64,000 bases of DNA, from assembly GCA_013180625.2 (NCBI GenBank), contig SNVD02014002.1, positions 1-64,000 of the forward strand, read 5' to 3'. Shown piece after piece: positions 1-64,000 of this stretch (its first letter is position 1; every line of letters starts with the position of its first letter). Source of the DNA: Boswellia sacra (lineage: Eukaryota > Streptophyta > Magnoliopsida > Sapindales > Burseraceae). Both the position numbers and the translations under genes were made by a program. The notes under the pieces were generated by a model. That model ran no database searches. It was not told the DNA's origin and worked only from the letters and a program-made list of their open reading frames with translations.

Positions 1-1037
1 GCAAGTAACTGTAGCAGAGTATTTAAACACATTTTAGGGTTTTATTTTCATAACTTGAAGAGGGGAGAACGTGGTGGAGGCTGAAGCTCTGGAATTCTTT
101 CATCTCTTTGAGTTCTTGAAGGAGAAAGGAAGCTTGGAAAGAGGAAGAACTACAATCCAAAGAGAATTACATCAAATTTGCTAATTTTTTCCCTTCCCTT
201 TCATTTTCTGGAATGTCTCCATGTTGTATTGTATTTACCACGTTCTTAAACATGTGTAGCTGAATCTGAATTGGTTGAGGGTGATTTCAAAGCCCCTGAT
301 ATGTTTTTGTAAGTTGATTGTGCAAGAAGTTGTTATCCAATTCTCTAATTGAAGTTGCTTGTATTTTCCCATGTCTAATGCTTATGCTTGCTTGCTGGAT
401 TGTATTTGGGTGGCCAACTGAATATAATCTGGATATTGTCTATTGCTAGACTAGAAATCTTGATCCGTAATTGTCTTGAATTTCTAATCATTAGTAGCAA
501 ATTGTGATCAGAGATTGCAATTGGAGAATATAACCTAAGTTAAATAATCCGAGCTTGTGTGTTTATTGCTTAGATCAACCTATCTTTCTTATCATAATGC
601 CTCCATTGAATTAAACTCAGAGAGCTTGTTCTAGGTTGTTTAATGGATAGAGATTAAATAAAGAGCTTGTTTTATTTAACAACCCAGTAAGGAAAGATTG
701 GGGTAATAGAGCTTGTTATTATCTACGGTTGATAACTTCAATGCTGTAATTAGATGACAATTCTACAATTAATTCGCAAATCCATATCTTGTGGTAGAGA
801 AGGATCCCTTAACCAGTTTTCTCTCATTGATTTTTCATTCAAATTTACTTTCTGTTTTGTTATTCTTTACTTGCATTCTTATTTCATTTAGTAAGCATTC
901 AACAAAAATCCCCCCTGTTTAGTTTATTGTTGCTGGAAATAACAAATTCAATTAGAATCAATCCTCGTGGGCACGATATCTTACTTATCACTTTATTACT
1001 TGTGCGACTAGTATACTTGCTAGTTTCGAACGCATCA
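1..1037 (+). repeat. 5' LTR of Athila-1 (partial)
   Basis: This aligns end to end with 10451-11488 of the 3' LTR; roughly the first 370 bases lie outside the window. It ends in the shared terminus CGCATCA directly before the primer binding site. The same LTR family recurs as solo LTRs at 22977-24390 and, inverted, at 46264-47693. Confidence 0.95.
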
Positions 1038-1043
1038 AGTTTT

Positions 1044-1061
1044 TGGCGCCGTTGCCGGGGA
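1044..1061 (+). promoter_or_regulatory. Primer binding site of Athila-1
   Basis: TGGCGCCGTTGCCGGGGA lies seven bases after the LTR end. This is the Athila-type site, usually described as complementary to tRNA-Asp (from memory of the family). Confidence 0.88.
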
Positions 1062-1151
1062 ATTGATTTTCTAATCGATTTGTTATTTTGTTTTCATTGT
1101 TGATTCATATTTTCTTTGTTTTTCTTTTCTGATTATTTGTGTTTAGACAAC

Positions 1152-1840
1152 ATGGCAGTAAACTTCTATCAATTCAGTAGCGGATTTGAGCCACAAGTAC
1201 CATGGGGAGTAAATGAGGTAAGCACTCCGAACATTGAACAACAACTTTCTGAGCTAACCTCTCTTGTGGAAAACATGGCTGTAAGAGATATGCAAAAATC
1301 TTATGAATGTGAGATATATTCTACGATGGAGCATCCAATCGACATGTATCCAACTTTACAAGAAGAATATATGGAACAAGCCAATGCCATGGGTGGATTT
1401 CCAGGACAAACGAGGCATGGTATGATCCTTTCTCTAGCACTTACAATGCTGGATGGGAAGATCAACATAATTTCAGTTACTGGAATCATCAACCAATCAC
1501 TCCAAATGTGATACCAAATCGGCAACAAAGTTTCAATCAACCTAGAGTGCCGCAACCATTTCAAATGCAACCACCACCAATGCCACATCCAGCACCGCAA
1601 CCAGCTTCACAAAACTCAGTTATGTCTCTCCAGGACATTGTTAATGCACTTGCCACTAACACAATGCAATTCCAGCAGAAAACTGGGGCAAGTATCCAAA
1701 ACCTGGCAAATCAAATGGGACAATTGGCTATTAGCATGAGCAAATTCGAGGGCCAAGACTCAGAAAAATTATCTTCTCAAACGGTGATCAATCCAAAAAG
1801 AGAATGCGGGTTGATACTTGTGCGAATTGGAACAAATTAG
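1152..1840 (+). pseudogene. Athila-1 gag remnant, core deleted
   Basis: An ATG at 1152 starts a frame that within about 60 codons reaches the Athila zinc-knuckle neighbourhood (EHPIDMYPTLQEE, then EQANAMGGFPGQ). The expected knuckle cysteines are partly lost: C and H remain, one C is Y. After a frameshift near 1500 the frame from 1508 gives a proline/glutamine-rich stretch and the segment QFQQKTGASIQNLANQMGQL, typical of the Athila gag-pol linker. The capsid-like core seen in Athila-2 (RTLRDYMNP, then LKDKARIWLQNL) is absent, so a large internal deletion is inferred. A stop at 1838 ends this reading before pol resumes at 1859. Confidence 0.75.
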
Positions 1841-1858
1841 AAATGGAGAGCATGGAAA

Positions 1859-3280
1859 ATGGGCAGTTCCAAAACCTACAAAGAATCACAAACTGATGAC
1901 GGAGATGAACACCATACTTCCATCCTGAACAACACATCATCTTCTAATGTAGATCTTAAACTCAATTCCTTCTTTGTTACTACTCCTCCACTTTTTCCTA
2001 GTAGATTTGCAAAATCGAAAAAGGAGGAACAAGACCAAGAAATCCTGGAAACTTCTCACAAAATCGAGGTAAATATACCACTTCTGGATGCTATCGAGCA
2101 AGTACCTCATTATACAAAATGTCTCAAGGAGTTATGCCCCAGCAAAGGAAAGTTAAAAAGAAATGAGAAAGTAAGTGTGGGGGAAGATGTTTCAGCTGTA
2201 TTGCAAAGGAAAATTCCTCCAAGATGCAAAGATCCAGGTACGTTCACCATGCCATGCACCATTGGTAAAACCAAGTTTGAAAGAGTTATGTTAGATTTAG
2301 AAGCATCTATTAAAATCATGCCATATTCTATTTATGCTTCTTTAAATCTTGGACCTCTTGCGAAAACTGGTATTACCCTGTCTCTTATACACATCTAGAT
2401 GTGTATAAGAGACAGTCCCAAGGGAGTTGTGGAAGATGTGCTTGTGCAGGTAAATCAATTGTTTTTTCCAGCAGACTTCTATGTTCTGGAAATGGAGGAT
2501 GAGACATCTCCCAATCCAACACCGATTCTTTTGGGGAGGCCATTCTTAAAAACTGCCCGAACGAAGATTGATGTTCATGATGGCACTCTCACCATGGAGT
2601 TTGATGGCGATGTGATTCGTTTCAATATTTTTGAGGCAATGAGGTACCCTAGTGACTTGCATTCTGTTTTTGCAGTTGATGTTATTGATTCTTTGGCACA
2701 ACAACTTTTTGAGTTAACTCGCAAGGATGCATTGGAAGTAGCCATTAGTGAGCACATAGGGGCAGAAAATTTCAGAGAATCGAGGAAGTTGATACAAGTG
2801 TCTAAAGACGTGGAGGAAGCTGTGGCAAGCTTGGATGAGACTATAGCTATCACCACAAACAGGTATGATGTTTCGTACATTGAATTGCCTTTATCTAATG
2901 AGAAACTTTTACCTTCCGTGATTAAAGCACCTGCCTTGGAGCTTAAGCCTCTTCCAGATCATTTGAAGCATGTATTCCTAGGAGAGAAAGATACTTTGCC
3001 AGTCATAATAGCAAAGGGTCTTGCACCATTACAAGAAGAGAAACTCATCCGAGTGCTCCGAGATCACAAAACGGCTCTTGGGTGGACAGTCGCTGACATC
3101 AAAGGTATTAGTCCAGCCGTATGCATGCACCGCATCTTGTTTGAAGAGGGATCCAAGCCCACTAGAGAAGCACAGCGGAGGTTGAATCCTCCCATGATGG
3201 AAGTTGTCAAGAAAGAAATCCTTAAATTGTTAGCTGTGGGTGTGATTTATCCAATTTCCCTGGAAACAGCAAGTGGGTGA
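1859..3280 (+). pseudogene. Athila-1 pol, protease and N-terminal RT region
   Basis: The protease neighbourhood reads LLDAIEQVPHYTKCLKELC, then the active-site segment MLDLEASIKIMPYSIY, where the usual D(T/L)GAS has become DLEAS, so the protease is probably dead. The frame is broken at 2378-2415 by two mosaic-end adapters and continues as PKGVVEDVLVQV, LLGRPFLKTARTKIDVHDG (end of the aspartic protease domain), then the RT entry motif REAQRRLNPPMMEVVKKEI. About ten codons (an LADR-type segment, present in Athila-2 near 29244) are missing at the adapter. Apart from the adapter stop the segment is open to 3280, where a frameshift occurs in the WVSPVQ-type motif. Confidence 0.88.
2378..2415. other. 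Inverted pair of Tn5/Nextera mosaic ends (sequencing artefact)
   Basis: Bases 2378-2396 are CTGTCTCTTATACACATCT and 2397-2415 are its exact reverse complement, AGATGTGTATAAGAGACAG. These are the 19-bp hyperactive Tn5 mosaic ends used in Nextera library adapters. Translation gives the tell-tale SLIHI, stop, MCIRDS peptides. Compared with Athila-2, 39 bases stand where about 30 native bases are expected, so genuine sequence has been replaced. This is a library or assembly chimera, not biology. Confidence 0.97.
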
Positions 3281-4219
3281 GTCCAGTCCCAAGTGTCTCG
3301 AATGAATCTGGTGTTAAACGGTGGTTAAGAATGACAATAATGAAGCTAGTTCCCACTCGTACCAAACCGGTTGGCGAGTTTGTATTGATTATCACAGCTC
3401 CAATTCTGCAACTCGTCAAATCACTTTCCACTTTGCCATTATTGATCAAATCTGGAGAGATTAGCAGTCCATTCTCATTATTGTTTCTTGATGCTATTCA
3501 GAATATAATCCAGATTGTCATGCCCCTGAGGATCAGAGAAAACTACATTCACATGCCTATTTGGTACATTTGCTTATCGACGCATGCCATTCAGTCTTTG
3601 CAATGCCCCTCCCAATTTCCAAAGGTGTATGGTAAGTATTTTCTCTAATTATGTCGAGAACATCATTGAGGTATTTATAGATAACTTTAGTGTGTTTGGT
3701 GATTCTTTTGATAAATGCCTTGACAACCTTACACTTATATTTCAAAGATGTATAGAAACTAACCTTGTTTCTGAATTGGGAGAAATGTCACTTATGGTAG
3801 ATCAGGGTGTATAGGTTTGGACAATGTTTTTCCTGCTAAGGGTATAGAGGTTGATAATCCAAGATAGATCTTAATATGTTCCTTACCACCTCCCACCAAG
3901 TGTGCGGGATTGACGTTTCGTTTCTTGGTCATGCATGTTTTTTATCTATATTCATCAAGATTTCTCGAAGATTAAGCATTTGCCCCTATGCAGATTATTA
4001 CGAATGACGTGGCCTTTGACTTTGATGAGAATGCAAAGAGGCATTTGAGAAACTGAATGAAACTCTTGACGTTGGCTCCGTAATCCATCTCCGAATTGGA
4101 ATCATCCCTTCGAGATCATGTCGCCGATTGCAAGTGACTACGCTGTGGGTGCCGTTTTGGGTCAACGAATTGTGCAAAATTCCACATGCCATTTGATTAC
4201 TATGCCTCTCGGACTTTAA
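3281..4219 (+). pseudogene. Athila-1 reverse transcriptase remnant
   Basis: Several frames together show RT blocks: MPFSLCNAPPNFQRCMVSIF (3584 onward) and IEVFIDNFSVFGDSFDKCLDNL. The catalytic FxDD is FIDN, so a catalytic aspartate is lost. The stretch 3281-3580 and the region 3815-4219 contain multiple frameshifts and stops; the RT/RNase H connection is recognisable only in pieces. The enzyme would normally copy the element RNA into DNA inside virus-like particles; this copy cannot. Confidence 0.85.
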
Positions 4220-5848
4220 ATGAATGCCTCACTTAATTATTCTACCACTGAGAAAGAGCTCCTGGCGGTTATTTTTGCTTTAGAAAAATTTCGTTCTTAT
4301 TTGATTGGTACTAAAATAACCGTTTATTCTGATCATGCAGCTTTGAGGTACTTGCTCACAAAGAAAGATGCTAAACCAAGGCTTATCAGGTGGATACTCC
4401 TTTTACAGGAACTTGACTTGGAGATCAATGATAAGAAGGGAAGTGAAAACTTAGTTGCAGACCATCTCAGTCGCATTGTCCATGATAAGAATGCACTGCC
4501 ATTACAAGAAAGTTTTCCAGATGAACAATTATTGTCTCTAAATGTAGTAGCCCCTTGGTATGCAGATATTGTTAACTACTTATTTACCAAAAAGCTACCA
4601 CATGACTTGACTCGAGCTCAAAGAGACAAGATCAAGAACATTGCCAAGTTTTACATATGGGATGATCCGTACTTATGGAAGCATTGTTCTGACCAAGTGA
4701 TAAGAAGGTGCATTTCTGAATCTGAATTTAATTCAATTTTAACCTTCTGTCATTCTTATTCATGTGGAGGTCATTTCGGACCAAAAAGAACAGCCCTTAA
4801 AGTTCTTGATTGTGGATTCTACTGGCCATCATTTTTCAAAGATGCATATCTGTTCTGCAAAGCTTGTGACCATTGTCAAAGGACAGGTAATTTAAGTGCC
4901 AAAAATCAAATGCCACAAACCCCTATACTTATTGTCGAGATTTTTGATGTGTGGGATATTGATTTCATGGGTCCTTTTCCTTCATCTTTTGGTAATGTTT
5001 ACATTATACTTGCTGTGGATTATGTTTCTAAGTGGGTGGAAGCAAAAGCTACAAGAACTAATGATTCTAAAGTTGTTGTAGATTTTGTGAAATCTAATAT
5101 TTTTGCGAGATTTGGAACACCAAGATCCATGATTAGCGATAGAGGGACACACTTCTGTAATAGATCATTTGAAGCCTTGCTCAAGAAATACAACATCACT
5201 CACAAGTTGTCTACTGCATATCATCCACAAACTAGTGGTCAAGTTGAGTTTTCACATCGAGAGTCAGTCCATTCTCGAGAAGACGTGAATCCGAACCGAA
5301 AAGTTGGAGCCTACGATTGAATGATTCATTTGGGCATACCGGACTGCTTACAAGACACCTATTGGTATGTCTTCGCACATGTTAGTCTATGGTAAGCCAT
5401 GTCACCTTCCGGTAGAGCTCGAACACAAAGCATGGTGGGCAGTAAAGCTTTGTAACATGGAGATGGATGCTGCTGGAGAACAAAGGAAGCTTCAACTGCA
5501 ATAATTGGAAGAACTTAGAAATGATGCCTATGAGAATTCCAGAATTTACAAGGAGAGAACTAAGGCATTTCATGATAAAATGATCTCCAGGAAGAATTTT
5601 GAAGTGGGACAGAAGTTCTTTTATTTCATTCTCACCTCAAGTTATTTTCAGGTAAATTACGATCTCGATGGGTTGGACCTTTTGTTATTACTAATGTTTT
5701 TCCCCATGGTTCAGTGGAAATCAAGAGCTTAAAAACGGATAAAGTATTCAAGGTGAATGGGCACAGGTTGAAGCCTTACTATGATAATTCAGTGATGCAG
5801 GACATCGATGAGGTACCTCTCTACGAGCCAACTTATCTTGATGGGTGA
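4220..5848 (+). pseudogene. Athila-1 RNase H and integrase
   Basis: The first 366 codons are open. RNase H motifs are visible ([37 protein letters not shown]), then the integrase zinc region (H-x3-H-type start HSYSCGGHF, then [11 protein letters not shown]), then the DDE core: [20 protein letters not shown], and the glutamate in HPQTSGQVE. After 5260 the frame slips; the remainder ([46 protein letters not shown], then [13 protein letters not shown]) is spread over frames and reaches a stop at 5846-5848. This C-terminal block is the usual Athila GPY/F-like tail. It is the best preserved part of this pol. Confidence 0.9.
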
Positions 5849-6293
5849 GGACAGATAACGTCAGGCTGAGGACGTTAAACCAAGCGCTTATTGGGAGGCA
5901 ACCCAATGTTTTGAAATATAATAAAAAGAGACAAAGAAAAGAAGGTAGTATTGATCAATTTTTGTGTTTCGAGGAGATTCCTCTCATGGGCTATTATAAT
6001 TGATCAGGTTTTATCTCTCTTTGCCATTTGTCTTATTTGCTTTGTTGTTTGTTTTTGACTTTCATTTGCTCTTGTGTTTTTATTTCTTTTATGTGTCTCT
6101 ATTTTCTTTTCTTTTCTTTTCTTTTCTTGTGTTTACTTTGATTATTCCGTGCTTCGAGTTCAGTTGTGCAACAGCTTGAGGAAACATTCAAACGGGAGTT
6201 GAAGCCATTGTTCGAAGGTTTGAAACGTGCATATCTGGGAGAAGAACAAACTCAATCGCATTATCGGTAATATCTCTCCTTTTCTTCTCCTCA
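5849..6293 (+). other. Spacer between pol and the extra ORFs, with conserved hairpin
   Basis: No ORF. It contains the Athila-type conserved block with palindrome AAGCGCTT (5882-5889) followed by ATTGGG-AGGCAA-CCCAAT (5890-5907), and a (TTTTC)n microsatellite near 6100-6127. The hairpin block is common downstream of Athila pol genes (from memory); its role, perhaps in subgenomic RNA or splicing, is inference. I do not see the block in Athila-2. Confidence 0.6.
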
Positions 6294-6847
6294 ATGGATG
6301 CTGATATCTTTCTATCGAACCTTCGTAAATATTTCCCTTCACTTCCTCAAAATGCTGTGTTTAAAATTTATAAAGTACGGATGACTAGACTTTGGGCGTT
6401 GACGCTCCTAAATGTGCCTGCGGATATCCGATGGCTTATCGAACCAAGGTGAGATTGTCCGGTGAGCCGGACATTAATCTCGCAAAATACATGCCTGGTC
6501 TAGGAAAGAGCTACTACGCCAAGAGGCGAAGAGCGAAAAGGTTACAAGTATGTTTTAAATGTGCTAGATGGAATTGTAACCAGACTTGTCGTTCATTAGG
6601 TTTTGCGTCCAGGAATAGAGAAGACAAACTTTCATTTATTAAGAATGTTTTGAGTAATGAGTCGCTGGATAATGTTTTGTTAACTCTCGAGTCACATTCT
6701 TGTGGACTTGTTCAGCGTGAATTGCTTAATCTATAGACACAATTTCGTGATGAATTGCAGTGTTATAGTCTAGGGAATCTGACTAAAAACGACCCTGTTT
6801 GCCAGTTTATAAGAAAACTGGATGGGAAGCAAATCCTCGACTCATAG
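6294..6847 (+). pseudogene. Extra ORF 1 of Athila-1: basic zinc-finger protein resembling carlavirus cysteine-rich protein
   Basis: An ATG at 6294 opens a frame with KYFPSLPQN; a one-base loss near 6445 moves the reading to the frame that carries a basic patch (YAKRRRAKRLQ) and a four-cysteine cluster C-x2-C-x4-C-x3-C, then CRSLGFASRNREDKL. A TAG at 6734 stands where Athila-2 has tryptophan, after which homology continues to a shared stop at 6845. Total about 184 codons. The arrangement of an arginine-rich motif directly before a compact cysteine finger resembles the nucleic-acid-binding cysteine-rich proteins of carlaviruses; that is a by-eye similarity, not a search result. The homologue in Athila-2 spans 32782-33329. 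Inferred role: nucleic-acid binding, possibly nuclear. Confidence 0.7.
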
Positions 6848-7457
6848 AAGGCGTTTCAGCCGTTACTGGACGTAAAACCAGAGAAGATGTGAGCCACAAT
6901 CACAACTACTTGTATATTTGAATGTGTGTTGTTGTTGTAGAATTTTTTTTCTTGTTTCGTTTGATCTGATTATCAATATTGTTTTTGTGTTGTTGTTGTT
7001 TGTTGATTTTGTTTGTTTTAATTTCAAGTTTTTCTTTTTGACAAACCATATGACTACCCTATGGCATAAGTACACGTGGGAGACAAGTGTGGAGGTTTTG
7101 TCAACCTCCACCGAAAGTGTATCTCTATTTTATATGCTTCACGTGGGAGACAAGTGTGGGGGTTTTGTCAACCCCCGCCGAAAGTGTATCTCCATTTTCC
7201 ATGCTTCACGTGGGAGACAAGTGTGTAGGTTTTGTCAACCCTCGCCGAAAGCATATCTCATTTTTTCAAATCTTGGGGCGATAAATCTGCATCGAGCAAC
7301 CCCCACCGAAAGTGTGTCCCCATGTGTCAAAATTTGAGAGTTTTTATGGGTGTATATATACATTCTGCATATTTTCATATGTCATTCCATAACCTGTCTT
7401 GCAATTGAAAAGCATAATATCTAACGTGTCTTACACCAGATTAGAGCACTTGTAGAA
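6848..7457 (+). other. Spacer upstream of the LOG-type gene
   Basis: The first 200 bases are T-rich with no coding signal. It then holds the 67-bp tandem repeats listed separately and a short AT-rich leader (TATATATAC near 7349) before the LOG start at 7458. The sequence 6887-6913, GATGTGAGCC followed by CAATCACAACTACTTGTATAT, has a close match in Athila-2 at 33370-33400, so the cassette shares non-coding sequence as well. Confidence 0.6.
7073..7321 (+). repeat. 67-bp tandem repeat with G-box and hairpin
   Basis: CACGTGGGAGACAAGTGTG recurs at 7073, 7140 and 7207, an exact 67-bp period; a fourth, truncated unit ends near 7321. Each unit has a palindromic G-box core CACGTG and a hairpin: GGAGGTT-ttgtc-AACCTCC in unit 1 and GGGGGTT-ttgtc-AACCCCC in unit 2. 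The paired change keeps the stem. Unit 3 has lost part of the stem. Each unit then carries CCGAAAG(T/C). Confidence 0.9.
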
Positions 7458-8107
7458 ATGGAGAAAACACCAATTCGGCGATTCCGCAATATATGCGTAT
7501 TTTGCGGATCGCCATTTGGTAAAGATGGAGAGTTTACCACAGCAGCTCTTGATCTTGGTAGGACATTAGCTGCGAGGGGTATTAATTTGATTTATGGAGG
7601 GGGTAGTCTTGGGTTACTGGGGTGTGTGTCAACAGCTGCATCCCTAGGAGGGAGCAAAGTTCTCGGCATTATCCCTAAACCATTAGCTGTACGAGATATC
7701 GTAGGCAACACCATCGGGGAAGAGTTACAGGTCTCTAGTATGCATGAGCGTATTGCACATATGGTTGTTAAGTCCGATGCATTTATAGCTTTACCGGGTG
7801 GTTATGGTACCTTAGAGGAGATATTTCAAATCACCTCTTGGGCACAGCTAAACATCCATCGGAAACCCATTGGTTTGTTAAATGTTAATAATTTTTTTGA
7901 TGGTTTGTTGTCCTTTCTTGATCAAGCTGTAGAAAAAATTTCATCTCACCGTCAGCAAGGCAAATGCTGGTTACAGCTTCAACTGCAGGAGAGTTAATTG
8001 ACAAACTACAAGAATTCGTCTATTCACCTGATCCAACAATGGCTCGTATAAATTGGTTTGGAGAAGGCAACAAAAGGCGTCAACTGGATTTAACCCTCCA
8101 TCTGTAA
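7458..8107 (+). pseudogene. LOG-type cytokinin riboside 5'-monophosphate phosphoribohydrolase carried by Athila-1 (one frameshift)
   Basis: LOG enzymes release active cytokinin bases from their nucleotides in the cytosol. Seen here: RNICVFCGS at residues 10-18, the nucleotide-binding GGGSLGLLG near 48, SSMHERIAHM with the conserved arginine near 95, the signature LPGGYGTLEE near 113 with the catalytic glutamate, then WAQLNIHRKPIGLLNV. Start chosen at 7458 because the homologue at 33659 starts at the same residue. The frame is open to about 7945, where one base is missing in an A-run (GTAGAAAAAATTTC); homology continues in the next frame to a stop at 8105, about 216 residues in all, the usual LOG length. 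Plant LOG genes have introns (family knowledge); this copy has none. Downstream of the zinc-finger ORF, same strand. A sequencing error in the A-run could make it intact. Confidence 0.9.
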
Positions 8108-10063
8108 TCTCTATTTGCTGGTTTGCTTCGTTTTTGTTTGCTTTCTTTTAGTGTGTTTATTTGAGATTTTTCATGTCATTTCTTTTGAGCTTTTTCAGGT
8201 TATTTCTTTCGTCCCAGGTAATCTTTTCTAATCTCGGTTTTTAGAGTGGTGGCTTAAAAAGTTCAAGTTCTCTTGAAACGCATTCTGGATCTCTTCAATC
8301 CATAATGGCTGAATAGGAGGCTAACTTCTAAACTTTGTAGACCCATTCTAACTAACTTGTTTTTGTTTGCTGACTTGTTGAACTTTGTTATTTTATGAGT
8401 GAGTTTAGTTTTGCGTAATTTAGAGTTGTTATGTGTTTTATCTTTATCAGTTTTGATTTAAAAAAAAAAACAATTGTGGAAAAACCTGAGAATGGCAGAA
8501 TATGGGGTTTTCTTAACTCTTGAAACGCATTTTCTCTCAATAAATCTGTAGTTTGTTTATTTCATGTTGTTTGAAGTGTCTTGTTTCTTGTTTTGTTCTT
8601 TCATAATAAAGGTATATAGGCTGGAAACCTTAAGTCTGCGGGCTACTGGTCCTAAGGATTGTTGAAATATATAATCTTGACTCAGGTGTAACAATTCCAC
8701 GTACCTCTTTTCTTGCATTTTGTGGGTCGATGATAAGATAATGATTGAATTAAGAATAACTCTTGGAAAATGATAAATGATGCATGGATCTGTGTGCTTG
8801 AAATGTTTATTGGTTTTCGCTTTGCTTTTTATTCCTTGCGCAACATTGAGCACTGAGCTATTATCACTGAGTTATTTGTTCACTTAGAGAAAGTTTATGT
8901 AATTTAAATGTTTCTTCAGATTTTAATGAATTTTAGAACTTGTTTGATGGTCACTCGAGGCGAAATCCTAGACTGTACAACATTAGGGAAATGATTTAGG
9001 CCATCTTTGGATCGTTTGAGCCTTAAGAGCCAACCTTGACTAAAATTGATCCCTAGTTACCCCTTTGATCCTCTGTAAACCTTTTTCTTTGTTAACTCAC
9101 TAAAAGATTTCCTAACCTTAACTGAATTTGTTCCAAACAGTTTATCCCTTACCTATGAGCATGTAAAACATTCGCAATTACATTTTGAGCTATGTTCTGG
9201 TTTTGGGAAGTTAGAGGAGGTTGGATTATGCCATGCGCAATGCAAGTGAGTTTTATTATGTTTGTAAAAAAAAAAAGAGAAAAAAAATATTTACTTATCT
9301 TCCACGTACTTAAACATTGAGGACAATGTATTGTTTAAGTGTGGGGGAGTGGAATTGCAGTTAAAAAAAAAGAAAAAAGAAAAAAAAAGAGTTCTATACC
9401 CTTGGGCGTTCTTAAAAAGAATGAAACAACAAAGTGTGGGGGTGTAGTTTCTTTTGCTTTTTACAAAAAAAAAGAAAAAAGGAAAAAAGAAAAAAAAAGA
9501 GAGTTCGAGTGTTCTGAATAAGTTTGGGAGAGTCATTTGATGAATAAGAATGAATTTTTTATGTCATGGGCTTGAGCTCCACATAATATTGAATGATTTT
9601 ATGTGTTTGTGGGTGATTTGAGCCTAATTATTATCCTTTATCATAACTTCACCCAAGCCAAACGTTACAAGCTTAATAAAGTCCTACTTGATCCTTGGTG
9701 TTGTGCATGTCTACATTAGGGGAGAGTGACTTGAAAAGCAGGCCTATGGAGTTCATTTATACACACATCTTCAATATTAAATATGATTCATTTTTATGCA
9801 TAAAATCATCCGGGTTACAAGTGATTAGGTGAGAATGGCTCTACACACACACACTTGAGGAATTGAAGTGAAGCGAAACTAATTTTTGATATAAAATTCT
9901 TGATCAAGTGCATTATTTTGAAGTATTCCTTGGATTATAATTAAGTACAATCTTTGAGGCCTATTTGCAAGTTGAAGCATTGGTGTGTTTTAATTTTTCT
10001 CTGATTCTGTTTCGGTTTAGTTTTGTTTCTATCATTTTAGTTGCTCGAGGACTAGCAAAGTCT
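8108..10063 (+). other. Long 3' non-coding region of Athila-1
   Basis: I see no coding sequence. It contains A-rich purine runs at 9360-9400 and 9466-9500, and repeated purine-tract motifs AAGTGTGGGGG at 9338 and 9432 that imitate the true tract at 10064. The phrase CTTGAAACGCATTCTGG near 8272 recurs near 34564 in Athila-2, so this region too is partly shared between the two families. Confidence 0.7.
9308..9350 (+). promoter_or_regulatory. Hairpin followed by internal polypurine-tract-like motif
   Basis: ACTTAAACA (9308-9316) pairs with TGTTTAAGT (9332-9340) and an inner ACATTG/CAATGT stem is nested inside. AAGTGTGGGGGAG follows at once (9338-9350). Athila elements often have such an internal tract (from memory). 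It may prime extra plus-strand synthesis; that is inference. Confidence 0.55.
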
Positions 10064-10078
10064 AAGTGTGGGGGAATT
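10064..10078 (+). promoter_or_regulatory. Polypurine tract of Athila-1
   Basis: AAGTGTGGGGGAATT sits directly before the 3' LTR start TGATAGG. It is the expected primer for plus-strand synthesis. Confidence 0.85.
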
Positions 10079-11488
10079 TGATAGGTGTCTATTTATGTAT
10101 TACTTTTATATCAATTCGTCCATGTTTCTTTGCTATATTCCTTCGTATTTTTATGTTTTTGTGTGGTTTTGATGTTTGTAGGAGTTTTGGAGCAACTTGC
10201 ACAAAAATGGAGTACAACCCTTCATTTTCACCTCTGCTAGTCAACCATCTTCTCGGATTTAATTGTATTGATATACAATGAACCCGATGACATATCATAT
10301 ACCGTTGAAAAGCTCTCGAAGTATACTTTTTGGAGAAATTTACGGTTTATGAATCCATTCAGTGTACCAAAGTTGTAATCAAAACAGTGTGAGAAGTATA
10401 GAAATGTAATTCCACACATCACTGTAGCATGTATAATACGGGACATTGTAGCACGTTACTGTAGCAGAGTATTTAAACACATTTAGGGTTTTATTTCATA
10501 ACTTGAAGAGGGGAGAACGTGGTAGAGGCTGCTGCTCTGGAATTCTTTCATCTCTTGGAGTTCTTGAAGGAGAAAGGAAGCTTGGAAAGAGGAATAATTA
10601 CAATCCAAAGAGAATTACATCAAATTTGCTAAGTTTTTCCCTTCCCTTTCATTTTCTGGAATGTCTCCATGTTGTATTGTATTTACCACGTTCTTAAACA
10701 TGTGTAACTGAATCTGAATTGGTTGAGGGTGATTTCAACGCCCCTGATATGGTTTTTGTAAGTTGATTGTGTAAGGAATTGTTATCCAATTCTCTAATTG
10801 AAGTTGCTTGTATTTTCCCATGTTTAATGCTTATGATTGCTTGCTGGATTGTATTTGTGTGGCCAACTGAATATAATCTGGATATTGTCTATTGCTAGAC
10901 TAGAAATCTTGATCCGTAATTGTCTTGAATTTCTAATCATTAGTAGCAAAATTATGTTCAGAGATTACAATTGGAGAATATAACCTAAGTTAAATAATCC
11001 GAGCTTGTGTGTTTATTGCTTAGATCAACCTATCTTTCTTATCATAATGCATCCATTGAATTAAACTCAGAGAGCTTGTTCTAGGTTGTTTAATGGATCG
11101 AGATTAAATAAAGAGCTTGTTTTATTTAACAACAAAGTAAGGAAAGATTGGGATAACAGAGCTTGTTGTTATCTACGGTTGATAATTTCAATGGTGTACT
11201 TGGATGACAATTCTATGATTAATTAGCAAATCCATATCTTGTGGCAGAGAAGGATCCCTTAACCAGGTTTCTCTCATTGAGTTTTCACTTAAATTAACTT
11301 TCTATTTTGTTATTCTTTACTTGCTTTCTTATTTCATTTAGTAAATCATTCAACAAAAATCCCCCCTGTTTAGTTTATTGTTGCTGAAAATAACAAATTC
11401 AATTAGAATCAATCCTCGTGGGAACGATATCTTACTTATCACTTTATTACTTGTGCGACTAGTATACTTGCTAGTTTCGAACGCATCA
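10079..11488 (+). repeat. 3' LTR of Athila-1
   Basis: 1410 bp, from TGATAGGTGTC to CGAACGCATCA. It matches the 5' LTR at 1-1037 closely and two solo LTRs elsewhere in the window. Promoter-like repeats are listed separately. Confidence 0.95.
10421..10477 (+). promoter_or_regulatory. LTR core promoter candidate: triple TGTAGCA repeat and TATTTAAA
   Basis: ACTGTAGCA, ATTGTAGCA and ACTGTAGCA occur within 45 bases, followed directly by TATTTAAA at 10470-10477. The same arrangement is kept in the solo LTR at about 23320-23375 and, inverted, near 47300. A promoter role is inferred from spacing and conservation. Confidence 0.5.
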
Positions 11489-11980
11489 AAAAACCGAACA
11501 ATAAAAGATAGTCTTGTGAAATTTTTAGAACCTGGATATAAAGGGCACTTTGCCTCTTGAAGCAACCCAAAGAACTTCTAAATCTCATTAGTTGGACCCT
11601 CAACATTTTCATCATCCAACGGGAGGTTAAGATCTACATTAGAATCCGTAATTGGAATACCCATTGCATCATGCACCATCCCAACCATATCATAATTGTC
11701 AATTGAATCATAGCTAGCCTCGACTTCTTGGTTTGTGTGGGAAGATGTGTAGGGCTCCCCATACTTTGTCCATTTTTAATAATTTGACAAGAAGCCATTC
11801 ACTATGATATGTTTTCTTATCATCTCCATCTCATAAAAAAACTTACTTTTGGATCCTTTACATGGACAATATATTCTTGTATCACCAATTACATTCGCAA
11901 ATGCAAAATCCAAGAATCCATAAGCCTTATCAATGTAGCTTGGTTAGCCTATTCGGCATATCAATCTAGCTCTTGTCCAT
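11489..11980 (-). pseudogene. CACTA TNP2-type transposase, N-terminal part
   Basis: Read on the minus strand from an ATG at 11980: MDKS then a TAG where the family has tryptophan, IDMPNRLTK, a two-base loss, then FLDFAFANVIGDTRIYCPCKG and HIIVNGFLSNY. This is the transposase-associated domain that begins TNP2 proteins. Further on: KYGEPYTSS, VGMVHDAMGIP and EAKCPLYPGSKNFTRLSFIV, the start of the TNP2 transposase proper. The gene stops at 11489 where the Athila-1 3' LTR begins; the rest should lie left of Athila-1, outside the window. Several stops make it a pseudogene. The protein would normally bind CACTA ends and cut the element out. Confidence 0.85.
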
Positions 11981-12627
11981 GGATGCATTCAAAAACTCAG
12001 TACAAAAAGATAAATTTAACTCAATAACTTAATATAACAAATGATTACATATAAGCAATATGAATCCTATCTCCTCCACTTTTCTTTAAAAGGTAGGTGG
12101 TCCTATCCCATTTAAGAATGCATAAGTTTGTATGATAATTAGTACTCAAGTTTTGTTCCACTTCAATGGAAATTTCAACAACATCTCCCCTTATTTCACT
12201 AAGTACACGAATAGATTTATGGATGTTATAAACACCACATTCATCTAATAAGTACCCAGAGAACAAAAGGAGTGCCACTGAAATCCTTTAAGTGAAACAA
12301 ACCCGGGGTACTATACTAATTTACCATACAAACTTATACTTAAATTGTCCAACCGGACAATTCAAGAATTATTATTAGACATATGATCGTCATTATCATC
12401 CTGTGATTAGGAAGAGGATATAAAAACATATTTCTATTAATAATTAATCTTAAACGGGTCTAAGGTTAAATGCATAAATTAATATAATGATTAACATATC
12501 TAGTTAAATCTTGGATACCATTGTACTTAGTATCTAGGATTTAAAACCTATATTATCCTAAAACTCATTACTTAATGACTTCTTAATCTAAACAAAAGGA
12601 TAAACTATAAGAAAGGATTCTAGGGTG
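11981..12627. other. No gene recognised upstream of the transposase
   Basis: A 77-codon minus-strand frame at 12045-12278 has no motif I know and is probably chance. The remainder is AT-rich with stops in all frames. Confidence 0.5.
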
Positions 12628-12914
12628 AACTGATTATTTGATTTAGGGTATGGGGTGTTTAGGTGAATTGATTTAGATTATAGGCTGTTTAGGTAAATTG
12701 ATTTAGGTTATAGGGTGTTTAAGGTGAACTTATTTATTATAGGGTGTTTAAGGTGAACTCATTTAGGTTACGCGGTGTTTAAGGAATTGATTTAGGTTAT
12801 AGGGGTGTTTAGGGAAATTGATTTAGGTTATGGGATGTTTAGGGAATTGATTTGGTTATGGGGTGTTCAAGGTTAATTGATTTAGATTATAGGGTGTTTA
12901 GGTGAATTGATTTT
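12628..12914. repeat. 30-bp minisatellite, about nine units
   Basis: The unit is roughly TTGATTTAGGTTATAGGGTG plus TTTAGGTGAA. Units recur about every 30 bases across the stretch with small length changes. It could be the subterminal repeat array of the CACTA element, whose transposase lies to its left and whose right end is at 18412. Confidence 0.9.
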
Positions 12915-14313
12915 ATGTATTTTTTTTAAGTTTATACTATATTAATTAAGTTTATTCTATATTAATTAACATATGGAAAATACAACTAGCAATGACATAT
13001 TAAAATAAAGCAAGCTTAAAATAAAACAAGAACAAATCAGCGTTGAAAGCTTTAAGGCAAACATAATAATAAGCTACTTTACACATATTTGCATAAAGAT
13101 AATTAATAATGGATCATTGATCATCATCAACATGTATTTGTATATAATATCAATTCACATACAATTTACATGAAACATGGAACATCTTATTGACATACAA
13201 TTTACATAAACATGAAATATGCATACAATATTCATACATTCGACATCTTATTAGCATACAATTTACAATTTGCAAGATGTCAAATCATGAGATTGCCCAT
13301 GAAAAATGTTAAATAAAAGAATAAAAGATGGTTTTAAGCACTAAAGTACAAACCTCAAAGAAGAAAGAATTCCAACATGACAAATCCTGAAACAAATTAT
13401 GGATAAAGCCTTCTAAAAACCTTCTAAACAGATTGTAGTACCTTTTGTGCAATCAGAATCAAAGAACTCAATAGCCTATGATACAGATCCTGGATATCAG
13501 CAGTTGTAATTAATAGATATCCTAGATATGATGTATAGTTTATATATATATATAAACTTGATATATAATCTAAACTTGTTCGGTTATATTATATATCAAG
13601 TGAAAAGACTTGATATATAATATAATCGAACAAAAATTGTACCCATTATGCGAGTCATGATCTTCTAAAAAAAAAAAAAAAAAGAAACACTTGCTATCAA
13701 AAGTAAATAAACTTCCAAATTATCAAGTGGAAAGAGTGGCAGCTATACTTTCCAGTCAAAATGCAAGACAGATGGTTATCAAGTGAAATTGAATGAAAAA
13801 ATTGAGAATTTGATGGAACTAAATTTATTATGAATGATAAGTATACTATATTTAGAAGAAATTAAGAACATTTCCTTTTAAATAAAATATAAATTTGACA
13901 TCCAGTATTAGATCCTTGATTGACATTCATTGTCTTTATTTCTTTCAATATTTAAAAGGACATTGCTTTTAAACAAAAGATAAAATTGTTTTGGAAACCA
14001 AAAAGATATCTTCAAGTATTATCTAATCTAATACTTCGCAATATCCTTCCACACAAGCATGTGAATTTGTGCCAATGAGATTACGTCCAAGGAATGCTTA
14101 ATGCAGGATACTAGAAAGTTTCTAATCAAACTAAGAGTTGGGTAAAACTTCTTCAAATAGAGCTTATAAAGTAGAACTTATGGAAATAAAACTTATAACA
14201 AAAAATCGATGGTTGTTTGTAATGTCAATTAAAAGACCTCTTATAAATTAGTAGACTATTTGGTTATGTAACTTTGAAAGTGCTTTCTAGATATAAATTA
14301 CCAAAAAACTCTT
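12915..14313. other. AT-rich, no gene seen
   Basis: It contains small inverted repeats such as TTGATATATAATCTAA/TTGATATATAATATAA near 13556 and 13609, and an A-run near 13670. No coding signal. Confidence 0.6.
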
Positions 14314-14321
14314 ATTATGAA

Positions 14322-15577
14322 CATGGACGGAGCCAAGAAGGGACAAAGAGGGGCAATTGCCCCTCTTGGATTTGAAAATTTTTCTGAATTTAAATTTTTT
14401 AAAAATATATTATTTATTTTGCCCCTCCTTTATGCTAAAATTACAAATCTAATTAAATTTGATCCATTTTTTAATTGTTTTCTTCTTCCTTACTTATGCA
14501 CCTCAGCAAATTTAAAACCATATTTTATGTTTTGTAGTCCTATCTATTTACATAAAATAAGAGATTATGTATTCTTTCTCATCCATTTACATAAAATAAA
14601 AAATTCTTTCTTCTTCTTCTTCTTCACTTCACTCGACACCTTTATCAAATCAAAACCCATTTATCTTGTTTGTCTCATCTATTTACATAAAAAGAATTAG
14701 AAGTTAGTATATGCAGAGTTAAAAATCTTCTTCTCATCTTTTATTTATTGGTTTTTATCATATTAAGCAAATATACTTTGATTTAATATTATTGACGATC
14801 ACTTTTTTTTTATTCTTCATCTTGGTTTGAATTTATGGCCATTTGTTTATTTTCATTATATTATCTATGAAAATGAGACAATGATTGTATGTAATTACTC
14901 TATTCTTTTGCCCAATGACTTACTAGTTATTGTCATTGTTAGTTTATTATAATTTCTATTTATACAATTTTTTTATTTCATATATATATTTATAATTTTT
15001 TTTAACTATGTTAAAGGTCATGATTTTGAATATTTTATATTTGTTGTAATATAAATAAACTAAGGATGGACAGTACATGCCTCATCTATTATTTATTTGC
15101 ATCTTAAATTAAGAATTGAAACTTTGTTAGATTTATTGAATTATTTAAAGCTATCAATATTAGAAAATTTTAATTTTATTACTCAAAAGCTAACTATTAT
15201 TTATTTAGATAGTAAATTACTAATTTGATTATTACTTTAAATAAGTAATTTTATACATGGAGTAAAAGTTAGTCAAATTACTAAGTTGATTATTCCTCTT
15301 TAAGAAAGTGTTATTATTATTTTTTTAAATTCATTTACATTACTAAAAAAGGATCAATGGTTAAATGACAATTTAGTTAATAATATGATAAATTAGATAT
15401 CATATCATACTTTCAAAATATTAAATAATCAACTTAATAATTTGACATGAAATTACTTAGCAATTGAATATATTATTATTCATATCAAAATTTTACCATT
15501 TATAAACTTACCTAGCAAAATTTTTACTGTTTATGAAATTTTGCCCCTCCTTGGCAGACTTTCTAGCTCCGTCACTG
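14322..15577. mobile_element. Non-autonomous hAT-like transposon with perfect 8-bp target duplication
   Basis: The left end CATGGACGGAGCCAAGAAGGG and the right end CTAGCTCCGTCACTG are imperfect inverted repeats sharing the GACGGAGC core. The flanks are ATTATGAA at 14314-14321 and ATTATGAA at 15578-15585, an exact 8-bp duplication as made by hAT transposases. The interior is AT-rich with a (TTC)n patch at 14608-14626 and no transposase motif; an open frame at 14317-14700 crosses the terminus and is not a gene. Confidence 0.85.
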
Positions 15578-18399
15578 ATTATGAAGCAAGTGTCAGGCAA
15601 AAGATTTGAAATGTATATTCTACGACTTTTAAGATTTCAACATCAACTGATCCACCTCCAAAATCACATAAATTCCACAATAATTGAAATCCAGGCTAAC
15701 AAATATGGCTAGATATGCATAGAAGTGATCTAAAAGACAACCAAATACTCTTATCAACTATACTGTGCCAAAAATATTGGTTACAAACAAAACATCCTAT
15801 ATTTTGTTATTTACAACTCATTACTCAAGTTGTCCTTCAAAATCTCTTACTGATATTTGATGTACCTGCTTCATTGTCAAACGTGTACAACACAGCAAAG
15901 AAAATCCAAACCAACAAGTACCAACACCCTACATGAGATTAAATTCATGTCAAACCAGATAATGACGCAAAAGCATTTAAATTTGAAGTTGCTGGAAAAT
16001 GTTGTTAATCATGGCATGGATAGAATCTTGTACGTTAAACCAAAAAAAAATATTTATAGAAGGCAAAACTGCAGTAGTGTACTTTACCTTAGTTAGGGTA
16101 GTAACCTTTCTCGGTGGAGAGGCCTTGGATATATTTTTTGTCGCCATTCACGAGTAAGTAGCGATACTCGCTGACATGATATGCATTCTTACCACCCCAT
16201 CCTTTGGATAATTTCTCCTCAACTTTTAATATCTTTAGTAACTCTTGAAAGATGCAAGACGATAATTAAATTCATGAACTAGAGATGTATTCATCAGAAA
16301 AAATTGAAAATGATTGATGGTGAAAAGAAGAATTCTTAGAAATTGAGAATATTGAAAGAATTTGAGAAGTAATTGTCAATCAAGGATCTAATACTGAATG
16401 TCAATTTTCAAGACACTAAGGTTGTGTAATAGTGCCATTTAAATTCTTCCTAAAACCAATATGTGATGATGGAAAGCAACAAAAGGTTACAAGTTTCTTA
16501 CGAATATTGAACAGAAAATGGAAGAAAAGTCTAAAAGGAGCTTTGAGAATCAAGAAAACAGAAGACAACCTTGTAATCTCAAGGTTCCTAGTAATGGCCC
16601 CACTTTTGTTAATGGATGTAATTATTTCAGAATACATAATATCACAACTATACTAAGTAAAGCAATAGGTTAGGGAGACTTGAAAGAAAATTAGAAACAA
16701 CAGAAGCTACAACTCTGCCAACATTGTGTTATAAAGATTGGATGTTAGCAGGCACAAGTTATGTTCATCTGGTTAAATGCAAATGCGAAGAAAACAATAC
16801 TATGCAATTATGAGTTTTTCCCTCATACAGAGAAATCCAACAGTATCTTTTAATCTAAAACAATAACATATGGATATATACCTAAAACTTAAAAGCCTGA
16901 GATGCTACGACAGAAAGATAATTTATTATGTAAGAGAACCTTTCAAAAACTCCGGAGGAAAGGAAGGTGTTCCATGGAAATAATTCTATCTCCATTCCAA
17001 GGAACAATTTTAAGAACCTAATCATTGCTTTTCAGTTCAAAAAGAGTCTTCGAAAGTTTTATTCTCTTGTGGTAAGAAACCTTTTCCATATCTGGAATTG
17101 GTTTAGCACTTTCTACAATTCAAAAGCTGCTCATTAGAATCAACATGGCCGCTAACAGATATTTTAGTATTTCATTTGACATAGGTTCCTGGCAATCAGC
17201 TTCAACAAAAATATTAGACAACTTAGAAATATAAGTAGATCTTTTCAAACTATTTACTTGCCTTCTAAGAATTTCCATCTTGGTGCAAACTTACCTCTTT
17301 TTGTTTGTTTTAGTTGCAAATTTACTGGAGAAAACGTGAATGTAACTACTCAAAAGAATTTGAGAAATCTTTTCCAAAATAAATGAGGTGGCAGGGTCAG
17401 TCAACCAATTGAATATTATTAACTAATCTGAAGAGGTATATATATAATAGTGGATTAAATTTTAGAGAAAAAAATTAGGCCATATAATTAACAGAGGAAC
17501 TGACATGGTTTTATAAACAGAAATTAAATGCAAATGCATAATTTCTTTCTTAAAATTTCTTGACTGGAGCAATGACTGGCTTGGGTATTTCTTTCCTAAA
17601 ATTTCTTCTCATGGTTAAACTAATCAAGAATTTCTTACAATAGTTCTGAAACAACATTATGTCACACTTTTCTTCATTCATTAATTAATTTGCAAGCTTA
17701 AACTTATATTTTTTTGTTTTCTTTCAGAATGTTATTTCTACAGTAAGACCAATAGAAATTGTAAGTCTGATTAAGGGTGAACGGTGGAGAAATTTCTTCA
17801 TTAACCAATGAAACCTTAATCGAACAAAAATTAAACCAAAAAGGAAAAGTAAAAGATATACATTACCTACAAATAGCTCAGAAATCTGCAAAAGAGAGAG
17901 AGCAGAGAGCAGAGTTCCAACTAATTGTTCAAAATCAGATTGCCAGATAGAGCAGAGAAGAGTAGAGAGCAGACTCCTTGATATAGTGAATCTACAGCAA
18001 ACACAAATGTAGATTACCAAACACAAACGCAAATACAGCAAATGCAAAGCGTTACCAAAATGCAAATTTGAAAGTTAATTCAAATCAACAAGAAATTAAA
18101 TACTGAAATGCAGAAGAATTGATCAATAAATTACCGAGAAATACAGCCTGAGAAATTATCCAAATGCGAAAGTATATTCAAATTAGCAAGAAATTAACAT
18201 TTTAAAACGAAAAATCAACTTGAAGAAATTAGAGAGAAATTAGTCGCGAGAGAGTTAAAGTTGATTTGAGGGTTACAAACAAATTAAAACTCATCTATGT
18301 CGAAGGTAACGCTGCCTTATTTGGGGGTGGAGGCGACGTTCGTGCAAACTCATTTAAGGCCGGTATTAATGCTACTGTAAATAAGCGACGTATTTAAGA
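15578..18399. other. Internal and subterminal CACTA sequence, no complete gene
   Basis: AT-rich with scattered short frames only. The last 120 bases before the terminus contain the subterminal-like words GGCGACG and AAGCGACGTATTT, usual for CACTA ends. One short coding-like fragment on the minus strand is listed separately. Confidence 0.55.
16089..16236 (-). pseudogene. Unrecognised coding-like fragment, C-terminal end of a protein
   Basis: On the minus strand an open frame reads KVEEKLSKGWGG, then KNAYHVSEYRYLL, then YIQGLSTEKGYYPN and a TAA at 16089-16091. Its composition is protein-like and far less AT-biased than its surroundings. It may be an exon of the CACTA element's second gene or a captured host exon. 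I do not recognise the family. Confidence 0.35.
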
Positions 18400-18415
18400 C
18401 TTTTTTGTAGTGTTA

Positions 18416-18667
18416 TATGGGACTCTGAGACAGGAAAGCTTTCTGACTTCATCACCAAATTCTCCTTCACAATCGAGACAATGGGTTGTGCACTTATGGA
18501 AGTGGGCTTGCTTTTTTCCTAGCTCCTATTGGATTTCAAATCCCTCCAAATTCAGCTGGTGACTGCCTCGAACTACTCAAAGCTTCAACTCCGTATTCAT
18601 CTCCTCATCATATTGTTCTTTGGAATTTGATACTTTCTCAAATCCTGGATGGGATCCTTCTTATGAG
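18416..18667 (+). pseudogene. L-type lectin receptor-like kinase, piece 1 (lectin domain start)
   Basis: The frame reads WDSETGKLSDFITKFSFTIET, then ALYGSGLAFFLAP, IPPNSAG, SSPHHIV and, after a two-base loss, EFDTFSNPGWDPSYEH. This is the legume-lectin domain of a LecRK receptor, which would sit outside the plasma membrane. The signal peptide and first strand are missing: the CACTA end stands immediately upstream, so they should lie beyond it. The piece ends at the copia insertion (18673). Together with 24620-25872 and 37000-37185 it forms one receptor gene split by transposons. Confidence 0.88.
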
Positions 18668-18672
18668 CATAT

Positions 18673-18993
18673 TGTTAGCTATTGTGCTTAGGACTGCTAC
18701 CACGTTTGCAGAATGTTTTCTTTTTGTTATGTTTTAAATATTTCAAAGTTTGTTTCCTAGTTTCCAGGAGGCTGTTAATGTTCTGATTTTATGTATTTAA
18801 TCGTGGTCTAATTATAGGACATGATATTAGTGGTTAGTTATTTTCAAGTCTTTAAATGTAAGTACTAAATTCAATGAAATTAGATCTCTCTCTTCTTCGA
18901 CACAATCATCTCTAGTGTTCTTTAATGAAAAACTTTTATTCCTTCCTTTAAAGTCGTCTCTATTTTTCTATTGCAACTTTATAAATAACAATA
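18673..18993 (+). repeat. 5' LTR of copia-A
   Basis: 321 bp, from TGTTAGCTATTG to ATAACAATA. The 3' copy ends in ATAACAACA, so the final CA has decayed here. This uninterrupted copy shows what the 3' LTR looked like before the solo LTR landed in it. Confidence 0.92.
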
Positions 18994-18995
18994 AT

Positions 18996-19008
18996 TGGTA
19001 TCAGAGCC
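18996..19008 (+). promoter_or_regulatory. Primer binding site of copia-A
   Basis: TGGTATCAGAGCC, complementary to initiator tRNA-Met, the commonest copia primer site. Confidence 0.9.
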
Positions 19009-19050
19009 TTTCTTCTTAAGGAACCTATGAGAGTCTAAGATTGAATTCAA

Positions 19051-20036
19051 GTGGGCAACATAGACATAGAAGCCAGTTTTTCATCAACTGCTCCTCCAGT
19101 GTTCGATGGAGAAAATTATCAGATTGGGGCTGTGAGAATGCAGACCTACCTGGATGCACTAGATCTTTGGGAAGCTGTAGAAGAGGATTATGAAGTTCCT
19201 CCTCTGCCAAACAACCCCACAATGGCCCAGATTAAGAATCATAAGGACAAAAAAGCGACGAAGTCAAAAGCAAAGGCTTGTTTGTTTGCTGCCATTTCAT
19301 CGACCATCTTCATCTGAATCATGTCACTCAAATCAGCAAAAGCAATATGGGATTATCTCAAAACAAAGTATGAACGAAATAAAAGGATCAAAAGGATGCA
19401 AGTGCTGAATTTGATCAGAGATTTTGAACTACAGAAAATGAATGAATCATAATCAATTAAAGAGTATTCTTACGAACTTCTAAGCAGCACCAATAAGGTA
19501 AGGCTGCTCGATTCTGATCTACCCAACTCAAGGATTGTTAAAAAATTCTTATTAACGGTGCCTAAAAAGTTTGAAGCAACCATTACGACTTTGGAGAACA
19601 CCAAGGATCTGTCCAAGATTACCTTGGCAAGGCTCTTAAATGCTTTACATGCACAAGAGCAAATAAGGGTCATGAGGCAAGGAGTCATTGAAGAAGCACC
19701 GCTAATCAAGCATCAAGAAGGAAGGAAAATAAGGAAGACGAAGAACAAGAAGAATTTTGCTACAAGTGGCGATGCTATAGCAAACGGCAATGCTATAGCA
19801 AACAGCAACAAGAACAAGACAGGAGGTCCGAAGGGAAACGAAGGGAAATCATCCTCCATGCCATTATTGCGGCAAAAAAGGTCATCCTCCTGTCAAATGC
19901 TAAAGGAGACCTAATGCAAAATGCAGCAGGTGTAACTAACTTGGTCATGAAGCTGTGATTTGCAAAAGTAAAATTTAGTAGCAAAAAACAGATGCTCAAG
20001 TTACTGATCAAGAGGAGGAGGATTAGCTCTTTGTTG
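19051..20036 (+). pseudogene. copia-A gag
   Basis: FDGENYQIGAVRMQTYL and LWEAVEEDYEVP begin a copia gag, continuing in other frames with KSAKAIWDYLKTKYE, LLDSDLPNSRIVKKFLL, and two zinc knuckles (CHYCGKKGHPPVKC and CSRCN-x-LGHEAVIC). Stops and frameshifts occur about every 250 bases. It would form the particle and bind element RNA. Confidence 0.85.
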
Positions 20037-22870
20037 CTACTTGCTATTTAGGCAGTGATTCAAGTGAGAGTTGGTTAATTGACAGTGGTTGCACTAACCA
20101 TATGACACATGACAAGGAGCTGTTTAAAGAGTTAAGAAGCATGGACACGTCAAAGATCAAAATTGGCAATGGAAACATATAGCAGTCAAGGGAAAAAGCA
20201 CCATTACAATTACAAGTTGTTTAGGTACAAAACTTATCTCTAATCTTCTCTATGTTCAAGAAATTGACCAAAATCTGTTGAATGTTAGTCAGTTGATAGA
20301 GAAATGCTTCAAAGTACATTTTGAAGACAAATACTGCCTAATAAAGGATGCATCTGATCAAGAGATGTTCAAGGTCAAGATGAGAGGAAAAAGCTTTACA
20401 CTTGATCTATTAGAGGAGGAGCAAGTTGCGTTTCCTACCAAGGAAAGTGTCACAAAGTTATGGCATAAGAGGCTCAGTCATTATAATCATCAAGGACTAC
20501 TACTGCTTCAAACAAAGCAATTAGTGAGGGATTTACCTATTTTAGAAGATCATCTTCCTCATTGCCAAGCATGTCAATATGGAAAGAAACACAAACAACC
20601 ATTTCCAAAAATAGCTTGGAGAGCAACACAGAAGCTTCAATTGATCCACACTGATTTATCAAGACCAAAAAGAACACCCTCTCTCAAAGTTAGCCTTTAC
20701 TATATTGCCTTCATTGAGGATTTTACAAGATTATGCTAGATTTTTTTTCTTAAAATTCAAGTCAGAAGTGGCTGGATGTTTTGGAAGTTCAAGAAAATGG
20801 TGGAAAACCGAAGTAGCTACGACATCCAATTTCTACGGTTAGATAATGGACAAGAATACAGCTTAGAAGAATTCAATTTATTTTGTGAGGAAACAAGCAT
20901 AGAACACCAGCTTATTGCTCCTTACGCTTCCCAACAAAATGGAGTTAGTGAAAGAAGAAATAGATACATATTGGAAATGACAAAATGCATGTTACACGAG
21001 AAAAACTTACTAAAGCAATTCTAGGCTGAGGCGGCAAATGCATCTGTTTTTCTTCAGAACCGGCTTCCCATAAAGGTAGTAAAGAATCATACACCATTCG
21101 AAGCTTGGTATGGATATAAACCATCTTTAAACTTTAACTAGACAAGAAGGCAGTATAAGGCATCTTCAACTAGACAGGAAAGTTTTTCAGCCACAAACGG
21201 GAAATATTATCATAAGCAGAGATGCACACTTTGTGGAACATAAAGAATGGAATTGGAGGACTTTAAAGGACTCAAATCAACTAAACCTAAACTTTCCTGT
21301 TAGACATGTCAAGGGCAAAGAAATGAAGATTGGCAAAATGAGATGGTGGATAACATTCCAGTCAAAGGCACTAGATTGCTTTCTTATGTTTATCAAAGAT
21401 GTAACATTGCAGTTTGTGAGCCTGCAGGTTTTGAAGAAGCAAAACTTGATCGAAACTAGATTGTTGCAATGAAGGAGGAGCTATAAATGATCGAGAAAAA
21501 CAAGACAGGGCATCTTGTTGATAGATAGAAAAGTCATTGAAGTGAAATAGGTGTTCAGAACCAAGCTCAATGCTGATGGCTCCATCAACAAGCACAAAGC
21601 AAGGCTTGTGGTTAAAGGCTATGCTCAAATTTTTGGAATGGACTACTCAAACACATTTGCACCCTACTTGCTGTTGCAGCACAAAAGGGCTAGAAAGTGT
21701 ACCAGTTGGATGTTAAATCTGCATTTCTAAACAGTTTCTTGCAAGAAGAAATCTATGTTGAACAACCCGAAGGTTTTGTGAAGAAAAGGAAGAAGACAAA
21801 GTTTATCTCCTCAAGAAGGCTCTCTATGGATTGAAGCAAGCTCCAAGAGCCTGGTATAGCAGAATTGATAATCATATGCTAAGTTTAGGGTTTGTTAAAA
21901 GCCTATCTGAGTCCACTCTTTACGTCAAGCACTATGAGGGTAATATTCTTGTTATTTCTTTTTATGTTGATGATCTTTTGGTGACTGGAAATAATGCAGC
22001 TTTGATTGATGGATTTAAGCATTGATGACTTATTTTCTCATAATGAAGATCAAGCAAAGTCAAGATGAAGTTTTCATTTGTCAAAAGAAGTATACAAAGG
22101 AAATTCTCAAGAAGTTTCATGTGGAAGATTGCAAGTCAATGAGCACTCCTATGAATTAAAAGAAAAAGTTGAGCAAGGAAAATGGAATCAAAAAAGTGGA
22201 TGAGGCACACTTTAGAAGTTTAATTGGGTGCCTAATGTATCTCACAACAACAAGACCTGACATCTTGATTGCTGTGAGTATTTTATCTCGGTTCATGCAT
22301 TGTGCAAGTGAAATACACTTGAAGGCTACTAAGAAGGTGGTTAGATACATCAAAGGCACACTCAACTTTGGCATCAAGTTCAAGATAAACAAGGAGTTCA
22401 AGTTGTTTGGTTTCTCTGATAGTGAGTCGGCAGGATCTATTGATGACATGAAAAGTACCTCAAAGTACTAATTTAGTTTTGGATCAAGAGTATTTTCATG
22501 GATTCAAAAAAAAAACAAGAAACAGTAGCTGAGCATCTACAGCTGAAGTAGAGTTTGTTACAACAACAGCTGCTGTAAATCAAGCTTTGTAACTGAGGAA
22601 GATATTGAGTGATCTTCATTTTGAGCAAAAAGAAGACGCTAAGATCTTTGCTGATAATCAAGCTGCAATAGCTATTTCATACAATCCAATTTTTCATGGT
22701 AAAACTAAACATTTCAACATCAAGCTGTTTTTCTTGAGGGAAATGTAGAAGGATGGTGCTATAACTCTTGTTTATTGCAAAACTGAAGAGCAAATACCTA
22801 ATGTTTTCACTAAACCCTTACTAGTTAGCAAGTTCGAGTTCTTGAGAATGAAACTTGGTGTTTGCAGTCT
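20037..22870 (+). pseudogene. copia-A pol (protease, integrase, RT, RNase H)
   Basis: Protease active site WLIDSGCTNHMTHD (near 20070); GAG-pre-integrase LWHKRLSHYNHQGL; integrase core with HTDL, RLDNGQEYS and the glutamate in NGVSERRNR; RT with [13 protein letters not shown] and the catalytic [10 protein letters not shown]; RNase H end with GFSDSESAGSIDD and later FADNQAAI-like and FTKPL-like words. The frame is broken at more than ten places, and the segment 21120-21230 looks scrambled, suggesting an internal rearrangement. Confidence 0.88.
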
Positions 22871-22883
22871 CTAAAGCAAGGAG

Positions 22884-24619
22884 TGTTAGCTATTGTGCTT
22901 AGGACTGCTGCCACATTTGCAGAATGTTTTCTTTTTGTTCTGTTTTTAATATTTCAAAGTTTGATTCCTAGTTTCCTGATAGGTGTCTATTTATGTATTA
23001 CTTTTATATCAATTCGTCCATGTTTCTTTGCTATATTCCTTGGTATTTTTATGTTTTTGTGTGGTTTTGATGTTTGTAGGAGTTTTGGAGCAACTTGCAC
23101 AAAAATGGAGTAAAACCCTTCATTTTCACCTCTGCTAGTCAGTGATCTTCTCGGATTTAATTGTATTGATATACAATGAACCCGATGACATGTTATATAC
23201 CGTTGGAAAGCTCTCGAAGTCTATTTTCTGGAGAAATTTACGGTTTATAAATCCATTCAGTGTACCAAAAGTTGTAATCAAAACAGTGTGAGATGTATAG
23301 AAATATAATTCCACAAGTCACTGTAGCATGTATAATACGGGGCACTGTAGCAAGTCACTGTAGCAGAGTATTTAAACACATTTTAGGGTTTTATTTTCAT
23401 AACTTGAAGAGGGGAGAACGTGGAGGAGGCTGCATCTTTGGATTTCTCTCATCTCTTGGAGTTCTTGAAGGAGATTGAAGGCTTGGAAAGAGGAAGAACT
23501 ACAAATCCTAAGAGATTTCATCAAATTTGCTAAGTTTTCCCTTTCCCTTTCATTTTCTGGAATGTCTCCATATTGTATTGTATTTGTATTCTATCTGAAT
23601 ATGTGTAACTAAATCTGAATTGGTTGAGGGTGATTTCAAAGCCCTTGATATGGTTTTTATGAATTGATTGTGCAAGGAATTGTTATCCAATTCTCTAATT
23701 GAAGTTGCTTGTATTTTCCCATGTTTAATGCTTATGATTGCTTGCTGGATTGTATTTGGGTGGCCAACTGAATATAATCTGGATATTGTCTATTGCTAGA
23801 CTAGAAATCTTGATCCGTAATTGTCTTGAATTTCTAATCATTAGTAGCAAAATTGTGATCAGAGATTGCAATTGGAGAATACAACCTAAGTTAAATAATC
23901 CGAGCTTGTGTGTTTATTGCTTAGATCAACCTATCTTTCTTATCGTAATGCATCCATTGAATTAAATTTAAAGAGCTTGTTCTAGGTTGTTTAATGGATA
24001 GAGATTAAATAAAGAGCCTGTTTTATTTAACAACAAAGTAAGGAAAGATTGGGATAACAGAGCTTGTTGTTATCTACGGTTGATAACTTCAATGCTGTAA
24101 TTGGATGACAATTCTACAATTAATTCGCAAATCCATATCTTGTGGTAGAGAATGATCCCTTAACCAGCTTTCTCCCATTGATTTTTCATTCAAATTTTCT
24201 TTCTGTTTTGTTATTCTTTACTTGCATTCTTATTTCATTTAGTAAAGCATTCAACAAAAATCCCCCCATGTTTAGTTTATTGTTGCTGGAAATAACAAAT
24301 TCAATTAGAATCAATCCTCGTGGGAACGATATCTTACTTATCACTTTATTACTTGTGCGACTAGTATACTTGCTAGTTTCTAACGCATCATTTCCAGAAG
24401 GCTATTAATGTTCTGTTTTTATGTATTTAATCATGGCCTAATTGTAAGACATGATCTTAGTGGTTAGTTATTTTTAAGTCCTTAAATGTAAGTACTGAAT
24501 TCAAAGAGTTAGATCTCTCTCTTCTTTGACACAATCTCCAATGTTCTTTATTTAAAAACTTTTATTCCTTCCTTCAAAGTCGTCTTTGTTTTTCTATTGT
24601 AACTTTACAAATAACAACA
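22884..24619 (+). repeat. 3' LTR of copia-A, split by a solo LTR
   Basis: The parts are 22884-22976 and 24396-24619 (plus one copy of TTTCC). They join to match 18673-18993. Confidence 0.92.
22977..24390 (+). mobile_element. Solo LTR of the Athila-1 family
   Basis: 1414 bp from TGATAGGTGTC to TAACGCATCA, matching 10079-11488 over its whole length. The 5-bp duplication TTTCC is exact at 22972-22976 and 24391-24395, so it arose by a normal insertion followed by LTR-LTR recombination. It is the youngest layer in this nest. Confidence 0.95.
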
Positions 24620-25872
24620 CATATGAGGATCAACAGTAACTCGATTGCTTCGACTGTCTACATCCATTGGAATGCTAGCTTTCATAGTGGAGATATAGCT
24701 GATGTGCAGATCACCTATCGAGAGACAAATAATTCTCAGAAGGATACTAGTTTGTCTTACATAATTAATCTAAAAAGGATTCTACCCGAGTTAGTGCTTG
24801 TTGGATTTTCAGCTGCAACAAGCGAACATGTGGAGCGTCATACACTTGAATCATGGGAGTTCAGTTCAAGTTTGGATATAAAGGAGAAACATAAAGTAGA
24901 TGCAAGAAAGATGAGAACAATAGTTATGGTAACAATTCTCCTGGGTTTTTTTGATAATTTGAGTGAAAAGGGAATTATTGGTAACATTTCTACCAAGGTG
25001 GAGGCAAATGAAACGAAAATCTTTAAAGTAAATGAACTTAACCTTGAGTAATAATGTTAAACATGCCAAAGATGTAGGACCGAGAAGATTTTCACACAAG
25101 GATTTTTCTTTTGCCACCAACAAAATTTTCAGATGAGGGAAAGTAGGGCGAAGGAGGATTTGTGTTGTTTACGAGGGTTACTTAATTGGTTTAGATATGG
25201 CTGTCACTATGAAAAAAAATCAAGAGGTTCCAAACAAGGGGAAAAATAGTACATAAGGTTAAGACTAGTAGCCAGTTGAGGCATCCGAATCTTGTGCAAC
25301 TTATAGGTTGGTGCCATGAAAAAGGTGAATTCATACTTGTCTATGAGTTCATGACAAATAGGAGCCTAGATTCTCCCTCTTTGTTAATAAAAGTCCTCTC
25401 ACATGGACTGCAAGGTACAATATATCTCATGGTTTGGCATCTGCTTTGCTCTATCTACACCAAGAGTGGAAAATATGTGTACTGCATTGGGATATCAAAT
25501 CAAGTAACATATTATTAGATTCTGATTTAATGTAAAGTTAGGTGACTTTGGGTTGGTACGATTCATGCATCACAAGTTAGGTCATCTTAGGACAACCGGG
25601 TTGGCTGGAACTGTTGACTATTTGGCTTTTGAGTACATAAGCACTAGTAGGGCTAGTAAAGAGTCGGATGTATTTGGCTTTGGAGTGTTTGCCTTAGAAA
25701 TTGCTGCTGCAAGAAATTCAACAGATTATATGAAGGAAAATTCTGAAATTGGATTGGTAGAGTGAGCTTGGGATCTTTACAGAAATGGAAAGCTTCTCTT
25801 GGGTGCAAATGAGAGACTAAATGTGAATTTTGATTAGCAACAAGTGGAGTGTTTGATGATTGTTGGACTATG
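24620..25872 (+). pseudogene. L-type lectin receptor-like kinase, piece 2 (lectin end, hinge, kinase)
   Basis: It begins in the lectin domain (MRINSNSIASTVYIHWNASF, HSGDIADVQITYRE, VLVGFSAATSEHVERHTLESW), passes a weak hydrophobic stretch (RTIVMVTILLGFF) that should be the membrane span, then enters the kinase: FSHKDFSFATNK, LRHPNLVQLIGWCHEKGEF, LVYEFMTNRSLD, HWDIKSSNILLD in place of HRD, DFGLVRF, TTGLAGTVDYLA, SDVFGFGVFALEI. The glycine loop is scrambled, the HRD arginine is W, and several stops interrupt it. Ends at ...MIVGL followed by TATG, where Athila-2 entered. Confidence 0.92.
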
Positions 25873-25877
25873 ACGTA

Positions 25878-27260
25878 TGATGAACACTTAAATATATATG
25901 TTTAATAAGAGTTTAGGTCATTATATTGCATTAATAGTGTCATTAAATTCCTCAACTTAAGCATATTTATAGTCTTTACATCCTTTGAATTAACTTTCCC
26001 TTAATTTCAGTTTTGATGTAGGTTTGGTTAAAATGGGCATAACTTTCTGTTTATAGATCAGAATGGTGCAAATGTTAATTTTTTAGAAAGCTGATTAAAT
26101 TATCTACAAGATTGTATTTCACAAGCATCATCAAATTTGGGCTCTTATTGGACCAAAATGTGATTGAAGTGAACCCATCTGTAGTTTCAGCCAAGCCTGA
26201 CCATGCCTCAGTATTTTGACCATATCTCTCAAAATACGTATCTAAATCATATGAATCAAGATGTTTTAGAAATGTGAGAGAAATATCTATGACTTTCATG
26301 AAGACATGTATTAAAATTTTCAATAATTCAATATCAAAATCGGTGGTCAAAGTCGGTTCACCTTATTACCCCAATTGTCAAAGTTGGTGCATCTAATATT
26401 TGATAATTATTCATTTATAATTTGACAAGTTTACCTCTGAATGTATCTATAAATAGAGATGCCTTGTGACCCATTAGGACATCTTGGCCTTGGCTGGGAT
26501 CTCTTGTTATTGTGATTTTCTCTCTTGTGTTTTAATATTATTAATGAATTTCCTTTTCCTTACAATTTGTTTTCTTTCATTTATAATGTCTTTCTAATTT
26601 CTCTCTTGCTAAGGTGAACGGGTGAAACCTTTGGTATGAGAATAAGGATTTTTTTAATCCTTTGATATGTGCTTAATAATCATAATCTTGTGTTGTTTAT
26701 TTTATATGATTTATATTTATTTTCTTAATCAATCTTGAAACCACTCGTAAAGTGGAGGTCTTGATCCATTGTCGACAATCCTTGGCACATCAAATGCTTG
26801 GATCCTTTCTAGATATCGTATGGTTCTTCCTTACCAACACGAATATAGTTAGGCACCTTGATTTGTTGTAGACATATGGTGATTAGCACATTGGATGCTT
26901 GAACCCATTTACAACAAGTGGTATAAATATTGGTAACGAAACAAATATAATTCATATAACTAAAATGGGCTACTCATCCTTATTTGATATATCAAAAGTG
27001 GATCCCCTAACCTTAGCTTTCATTATTATTGTGTTAATTTCTCTTGTATTTTAATTTTTCTCATTTATTGTTTATGAACTTGTTCTTTACTTATATTTGT
27101 TGATATTATCTTGCCATTTTATTGAATTATCCATATCATATTTGCTTACTTTATAGTTTGTAGCGCTAAAACTCCTTCCTCGTGGATCAACCCCAGTCTT
27201 ACTGGGTTTATTACTTCAACACTCCTATACCTAGGAGACAATCCTTTTTGGGAGATGTCA
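25878..27260 (+). repeat. 5' LTR of Athila-2
   Basis: 1383 bp from TGATGAACACTTAAAT to GGGAGATGTCA. A good TATA box TATAAATA lies at 26448-26455, repeated at 36211-36218 in the 3' LTR. Confidence 0.94.
26448..26455 (+). promoter_or_regulatory. TATA box in Athila-2 LTR
   Basis: TATAAATA within CTATAAATAGAGATGCC, the classic plant core-promoter form. Transcription would start about 30 bases downstream (inference). Confidence 0.7.
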
Positions 27261-27266
27261 AGTTTT

Positions 27267-27284
27267 TGGCGCTATTACCGGGGA
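27267..27284 (+). promoter_or_regulatory. Primer binding site of Athila-2
   Basis: TGGCGCTATTACCGGGGA, seven bases after the LTR. It differs from the Athila-1 site at three positions, so the site is decayed or uses another tRNA. Confidence 0.75.
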
Positions 27285-27462
27285 AGGTAAACATTGGCGT
27301 GCAAAATTGTGAGTATTCTCTTTTCTTATTTTAGATCTTAATTTTTTTCTTTGTCGTGTGTTCATCTTTTCTTCTCTTTTCTTTTCTCTTTCTTGCATGA
27401 AAATTTGGTCATGAACATCTAGTGGTAGACTTGTTAGAAAAACATCATCTTCCTTAGAAAAC

Positions 27463-28505
27463 ATGGCCGACAATCTAGTGGAAAGGTTCACGGATGAAGG
27501 GGACAACTGTTCCCAACAAAATAATCAAAACCAACCAAGAACCCTCAGAGATTACATGAATCCGGTAAGGACTAGTGCACCATCTTGTGTAGTTTCTCCT
27601 CTCGATTCAATCCATTTCAATTTCGAACCAAGTTTTGTTCGACTTCTACCCACCTTTCATGGCCTTGATATGGAGAACTCATATTCGCACTTAAAAAATC
27701 TTTGAAGAGGTGTGTAACTCCTACAGTGACCCAAATTGTAGCATAAACACCATTAGATTAAAGCTTTTTCTTTTTTCTTTAAAAGATAAAGCTAGAATAT
27801 GGCTACAAAATTTGAGGTCGAATTCCATCAGTTCATGGGATGAGATGAAACAACAATTTTTGAAAAAAAATTTTCCTACCCATAGAACAAATTCTCTTAA
27901 AAGACAAATTTCTAATTTCACTCAAAAATAAGGGGAAACTCTTTACCAATGTTGGGATAGGTATAAGGAACTACTTAACACCTGTCCTCACCATGGTTTT
28001 GAAACTTGGAGAATAGTTGCACACTTCTATGAAGGTTAACACATCAAGATAGGCAACTAGTGGAGTTAATGTGTAATGGAGAATTTGGAGATAAAGACCC
28101 TGAGGAAGCAATTGACTACTTAGATTCCTTGACAGACAAAGCTCAAAATTGAGACACTACTGGCACCTATGAGGTACCAAGTAAGGCCCTAACCTTGACA
28201 TCCATTAGAGGCATTCACAACCTTAGGGAAGACCTTGAACTTCAAGCCAAATATGCATCCCTAGCTAGAAAAGTCGAGGCTTTAATGAAAAAGAGTGGTC
28301 AATTGAATTATATTCAAGAAATTGTCTGTCACATTTGTAATGATAATAACCATTCTACTGAAGATTGCCCAACTTTTCCTGCCTTTAGGGAATGTCTCCA
28401 TGAACAAGCCAATGCATTGAATACTTTCAAAAGGCCAAATCACAATCCATACTCACAAACCTACATGCATGTGCTCCTCCTCCTAGGAATTACCTTGAAG
28501 AAACA
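27463..28505 (+). pseudogene. Athila-2 gag
   Basis: It starts with MADNLVERF and shows the Athila gag N-terminus RTLRDYMNPVRTSAPSC, LLPTFHGLDMENSYSHLKNL, the capsid-like core LKDKARIWLQNL, SWDEMKQQFLKKNFP, then YKELLNTCPHHGFE, and a zinc knuckle CHICNDNNHSTEDC. Two frameshifts and several stops break it, at 27702 and around 27930-28190. It keeps the core that Athila-1 has lost. Confidence 0.88.
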
Positions 28506-30218
28506 TTGCATTCATTCATTACAAAGCAAGAGACTTTCAATAGTCAAACTACTCAAACATTAGCAAATTTATCAGACACTCTTGTAAAATTTGCATCTAC
28601 ATTTAGCATCCAAGAGAGAGAAAAATTTCCTTCTCAAACATTGCAAAACCCCAAAGATCAATCTAACTCAAATGCAGGGAGTTCAAGTAACCATTATTTT
28701 AACCAAGCTAAATCAGTCATGACCCTTTGCAATGGTAAGATTGTTGAAAAACACATTTCTAACCCTTATGAGAATGAAGAAGAATCGATCTCTAAAGGGC
28801 AAGAAGAGGTTGTCAAACCAACACCTAGCGAAGAAACCAAATCCTCATCGGTGCCTCCATTTCCTCAAGCATTAACCACACAAAAGAAGCCAACTCACAA
28901 TTCTGAAATCTTTGAAATTTTCAAGCAGATGAAGGTCAACATTCTCTTGCTAGATGTGATCAAACAGGTACCTTATTATGCAAAATTTTTGAAAGACTTA
29001 TGCAATGTGAAAAGGAAATTAAATGTAAAAAAGAAGGCTTTCCTAGTCGAGCAAGTAAGTGCGATTCTTCAAAACAATAATACAGTGAAATATAAGGATC
29101 CAGGTTGTCCTACAATTTCATGTGTTATTGGAGACCATAAAATTGAACAAGCTTTACTTGATCTTGGTGCTAGTGTGAATTTGCTTCCATACTCGGTTTT
29201 TCAGAAACTCAATCTAGGTGAGTTAAAACCGACTTCTGTGACTCTTTTGCTTGCTGATAGATAAATTAAAGTGCCAAGAGGAGTAGTAAAAGATGTTTTA
29301 GTTCAAGTTGATAAATTCATTTATCCAGTGGATTTTATCGTCTTGGACACACAACCAGTGGAAGTATGTAATCCAATTCCTGTTATTGTAGGGCGTCCAT
29401 TTCTAGCTACGTCTAATACTTTGATTACTTGCAGGAATAGAGTCATAAAGCTATCATTTGGGATGACATTAGAACTTAATGTTTTTAATATGTGCAAACA
29501 ACCACATGAAGAAGAAGATGAAATTGAGGAGGCCAATATAATTGAAACTATTGTGGAAGACCATATCCAAAAAGGAAGTTCTTCTGACCCTTTGAAAACC
29601 TGTTTAGTCAATTCATTAGAATCAAGTACGGAACTAGAGCCTGATCTTTTTTATATATGTTCTTTACTGGATTGTGCACAGGTGATGGAAAAAGGCTCAA
29701 AACCAAGATTCAAAGAATTGGGGCAAATGAATGAGAGCAAGGAAGAGGAAGCTCCCAAGTTAGAATTGAAGCCCTTACCTGAAGGACTGAAATATGCATA
29801 TCTTGGGGAGAATCAGACATATTCGGTAGTAATTTCTTCATCCTTCATAAGCAAGCAACAAGATAAGTTGATACACCTACTTAAAAGGCATAAAAATGCA
29901 ATCGGATGGACTTTGAAAGATATAAAAAGCATTAACCCTTTAATTTGCACACATAGAATGCATTTAGAGGAAAATGCTAAATCATCCCAACAACCTCAAA
30001 GAAGATTGAATCCATATATGAAAGAGGTTATTAGGGTTGAAGTTCTTAAACTACTTGATGTGGGAATTATCTACTCTATTTTTAATAGCAAGTGGGTAAG
30101 CCCTACACAAGTAGTACCTAAGAAATCTGGCATTACAGTATTTAAAAATGAGAAAGGTGAATTATTGCTAACTCGAGTCTCATCTAGTTGGAGGATGTGC
30201 ATTGATTATAGAAATTAA
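28506..30218 (+). pseudogene. Athila-2 pol: linker, protease, RT N-terminus
   Basis: QTTQTLANLSDTLVKFAS is the gag-pol linker; ILLLDVIKQVPYYAKFLKDLC leads into the protease active site ALLDLGASVNLLPYSV. A TAA at 29262 interrupts; the frame resumes with PRGVVKDVLVQVDKF, VIVGRPFLATSNTLI, then SSQQPQRRLNPYMKEVIRVE, SKWVSPTQVVPKKSG and WRMCIDYRN of RT. Only a few stops occur over 1.7 kb, so this copy is younger or better kept than Athila-1. Confidence 0.9.
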
Positions 30219-32651
30219 ATGCTGTCACAAAAAAAGATCATTTTCCCTTACCTTTCCTTTATCAAATTCTAGAAAGAGTAGCAGGGTACCCTTACTACTG
30301 CTTTCTTGATGGATATTCAGGCTATTATCAAATTCCTATTGCATTTGAAGACCAAGAAAAGACCACATTCACATGCCCCTTCGGCACTTTTGCATTTAGG
30401 AGAATGCCTTTTGGACTTTGTAATGCTCCAGCTACTTTTCAAAGATGCATGTTAAGCATTTTTAGTGACATGATTGAGCATTGTTTAGAAGTTTTCATGG
30501 ATGATTTAACTATCTTTGGAAACTCTTTTGATAATTGTCTTGAAAACTTGAAAAAAGTCATAAAAAGGTGTGAAGAAAAAGGTCTTATTTTGAATTAGAA
30601 AAAATGTCATTATATGGTCACTTCAAGAATTGTCTTAGGTCATGTGGTATCTTCTAAGGGAATTGAAGTGGACAAAGTAAAAGTGGAATTAATTTCCCAT
30701 TTGCCTCCACTAAAAATAGTCAAAGAGGTTCGTTCATTCTTAGGACATGCTGGATTTTATAGAAGGTTCATAAGAAATTTCAGTGCTATATCTAAACCTC
30801 TTTGTAACCCTTAATAAAAAACACCTCTTTTGAATAGACTCAAGAATGTCAAAATGCCTTTGATAAGTTAATTGGACTTTTAACAACTGCTCCAATTATG
30901 CAATCTCCCGATTGGTCCTTGCCTTTTGAGTTGATGTGTGATGCAAGTGATTATGCTATTGGTGTTGTCTTAGGACAAAGAAAAGAAGGCAAGCCTTATT
31001 TGATATACTTATGCAAGTAGGACTTTAAATGATGCACAAATGAATTACACAACAACTAAAAAAGAACTACTTGCAGTAGTATTTGCATTGGATAAATTTT
31101 GATCTTATTTAATTGGTTCTCCAATAATTGTTTACACTAACCATGCAGCTGTGAGATATTTAATGTCTAAACAGGATGCAAAATCTAGATTGATACGGTG
31201 GATCTTATTGTTCCAAGAATTCAACATCATAATAAAGGATAAGAAAGGAGCCGAAAATGTCGTTGTAGACCATTTGTCAAGATTAACAATAGAGACATTA
31301 ATTAAAACTTCACCTATCAATGATTCTTTTCCTGATGAATTTTTATTTTTCGTTGCTGCTGTACCTTGGTTTGTTAACATTGTAAATTTTCTTGCAACAG
31401 GAAAAATGTCACCTCATTGGAATGCTCAAGACAAAAGAAAGTTTTTGATTGCGGTGAAAAATTTTTATTAGGATGACTCCTATCTGTTCAAATATTGTCT
31501 TGATCAAATCATTAGAAGATGCATACCCGACAATGAGGTAAGTAGTGTCATTAATTTTTATCATTCTGAAGCATGTGGAGGACATTTTTCATCTAAAAAA
31601 ACAGCTGCTAAAATCTTGCAATGTGGATTTTATTGGCCCACCTTATTTAAGGATGCACATATATTTTGCAAAACTTGTGAAAATTGTCAAAAATTGGGAT
31701 CCATTTCAAAACGAAACATGATGCCTTTGAAGCCCATTCTTGTTGTTGAAATCTTTGACTGTTGGGGTATTGATTTTATGGGACATTTTCCACCATCATT
31801 TAGTTTTGTGTACATTCTTGTTGCAGTAGACTTTGTTTCAAAATGGTTCGAGGCAATTCCATGTCGAAACAATGATCACAAAACAGTTATCAAATTCTTG
31901 AAAGAGAATATCTTCTGTAGATTTGGAATTCCTCGAGCCATTATTAGTGATGGGGGTACACATTTTTGTAACAAACCATTTGAAACTTTAATGAAGAAAT
32001 ATGGAATAACCCATAAAATTTCTACACCTTATCACCCGCAAACAAGTGGACAAGTTGAATTAGCTAATAGGGAGATAAAACAGATCTTAGAAAAAACGGT
32101 TAACCCAAACCGTAAAGATTGGTCTTTAAGACTTAATGATGCACTTTGGGCTTACCGAACTGCTTTTCAAAACATCATTGGGAATGTCTCCTTATAGATT
32201 AGTTTATGGAAAACCTTGTCACTTACCTGTGGAAATTGAGCATAAAGCTTATTAGGCCATTAAAACATTTAACACAAACTTGAATGATGCTTGCAAGTTA
32301 TGTAAACTCCAACTGAGTGAACTTGAAGAAATCAGGAATGAGGCTTATGATAATTCTAAAATCTACAAAGAAAAAATGAAGGTTTTTCATGACAAATTCA
32401 TTGTTAAAAAATTTTTTGAACCTTCAAAAAAAGTTATTTTGTATGATTTAATATTGCACTTGTTTCCTGGTAAACTTCGGTCTCGTTGGACTGGACCTTT
32501 CATTGTTAAAAATGTTTTCCCTTATGGAGTAGTTGAAATTGAAAACCCAAAGAATGTTAATGTGTTTAAAGTTAATAGACAACGGTTAAAACCATTCTTT
32601 GAAAATTTTGACCAAAATGAAGAGTCCATTGCTTTAATCGATCCTTTTTAA
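30219..32651 (+). pseudogene. Athila-2 pol: RT, RNase H, integrase
   Basis: RT: MPFGLCNAPATFQRCMLSIF and the catalytic FMDDLTIFG, both aspartates present; LGHAGFYRRFI. RNase H: KKELLAVVFALDKF, then [20 protein letters not shown] and VVDHLSRL. Integrase: [46 protein letters not shown] and HPQTSGQVE (DDE complete). The C-terminal block LRSRWTGPFIVKNVFPYGVV ends FKVNRQRLKPFFENF with a stop at 32649. About eight stops or frame changes separate the pieces. Confidence 0.92.
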
Positions 32652-32781
32652 GGATTGATTTTTCCCGGTCAAGTGGCGGATATGGTACTCCGTGACTTTT
32701 AAAGTCGATTTTTTAGTTCCCGAAAAACTGTTGCTCACCTTGTATTCATTTTCTTTTCTTCTTTCTCATTTTTTTTTTCAC

Positions 32782-33329
32782 ATGGATACCATTCTCTCAA
32801 AACTGTACAAACATTTTCCCTCTTTTCCTCAAAATGATTTGCTTAAAATTTACAAAGCTCGCACAACAAGACTAAGGACGTTGATGTGCAATAGCATTCT
32901 TGCTGATTTAAGATGGTTAATTGAAGCCAAGGTTCGATTTTCTTATGAGTTTTCAGATAATCTTGTTTCTCATATGCCAGGTTTGGAAAAAAGCTCTTAC
33001 GCCAAAAAGCGAAGAGCGAAAAGGTTACAAGTTTGTCACAGATGTGCAAGATGGACTTGTAACCAGCATTGCCGCTCCTTGGGATATTTGTCTAATAATC
33101 GAGAGGATAAACTATAGTTTATCAAGAATAGACTGAGTAGGGAGTCTTTGGATGAATCCGAGTGACTCTTGAGACGCATTCTTGTGAACTTGTGCAGCGT
33201 GAAATTTTGAAATTGTGGACACAATTCCGAGATGAGCAGGAATGTTATAGTCTTGAGAATCTGACTCAAAACGACCCTATTTGCCAATTTGTAAGAAAAC
33301 TGGATGGGAAGCATATCCCCAACTCATAG
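32782..33329 (+). pseudogene. Extra ORF 1 of Athila-2: basic zinc-finger protein resembling carlavirus cysteine-rich protein
   Basis: An ATG at 32782 begins MDTILSKLYKHFPSFPQN, and the frame stays open through RWLIEAKVRFSYEF, the basic patch AKKRRAKRLQ and the cluster C-x2-C-x4-C-x3-C (in CHRCARWTCNQHC), to a TAG at 33115. Homology to the Athila-1 copy continues after it, with one further indel near 33165, to a shared stop at 33327. The first 111 codons are unbroken, so this copy gives the reference N-terminus. The upstream frame is open to 32692, but ATG 32782 matches the Athila-1 start. The basic motif placed just before a compact finger suggests nucleic-acid binding; kinship with carlavirus proteins is a by-eye idea. 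Confidence 0.75.
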
Positions 33330-33658
33330 AAGGTGTTTAAATCGTTTTTTGACGTAAAACCAGAGGAAGATGTGAGCCACAGTCACAACTACTTGTATAT
33401 ATGCATGTGTGCCATCATTTTTGAATTTTAATGCCTTATAGCTGTCATTTTTGAATTTGTATCTTTTGTTTGACTTGTGCATTTATGGTGTCTTATTTCA
33501 TCATCTTTTGTTTTGAATTTCTAGGCATTATTTTTAAACTTTTTCAACAAACAGCTGAGCTACCTATATAGATATCCTCATTAGAATACCTTTTTGCACT
33601 CCATAAATATCACATCTCTTGTTCTCTTCTTCACACATAGTTAGAGAGTTGCATAGAC
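33330..33658 (+). other. Spacer between the two extra ORFs of Athila-2
   Basis: T-rich, no ORF. It lacks the 67-bp G-box repeat found at the same place in Athila-1 but shares the block around GATGTGAGCC and CACAACTACTTGTATAT (33370-33400). Confidence 0.6.
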
Positions 33659-34309
33659 ATGGAGGAAACCTCAAAACGTTGAATCCAAAAGATATGTATA
33701 TTCTGTGGATCTCGACCTAAAAAAAGTGAAGAGTTTGTAGCAGTAGCAAATTATTTTGGTAGGCTATTAGCCGAAAGAACGATTCATGTGGTTTATAGAG
33801 GAGGTAGCCTCGGGTTAATAGGTTGTGTGTTAACAGCTGCACTCGTAGGGGGCAGTCAAGTTTTAGATATTATTCCTAAAGCTTTGGCTGTAGAAAGCAT
33901 CGTTGGAAAAACGGTTATGAAGGAGTTACAGGTCTCCTCTATGCATGAACGCATGGCATATATGCTTATCAATTCAGATGCCTTTATTGCTTTACAAGGT
34001 GGCTTTGGTACTCTCAAAGGAATTTTTCAAATTGCCTCTTGAGCCCAACTAAATCTCTATAAAAAACCGATAGGTTTGTTGAATGTTAAAAATTTCTTTG
34101 ATCCTTTGATAAGTTTTGTTGATACAGCTGTAGAACATAATTTTATCCCTTATTCGGTGCGACAGATCCTTGTTTCTGCCACTTTTGTTAGTAAGTTATT
34201 TGACAAACTACAAGCAATTGAGTATGAACCTGACCCAGCTATAACTCAAATTAATTGGTCAGGGGGACAAAACAAAAAGTGCAAATTGGATCTGAATCTT
34301 TGTTTGTAA
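33659..34309 (+). pseudogene. LOG-type phosphoribohydrolase carried by Athila-2 (two in-frame TGA stops, no indel)
   Basis: 651 bases, 216 codons plus stop, in one uninterrupted register. KICIFCGSRP, RGGSLGLIGCV, SSMHERMAYM, SDAFIALQGGFGTLKG, AQLNLYKKPIGLLNVKNFFD and NWSGGQNKK align without gaps to the Athila-1 copy; about 130 of 216 positions are identical by hand count. The signature PGGYGTLEE is QGGFGTLKG, so the catalytic glutamate and the P-loop-like proline are lost: this copy would be inactive even without its stops. The stops are at codon 8 (33680, probably CGA to TGA) and codon 128 (34040, TGG to TGA), both explained by cytosine-methylation decay. Same strand and position as in Athila-1. 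Confidence 0.9.
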
Positions 34310-35639
34310 TTTTTCTTGTCTTTTATTTTAGCATTTTATTTTATGAGTCTTTCAGGTCGTCTCTCTTGAATAACAAAAGCTTCAGGTAATGTCTCGTATA
34401 CTTTATCGCTCTACATTTAAACATTGAGGAATGTTTCATTTGGTTGGGGGGGGAAGGGGGAAGGATAGTAGACATAAGTGTGTCTTGAATTTTCTTTTTC
34501 TTGTAAAAAAAACAAGCGAGTAAGTAATTAGATTCAGAGTGCGGTGTAAGGAGTTTAAATCCTCTTGAGACGCATTCTGGGTCAGGAACGGCAGAGTAAA
34601 GAGGGCCAATTTGAACTCTTGAAACCTATTCTAACCAATTCATCATTTTGTTTTGATTTTGCAAACTCATTTTAGCTAACTTGATATTATTTAGTCTTGA
34701 TTTTTGAATTTTATAGCAATGAGGTCTTATTCATTTCACTTTGAATTATTCAAATCTATAAACTCTCACAACCTTTTCATTTAATAAACTGTGTGCTTAT
34801 GTACTCGTTAAGCAAGTATTCATGAATCTTTCTTCACACACACACATACCTTGATGCATGATTGTGGGTTGCAAAATGAAATGTTCAAATATTTGAGTTC
34901 CTTTGTTTTGTTTATGATAACAACAAAAGGAAGGGGAAAGTTCAAAAGAAAAAGAGAGAGAAAAAAAAAGAGAAAAAGTGAAAGCAAAAAAAAAATACAA
35001 AAAGAGAGAAATTGTGAATAAGTTTGGTCTCGTAGCCTCCTTAATTCGAGCAATTAAGCCCGAGGGGTACCGTAACACCTAATACCCTAAGACTAACTGG
35101 TTTGGGAGCTATTGGCCCAAAGCTCGTTACATGGATTAAGGAGAAAGCTTAATGGGACTGAACATTGCACTATTCATAAGTTTCTAAGCAAAAATAAAAC
35201 ATCGGCAACTTGAGTCGCTAAGCTCGTAGAATTGTCTTAACACCTATTGCTCTAAGGCCAACTAGTTTGGGAGTCATTAGCCAAAGGCTCCCTACATGGG
35301 TTAAAGATGCATTCTTTCAAAAAAAAAAAAAGAAGGAAAAAAAGATGAATGAATGCCCTATGCCTAAAGTTGTTAGCCTTAACAAATATTAGAACTGATA
35401 TGGCTTCTTTCTAATAAGCCCCATAGTCATGTGTTAACTGAGCACAAAAAGAAGGTTTGTTAATATCTTGATTGAAGAGTACATGAGTCATTAAAAAAAA
35501 ATTTGGTTGAGAGTTTGTTTATTTGGATAAAATCAAAGAGAGTACAATAATGACCACCTTGGATGTAAAATTCTATAAACCACTTCTAAATAATAATGCT
35601 TTAATTGCTAGAGACTAGCAATAAGCTGGTTAGGGGGTG
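34310..35639 (+). other. 3' non-coding region of Athila-2
   Basis: No gene. A G-run (GGTTGGGGGGGGAAGGGGG) lies at 34443-34463 just after the small hairpin ACATT-GAGG-AATGT, the counterpart of the internal purine tract of Athila-1. Two imperfect direct repeats with CTAAGRCYAACT and TTTGGGAG lie near 35053-35140 and 35222-35308. The true purine tract TTAGGGGGTG is at 35630-35639. Confidence 0.65.
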
Positions 35640-36999
35640 TGATAAACACTTAAATATATATATTTAATAAGAGTTTAATTCATCATATTACATTAATAGT
35701 GTCATTAAATTCCTCAACTTAAGTATATTTGTAGTCTTTACATCTTTTAAATTAACTTTTCCTTAATTTCGATTTTGATGTAGATTTGGTTAAATGGTCA
35801 TAACTTTCTGTTTATAAATCAGAATGGTGCAAATCCTAATGTTTTGAAAAGCTGATTAAATTATCTACAAGATTGTATTTCACAAGCATCATCAAATTCG
35901 GGCTCTTAGTGAACCAAAAATGGGCTTGAGATGAACCCATCTGTAGTTTCAGCCTAGCCTGTCTATGCCTCAGTATTTTGACCATATCTCTCAAAATACG
36001 TATTCAAATCATATGAATCAAGATGTTCTAGAAAGCTGAGAGAAATATCTATGACTTTCATGAAGACATGTAATTAAAATTCCCAATAATTCAATGTCAA
36101 AATCAGTGGTCAAATTTAGTTCACCTAATTATCCCAATTGTCAAAGTTGGTGCATCTAATATTTGACAATTATTCCTTTATAATTTGACAAGTTTACCCC
36201 TAAATGTATCTATAAATAGAGATGCCTTGTGACCCATTAGGGCATCTTGGCCTTGGTTGGGATCTCTTGTTATTGTGATTTTCTCTCTTGTGTTTTAATG
36301 TTATTAATGAATTTCCTTTTCCTTACAACTTGTTTTCTTTCATTTATAATATCTTTCTAATTTCTCTCTTGCTAAGGTGAAAGGGTGAAACCTTTGATAT
36401 GAGAATAAAGATTTTTTTAATCCTTTGATATGTGCTTAATAATCATATTCTTGTGTTGTTTATTTTATATGATTTATATTTATTTTCTTAATCAATCTTG
36501 ACACCACTCGTAAAGTGGAGGTCTTGATTCAAATGCTTGGATCCTTTATAGATATCGTATGGTTCTTCCTTACTGACACGAATCTAGATAGAAACCTTGA
36601 TTTATTGTAGACATATGGTGATTGGCACATTGAATGCTTGAACCCATTTACAGCAAGTGGTATAAATATTGATAACGAAACAAATATAATTCATATAACT
36701 AAAATGGGCTACTCATCCTTATTTGATATATCAAAAGTGGATCCCCTAACCTTAGCTTTCATTATTATTGTGTTAATTTCTCTTGTATTTTAATTTTTCT
36801 CATTTATTATTTATGAACTTGTTCTTTACTTATATTTGTTGATATTATCTTGCCATCTCTTTGAATCATCCATATCATATTTGCTTACTTTATAATTTGT
36901 AGCGCTAAAACTCCTTCCTCGTGGATCGACCCTGGTCTCACCAGGTTTATTACTTCGACACTCCTATACTTAGGAGACAATCCTTTTTCGGAGGTGCCA
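35640..36999 (+). repeat. 3' LTR of Athila-2
   Basis: 1360 bp from TGATAAACACTTAAAT to GGAGGTGCCA; matches 25878-27260 over its length with scattered substitutions and a deletion near 36526 (the text CATTGTCGACAATCC is missing). Confidence 0.94.
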
Positions 37000-37185
37000 G
37001 TGTGCTCACCCTAATGGCAATTTTAGGCCTCCATAAGACAAGCAATTCAAGCTCTTACTTTTGAGATAATGATGCCCAATCTTCCTACAAAAATGCATGT
37101 CCCTCTATATGGACTACCAACTTCATCAATAATTTCCAACAAAAATGCTTGTCCCTCTATATAGAGTACCAACACCATCTGTAAG
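37000..37185 (+). pseudogene. L-type lectin receptor-like kinase, piece 3 (end of kinase and C-terminal tail)
   Basis: Joined to piece 2 through GTGTG it reads WCAHPNGNFRPP, then after a one-base loss RQAIQALTFEIMMPNLPTKM and VPLYGLPTSS, the characteristic LecRK tail. A direct duplication follows: AAAATGCWTGTCCCTCTATAT occurs at about 37079 and again about 37141. The reading ends at a stop soon after. No further exon is seen. Confidence 0.85.
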
Positions 37186-37628
37186 TTCTAGTTTACCTTT
37201 TATAACAAATTCAAGCATTGAATTTGGTCGTTGAACTTCCTTATATTTTTTGTACTTTTCCTTTGTTGAAATAATAATACTCTCACAAATTTATTTTTTA
37301 CATACTTAATATACACACTGATATAGCATGATCTGATTGAAAGAGAGAATTTAAAAAATAAGTTATATTAATTAAAGTTAATGATGTGGTGATCATTTGT
37401 TAATGCCATACATGGGTTTTTATTACTTTGATTATATAGGGAATTTGTAAATGTAGTACTATTCTAATAAGCATCAACGAAACCATCCTGAAATTTAATT
37501 ATAAAAGGTGAAAATTTACAATTTTGATGCATTTTTTTGCAATCAAAAGGGATTTTTAGAAAATCTACATGTTGAATTTCTACATACTCACAAAATTAAG
37601 TTTGATGATTAATTTAGCTCAAATTATT
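37186..37628. other. AT-rich, no gene seen
   Basis: Probably the old 3' flank of the receptor gene. Confidence 0.5.
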
Positions 37629-40600
37629 TGACACGACCTGCCCATGGCTATACAAGCAAATCGTGCCTAAGACTGTGAGCTAAAGACTATTACTTAACTC
37701 TTGTCTTTCTCATAAAATAAACTTGAAAATAATTCAATAAATATATAATATAACTCCTATTACAATAGCTAATAAAAATTTTCTAACATATCTATTGCAA
37801 ACTTAATGACAATATTATATACATTTTTGCAACATCACATAGCTTGACTTCCAAACTTGCTTATTAGATCACACCTTGCTTTCACCTGGGGGAGGGGGGG
37901 GGGGGGAGGTTTTAAAAAGGAAGGGATAAGTATAAAACTCAAGTGGGGATAGGGTTATGTTAGTAAACAAATTTTATTTCAAAAAAATATTATTATAAAT
38001 TAAAATCTTTTCTCTATTGAAATTAATCTTTATAAAAACTTCTAATAATTGGAGTATAATCAAATCTTTTCTAAAACTTTATAATAAATAACTATTGAAT
38101 GACTAAGTTCAACAAAATACCTCTTCTTGTTGTCTACACTTAAAATAATAAAATAATGCATCTCTCAATCATGTATAAAAAAAATGCTCTTGATAATCAT
38201 GCTAAAACACTTGCTCAAATGCTATTTGAAACATCAAGATATGATTTTTCATTAAAATCCTCTCTTAAATAACTTTTGTAAATAATACTTCTTATAAGAA
38301 AAAATGAACTATCATCGTAAAACTCTTTCTAAAGATTTACAAAAATTCATAAAATTTTGTTAAAAATACTTCTTTTCTTAAAATAACTCATGTAATCATA
38401 TTTAAAATACTTTTGATATACCAAACAAATACCCTAAAATCTAGCTGATCATACTTGGTGAGATCTAACATCGTGCAGACCTACTAAACTAATCATACCT
38501 GGTAGGGCTAAGATCGAACAGGTAAAACTATCGAAAACTGGTCATGCCTATTGAGATCTAACATCATGCAGGCAGAGCCATATACTAAACTCGTCATATG
38601 CATGCACAGAGCCATCCCAAAAGGCTAAATGCCCAGTTTACATGGCCCAAAGCTTCTATGTATGTCTAAACTTGTCCCAAAGACTTCTATCTGTATCGCT
38701 GTCTAAGTGAATCTGCTATCTCTTCTGTCTGAGTCTAGGTACTAGCTTAGGATATCATAACTGAATTTTCTTATCTTTGTTAAAACTGATTTTTAAAACT
38801 AGTTTATGTGCTAAAACCTTGTTTTTCATGCAACTCATCAATCACTGAAAATTTATGCACGCCAAAATTGAAAATATTTAAATCATTTAAAATCCATAAT
38901 GAACATCTAAAAGAGAAATTTTCAAATACTTTAAGAAATCATTGAAATAAAATTTGCTATGATCATTGTAAATATCATGCTTTAATAGTATTTCTCTAAA
39001 ATTATAAAATATACATTTTTTATAAATTCGAAAGCACTTTGGATATTAAAATCTAAATTTTCATTTCTAAATGCTATATCTTATTTAAAACTATTTTAGA
39101 AACTAATTTTTGAACATTCTAATGACTCAAAGCAACTGTACTAAATAGTGCTATATTTATCTTCAAAAAAAAAGTATAAAAAATAGCTTGAATACGTTTA
39201 AGTTCACTAAAAAGTAAGTGAATCTAAGAAATACTAAATAAACTAGTAAATATGCTTGCTTCATTTCAACTAGAAATTTATTTGCTAATCACTTTAAAAC
39301 TTCTAAATTTGCTAAAACATCATGGTTATTGTTTCCAAGAAGAGCTAAATAAACATTATTGAATAAACGACTAAGTATGCTTTTTAATTCATCTCAAAAA
39401 ATAAATTTGGTAATCACTTTAACAGCTTTCTAACGTATATATTAAAAAAATAACATTTAAAACTCACTTATAATTTACAAAAGAAAACATATTTTTTTCA
39501 CTCACTAATCTTGATGCACAACCTGAGCTTCATTGTGTATATAAGTGATGTTCCCAATTGCCTTGTCATTTCATCTCACCTTGAATGAAATTCTTCTGGT
39601 TCTAATCATCATAAAAGAACTCATTACATAATATTCAGTTCATAGTCAACATAAATGCTTAAGATTCCCAATAACCAACTTCATATCTTAGTCTAATCAA
39701 CGCTAATTAACTCCATTTTCAGACTTTCAAACAAAGCATGACAATTCTATGATTTTTTATAAAATAATCTACTGATCCAAATGATCTAAAATTTTATACA
39801 AGCTATGTAGACATCAATATCTAACCCCATGTAAATTTTCATGACATTCTAAGTTAATTAGGTACCTCAAAGATTTCACGCTTCTAGATACAACAATTCT
39901 GTAAATCAGTTTCTAGAACTAACCTCTCTCTATTCCAAAATATATAACAATTCGTGCCTAAATCCTAAAATCACAAAACTTTACAGGTTCTAACTAGATA
40001 CAAAGATGAACAAGTATCCTAAATTTCATAATTTTTTGAAACCTCTAGGTGCCTCAAATAATTTATCCCAAACAGACCTCATGCAGAAAGCTAAAAATTT
40101 TAGTATTAAACAGTAAAATTCGAAAATTCATATAAAATTACTTATTCGACCTTTTTTGGTGAGACCAATTTTACTACAACCCTTGAAATGTCTATTTTAA
40201 CATATATAAACTTGAGAATCAAATTCAAAGCCAATTAATTGCAGAAATTTTCGTAATATCTACTGTTTACAGCAAGAAACCTTTGATTTGCATCACTATC
40301 ATCAATACTAATATTTCTTCACAAAAATCCATATAAATTAAGAGCAATATGAAATACCTTGAATGAGACTTTGAATTTTATCTTTGATCTTTATTCTCTC
40401 TTTAGCTTCTCTCTCTATAAACATTAAAACATAAAACGATTCCTTCTATTTTAATTCTCTTGAATGAAATCACCAAAAAAAAAAAAAAAAAAAAACTCTA
40501 TTGAGTTTAGAAATTGAAGAAGTTATCTGGTATCTCTCTTGAAACAGCAACCTTTTTAGCACCGTCACCAATCTTTCTCCCTCTCTCTAACTCTCCGTTT

Positions 40601-40769
40601 CCCCCTTCCCTTTTCTAAAAGGGGCTTGGCTTGGTTTTTTGTGAGCTGGACCAATTGTAAAAAAGAAGTGTGAATTAGGCTGGGCTTTAGGAAGGGCCCA
40701 AAGAGTGGGATTTTTTAAATTATCAGCTTGTGTTACCCAACCTTCTACAAATTCGTGAGGGAGGTCGCA
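37629..40769 (-). mobile_element. Possible long solo LTR (chromovirus-like), minus strand
   Basis: On the minus strand the stretch would start TGCGACCTCC and end AGGTCGTGTCA, short inverted termini like those of long Tekay/Del-type LTRs. It has no ORF of note, CT-rich leader-like text near 40580-40620, and a repeated phrase GAGATCTAACATC(G/A)TGCAG at 38460 and 38555. The flanking 5-mers do not match, so the borders are uncertain. A run of 13 Gs interrupted once lies at 37888-37908 and an A-run at 40475. Confidence 0.35.
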
Positions 40770-41174
40770 ATGTCCCCCATGTAAACCTTTCTTAATCATT
40801 CATATTTAATCTCTACTAGACGCGCAAATAGCTTGCACCATGTATTAATTAAGTAATTTCGGTCAATGTTTAGTCTAATTTGAATTATCGCGGCACTAAT
40901 ATTTTATTAGTGCAATCCAACAATGTATATGAAACACATTAAAAGAGAAACCAATTAATAATATATAGTTTGAAAAGTTAAAGAACTCCTATGCCAGCAA
41001 AGAAAAAAGGAAAGCAATTATTTTTGGGGTATCGATTTCGGACACACATTTTCTCAATGAAAGATATGTTTAGCCCTTTAGGTCAATATAATAGAATATA
41101 TCTTGATTGGACTTTTTGTATGTTACTATTATTATTATTGTTATCTTGTGTTTGTTTTTGCTAGTTTATATAAA

Positions 41175-42241
41175 GCAAAATATTACAAATAACTTTAAAC
41201 TAAGGTTTAATATTACAAATAACTTCGACGTTTTACATAATATTATCCATAACCCTATTAATACCAAATTCTATTAAATTAATCTCTTAATACATTAAAA
41301 ACATATATAATGATAATTATACTCTTTAACTATACTATTTTCTATTATTCAAATAGTTTATAAGTGACTTAGTGTTAAAATCAAAGCGTTATAAAAGTTT
41401 TACCAATAGCCTTATACTAAAAGGCAATAAATATTATAAAACTTTTGGATAAAATAAATTATAAAACTCTTAGAAAAGATAAATAATAAAAAAATTAAAA
41501 TTAAATAAGATAAATATAAAATGACGATAAATTAAACTAATAAAAATTAAATAATTTGATTAAAATCTAGTATTTTAATTCTAGAAAATTAATAAAATTA
41601 ATTAAACTAACTAAAAGAAAATTGAAAACTAAAATAAACTTTTTTTTTATAACTGAGGTGTCCGGGCCAGCTTACGCGCACTACAACTAATCATCGGGGG
41701 AGACTAGCACGACCAAAACCCACTGTCATGATTTTCCGCTTACCTCATCGGGAAAGGTCATTGTGAGTCGAACCCAGGACTTTACCGTTGGCCTTACCAA
41801 CTCCTTCCCGGGCTGCCCTAAACTTTCTTATAATTAAAATAAAATGCACTAAATATAAAATATAATAACAAAAAAATGTCAAAACCCTAAAACAAAGCTA
41901 TTTTGAATAATTTTAAAATTAATCTAAAACACTAATTAACATTGTTCAAACAACTAAATTAACCAAAAAGCAGTATGTTAAGAAGGTATGGTTTGTAGTT
42001 AATGTATATATTTTACATGTTTTATTGTTTATAATTTTTTCATTAAAATTCTATAAGATTATTTAATTTAAAAAAATAAACATGTTACACTTAAACAAAT
42101 GATTTAAGTTACTTTTTTATCCTTTAGGTGATAAATCTAACTGAAATTATTTGACAGAACGGTTAGGAATAATACTACATAAAACGTGAAGGTTATGTGT
42201 CATATTAGACTTTAATTCAGGGTTATTTGTAATATAAACCT
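41175..42241. mobile_element. MULE-like non-autonomous element with long inverted repeats
   Basis: About 90 bases at each end are inverted copies: left GCAAAATATTACAAATAAC and right, read inverted, AGGTTTATATTACAAATAAC, continuing with ACGTTTTA and ATTATCC-type words. The flanks are GTTTATATAAA at 41164-41174 and 42242-42252, an exact 11-base direct repeat, within the 9-11 bp usual for Mutator-like elements. No transposase. A SINE has inserted inside. Confidence 0.8.
41643..41818 (-). mobile_element. tRNA-derived SINE
   Basis: On the minus strand it runs from GGGCAGCCCGGGAAGG through a pol III B box GGTTCGACTC (41765-41774) to a terminal A-run. The text GTGTCCGGGCCAGCTTACGCGC is a widespread plant SINE tail, and GC content is far above the surroundings. 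TAAACTTT occurs at both ends (41635 and 41819), a likely target duplication. Confidence 0.75.
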
Positions 42242-42252
42242 GTTTATATAAA

Positions 42253-43339
42253 TGTAAAAGAAAGTTAAGTCTCTTTTGGTTCTATCTATTTAACTGAATA
42301 GTCTATGCATACAGTTGTTAGTTTATCAAAACTACGTTTCACTTGTCAGTGTCTCGAATATTATTCTGCATTTTTTTAAGTAAAAAAAAAAGGAAATTTA
42401 TGCTCTTTGTCATTTAAAGCATTGTTCGTCATATAATTGTGAATAAAGTAGGAATCGGTTATAATTTAAGTGAAGTAAATATGCAAATGGACGATTAGCT
42501 CTCGGTTATACGAAATGAGAAATACTCGCGTCAGACATGTATGTCATCTTTTTTTGGTGATATGGTATGTCTGTCGAATCAAATACTGACACATGTTATT
42601 ACGTATCAAATAATTAAAATTCAACACATGTTGCTACGTATCAAATAATTTAAAATTCAATTTATCTTTTCCGTTCCACTCTTCCCCAACAAAACTGTCA
42701 AACAAATTGACATCTTCTCTCTAACTTTTTTCTATCTCGTTTACTACAACAGTATCGATCTCTAATGCCGTGCCAGGCGATCTAGGTCTTTTATATCTAT
42801 AGGGAATAGATGTTAAATCCCTAAAAATTCTAGAAGACGTCACTATAGATTACAATAATTTGCATGGATCTGGATCTAAGACTAGTGTTTCTGACGATAG
42901 TTAAAGGTCTTGAACCATATATATTGGTGTTTTAATGATAACCGAAGGCTCAGATGGTTTGTATTGACATTGTATCAAACTTTAGCTGTGAGCTGATCTA
43001 CAAACAAAAGAATTGGAACAATCATAAGACAAACGCTTGGAAACATGTACTTGGACGGGCACACTACATCAGCTAGATAAGGTAGATTGCCTGTCCCATC
43101 TAGGTAGTCCTCACACAGATTAAAAGGGAGGCTATTGCAATTAAGAGTTGCAAGTTTGGTGGTGGGCCGTGTGTGATAGAAAAGCAAATGGCGAAAGGAA
43201 AAATAACTTGAGGTAGTATCCGAGAAAGACCGATGGATTTCTACTCTCTATTCATTCACATCAAATTTATTGCAAAGTGGTGGCGTCTATTTTAGATATC
43301 ATTTATATGCGATATCTTTATATATATATATATATATAT

Positions 43340-43385
<46 letters not shown>

Positions 43386-43778
43386 TTACACTAATAAAAT
43401 GATATTTTTATATTTAAATCCATCTTTCAGGGTATATCGCTATTGAGGGATTCCAAATCTATGAATTATTTTTAATTAGGTTATAAGATAAATATTATTA
43501 AATTAACGGACTATGTATAATAAAAGATAGATAAATCAATATTCAATAAAATAATAACTTTAGTTAAATAATAAAATCTTTCCATCCTAACTCGGATCGA
43601 TGTATTAAATTAATAAATTCACTAAATTTATAAGATAATTATTTTTGTAAATTCTTTTGACTCTAACAAAAATATGAATTAATAATTGATTAAAAGCATA
43701 AATTAAATAACATATATAAAAAATTCATAACATTAAGAATAACTAAAAGAATTTGAGACTCAAGAGCACGATTGACCT
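42253..43778. other. AT-rich, no gene seen; TA microsatellite
   Basis: A (TA)n tract with one interruption lies at 43318-43382. A 70-codon minus-strand frame at 42975-43187 has cysteines but no motif I recognise. Confidence 0.6.
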
Positions 43779-43998
43779 CGCTCTAATGCCATGATAAAAT
43801 TGAATATAAAAGAGATAAGAATTCTCAATTTTATATGTTGCAGAATGGTTACAATGGTGTTATATAGAGCTCTACAAGATCGGAAATAAAGAATACATGG
43901 AAAACAAAGATTACTATGATTTGTATAGTCTCATAAAAGAAGAAATAAGTAAAATAGGAAAAAAATTATTAGGAGACAAATCTCCAGAATCTCTAGAT

Positions 43999-44389
43999 TG
44001 TTATGAGTTAAGTGAATAAAAGTATGGATTAGTATAAGTGGTGTAATGAAGTTTACTTATATGTAATATAAGTAACAAAAGGAGGTGAAGGAAATGTGAA
44101 TCACTCCTAGAATACAAAGCAAATTATTGGTAGAAATAAAGAAACAAGTGAAAGAATGAGAAAATGAGAGAATTTTTCTTGTCCAATTCTTTCTTCACAT
44201 TACAAGTGTTGGGGTGCCTATTTATATAGGTGTATGAACCGTCATGGCTTCTCATTTGCACAAATCACATAATTGTGCTTAATAATAAATCAATCAAAAT
44301 ATGACACACACATTTCTCACATGGACACACATAAGTGGTAACTCCACTAATCATGCAAGTGGTAGTAATCCACTTATATTTTTATAACA
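43999..44389 (-). repeat. 3' LTR of copia-B
   Basis: 391 bp. It matches 51276-51686, which carries an extra 25-base internal duplication around CTCACATGGACACACAT. A TATA-like TATATAAATA reads on the minus strand near 44219-44229. Confidence 0.93.
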
Positions 44390-44642
44390 TTCCTCCTTGG
44401 ATTCTACCACTTAATTATATTTTATTTTACTAAGGAAAAACTCAGTGGGATAAAAACCAAAATAAAGAAACACAATTATACAACAAATTATGAAGTGGTG
44501 TTGGACGTGTTTTACTGCCTCATTAAAAACCTTGTCGGGAAAACCCAGTAGGACAAAACCCGATCGAAGGAAAAAAGAGTACAGTACACATGTATCTACA
44601 ATGTTCCCCCTGATCATGGCAGAAGATCTCTTATCAAATTGA

Positions 44643-45480
44643 TTACTTGTTGGGCTGCCGCATACCGATTTTGTATACTAGTTTCTCAAATGTTGATGTT
44701 GGTAAAGTTTTAGTGAACAAATCTGCAAGATTGTCATTTGAACGTATCTGCTTCACATCGATCTTTTGACTTTCTTGAAGTTCATGCGTGTAGAAGAACT
44801 TCGGTGAAATGTGCTTTGTTCTATCTCCTTTAATATATCCTCCTCGGACTTGAGCAATACATGCTGCATTATCTTCATATATGATTGTTGGAAGATTTAT
44901 AGTAGGAGATAATTTGCACGAATTTTGGATGTGTTGAATAACAGAACGTAACCATATACACTCTCGGCTGGCCTCATGCAATGCAAGTATTTTAGAGTGG
45001 TTAGAAGAAGTAGCAACCAAACTCTGTTTAGTAGATCGCCATGAAATTGCGGTCCCATTATAAGTGAAAACATATCCAGTTTGTGATCGAGCTTTATGGG
45101 GATCAGATAAATAACTGGCATCAGCATATCCGACCAATCTAGGATTTTCAGAAGGCTCATATGGAAAAAATAATCCCAGATCAATAGTTCCCTGAAGATA
45201 ACAAAAAATATGTTTGATCCCGTTCTAATGCCGTCTAGTGGGTGCGGAACTAAACCTTACTAACAAATTAACTGCAAATGCAATATCAGGTCTAGTACAT
45301 TGCACTAAATACATTAATGCACCTATAGCGTTCAAATATGGTACTTCAGGATCAAGTAACTGTTCGTCATCCTCTTTAGGACGGAATGGATCCTTTTTAG
45401 GATCAAGAGATCTAACAACCATTGGGTACTCAATGGATGAGCCTTATCCATATTAAACCGTTTCAAAAGCTTTTCTGTAT
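44643..45480 (-). pseudogene. copia-B RNase H region
   Basis: On the minus strand: [27 protein letters not shown], then YADASYLSDPHKARSQTGYVF, STKQSLVATSSNHSKILALHEASREC, YEDNAACIAQVRGGYIKGDRTKHISPKFFY and DLFTKTLPTSTFEKL near the C-terminus. These are the standard copia RT-RNase H end blocks. One frameshift near 45200 and one in 45420-45530 separate it from the RT. Confidence 0.9.
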
Positions 45481-45523
45481 ATGCTGATTGGTAAATAAAT
45501 ATGCCGTCAGAGTTATGCTCGAT

Positions 45524-46258
45524 CTACAGGCCGAGACAATATTTCGTTTTTTCTAAATCTTTCATTTCAAATTCTCTCATCAAATATTCAGCCGCATTTT
45601 GGATTTCTTCAGGGGTTCCAATTAAATTCATGTCATCAACATATACTGCTATAATAGCAAAACCAGATTCTGATCTTTTTATAAACACACAAGGGCATAT
45701 GGGATCATTAATGTACCCTTCTTTAATCAAATATTCACTAAGACGATTGTACCACATTCTCCCAGATTGTTTCAATCCATATAAGGACCTCTGCAACTTA
45801 AGTGAATACATACTCCTTGGTTGTGTTTTAATTGCTTCAGGCAATTTAAATCCTTCAGGGAGTTTCATATATATATCAGAATCTAATTTACCATACAAGT
45901 AAGCAGTTACCACATCCATAAGGCGCATGTGAAGTTTTTCCGAGACTGCCAAACTGATCAAATATCTAAAAGTGATAATATCCATTACTGGAGCATAAGT
46001 TTCATCAAAATCAATACCCAGTCTCTGAGAAAAACCTTGAGCTACTAGCCGGGCTTTATACCTGGCAATCTCATTATTCTCATTTTGTTTTCTAGTAAAT
46101 ACCCATTTATATTCAACGGGTTTGACATCTTTAGGCGTTTGGACTACAAGTCCAAAGACTTCACGTTTGGCCAAAGAAGATAATTCTGCTTGAATTGCTT
46201 CTTTCCATTTAGGTCAGTCATGCCTTTGTCTACATTCATCTACTGTGTGTGGTTCAAA
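45524..46258 (-). pseudogene. copia-B reverse transcriptase
   Basis: 216 open codons: GLVVQTPKDVKPVEYKWVF, RYKARLVAQGFSQRLGIDFD, ETYAPVMDIITFRYL, LYGLKQSGRMWYNRL and the catalytic YVDDMNLIGT. The 5' part is cut by the nested solo LTR at 46264. Apart from that and nearby stops the domain looks functional. Confidence 0.92.
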
Positions 46259-46263
46259 GTCAT

Positions 46264-47693
46264 TGATGCGTTCAAAACTAGCAAGTATACTAGTCGCACA
46301 AGTAATAAAGTGATAAGTAGATATCGTTCCCACGAGGATTGATTCTAATTGAATTTGTTATTTTCCAGCAATAATAAACTAAACAGGGGGGGGGGGGTTT
46401 TGTTGATTGATTAACTAAACTTAATACGAAAGCAAATGAAGAATAACACAAAGCAAAGTTAAATGGAGTGAAAAATCAATGAGAGACACTTGGTTAAGAG
46501 TTCATTCTCTGCCACAAGATATGAATTTGTGAATTAACATAGAATTGTAATCCAATTACAGCATTGAAGTTATCAACCGTAGATAACAACAAGCTCTGTT
46601 ATCCCAATCTTTCCTTACTTTGTTGTTAAATAAAACAAGCTCTTTTTTTAATCTCTATCCATTAAACAACCTAGAACAAGCTCTCTAAGTTTAATTCAAT
46701 AGAAGCATTACGATGAGAAAGATAGGTTGATCTAAGCAATAATCACACAAGTTCAGATTATTTAACCTAGGTTGTATTTTCCAATTGCAATCTCTGATCA
46801 CAATTTTGCTACTAATGATTGGAAATTCATGACAATTACGGATCAAGATTTCTAATCTAGCAATAGACAACAACAGATTATATTCAGTTGGCCATTCCAA
46901 ATACAATCAGTAAGCAATCATAAGCATTAGATATGGGAAAATACAAGCAACTTCAATTAGAGAATTGGATAACAATTTCTTACACAATCAACTCACAAAA
47001 TCCATATCAAGGGCTTTGAAATCACCCTCAACCAATTCAGATTTAGTTACACATATTCAATCAGAATAACAAATACAATACAGAGAAATTCCAGAATTGA
47101 AAAGGAAAGAAAGAACTTAGCAAAATTCTTTGAAAATCTTCTTTGTAGATGAATCTTCTTGGAATTGTAGTTCCTCCTCTTTCAAAATCTTCTTTCTCCT
47201 TCAAGAACTCCAAGGGATGAGAGAAATCCAGAAATGCAGCCTCCTCCCACGTTTTTCCCTCTTCAAGTTATGAAAATAAAACCCTAAAATGTGTTTAAAT
47301 ACTCTGCTACAGTAACCTGCTACAGTGTCCCGTATTATACATGCTACAGTGATTTGTGGAATTACATTTCTATACTTCTCACACTGTTTTGATTACAACT
47401 TTTGGTACACTGAATGGATTTATAAACCGTAAATTTCTCCAGAAAATAGACTTCGAGAGCTTTCCAACGGTATATAATATGTCATCGGGTTCATTGTATA
47501 TCAATACAATTAAATCCGAGAAGATGGTTGACTAGCAGAGGTGAAAATGAAGGGTTTTACTCCATTTTTGTGCAAGTTGCTCCAAAACTCCTACAAACAT
47601 CAAAACCACACAAAAACATAAAAATACCAAGGAATATAGCAAAGAAACATGGACGAATTGATATGAAAATGATATATAAATAGACACTTATCA
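46264..47693 (-). mobile_element. Solo LTR of the Athila-1 family, inverted, inside copia-B
   Basis: 1430 bp, the reverse complement of an LTR like 10079-11488: it starts TGATGCGTTC and ends GACACTTATCA. The 5-bp duplication GTCAT is exact at 46259-46263 and 47694-47698. It carries a (G)n run at 46386-46397. It splits the copia-B pol between integrase and RT. Confidence 0.95.
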
Positions 47694-47698
47694 GTCAT

Positions 47699-49158
47699 CA
47701 TTCATAATATTAGTGGCTACTGCAAATGAAAATACATCGTCAATGACAGTTTCATCACGTTTCCACATTTCTCTAGTATAAGCATAATTAATAGAAATTT
47801 CCTCATTTTTAAATTCAGCTGTTACTTTAGGAACATTCATCAACAACTTGTGCCTCTTCAGTGGTAGTTGTCTCTTTAGGAACATTTGCCATTTCAGGAG
47901 ACAAATCAGAGAATGTGGATTCTTTAGCTCGATCATTATTTATATCAGGACCATTATTAATCAATTTTCTTTTTCGAGGGATAGCATCTTTTGATCCAAG
48001 GGGTCTGCCACGCTTTTGGCGTGCAACAGTTTGATTATTCATTGTCGCTTTAGGGGTTTGCTCAACAAGAATCTCAATTCGAGCCGGTGTATTTATAGCA
48101 TGTATATGTTATTTTGTTATCTTGGCTGTATCAGTAAATGCATCTGGCATCTGATTAGCGATAGTCTGAAGATATATCATCCTTTGCACTTCATTTTCAC
48201 ATTGAGATGTGCGAGGATCAAGATGAGACAATGTTTTCACCTTCCAAGAAAGTTCTGGATTTCTTTCAGGAGGCACATGCCCAACTTCGAGAGGCATTTT
48301 CTTTTTTCCTAAAGGTGGAAAAACTGTCTCATCAAAATGACAATCTGCAAATCGTGCAGTAAAAATATCACCCGTCATGGGTTCCAAATATCTGATAATA
48401 GATGGAGAATTGTAACCTACATATATCCCGAACCTGCGTTGAGGCCCCATTTTTGTCCGCTTCGGGGGAGCAATGGAGACTTGTACGGCACAACCCAAAA
48501 TTTTTAGATGGGATTTATTGGGTTGTTGGCCAAGTACAAGTTGTATTGGTGAATATTCATGATAAGCAGTGGGCCTTAATCTGATCAATGATGCAGCATG
48601 TAAAATAGCATGGCCCCAGACAGAGGTTGGCAACTGTGTTCTCAATAATAAAGTTCGTGCAATTATCTGCAGTCGCTTTATAAGTGATTCTGCCAAACCA
48701 TTTTGGGTATGGACATATGGGACAAGATGCACAATATCAATTCCAACGGACATACAATAATCATCAAAAACTTTTGATGTAAACTCACCAGCATTATCCA
48801 AACGTATGGACCTAACAGGATAATATGGAAAATGTGTCTGTAATTTTATAATTTGAGCAAGTAGCTTTGCAAATGCAATATTTCTAGTTGATAAAAAACA
48901 TACATGAGACCACCGTGCAGAAGCATCAATTAGAGCCATAAAATAGCGAAAAGGTCTACTCGGTGGATGAATAGGTCCATATATATCCCCCTGGATTCTT
49001 TGTAAAAATGATGGGGATTCTTGACCAATCTTAGAGAGAGATGGTCTAACAATCAATTTTCCTTGCGAACGAGCGGTACAAGTAGTTTCATTGGACAGAA
49101 GGATTTTCTGACTCTTTAGTGGGTGTCTATTTGTATTCTTAACAATTCTACGCATCAT
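47699..49158 (-). pseudogene. copia-B integrase and linker
   Basis: 349 open codons from 49158 down to 48109: the integrase core shows QGDIYGPIHPPSRPFRYFMA, SIRLDNAGEFTSKVFDDYC and NGLAESLIKRLQ (DDE), then the GKKKMPLE-type linker. The remainder down to 47699 (VARQKRGRPLGSKDAIPRKR, ISINYAYTREMWKRDE) is a lysine-rich linker in two frames, as usual in this clade. Confidence 0.9.
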
Positions 49159-49188
49159 TGATGATCCTGGGTGACCAAGACGGTCATG

Positions 49189-49662
49189 CTATAACATAAA
49201 AGTCTTAGGATCATTAAACTTCTGTTTCATAACTGCGTATGTTTGAATGGACCTTATATATGTATAATATAAACCAGAAGAGAAAGCTTTAAGCTTCTCT
49301 AATATTAACTTCTGTCCTGAGACATTTGAAGTAATACAAAGAAATTCAATATTATTTTCACAACATGTCTCAATATGATATCCATTATGTCTTATATCTT
49401 TGAAACTGAGCAAATTTCTTCTGGATTTGCTTGAATATAAGGCATTATTAATATTCAACTTAGTACCATTTGTCAGCATTATTGTGGCTCTTCCAGAGCC
49501 CTCAATCATGTTTACGGACCCTGATATAGTGTTAACCTTTACTTCCAGAAAGGTTAAATTTAGAAAATATTTTTTATCTTTAAGAATTGTATGTGTGGTT
49601 GCACTATCAACTAGGCACAAATTTCCATCATATTTAGGCAAATCTAAAGTCTTGATTTCCAT
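49189..49662 (-). pseudogene. copia-B protease and pre-integrase domain
   Basis: LCLVDSATTHTILKDKKYF is the protease active site in the DSA form normal for this copia group; NALYSSKSRRNLLSFKDI and SGLYYTYIRS follow. It is separated from the integrase frame by a stop near 49189 (CTATAACAT on the plus strand). Confidence 0.88.
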
Positions 49663-49975
49663 TCCCTTTCATTACAAAAGTTTACATTAGATATGATTTT
49701 ATGCTAAACAAAAACATATCAAAACTGTTTATAACGAAAGTACATAAAAGATCTAAAACAAAAATTAAAATCATTACAAAATATAATAAAAGCGAGAAAG
49801 TAATAGTTATTCAGTTGGCCGGGGCATTTTCAGTAATCATTATCTGGCCAATAGCTTCATCTGAACTAGGAAAGAAATCTGAGATATCAAAATCAGTGTC
49901 ACCTACTGGGTCATCTATATAATTTGTCTCAACATTCTTTCCCTTATTATTTATGGAAGCCTGATACAGATCCAC

Positions 49976-50818
49976 TTAATGCTTTAGTGTACGGCAAGTA
50001 CGTGACCAATGGCCCTTTGCGCCACATCTATAGCAAGTACTTTCATTGCTTCTTTGTGGTTTGAGTTGATGACCTTTTTCTTTGTCATATGTCGAGTCAT
50101 TTCTGTTCCACTTCTGGTGGTTTGGTTTAAATTTCTTGAAATGGCCACCTCTAGGTTGGAACATTTTTCTGCCAAAACCACGACCACTCTTGCCACCACG
50201 TTTATTAAATGACATAGCATTCACTTCAGGGAATGCTGTAGATCCAGTGGGACGTAATTGATGATTTTTCAATAGGATTTCATTGTTTTGCTCAGCAACC
50301 AAAGGATATGATATCAACTCAGTGTATTTCTTAAATTTGCGCTCTCGATATTGTTGCATCAGGATCATGTTGGAGGGATGAAATGTAGATAGTGTTTTCT
50401 CTAACATCTCCTCTTCAGTAACAGTTTGTCCACAGTACCTCAATTGAGATACAATTCTGAACATGGCTGAATTATATTCGCTTATTGTTTTGAAATCCTG
50501 AAGTCTCAAATTCTGCCATTGGAATCGGGTCCTTGGCAATATTATTGTTCTTTGTTGATCAAATCTTTCTTTCAAATTATTCCAAAGAGCTAATGGATCA
50601 GTTATAGTTGTATATTCAGATTTTAGGCCTTTACTTAAATGATGATGCAATAATATCATGACCTTAGACTGATCCTGCAGGGATGCAGTATTTTCATTTG
50701 TTATGGTGTGTCCGATGCCCATGGAATTCAAGTGAAGTATAACATCATTAGTCCAATCTAAATAATTATCTCCATTATGCAACAATGGCTCAAACATCAA
50801 TTTTTCGAAATTTGCCAT
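49976..50818 (-). CDS. copia-B gag, intact frame
   Basis: 280 codons from ATG at 50818. It starts MANFEKLMFEPLLHNGDNYL, with the copia gag core (DPLALWNNLKERFDQQR, SEYNSAMFRIVSQLRYCG), a glycine/arginine-rich stretch (NKRGGKSGRGFGRK) and a complete zinc knuckle CYRCGAKGHWSRTC at the end. The protein packages element RNA in virus-like particles. It is the only long undamaged coding frame in the window. About 300 bases of minus-strand spacer separate it from the protease frame. Confidence 0.85.
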   Translation of the reverse strand: MANFEKLMFEPLLHNGDNYLDWTNDVILHLNSMGIGHTITNENTASLQDQSKVMILLHHHLSKGLKSEYTTITDPLALWNNLKERFDQQRTIILPRTRFQWQNLRLQDFKTISEYNSAMFRIVSQLRYCGQTVTEEEMLEKTLSTFHPSNMILMQQYRERKFKKYTELISYPLVAEQNNEILLKNHQLRPTGSTAFPEVNAMSFNKRGGKSGRGFGRKMFQPRGGHFKKFKPNHQKWNRNDSTYDKEKGHQLKPQRSNESTCYRCGAKGHWSRTCRTLKH

Positions 50819-51275
50819 TATCTAATCAAAATGAACAATTTTAATCATTAGGAATTAGAACTTCAGGTTCTAAGTTGGATTAATATTGACAGTTTAAATA
50901 ATAACGCAAGTAATGTAAATTAATTGCCAAAAGACTTAAAGTCACAGCCAAATGAATTTGGGCAAGAAAACTTTAAGTCGCGGCTGTAAACAAATAAATT
51001 TGAAACGTAAATGATAACACAAGCAATACAATAAGAATATGAACATAATAAAGTAAGATAGATAATAAAATGATTTTTAATATTATAAAACTAGCCTTAT
51101 TTTCTGACGTGAAAGATTCAATATAATGGCAACCACAGAGCATACTCATAGGGTAGTTAACATATATTTAATATTAACAAGAACAAATTAAGAATAAAAA
51201 TTGATCGAATAATAATTGAAAAAAGATGGTAAGATAAACAACATACCTCCGGAAAAATAATTTGTGCTGATAACG
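50819..51275 (-). other. copia-B leader with primer binding site
   Basis: No ORF. Adjacent to the right LTR the minus strand reads CGTTATCAGCACAAATT, the usual primer site position. A 49-base imperfect duplication (GCCAAAAGACTTAAAGTCACAG-type text) lies near 50930-50990. Confidence 0.6.
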
Positions 51276-51686
51276 TGTTATGAGTTAAGTGAATAAAAGT
51301 ATGGATTGGTATAAGTGGTGTAATGAAGTTTACTTATATGTAATAGAAGTAACAAAAGGAGGTGAAGCAAATGTGAATCACTCCTAGAATACAAAGCAAA
51401 TTAATGGTAGAAATAAAGAAACAAGTGAAAGAATGAGAAAATGAGAGAATTTTCCTTGTCCAATTGTTTCTTCACATTACAAGTGTTGGGTGCCTATTTA
51501 TATAGGTGTATGAACCGTCATGGCTTCTCATTTGCACAAATCACATAATTGTGCTTAATAATAAATCAATTAAAATATGACACACACATTTCTCACATGG
51601 ACACACATATTTCTCACATAGACACACATAAGTGGTAACTCTATTAATCATGCAAGTGGTAGTAATCCACTTATATTTTTATAACA
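51276..51686 (-). repeat. 5' LTR of copia-B
   Basis: 411 bp. The TATA-like TATATAAATA is on the minus strand at 51495-51504. Confidence 0.93.
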
Positions 51687-51773
51687 TAGATCTCCAATAT
51701 CTCTAGATTTCCAATACATAATACACAAGAATAAGCCTTTTAATGGAAAGGTTTGGCACTATTGTCTCAAAAT

Positions 51774-52472
51774 TAGGGGTGACAATTCGTGTTTTGCGGG
51801 TCGTGTCGAGTTGTGACACGATAAAGATGACTCAACACGAACACGACTCGTTTATTATTCTTGTCACTAAGACTCAACACGAACACGACACGATTATTAA
51901 ACAGGTAACACGACACGACACGCTAACACGAATAATAAAGGGGTCGTGCTCGTGTTAGACATGAACACGTCCCGTCTAACACGATTAAGATACATTTACA
52001 TGATTGACACGATTATAACCCGTTAACACAATTATGACACGTTACAGAATTAGGTTTCCAATTTTTGTTAAATGACAAAAATATCCTAAGTTTTAAAATT
52101 TATTAGGTTTTAAAATTTTATTTTATTTTAAAATTCGGATACATGTAGGGACTAAAATGTCTAAAACTATAATATTAAGTTTAGTATTTTTAAATTTAAA
52201 ATTATTTTGTAATCGTGTCAATATTCGCGTTAATCATATTATCGTGTCAATTGTGTATAATATTTATTCGTGTTATTCGTATTACTCGTGTCATGAACGT
52301 GTTTGTGTCATAATTGTATTCGCGTGTTGAAGACTCGCAACCTGAACACGACACGATTATTAAACGGGTTGACATCTCTGACACGAACATGAATATGCCA
52401 AAATCCAAACCCGCTTAAACCCGTGTCATGTTAAGTCGTGTTCGCATATCATATCGAAAATTGCCACCCCTA
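51774..52472. mobile_element. hAT-like MITE with perfect 8-bp target duplication
   Basis: The ends are TAGGGGTGACAATT and AATTTTCG..GCCACCCCTA in inverted form (read inverted: TAGGGGTGGCAATT). The duplication CTCAAAAT is exact at 51766-51773 and 52473-52480. Inside, both halves are crowded with the word ACACGAC and its complement GTCGTGT. Confidence 0.92.
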
Positions 52473-52649
52473 CTCAAAATTAATAGCTTGGATTACTTGT
52501 CTAATTAAGGGCCTCGAATTGCAATAGGGGTGAGCATACCATGACCCAATTATGTCATCAAACGTTGCATTCTTGTTCACTAAGATTCATACTCAATCGC
52601 TTATCAGCTGTTAGCTAGCTAAAAGAAATTCTCTTCTTCCATAAAAATC

Positions 52650-52763
52650 TCAAACCGACTCTACCAACTTTGATTCAGGATTTTCTTTCATACTATAATT
52701 TGACTTTCTTCCAATAGTAATTTCCAAGGTAAAGTACCCCAAAGCTGAATGCATCTGACTTTT
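52650..52763 (-). pseudogene. Scrap of a second lectin receptor-like kinase
   Basis: On the minus strand: FTLEITIGRKSNYSMKENPESKLVE matches FALEIAAARNSTDYMKENSEIGLVE of the pseudogene at 25680-25760. The preceding SDAFSFG-like motif is damaged. Only about 35 codons of kinase subdomain IX-X are visible. It hints at a local receptor cluster. Confidence 0.65.
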
Positions 52764-52965
52764 TACCAGCCTTGTGGTGCAGTAGTAAACTGAATAGGAT
52801 AACATAATTCCGTTTACTAGGATTGGAAATAAGAGGCAACAAGATTGCAACAGAAGTACTCATAATTTAATAATTAAGGTGAGTATTCTTTTGGATAATC
52901 AAGCCAAGGATGTTGAACTATTGGCCATACTCTCCTCATTGTTGAATATGGCAATTACTGGGAGA

Positions 52966-53010
52966 CACTACAAAAAAATTATCTCATACAGGTCGCCTCT
53001 TTGTGACGGC
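52966..53010. repeat. CACTA-like left terminus
   Basis: CACTACAAAAAAATTATCTC followed by GGTCGCCTCTTTGTGACGGC, a CACTA terminus with subterminal GC-rich words. The matching right end cannot be fixed: 58013-58140 has no clear counterpart. Confidence 0.6.
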
Positions 53011-53667
53011 ATCAAAGAGCAGCTGTGAATGACTTAAATCAACAACACGAATACCTCCAAATAAGGGGGCAACCGCCTCGACGCAAATGAGTTACCAATC
53101 CCTTTACTCCTCAATCGTTTAATTTGTCTTTGTAAACCTAGAAATAAAACCATTGCAAGTAATTTCTCCTTCAAATCAAGTGTGTCTCTCCATTTCGATC
53201 TTAGATTAATTGGTTTCCTCCTCTTCTTCATCATGACTCTCTCTTTCGCTTCCTCCATTTCCATTTGTAGATTAAGGTTTCACAAAAATCTAGCTCATTT
53301 GTAGATTAATCTCTTTTCGCTTTCTCCTTCAAATCAACTGCCGCAGATTAAGGTTTCGCAGAAATCTCATTTGTAGATTAAACTCTTTTGTAGATTAGGG
53401 TTTCGCTAAATGAGATTTTTTTTTCTTAATTTGTGGAGACCATGCCAATCGTAGATCCATTCTACATGGGGAGTTGCTCCCCATACCCAGGTTTAGCTTT
53501 CATTTCTCCCTTTTAAAGGAATTTCTGTTTTCAATATAGATAAAGTAATTCTATAGAAACTTAGAAGATCTCCTTTGCTTTTTTATGTTAGAAATTCATA
53601 TAAATTTGCTTTGTGTTTATTATTTGTTATATTTTTCAATTTCTGCAGTTGTCATCTTATCAAGCAC

Positions 53668-53740
<73 letters not shown>

Positions 53741-54871
53741 GAATTTTTTTTTTATAAGTATTTTGCATTTTAACAAGCTTGAAAGCCTAAAATCAATTTC
53801 ATGTTGATTTCAGATTCTGAAATCCATTTGGTCTCCCCGGGTTCTAATTTGGTTTGTGGAATTAAAATTTCACATTATGGATGAAGCTTTTGAAGTGGGT
53901 GAAATTGTATTGCTAAATCACATGTTCGGTGGTTCTGCTGATCTTTAATGTTTTAGGCCACGTTAGTGAATACTGATATTTTTGTTGTTAGAAACTTTCA
54001 ACTTCTGTTTCATAGTGATCTTATTGAGAATCCAGACTAAGCATCTGTGTCTCACTTGGTGGTTTATTAAACAATTTGTGAATCTCATGAAATTCCTATA
54101 AACTTATTGTTCATATTACTTTTCTAGGTTTCTTTTGGTTCTATTTTTTCGTGTATTTGATTTTATGTAGTGTAGAAGCAAGGGAAAAGGGAAGTTGTGG
54201 GAACTGAAGCCGGCTGCTCTCCTTATGCTTGTCTTATTAGTTTCATGTTTATTTATTGTTCAAAATATACTCTGCTGCTAGATCTCTTGTTGATTTTTCC
54301 CCTTTTAATTCCTATTGCTATATATTTATAAATTTTTCCTGAGTTGGCAGAGCTGCTTGACATTAGATAAACTTTAGGTACTGTTATTTAGTGTATGGTT
54401 CTTAATGTGATTGTTGGTAAAACTGTGATATGTTGATTCATGCATTGTAAAAACAGCAGTTAATGGTTTTCCAAATTCTACGATGCGCTTGAAGTTTTCT
54501 CCTTTACTATTATATTATATTACCAATTGATTAATCTTTTTATTCATGTGTTATAATGGTTGTTGACTTATTAAGTGACTGCACGCCTCAGCCTTTTACA
54601 ATCCCTGTCTGCCATATTTGTTTCCCAGCCAAATAAAATAAAACGCATGAATTAATCAAATTAGAGCTGTTTAATGCGTTTGTTAACTTTCAGTCTTTAA
54701 AATTGATATCAAAGAATATTAAAATCTGGCATTTGCTTTGCCAAGGAATATTCTAATTCCAATCAGTATGTGAAAACCTTATTTAGCAAAAATCTAGCCT
54801 TGCCATTAGTGCCTCTGTACAAGATCCAACCCTGTCCAGTTTTGTTCACTGGGGAAATTGTTGCCTGTTAG
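53011..54871. other. No gene recognised; TA microsatellite
   Basis: (AT)n at 53670-53740. The phrases GTAGATTAAGGTTTCGC and AATCTCATTTGTAGATTA repeat several times within 53260-53420, an irregular short-repeat patch. Two AT-rich 1-kb stretches with intron-like composition follow. Confidence 0.55.
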
Positions 54872-54880
54872 CAAAGCTAA

Positions 54881-55030
54881 GAGTTGAACTACAGTGCAGC
54901 TGCTGTACCATACAGCAGCTGCTTTTACGATTTTTTCTTGAGGGCAAAAGTTGTAAATACAACTTTTGCATCCTCTTTACGACAAAAACCAGCGGCTGTA
55001 TGATACAGCCGCTGGACTATAGTTTTTTCC
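54881..55030. mobile_element. 150-bp fold-back MITE, MULE-like
   Basis: The left half AACTACAGTGCAGCTGCTG and the right half read inverted AACTATAGTCCAGCGGCTG pair along most of the element, so the RNA would fold into one long hairpin. CAAAGCTAA flanks it at 54872-54880 and 55031-55039, an exact 9-bp duplication. Confidence 0.88.
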
Positions 55031-55351
55031 CAAAGCTAATGCATGGTGTATACAATCCTAGTTATGAGCAAGTAGAAGTAATCATTGATTCGTTGCAGTA
55101 ATCATTCCAATAACAAACAAAATATACTGATGATGATGATGATAGAGAGAATGAGAATCCTACAACAATCAGTATGATAAGTATAATACATGCTTGCATA
55201 AACTAACATTATAAACATGCTAGTGATGAATTTTCAAATGATGTGACAGAGTTTCCTAGTTCATCCCTACCACACTAGGTATCATGGATCATCAGCATGG
55301 CTAATCCTTCTTTCATAAGCTGATACTGAAACACCTATATATATAATTACT

Positions 55352-55813
55352 CAGTGATGTAACCCAAAAAATTTTCTTCAGGTGGGCTAAAATTTTTTTT
55401 GTTAATATTTAATATATAGCAAAATTTTATCATGAAAAATAGTCTACATATATATATGTAAGGTAAGCAAAGTATTATTTATATATTAAATTAACAATTT
55501 AGAGAGAAAGATGAAAAGAATAATGTAAAGTTATAATTTGTAAATTGAGATTTCAATAATTACATTTTATTAAAAAATCATAAAAAGAGAATAAATATCA
55601 CATGAGGAAAATTTTTATTTTAAATATGGTATATATAAGATTTAAAGTGAATATTTTTTTATATAAATCTTTCGTTTTTCTCGAGTTTGAATGGATCATA
55701 GGAAATGAATTTTGTTTGAAAGTAAGGATATAAGCGTTAATTTGAAAATTTGGTACCAAAATGAGAATTTTCCTAAAACTTGGCTGGGCAACCGGCTGCT
55801 GGCTCCGCCAGTG
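55352..55813. mobile_element. hAT-like MITE
   Basis: It starts CAGTGATGTAACCC and ends GGCTCCGCCAGTG, which inverted is CACTGGCGGAGCC; 8 of the first 13 match and most differences are transitions. Flanks TAATTACT (55344-55351) and TAATTACA (55814-55821) agree at 7 of 8. The terminus is of the same GGCGGAGC type as the element at 14322. Confidence 0.75.
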
Positions 55814-55821
55814 TAATTACA

Positions 55822-57180
55822 AGCATAACATGGTCGCATTCGTATAATATCCTCAAAGCGGGTGGCTTAATTAATTTTCTGTTAAGCATCTTCTCTGGTT
55901 CTGACTCAGACTGTAAAATATGATTTACATAATAATCATATACTCTCCTACTTTTTCTTAATTAATCTATGCAGAAAGGAATGTTTCCAAACTGTCAAGA
56001 GTTACATTCAAGCAGCTATATATCAAATTCTTAACTAATAATCAACTTTATTCTATTATTATGAAAGTATGTTTCAGTATTATTACTATTATTATGAAAG
56101 TATGTTTCGGTATTATTACCTTTTAACTCTTTGCTACGAATTTCGCATGCTCTTTTATAAAGCAGCATTTAATTATTTATCGTACGGCAACTACGCAGGT
56201 ACTAAATCAATTTTAGACTTCCGAACAGTATAGAAACTTTAGATTATTTAGAAAGTGAAAAGTTTTAAAGTGAGATTGTACTTGATTGAGACTTCAGAAC
56301 TTGGTCACAATACTTTAATTTTATGGCTATGGCAATAAAGTGATTAACTTTATGGCTATCTGAAAAGCTATGATATTAATAAATAAATGATAGCATGTTA
56401 ATGATATGATGTTGATGATATAAGGATGTATTAAGAAGCTGGTCTCACTGCAAGAAAATTTACCAATTACTTTGATTTTACTCTCAAGTTTATATATATT
56501 TAAAATAGACATCGCAATGGTTGTTTAAAATTGGTTTCACTGAAAAATATTGAATATTCAATTTGTTATGAATTTTTTAAGTTGACTCTGTAGTGCTAGA
56601 ATTTCAATTTTTTGGCCGGATATCAATTTTAGGAGAATTATTTGAGGAATCTAGAGGTGGCATAAAATTATGAAATTTGGCAGATTTGCTTATCCTTGTA
56701 TCTAGTTTAAATTTGAAAAGTTTTATGACTTTAAGTAATAATGGTGAATTGTTATATATTTTTTAATAGTAAAAAGTCAGTTCTTCAAATTGTTTACGGA
56801 GAACTGATGGACCATAAAGTGCAAATTATTTGGATTAGCTCCTGAATTCAGAATGCTACGGAATTTCACATAGTTTTATATTTATATGTTTAGAAGGTCA
56901 TTATAAAATCTTGGACCATTTGGATGAGTTGATTATTTGTTAAAAATCCAAAAACAAGAATTGCTCTGTTTTGAAATTCTGAAAGTGAGGCAATTAGTAT
57001 ATGATCAAACTATGATATGAAGTTGATTATTGGAGATCTTAAGAATTCAAGGTTATTTTATGAATTTAATATGATATGATGAGTTCTTTTGTGATGTTAG
57101 AACAAAAAAACAAAGTGAAGAATTCAAAAGGAGGCATAATCTTTGTCATTTGACACTGAGAAGCATTTTTAAATGTTCTA
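55822..57180. other. AT-rich, no gene seen
   Basis: A 37-base tandem duplication ATTATGAAAGTATGTTTC(A/G)G lies at about 56058-56118. Otherwise intron-like sequence leading to the PEP carboxylase exon. Confidence 0.5.
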
Positions 57181-57192
57181 TATGTCTTGCAG

Positions 57193-57346
57193 AGTGTGCT
57201 TGTAATATGCAGATGGTGGGGATTGAGGATACGGCAGAGTTGCTTGAGAAGCAGCTTGCGTTCACGACAATAGAGGAAGCATTGACACTTGCTCGTGCAT
57301 TCAGTCCTTACCTCAATTTAATGGGAGTAGCGAAGACTCATCTTAG
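57193..57346 (+). pseudogene. Single exon of a bacterial-type PEP carboxylase (PPC4-like)
   Basis: Reads ACNMQMVGIEDTAELLEKQL, then TIEEALTLARAFSPYLNLMG and VAKTHLR. This matches the second-exon region of plant bacterial-type PEP carboxylase, where ARAFSHYLNLMGIAETHHR is the usual text (from memory). Splice signals remain: TTGCAG before and AG|GTAAAA after. A few residues near LASEIS are deleted, and no neighbouring exon is present, so it is a captured or decayed fragment. The full enzyme carboxylates PEP to oxaloacetate in the cytosol. Confidence 0.8.
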
Positions 57347-58139
57347 GTAAAATTTGTTTCGTCTTTTGTTTATTGCTTCAGCAGCATGTTCGATCATTTT
57401 AGTTTTAATAATTTTGGACAGCAGCATGTTCGATCATTTCATTTTAGTTTTGATAATTTTGGATAGATAAATGATTTCAAGTATACAAACAGTAAAAATT
57501 ATTTATGTTTTTTCATCACGTAATTCTAGCCACATTAATATGATATTGTCTATTTTAGACCAAGTCCTCATTGATTTGTTTTTAGACTCTACCCAAAGAC
57601 CTCATACCAATGGAGATATTTATCCATACTTATATATCTATGATCCTTCCTATGTCTAGTCAATATGCGATTTTGGTCGCACACCCAATAATTCTTTAGT
57701 ATGAAACAAACAGAAGTTAACAGTCGTACTTTGGTTTTGCAAAGCTAGAAAAAAAATGCAAAGCTTCAAGTTGTTAATTGTTTTGACGCAGCTTGCATAT
57801 TAAAATGTTATCTGTTACAAACCTTCTCCTTGGCCGTGATGTACAGTGCAACATAATTCGTTCTTTATTCTTTTCGCTTCGCTTTTTTCTATTAAAGAAG
57901 TCATTATTGGTTGTTTGAAAAAGAACGATTCACTAAGTCGAAAACAATAGTGTTGATGCACGATTTCCTAGAGAGCTGGAAAGCAGGTCGGAGCTCGGGT
58001 CGTACGTCAGGTTCAATCCTGCGAGCAAAGAAAAATAGTCAGGGGTGCCGGCGAGAACCCTCCGACGCTCAAATCAGTTTTCGGCACTCCGAAATTTTCT
58101 GGGAGAATTTTCTAGAGAGAGCTCTCCAAAGCAAAGGAA
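57347..58139. other. No gene; tandem duplication and LTR-like patch
   Basis: A 45-base tandem duplication containing CAGCAGCATGTTCGATCATTT lies at 57380-57466. At 57990-58110 the text GGTGCCGGCGAGAACCCTCC and CTCAAATCAGTTTTCG resembles LTR text of Ty3 elements and is much more GC-rich than its surroundings. Confidence 0.4.
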
Positions 58140-58200
58140 CATTACAACAAGAATGGGTTTATACTGCACCCATTTTCGACGGTTTTTAAAAACCGAAGTA
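58140..58200. repeat. CACTA-like terminus with palindrome
   Basis: CATTACAACAAGAATGGG differs by one base at position three from the common CACTACAACAA end. The subterminal palindrome CGGTTTTTAAAAACCG is at 58180-58195. The GACGG words recur at the far end (63834-64000), suggesting one element of at least 5.8 kb whose right tip lies outside the window. Confidence 0.55.
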
Positions 58201-58414
58201 AATGAGCCACAGACAAACCTTGAAACCGCCTTTTAAGTGGGTCAAAAATTCCCAAATATGTTTTACCCTAACAGCGGCAGTTTGGCATCAAATTATTTCA
58301 TCTCCCTCTCATCTGCCTCTCATCTCTCTCCAACCTTCCAGAATTTCAAATAAGACTCTTGCGGTAAGCTTTGTTGGTAACTGTGGAAAGAAAAAGGAAA
58401 AACGGTGGATTGTG

Positions 58415-58740
58415 ATGAGTGCGAGAACTTCATGGGCTGATTTGGCTGCCAACTCTGCAACTGGTTCTTCTGCTAGCAACGATGCTGTTGGTACCACTTC
58501 AGCTCCTGCCCGATCATTCCTCCCCACCTCCGAAATCGTGGATCTGCAACCGATCTCCTGTTCCTTCTTACAATGGGCCTGTGTCAACTAATGATCGACC
58601 TGGGTATGGTGGTGGGTCCCGATGGGGTGCTCCTGGAAATGAATATAATTGATCTGGCTATGGTGGTGGATGGGGTGGAAGAAGTGGTAGGAGTGGATGG
58701 ACACGGTAAGTTAATCCTTTTGGAGACGAACCTTCTATTT
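58415..58740 (+). pseudogene. N-terminal exon of a DEAD-box RNA helicase (DDX3/RH37 type)
   Basis: From ATG 58415: MSARTSWADLAANSATGSSA, APARSFLP, then in a shifted frame VPSYNGPVSTNDRPGYGG, SRWGAPGNEYN, a TGA, GGGWGGRSGRSGW and VNPFGDEPS. This is the low-complexity N-terminus with PPHLRNRPP-type, NDRPGYGG and VNPFGD motifs found in plant RH37/RH52/RH11 helicases. No helicase core follows. Part of the upstream text (58300-58414) looks like its 5' untranslated region. Confidence 0.8.
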
Positions 58741-59569
58741 TTAAGTTTCAAGGTTTTTCTAAATAGTATTTTTCTGATAAAATTGAATGAACTCTTTTTT
58801 TCCAAGCAAATGCAGTATTTGATGCTGATTTGCCTGTGTGGTATTTGATGCTAATGAGGCCGTGTTGTGCAGCTGAGTTGTTAAGGCCACGTCGATGGTT
58901 GATTAATCTAAGAGGTTGGAGGTGGTGATGAGTCAATTGGGGTGGTTGAAAGAGGGCAAAGTGGAGTGGTAAACGTAGTAGCAGTGCTTTAGGCTTCATC
59001 TTGTTTGTTTTCATGGCTGATGATAAGTTATTTTATGATGATTTTTTTTTATTTAAATTGATTTTTGAGTGTGAGCTTGCTGCGTATTTGCTCTCTTCTT
59101 AGCTGAGATTGCTGTGCATTCCTCTTGTTAGGGCATTCCATTTATTATTGTTAATTTGGATCTGTTGTTAATTCAGGCCTTCGTTAGGTTTCAAAAGTTT
59201 GTAGTTGTAGCATATTTTTTTAGCATTATTTGATTGTCAATGAGCTCCGTTTGGGTTTGCATACTGCAATGTCTCTGTTTAGTTTTAGTTACAAGGAAAT
59301 CCATCGTGAATCATTTAAGTTCAAAACAAACTTTGCTGTATATTTTCTCAGGTAATTAGCTCATTGTCTCTATTTTCAGAAGTTGCTTTTTTAATTTGTT
59401 CCAATGGGAAAGAACCTTTGCTGTTTTTATTTTTTGGTGAGGAGCTAGTAATATTATAAGTAGCGCATTGCTTGGATATTAGAAGTAAATAACCTGCTCA
59501 AGTGAAATCATCTTCTTTACTTATTTATTCTTTTGTGAGTCATAAATTCCATTTTCCCTCTTCCTCTAT
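58741..59569. other. Intron-like sequence, no gene seen
   Basis: T-rich, with no open frame of note. Confidence 0.5.
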
Positions 59570-59571
59570 GT

Positions 59572-59790
59572 GTGCATGTGCATGACTGTCTACATTCACG
59601 GCATAAAAATATTATTGAAAAAATTATTTTCCATTCTCCCGAATGTTATGAATGTTATGAGCTGGTCGATTACAGAGGTTGGAATCTTCTCCATTTTGCT
59701 GTAGTTACTTTAAGCATTCAAGAATCGAGAAGTCTCGTACAAAACTATCTTCTCCATTTCGCCCCACAAGCCTCTTTCTTTTTCTTATAA
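59572..59790 (+). pseudogene. Ankyrin-repeat fragment (ACD6-like)
   Basis: SRHKNIIEKIIFHSPECYEC and YELVDYRGWNLLHFAVV form one plant-type ankyrin repeat, as in membrane ankyrin proteins of the ACD6 family. ECYECYEL contains a small duplication. The frame runs out at 59788. No membrane domain follows. Confidence 0.7.
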
Positions 59791-60076
59791 TTTTTCCATA
59801 TGCTGCTGCTGAATTGTAGGTGGCAAGCATGGGAATGAAATTTTTGCCTTGAATTTCTTCTATGGTTTGCCAATCTTTCCTTCGGTTTCTTTTCGATAAA
59901 GGTATGTGATATTTTTGGTATTAGTATCTTAGGGCATGTTATCGAAATACTTATGTCAACTTGCATATATTCATTTTGAGGTTAAAAGCATTGATGTCTT
60001 TCATGTTTTACTGTTATTATTTAAATAAATAATCAAATTGTCATAGTAGGCTACAACTGAAATTGACCTTTCGATT
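59752..60076 (+). repeat. Direct repeat, copy 1
   Basis: From CTTCTCCATTTCGCCCCACA to ACTGAAATTGACCTTTC. It matches 62304-62628 with few differences (CGAAATACTTATGTCAACTT and others exact). See copy 2. Confidence 0.9.
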
Positions 60077-62303
60077 AATCAAACACATATCTTAGAGTTG
60101 TATTTTGTTGCATTAATGTTTTACCTTTCGATTAATGAATATTCATTTTAAATTCTATTCCGCTAATGTTGCCGTGAATGGAACATCATAGTTTATATAA
60201 TCGAACAACTCCCAACAGGTTATTACATCCATAAATTATTTTTCTTCTTTGACACCCACTAGAGATAAAATAGCGAATACAATAATAGCACATAATTAAT
60301 TTATACATTCCATTAGTGTACATTCCATTAGTGTTCCACAAACATCTATGCTACTAAAGAAAGCATTAAACTAAGCTCAGTAGAAAAGGAGATCTTAATA
60401 TGCAAAAGGCAATATCGCGATGCACAACAGTAGATGCATGCATACAGAAACAAGATGCTGTTTTCTTTCATTTGAGATCAGTTGAATACTTCTTTTTGGT
60501 GTAATTTGTAATAAGTTCAATACTACAATAATAAAATGGGTATAGGTTAAGCTCATGCTGAAAAATTCAATAACCGTTTTGCAGAACCATAAGCTGCAAA
60601 TCTCCATCAAAATAAACCTTCCCTAAGCTTTTGTTACGAATTAAAAATTTTCTCCAGCCTTTCCTCACATCCTTTTCCGCTACTTTTCTTAAACGCACCC
60701 TTTTCCTATAGTTTACTAGTTCAGAGAATGCTATTTTAAAATTGTTTCATAAATTATAAATGAGTTAAACTCTCCATCATCCAACACATAACTAACTAGC
60801 TGCATCAGTTGCAAGGATTTCATTCATTCTACATAAATGTTTGGCATGCTTTAATTCAGCTATACAAAAGAAAGATCCACTCCTTCGCAGACACCATGTC
60901 TCACTTCCTTTTAATTTGGAATTAGCAAGTTGAACTTCATGTCTCACTTTCCTTCAATAGGTTGACACCATGAAAGAATTATCAACACTACTTCACAACC
61001 AATCCATAATAACTGATTTAGATTTCAACTATAATCATCCACAATTAATTTGTTACCATACTCTCCTATAACCTTTTGGGTACAATGCCTTTGAAAACCA
61101 CACCTATCATAAAGCTCCTCTTGCCTTACAAATCAACTTGCTGCCTGGTATTTTCTATTATGGAGCTGCCCTTGACTTCACGGGTCTAAATTCTGGCATT
61201 CTTGCTGCCTGTATTTATGAAACTGTTGGGTTTCACAAGCATATGTGTGTGCATGCATTAGATATTCCATTTTTAATAAAAACTAGGCTTTAAACAGTAC
61301 CTTTGCTAAGATTGCTACAACATAATTGCTGAAAAACGGTACTTAACATGCCTTCCATCCTCTTCGAATGGTCCAACCTGCTCTTTCCGTAACTCCTCAA
61401 CAAGGCTCTCCAATTGCTCAATCATTTCTTCTTATGCTAGAATTTTTTGTTGAGCTCTAAGTTAGTCTCCTCCCTTCCAAGAATGAAAGAGCGACAAGTC
61501 ATAAGATACTTCAAAGTTTCAGCATATTAAATTTAAGAAAAATAATTCTCAACCTCAAAAGCATAAAGAAAATCAGAAGAAAATAGTGCCTCGACACAAA
61601 TAGTTGGGGATTTAATAATATCTCGATATATTCATCAATGATGTGTGATATTAACATTAGGACTTCGACTGCATAAAGATTAGATTCGCTTAGATAAGAA
61701 AATTAAAATATAATTTTTACCATACACACAAATACAATGAATCCTAACCATCTTAAAACTTATAGTTTCATTAGCTATATTTGAAACAAAAACAAAAGAC
61801 AACATATCAAAAACCATCCCATGTCAATAACAAATAATGAAGTAAGCAAAATTGACATAGTCTCAAACCCATTGTTTGTAACATGTTTAATCAAATTGCA
61901 ATAATTAGATTATCAGTCCAACCTGAATACAGATTTAATTAGACCCTTAAGCTATGTATAGCATTAGATTCCATTTGATCTGTGATAGATTGGCTCACAA
62001 TTACAACTAGACCTCAATCTAGTTAGATGGTAATGAATAAAAGTCCTCATTCAGTTCTCAAACCACAAAATGAAGCAAATGGATTACATTTCTAAAAGGA
62101 AATATTACCAACTACTCTCAAAGTCAAGTCTTGTCCTTCAATTGCATCCCTCAATGTCAAGTCGTGTTCCTCTTCTGAACTCGTCAATATAGAGTCTTCT
62201 ACTCCATCTGAATCAATGTCCTTGTAAAAACAAAAACATAATAATAAAAAAAAAACTATCATAAGGAAGTACTTATCAAACAAAAAGGATCAAAGTAACT
62301 ATC
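60077..62303. other. No gene seen between the direct repeats
   Basis: AT-rich. Only short chance frames. Text at 61360-61460 (CTCAACAAGGCTCTCCAATTG and nearby) is less AT-rich and on the minus strand reads like a short coiled-coil (IEQLESLVEELRKE), unassigned. Confidence 0.45.
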
Positions 62304-62628
62304 TTCTCGATTTTGGCCCATAAGCCTCTTTCTTTTTCTTATAATTTTTCCATATGCTGCTGCTGAATTGCAGGTGGCAAGCATGGGAAGGAAATTTTTG
62401 CCTTCAATTTCTTCTATGGTTTGCCAATCTTTCCTCCGGTTTCTTTTCGATAAAGGTATGTGATATTTTTGGTATTAGTATCTCAGGACATGTTATCGAA
62501 ATACTTATGTCAACTTGCATATATTCATTTTGAGGTTAAAAGCATTGATGTCTTTCATGTTTTACTATTATTATTTAAATAAATAATCAAATTGTCATAG
62601 TAGGCTACAGCTGAAATTGACCTTTCTG
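62304..62628 (+). repeat. Direct repeat, copy 2
   Basis: About 325 bases, same orientation as copy 1, 2.55 kb apart. The pair could be a segmental duplication or LTR-like ends of a non-autonomous element; neither end shows TG..CA or a matching target duplication that I can find. Confidence 0.9.
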
Positions 62629-63261
62629 ACATTTATAATCCAATTGTGATAATTATGTGTGATAATTATCCCATGTATGTGTGATAATTATCCCATGTAT
62701 GTGTGATAATTATGTTTGTGAAGTTTCTTTCATAAGGAATTATTACAAAAGCTTCTTGACTTTCTCTAAAGTTTGGATAATGTTTGTGATAATATAGTTT
62801 GTGACTTTCTTGACATTTTCATGGAGCATGATTGGAACCCTATGCGAGATCATCAGGTAATTAACATTTTCTGTTGCATATATGTGGCTTATTTGCATTT
62901 GACAAATGCTTATACAATGTGTGCAGATTTCTATTTCTACTTGCAATAGGATGCTGAATTTTTTTTTTTTAACTTTTTATAATAAGAAACTGAATATTAT
63001 ATTCTAGTAAAAAGAAACTAAATTCTTTTATCATGCATCACTGTATTTTAGTGGTTGAATGGAAGAGAATGTGATCAGCATTGTTTTTGTGTAAATGTTT
63101 GAGCTTTTGAGTGTTATTTGAACTCTGATGGGGTTATTTTTTATTATTTGACCAATTAACTGTTGGTAAATGATTGTCTGGTTGTGGGTGCATACGGTGA
63201 TAGATTTTACTTTTAGCTTGCAGTTCAGATCCTTTTGAGGACTTCATTTTAGCTATTCTTT
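62629..63261. other. No gene seen; short tandem repeat
   Basis: GTGTGATAATTATCCCATGTAT repeats in tandem about three times at 62656-62716. Confidence 0.6.
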
Positions 63262-63730
63262 ATGGGTGCGCCAAAGCAAAAATGGACACAAGAAGAAGAA
63301 GCTGCATTAAAAGCTGTTGTAATTAAACATGGGGCTGGCAAATGGCGCACAATACTTAGAGATCCTGAAGAAACTCTTCTCCAAAGAGAAAAGAAAATAA
63401 AATTGGGAAGTGGAAGCATTCTCATTGACACTACATTTAGGTCCATTATTTTTTTTAATTCAGCTATACTTGTATGGTTTTCTAATAACCATGCAATTAT
63501 GACATTTTAGAATTTTGTTGTTAAATATTCTATACACAATTTTCTTGATAAGTGGACTATGAAATGAAACAATATGATATTGTGTTTCCATTATGTATGA
63601 TTGCAACGAATTATTTAATTCTTTGTTTTCAATGTATAGGTTGGATAACCTTATAATGGAGGCTATAACCACCTTGAAGGAGCTTGGTGGTTCAAATAAG
63701 ACAACTAGTGCTTCATACATAGAGTACTTT
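63262..63730 (+). pseudogene. TRB-type telomere-repeat-binding protein fragment (Myb exon and H1/H5 exon)
   Basis: From ATG 63262: [20 protein letters not shown], then [15 protein letters not shown], the N-terminal single Myb repeat of plant TRB proteins. After that the text ([19 protein letters not shown]) no longer matches; the Myb third helix that reads telomere DNA (VDLKDKWRNI in the family) is missing. At 63640, after an acceptor-like TATAG, RLDNLIMEAITTLKELGGSN and KTTSASYIE give the start of the linker-histone H1/H5 domain. So two exons are kept in order and the middle is lost. The full protein binds telomeres and gene promoters in the nucleus. Confidence 0.85.
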
Positions 63731-63829
63731 TTTAAATTGCACCACTACATGTGCCAATGCAGTATTAAAAAAAAATAATATTAAATAGTAAATAATATTA
63801 AACATGAAAAGTATTTAAAAAAAAAATTT

Positions 63830-64000
63830 AACCTTTTACGGCGGTTTTCTGCTCGTCGCAAAAAATTTGAGACTAAACTACGTCGTTTTGACTTGAACTA
63901 TTTACGGCGGTTTTACACTTTTTTACGGCGGTTTCGTAGATATTATTTATGACGGTTTATGAACCTTTTACGGCGGTTATATGTTCGACGCAAAAAGTTA
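63830..64000. repeat. CACTA-like subterminal repeats at window edge
   Basis: TTTTACGGCGGTTTT-type words occur at about 63834, 63901, 63922 and 63967, with CGTCGCAAAAAA and CGACGCAAAAAG between them. This is the style of CACTA subterminal repeats. The terminus itself is beyond the window. Confidence 0.65.

Follow-up and report, generated by a model that had tools for sequence, protein, structure and literature searches.

Sequence analysis suggests that a LONELY GUY (LOG) gene of Boswellia sacra is accessory cargo of an Athila-type LTR retrotransposon. The gene stands beside a virus-like zinc-finger gene, appears to be under purifying selection, and likely encodes an active cytokinin-releasing enzyme whose C-terminal tail likely recruits TOPLESS. 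We lean towards this reading as a whole. The sequence studied is a 64,000-nucleotide window of contig SNVD02014002.1, forward strand, in which two elements carry the LOG gene (Table 1). The zinc-finger gene is referred to as NABP-like, after the nucleic-acid-binding proteins of carlaviruses.

Table 1. Features of the two elements in the window, and genome copies that share one deletion
Feature	Position or copies	Strand	Basis and remarks
Element 1, 5' LTR	1..1037	+	95.2% match to 10451-11489; truncated at its start by the window edge
Element 1, primer binding site TGGCGCCGTTGCCGGGGA	1044..1061	+	Read from sequence
Element 1, pol, RNase H and integrase open stretch	4220..5320	+	PF17917, PF00665 and PF17921 above cut-off
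Element 1, NABP-like gene (carlavirus nucleic-acid-binding type zinc finger)	6294..6847	+	Pfam; tblastn with 180-186-residue relatives; frameshift and stop
Element 1, conserved non-coding block directly 3' of the NABP stop	6845..6920	+	Three small predicted hairpins
Element 1, LOG gene	7458..8107	+	PF03641, solved relative, tblastn; one frameshift
Element 1, LDLTLHL tail of LOG (LxLxL, EAR-type)	8084..8104	+	Sequence
Element 1, polypurine tract GTGTGGGGGAATT	10066..10078	+	Read from sequence
Element 1, 3' LTR	10079..11488	+	Window self-comparison; end read from sequence
Element 2, whole	25878-36999
Element 2, 5' LTR	25878..27260	+	91.6% match to 35637-36999; ends read from sequence
Element 2, integrase open stretch	31616..32197	+	PF00665, 67.7 bits
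Element 2, NABP-like gene	32782..33329	+	PF01623, 27.4 bits (cut-off 20.9); tblastn; stop and frameshift
Element 2, LOG gene	33659..34309	+	Two in-frame stops; C-terminal LDLNLCL tail kept
Element 2, 3' LTR	35640..36999	+	Window self-comparison; ends read from sequence
Copies with the shared RT-integrase deletion	L038, L041, L043-L047, L049, L050, L052, L054

Element 1 has the features of the Athila lineage, namely two LTRs, a primer binding site after the 5' LTR, a polypurine tract and the order RNase H-integrase. The primer binding site is presumably of the tRNA-Asp type, and we take the integrase and primer-site features as the grounds for the name Athila. A tRNA scan detected no tRNA. An aRH domain between RNase H and integrase is given as a mark of the Tat lineage in the available part of a survey (PMC6317226). 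A Pfam scan of the open stretch 4220-5317 alone found no further RNase H match, and Pfam may contain no aRH model. Between the NABP-like and LOG genes of element 1, three 67-base tandem copies are located at 7073-7273, each beginning with CACGTG. Window self-comparison found no counterpart of them in element 2.

The region 7458-7994 scores 115 bits with Pfam PF03641 (cut-off 27), and TIGR00730 gives 155 bits on LOG (cut-off 96). The NCBIfam equivalog NF058542 gives 107 bits, under its cut-off of 300. The best solved relative is Arabidopsis 2a33 (E 1.5e-56). The translation keeps YGGGSLGLLG, MHER and LPGGYGTLEE, and both PGGxGTxxE and the catalytic arginine are present. A single frame break is found near 7936-7940, after which another frame runs to the TAA at 8105-8107. 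The positions of the LTRs, pol and LOG indicate that the gene is inside element 1, in the sense orientation. These results agree with an earlier note on this DNA, which had placed the gene on the plus strand between pol and the 3' LTR, with the signature LPGGYGTLEE, the GGGSLGLLG loop and MHER intact and one break in the frame.

The LOG gene of element 1 reads through without an intron. Plant LOG genes contain several introns, so the intron-free reading fits capture via an RNA. In both window LOG genes an AG is located 18 bases before the ATG (7438-7457 and 33639-33658), in a shared context with TTAGAG next. Judged from this context, it is a possible 3' splice site.

The gene order pol, NABP, LOG, 3' LTR is common to elements 1 and 2. 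Their LTRs show no match in the window self-comparison, and their LOG proteins are 60% identical. The NABP-like gene of element 2 scores 20.3 bits with PF05515, under the cut-off of 23. Its LOG has lost PGGxGTxxE and the active site is damaged. Both window LOG copies are broken, and stop-free LOG frames are present elsewhere in the genome. No target-site duplication was found for element 2 (ACGTA before, GTGTG after).

Other repeats are present in the window. Two solo LTRs of the element 1 family, at 22977-24390 (plus strand) and 46264-47693 (minus strand), are each bounded by an exact 5-base target duplication (TTTCC and GTCAT). The second solo LTR lies within a minus-strand copia element, with the RT stretch on one side of it and the integrase stretch on the other; LTR-like repeats of that copia element are at 43999-44390 and 51276-51687. 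LTR-like repeats at 18673-18991 and 22884-24617 mark a probable copia-type element that is split by the first solo LTR and has a GAG-pre-integrase at 20278-20736. Tandem repeats of about 30 bases occupy 12608-12943. An inverted repeat pair (39599-40230 and 56470-57103, 72% identity) and a direct repeat pair (59743-60072 and 62297-62626, 96% identity) were also observed.

LOG copies are abundant in the genome. The assembly searched, to which the window belongs, contains 638.6 million bases in 7,431 contigs. With the LOG domain, the best 150 of 10,198 first-look candidates were scored; all 150 were over the cut-off and none had a stop inside the match, which gives at least 150 loci. With Arabidopsis LOG3, 150 of 13,083 candidates were scored; all covered most of the protein in a single frame at 51-57% identity, and a few of them contain stops. 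Twenty of the 150 copies were fetched, taken from all parts of the ranking and for the most part with long flanking sequence on their contigs. NABP is located upstream of LOG in 18 of them; the two without a NABP match have 0.8 kb and, in L035, 1.8 kb of upstream sequence. LTR-like direct repeats with 92-98% identity surround LOG in nine stretches. Fifteen copies have an uninterrupted 216-residue LOG frame that terminates in LxLxL, and the rest have shorter or altered frames.

Eleven of the 20 fetched copies share one deletion, corresponding to element 1 from about 3202 to 5857, which removes RT, RNase H and integrase (Table 1). They retain the gag and protease parts, NABP and LOG, and nine of the 11 have an intact 216-residue LOG. 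The shared deletion with retained cargo indicates that a subfamily lacking its own polymerase was copied while carrying both cargo genes. Six other copies continue through the pol part. Three belong to neither class: L035 and L053, both truncated, and L036, which is of the element 2 type and lost RT to integrase by a different route.

The gene upstream of LOG encodes a protein similar to the cysteine-rich, nucleic-acid-binding proteins of carlaviruses. In element 1, its open piece at 6392-6733 scores 35.6 bits with PF05515 (cut-off 23) and 25.4 bits with PF01623 (cut-off 20.9), and like the viral proteins it has a basic stretch followed by a four-cysteine motif. A protein search found 165 relatives among 166 candidates, and 120 of the 165 were used for counting. 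A length of 182 residues is the most frequent among these (24 of 120), and 106 of 120 have the cysteine spacing CX2CX4CX3C. The spacing is longer in carlaviruses. Among aligned members, at an E of 0.01, PF01623 matched 22 of 22 and PF05515 matched 21 of 22. Unlike the carlavirus proteins, these are encoded by a retrotransposon. A structure model was too poor for use (pLDDT 54.5, pTM 0.30). The available text of PMC12172455 presents such carlavirus proteins as silencing suppressors, and p12 of chrysanthemum virus B as a transcription factor that causes hyperplasia. By analogy, the NABP-like protein is a possible silencing suppressor.

The non-coding block after the NABP stop is conserved at 33327-33403 in element 2, and at 2345-2420 in a third sequence, L026. 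Elements 1 and 2 are 83% identical in it over 102 aligned bases. Two pairs in the predicted hairpins have changes on both sides. An Rfam search of 6800-7500 gave no match at E up to 1. L026 is a 3,330-base plant-type retrotransposon fragment filed in a Candidatus Nomurabacteria assembly, probably as contamination. Its integrase is 82% identical to that of element 2 over 189 residues and is followed by an open NABP gene, which scores 34.1 bits with PF05515 and 20.4 bits with PF01623, just under 20.9. This Athila-type fragment contains no LOG in the 983 bases after NABP. In viral contigs, no relatives were found with a single LOG query, an alignment of NABP or a pattern of the block. A LOG alignment matched 25 viral-contig loci at 25-45% identity, which were taken as microbial or phage LOGs.

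Comparison of the two window elements gave dN/dS values of 0.265 for LOG (bootstrap 0.16-0.41, 212 codons) and 0.183 for NABP (bootstrap 0.10-0.30, 178 codons). The LTR distances (K2P 0.045 and 0.069 for the two elements) are small compared to the differences in LOG and NABP, indicating that most of the divergence predates the insertions. Among genome copies, LOG has a median dN/dS of 0.16 (104 pairs of 15 copies, range 0 to 1.23), a value lowered by the choice of copies by LOG score. NABP, which was not used for choosing, has a pooled dN/dS of 0.235 (36 pairs of 9 copies). Setting the LOG dN of 0.017 against the K of 0.054 in the non-coding stretch after the gene gives a less extreme ratio, 0.31 (78 pairs, 13 copies). 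These substitution ratios show purifying selection on both LOG and NABP.

The synonymous changes are unevenly distributed. In the 13 element-1-type copies among L038-L054, the mean dS of LOG is 0.127, over twice the 0.054 of the adjoining non-coding sequence, and in an overlapping set the mean synonymous divergence of NABP is 0.040. One possible cause of the excess in LOG is its exchange between lineages. Between the window elements, pS is lower in the cargo genes (0.58) than in the integrase (0.83), an order reversed in a fraction of 0.0004 of 5,000 bootstraps. This hints that the cargo moved between element lineages as a module.

A search for relatives of the LOG protein scored 8,000 candidates and gave 7,818 matches, of which the 120 listed are used below. 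PGGxGTxxE is present in 103 of these 120, and the exact motif is absent in 17. Reevesia pubescens contributes 18 of the 120, with 13 different chromosome prefixes, a scatter expected of a mobile element. Among contigs longer than 2,000 bases, three lengths are common to the LOG and NABP lists (30 versus 40; chance mean 0.15, P 0.00025). The structure model of the relative P0002 has a pLDDT of 87 and matches 2a33 best. Ten-residue means are 86-98 over residues 11 to 190 and 53-67 at the end, as expected for an exposed flexible end. The element LOG thus resembles the plant LOG phosphoribohydrolases (Arabidopsis At2g37210 and At5g11950; PDB 2a33 and 1ydh) in its fold, in PGGxGTxxE and in the arginine signature. 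Unlike them, it is intron-free and has a basic cluster and LxLxL at its very C-terminus.

A tree was built from 97 of the 120 relatives (at least 195 residues), 39 of 120 listed host LOGs and both window copies. The 97 relatives and the window copies are located on one side of a branch with 100/100 support, separated from the 39 host LOGs. The earlier note had looked to such a phylogeny for evidence. The separation was obtained, and by itself it weighs little, because similarity was used to pick the groups, the host subfamilies are too sparsely represented and the tree is rooted at its midpoint. The window copies are not sisters, and support there is weak.

The C-terminal tail distinguishes the element LOGs from the host LOGs sampled. 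Among the listed relatives, 91 have 205 or more residues, and LxLxL is found within the last 15 residues of 69 of these. It is found in the last 40 residues of none of 120 host LOGs; going by their names, these are LOG1/3/8-type proteins, and a host subfamily carrying such a tail may have been missed. A basic cluster, K[KR]x[KR], is present in the last 25 residues of 74 of the 91 relatives versus one of the 120 host LOGs. Among representatives at 80% identity, 27 of 35 end exactly in LxLxL, compared to a mean of 1.2 and a maximum of 6 for tails shuffled 2000 times. In these 27 the leucines are invariant, as the set was chosen so, the positions between them vary, and the basic cluster precedes them. 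The tail leucine codons of the two window elements have five base differences, all silent (simulated P 0.031). The strict tail is absent in 22 of the 91 relatives, and 11 of these (eight Xanthoceras rows, P0020, P0030 and P0031) branch first in the midpoint-rooted tree. P0022 has no LxLxL and ends in DLNLTP, the other EAR class.

The EAR consensus is given as LxLxL and DLNx(x)P in the available text of PMC9956375. According to the part of PMC7446885 at hand, the EAR motif of the effector HaRxL21 binds TOPLESS and its leucines are required, and TOPLESS binding was absent in ten other LxLxL effectors of one pathogen. The tail of the element LOG is therefore a good prediction rather than a result, and it likely recruits TOPLESS. 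As in HaRxL21 (PMC7446885), the C-terminal LxLxL would be able to do so; unlike HaRxL21, a pathogen effector with shown binding, the transposon LOG is predicted to bind.

Could the element simply carry a plain LOG enzyme that raises free cytokinin, with a tail that is incidental or serves stability or localization only? The catalytic signature, kept in 103 of the 120 relatives, and the modeled fold, which matches the Arabidopsis LOGs, would suit such an enzyme. However, all 27 tailed representatives keep the leucines of the tail, whereas the intervening residues differ among them. In these leucine codons the window elements differ by five silent changes and zero amino-acid changes, and one relative has the other EAR class instead. 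We consider a plain enzyme rather unlikely. The conservation of the tail would also suit a protein used for its tail. The LOG core would then serve as a scaffold or as a decoy, tying up TOPLESS or poisoning the LOG dimers of the host, with a secondary role for catalysis. The exact PGGxGTxxE is missing in 17 of the 120 relatives and the window copies are just 60% identical in protein, which is consistent with this use. A scaffold would not need the catalytic motif, however, and its retention in 103 of 120 makes the proposal improbable.

Two further alternatives concern the origin of the gene. Plant LTR elements are known to take up host transcripts (PMC7264820 and PMC13317346, as far as their available text goes), and both window copies are broken, as might be seen if a host LOG transcript had been picked up once and were decaying as neutral baggage, copied only with the element. 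Against this, dN/dS for LOG has an upper bootstrap bound of 0.41, LOG dN is below the non-coding divergence in genome copies, LOG is open in a subfamily that lost RT-integrase, and the tail is conserved. Passive capture is barely credible in our view. Alternatively, each window element may have taken a different host LOG, with the low dN/dS reflecting selection on the host genes. In the tree, the two window copies do not group as sisters, at the weak support mentioned. However, they occupy the same position after the same NABP gene, share the block after NABP and a tail absent from 120 host LOGs, and fall on one side of the branch versus the hosts, and dN/dS is low within one element family too. 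Independent captures are very unlikely. The second element, the genome copies and the dN/dS values led us to reject a one-off insertion or neutral baggage.

The proposal of the earlier note that LOG is cargo of the element, and not a chance insertion, is upheld by the second element, the at least 150 stop-free matches, the same neighbor in 18 of 20 copies and the purifying selection. The matches are not confined to this locus, and nine of the 20 fetched copies are flanked by LTR-like repeats. The virus-like NABP neighbor and the LxLxL tail had been missed.

Steinbauerova et al. are said to have described, in 2011, two Athila-like elements similar to LOGL4. A YgdH/LOG domain is reported in LTR-retrotransposon consensuses of Citrus sinensis, C. 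clementina and Populus trichocarpa (Alvarado-Marchena et al., 2022, PMC9289625), in a text that cites Steinbauerova et al. 2011 for LOG in LTR elements. LOG-bearing elements as such are thus already known from the available part of that paper, which contradicts the earlier note's belief that no plant LTR retrotransposon with LOG cargo had been described. As in Boswellia sacra, the LOG domain is inside plant Gypsy-type elements there. The NABP neighbor, the LxLxL tail and a selection test on LOG, in contrast, are unmentioned in the available part of PMC9289625. This paper was the only one found for LONELY GUY together with Athila, and LONELY GUY appeared in none of the matches listed from the gene-capture literature. 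The NABP-LOG pairing and the LxLxL tail were not found in the available part of PMC9289625 or among the papers listed on LOG or NABP-type genes in retrotransposons, and no title among these fitted NABP-type genes in retrotransposons. In the accessible text of PMC3136472, a betaflexivirus replicase-like sequence is described near a retrotransposon-like one in cucumber, without NABP.

Orchid Gypsy elements with an AlkB m6A demethylase, as presented in the same part of PMC9289625, are comparable in that an extra enzyme gene has a counterpart in plant RNA viruses. They differ in the enzyme, in belonging to the Tat/Ogre lineage and in having activity shown in vitro; the elements here are of Athila type, with an activity that is predicted. 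For extra genes located between pol and the 3' LTR, function is described as rather speculative in the available text of PMC6317226. That survey, as given there, took extra frames of at least 250 codons only, so genes of about 182 and 216 codons are below its limit.

We infer that the element likely uses the LOG-NABP pair to manipulate the host cell, to its own benefit. The LOG enzyme would release free cytokinin, which would push the cell towards a dividing, meristem-like state, and new element copies could thereby reach the germ line. The basic cluster and the LxLxL tail may bring the LOG protein, and thereby TOPLESS, to nuclear targets, or may withdraw TOPLESS from them. The NABP-like protein may aid by silencing suppression or by acting on transcription, as do carlavirus proteins of its Pfam families. 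More tentatively, and with a good deal of doubt, the pair may form a two-gene effector module as in pathogens. It would consist of a cytokinin-releasing enzyme with a nuclear, TOPLESS-recruiting tail gained after capture, and a zinc-finger protein, in common with plant RNA viruses, that suppresses silencing or acts as a transcription factor. Such a module would move between element lineages, outlive the loss of the polymerase and reprogram the host towards division and lowered silencing.

The two extra genes between pol and the 3' LTR have recognizable, testable activities, and both show selection. LOG in addition carries a short motif with a known binding partner. Should the tail bind TOPLESS, this would be a case of a transposon employing a device familiar from pathogen effectors, and the Boswellia sacra genome offers very many copies for testing tail binding.
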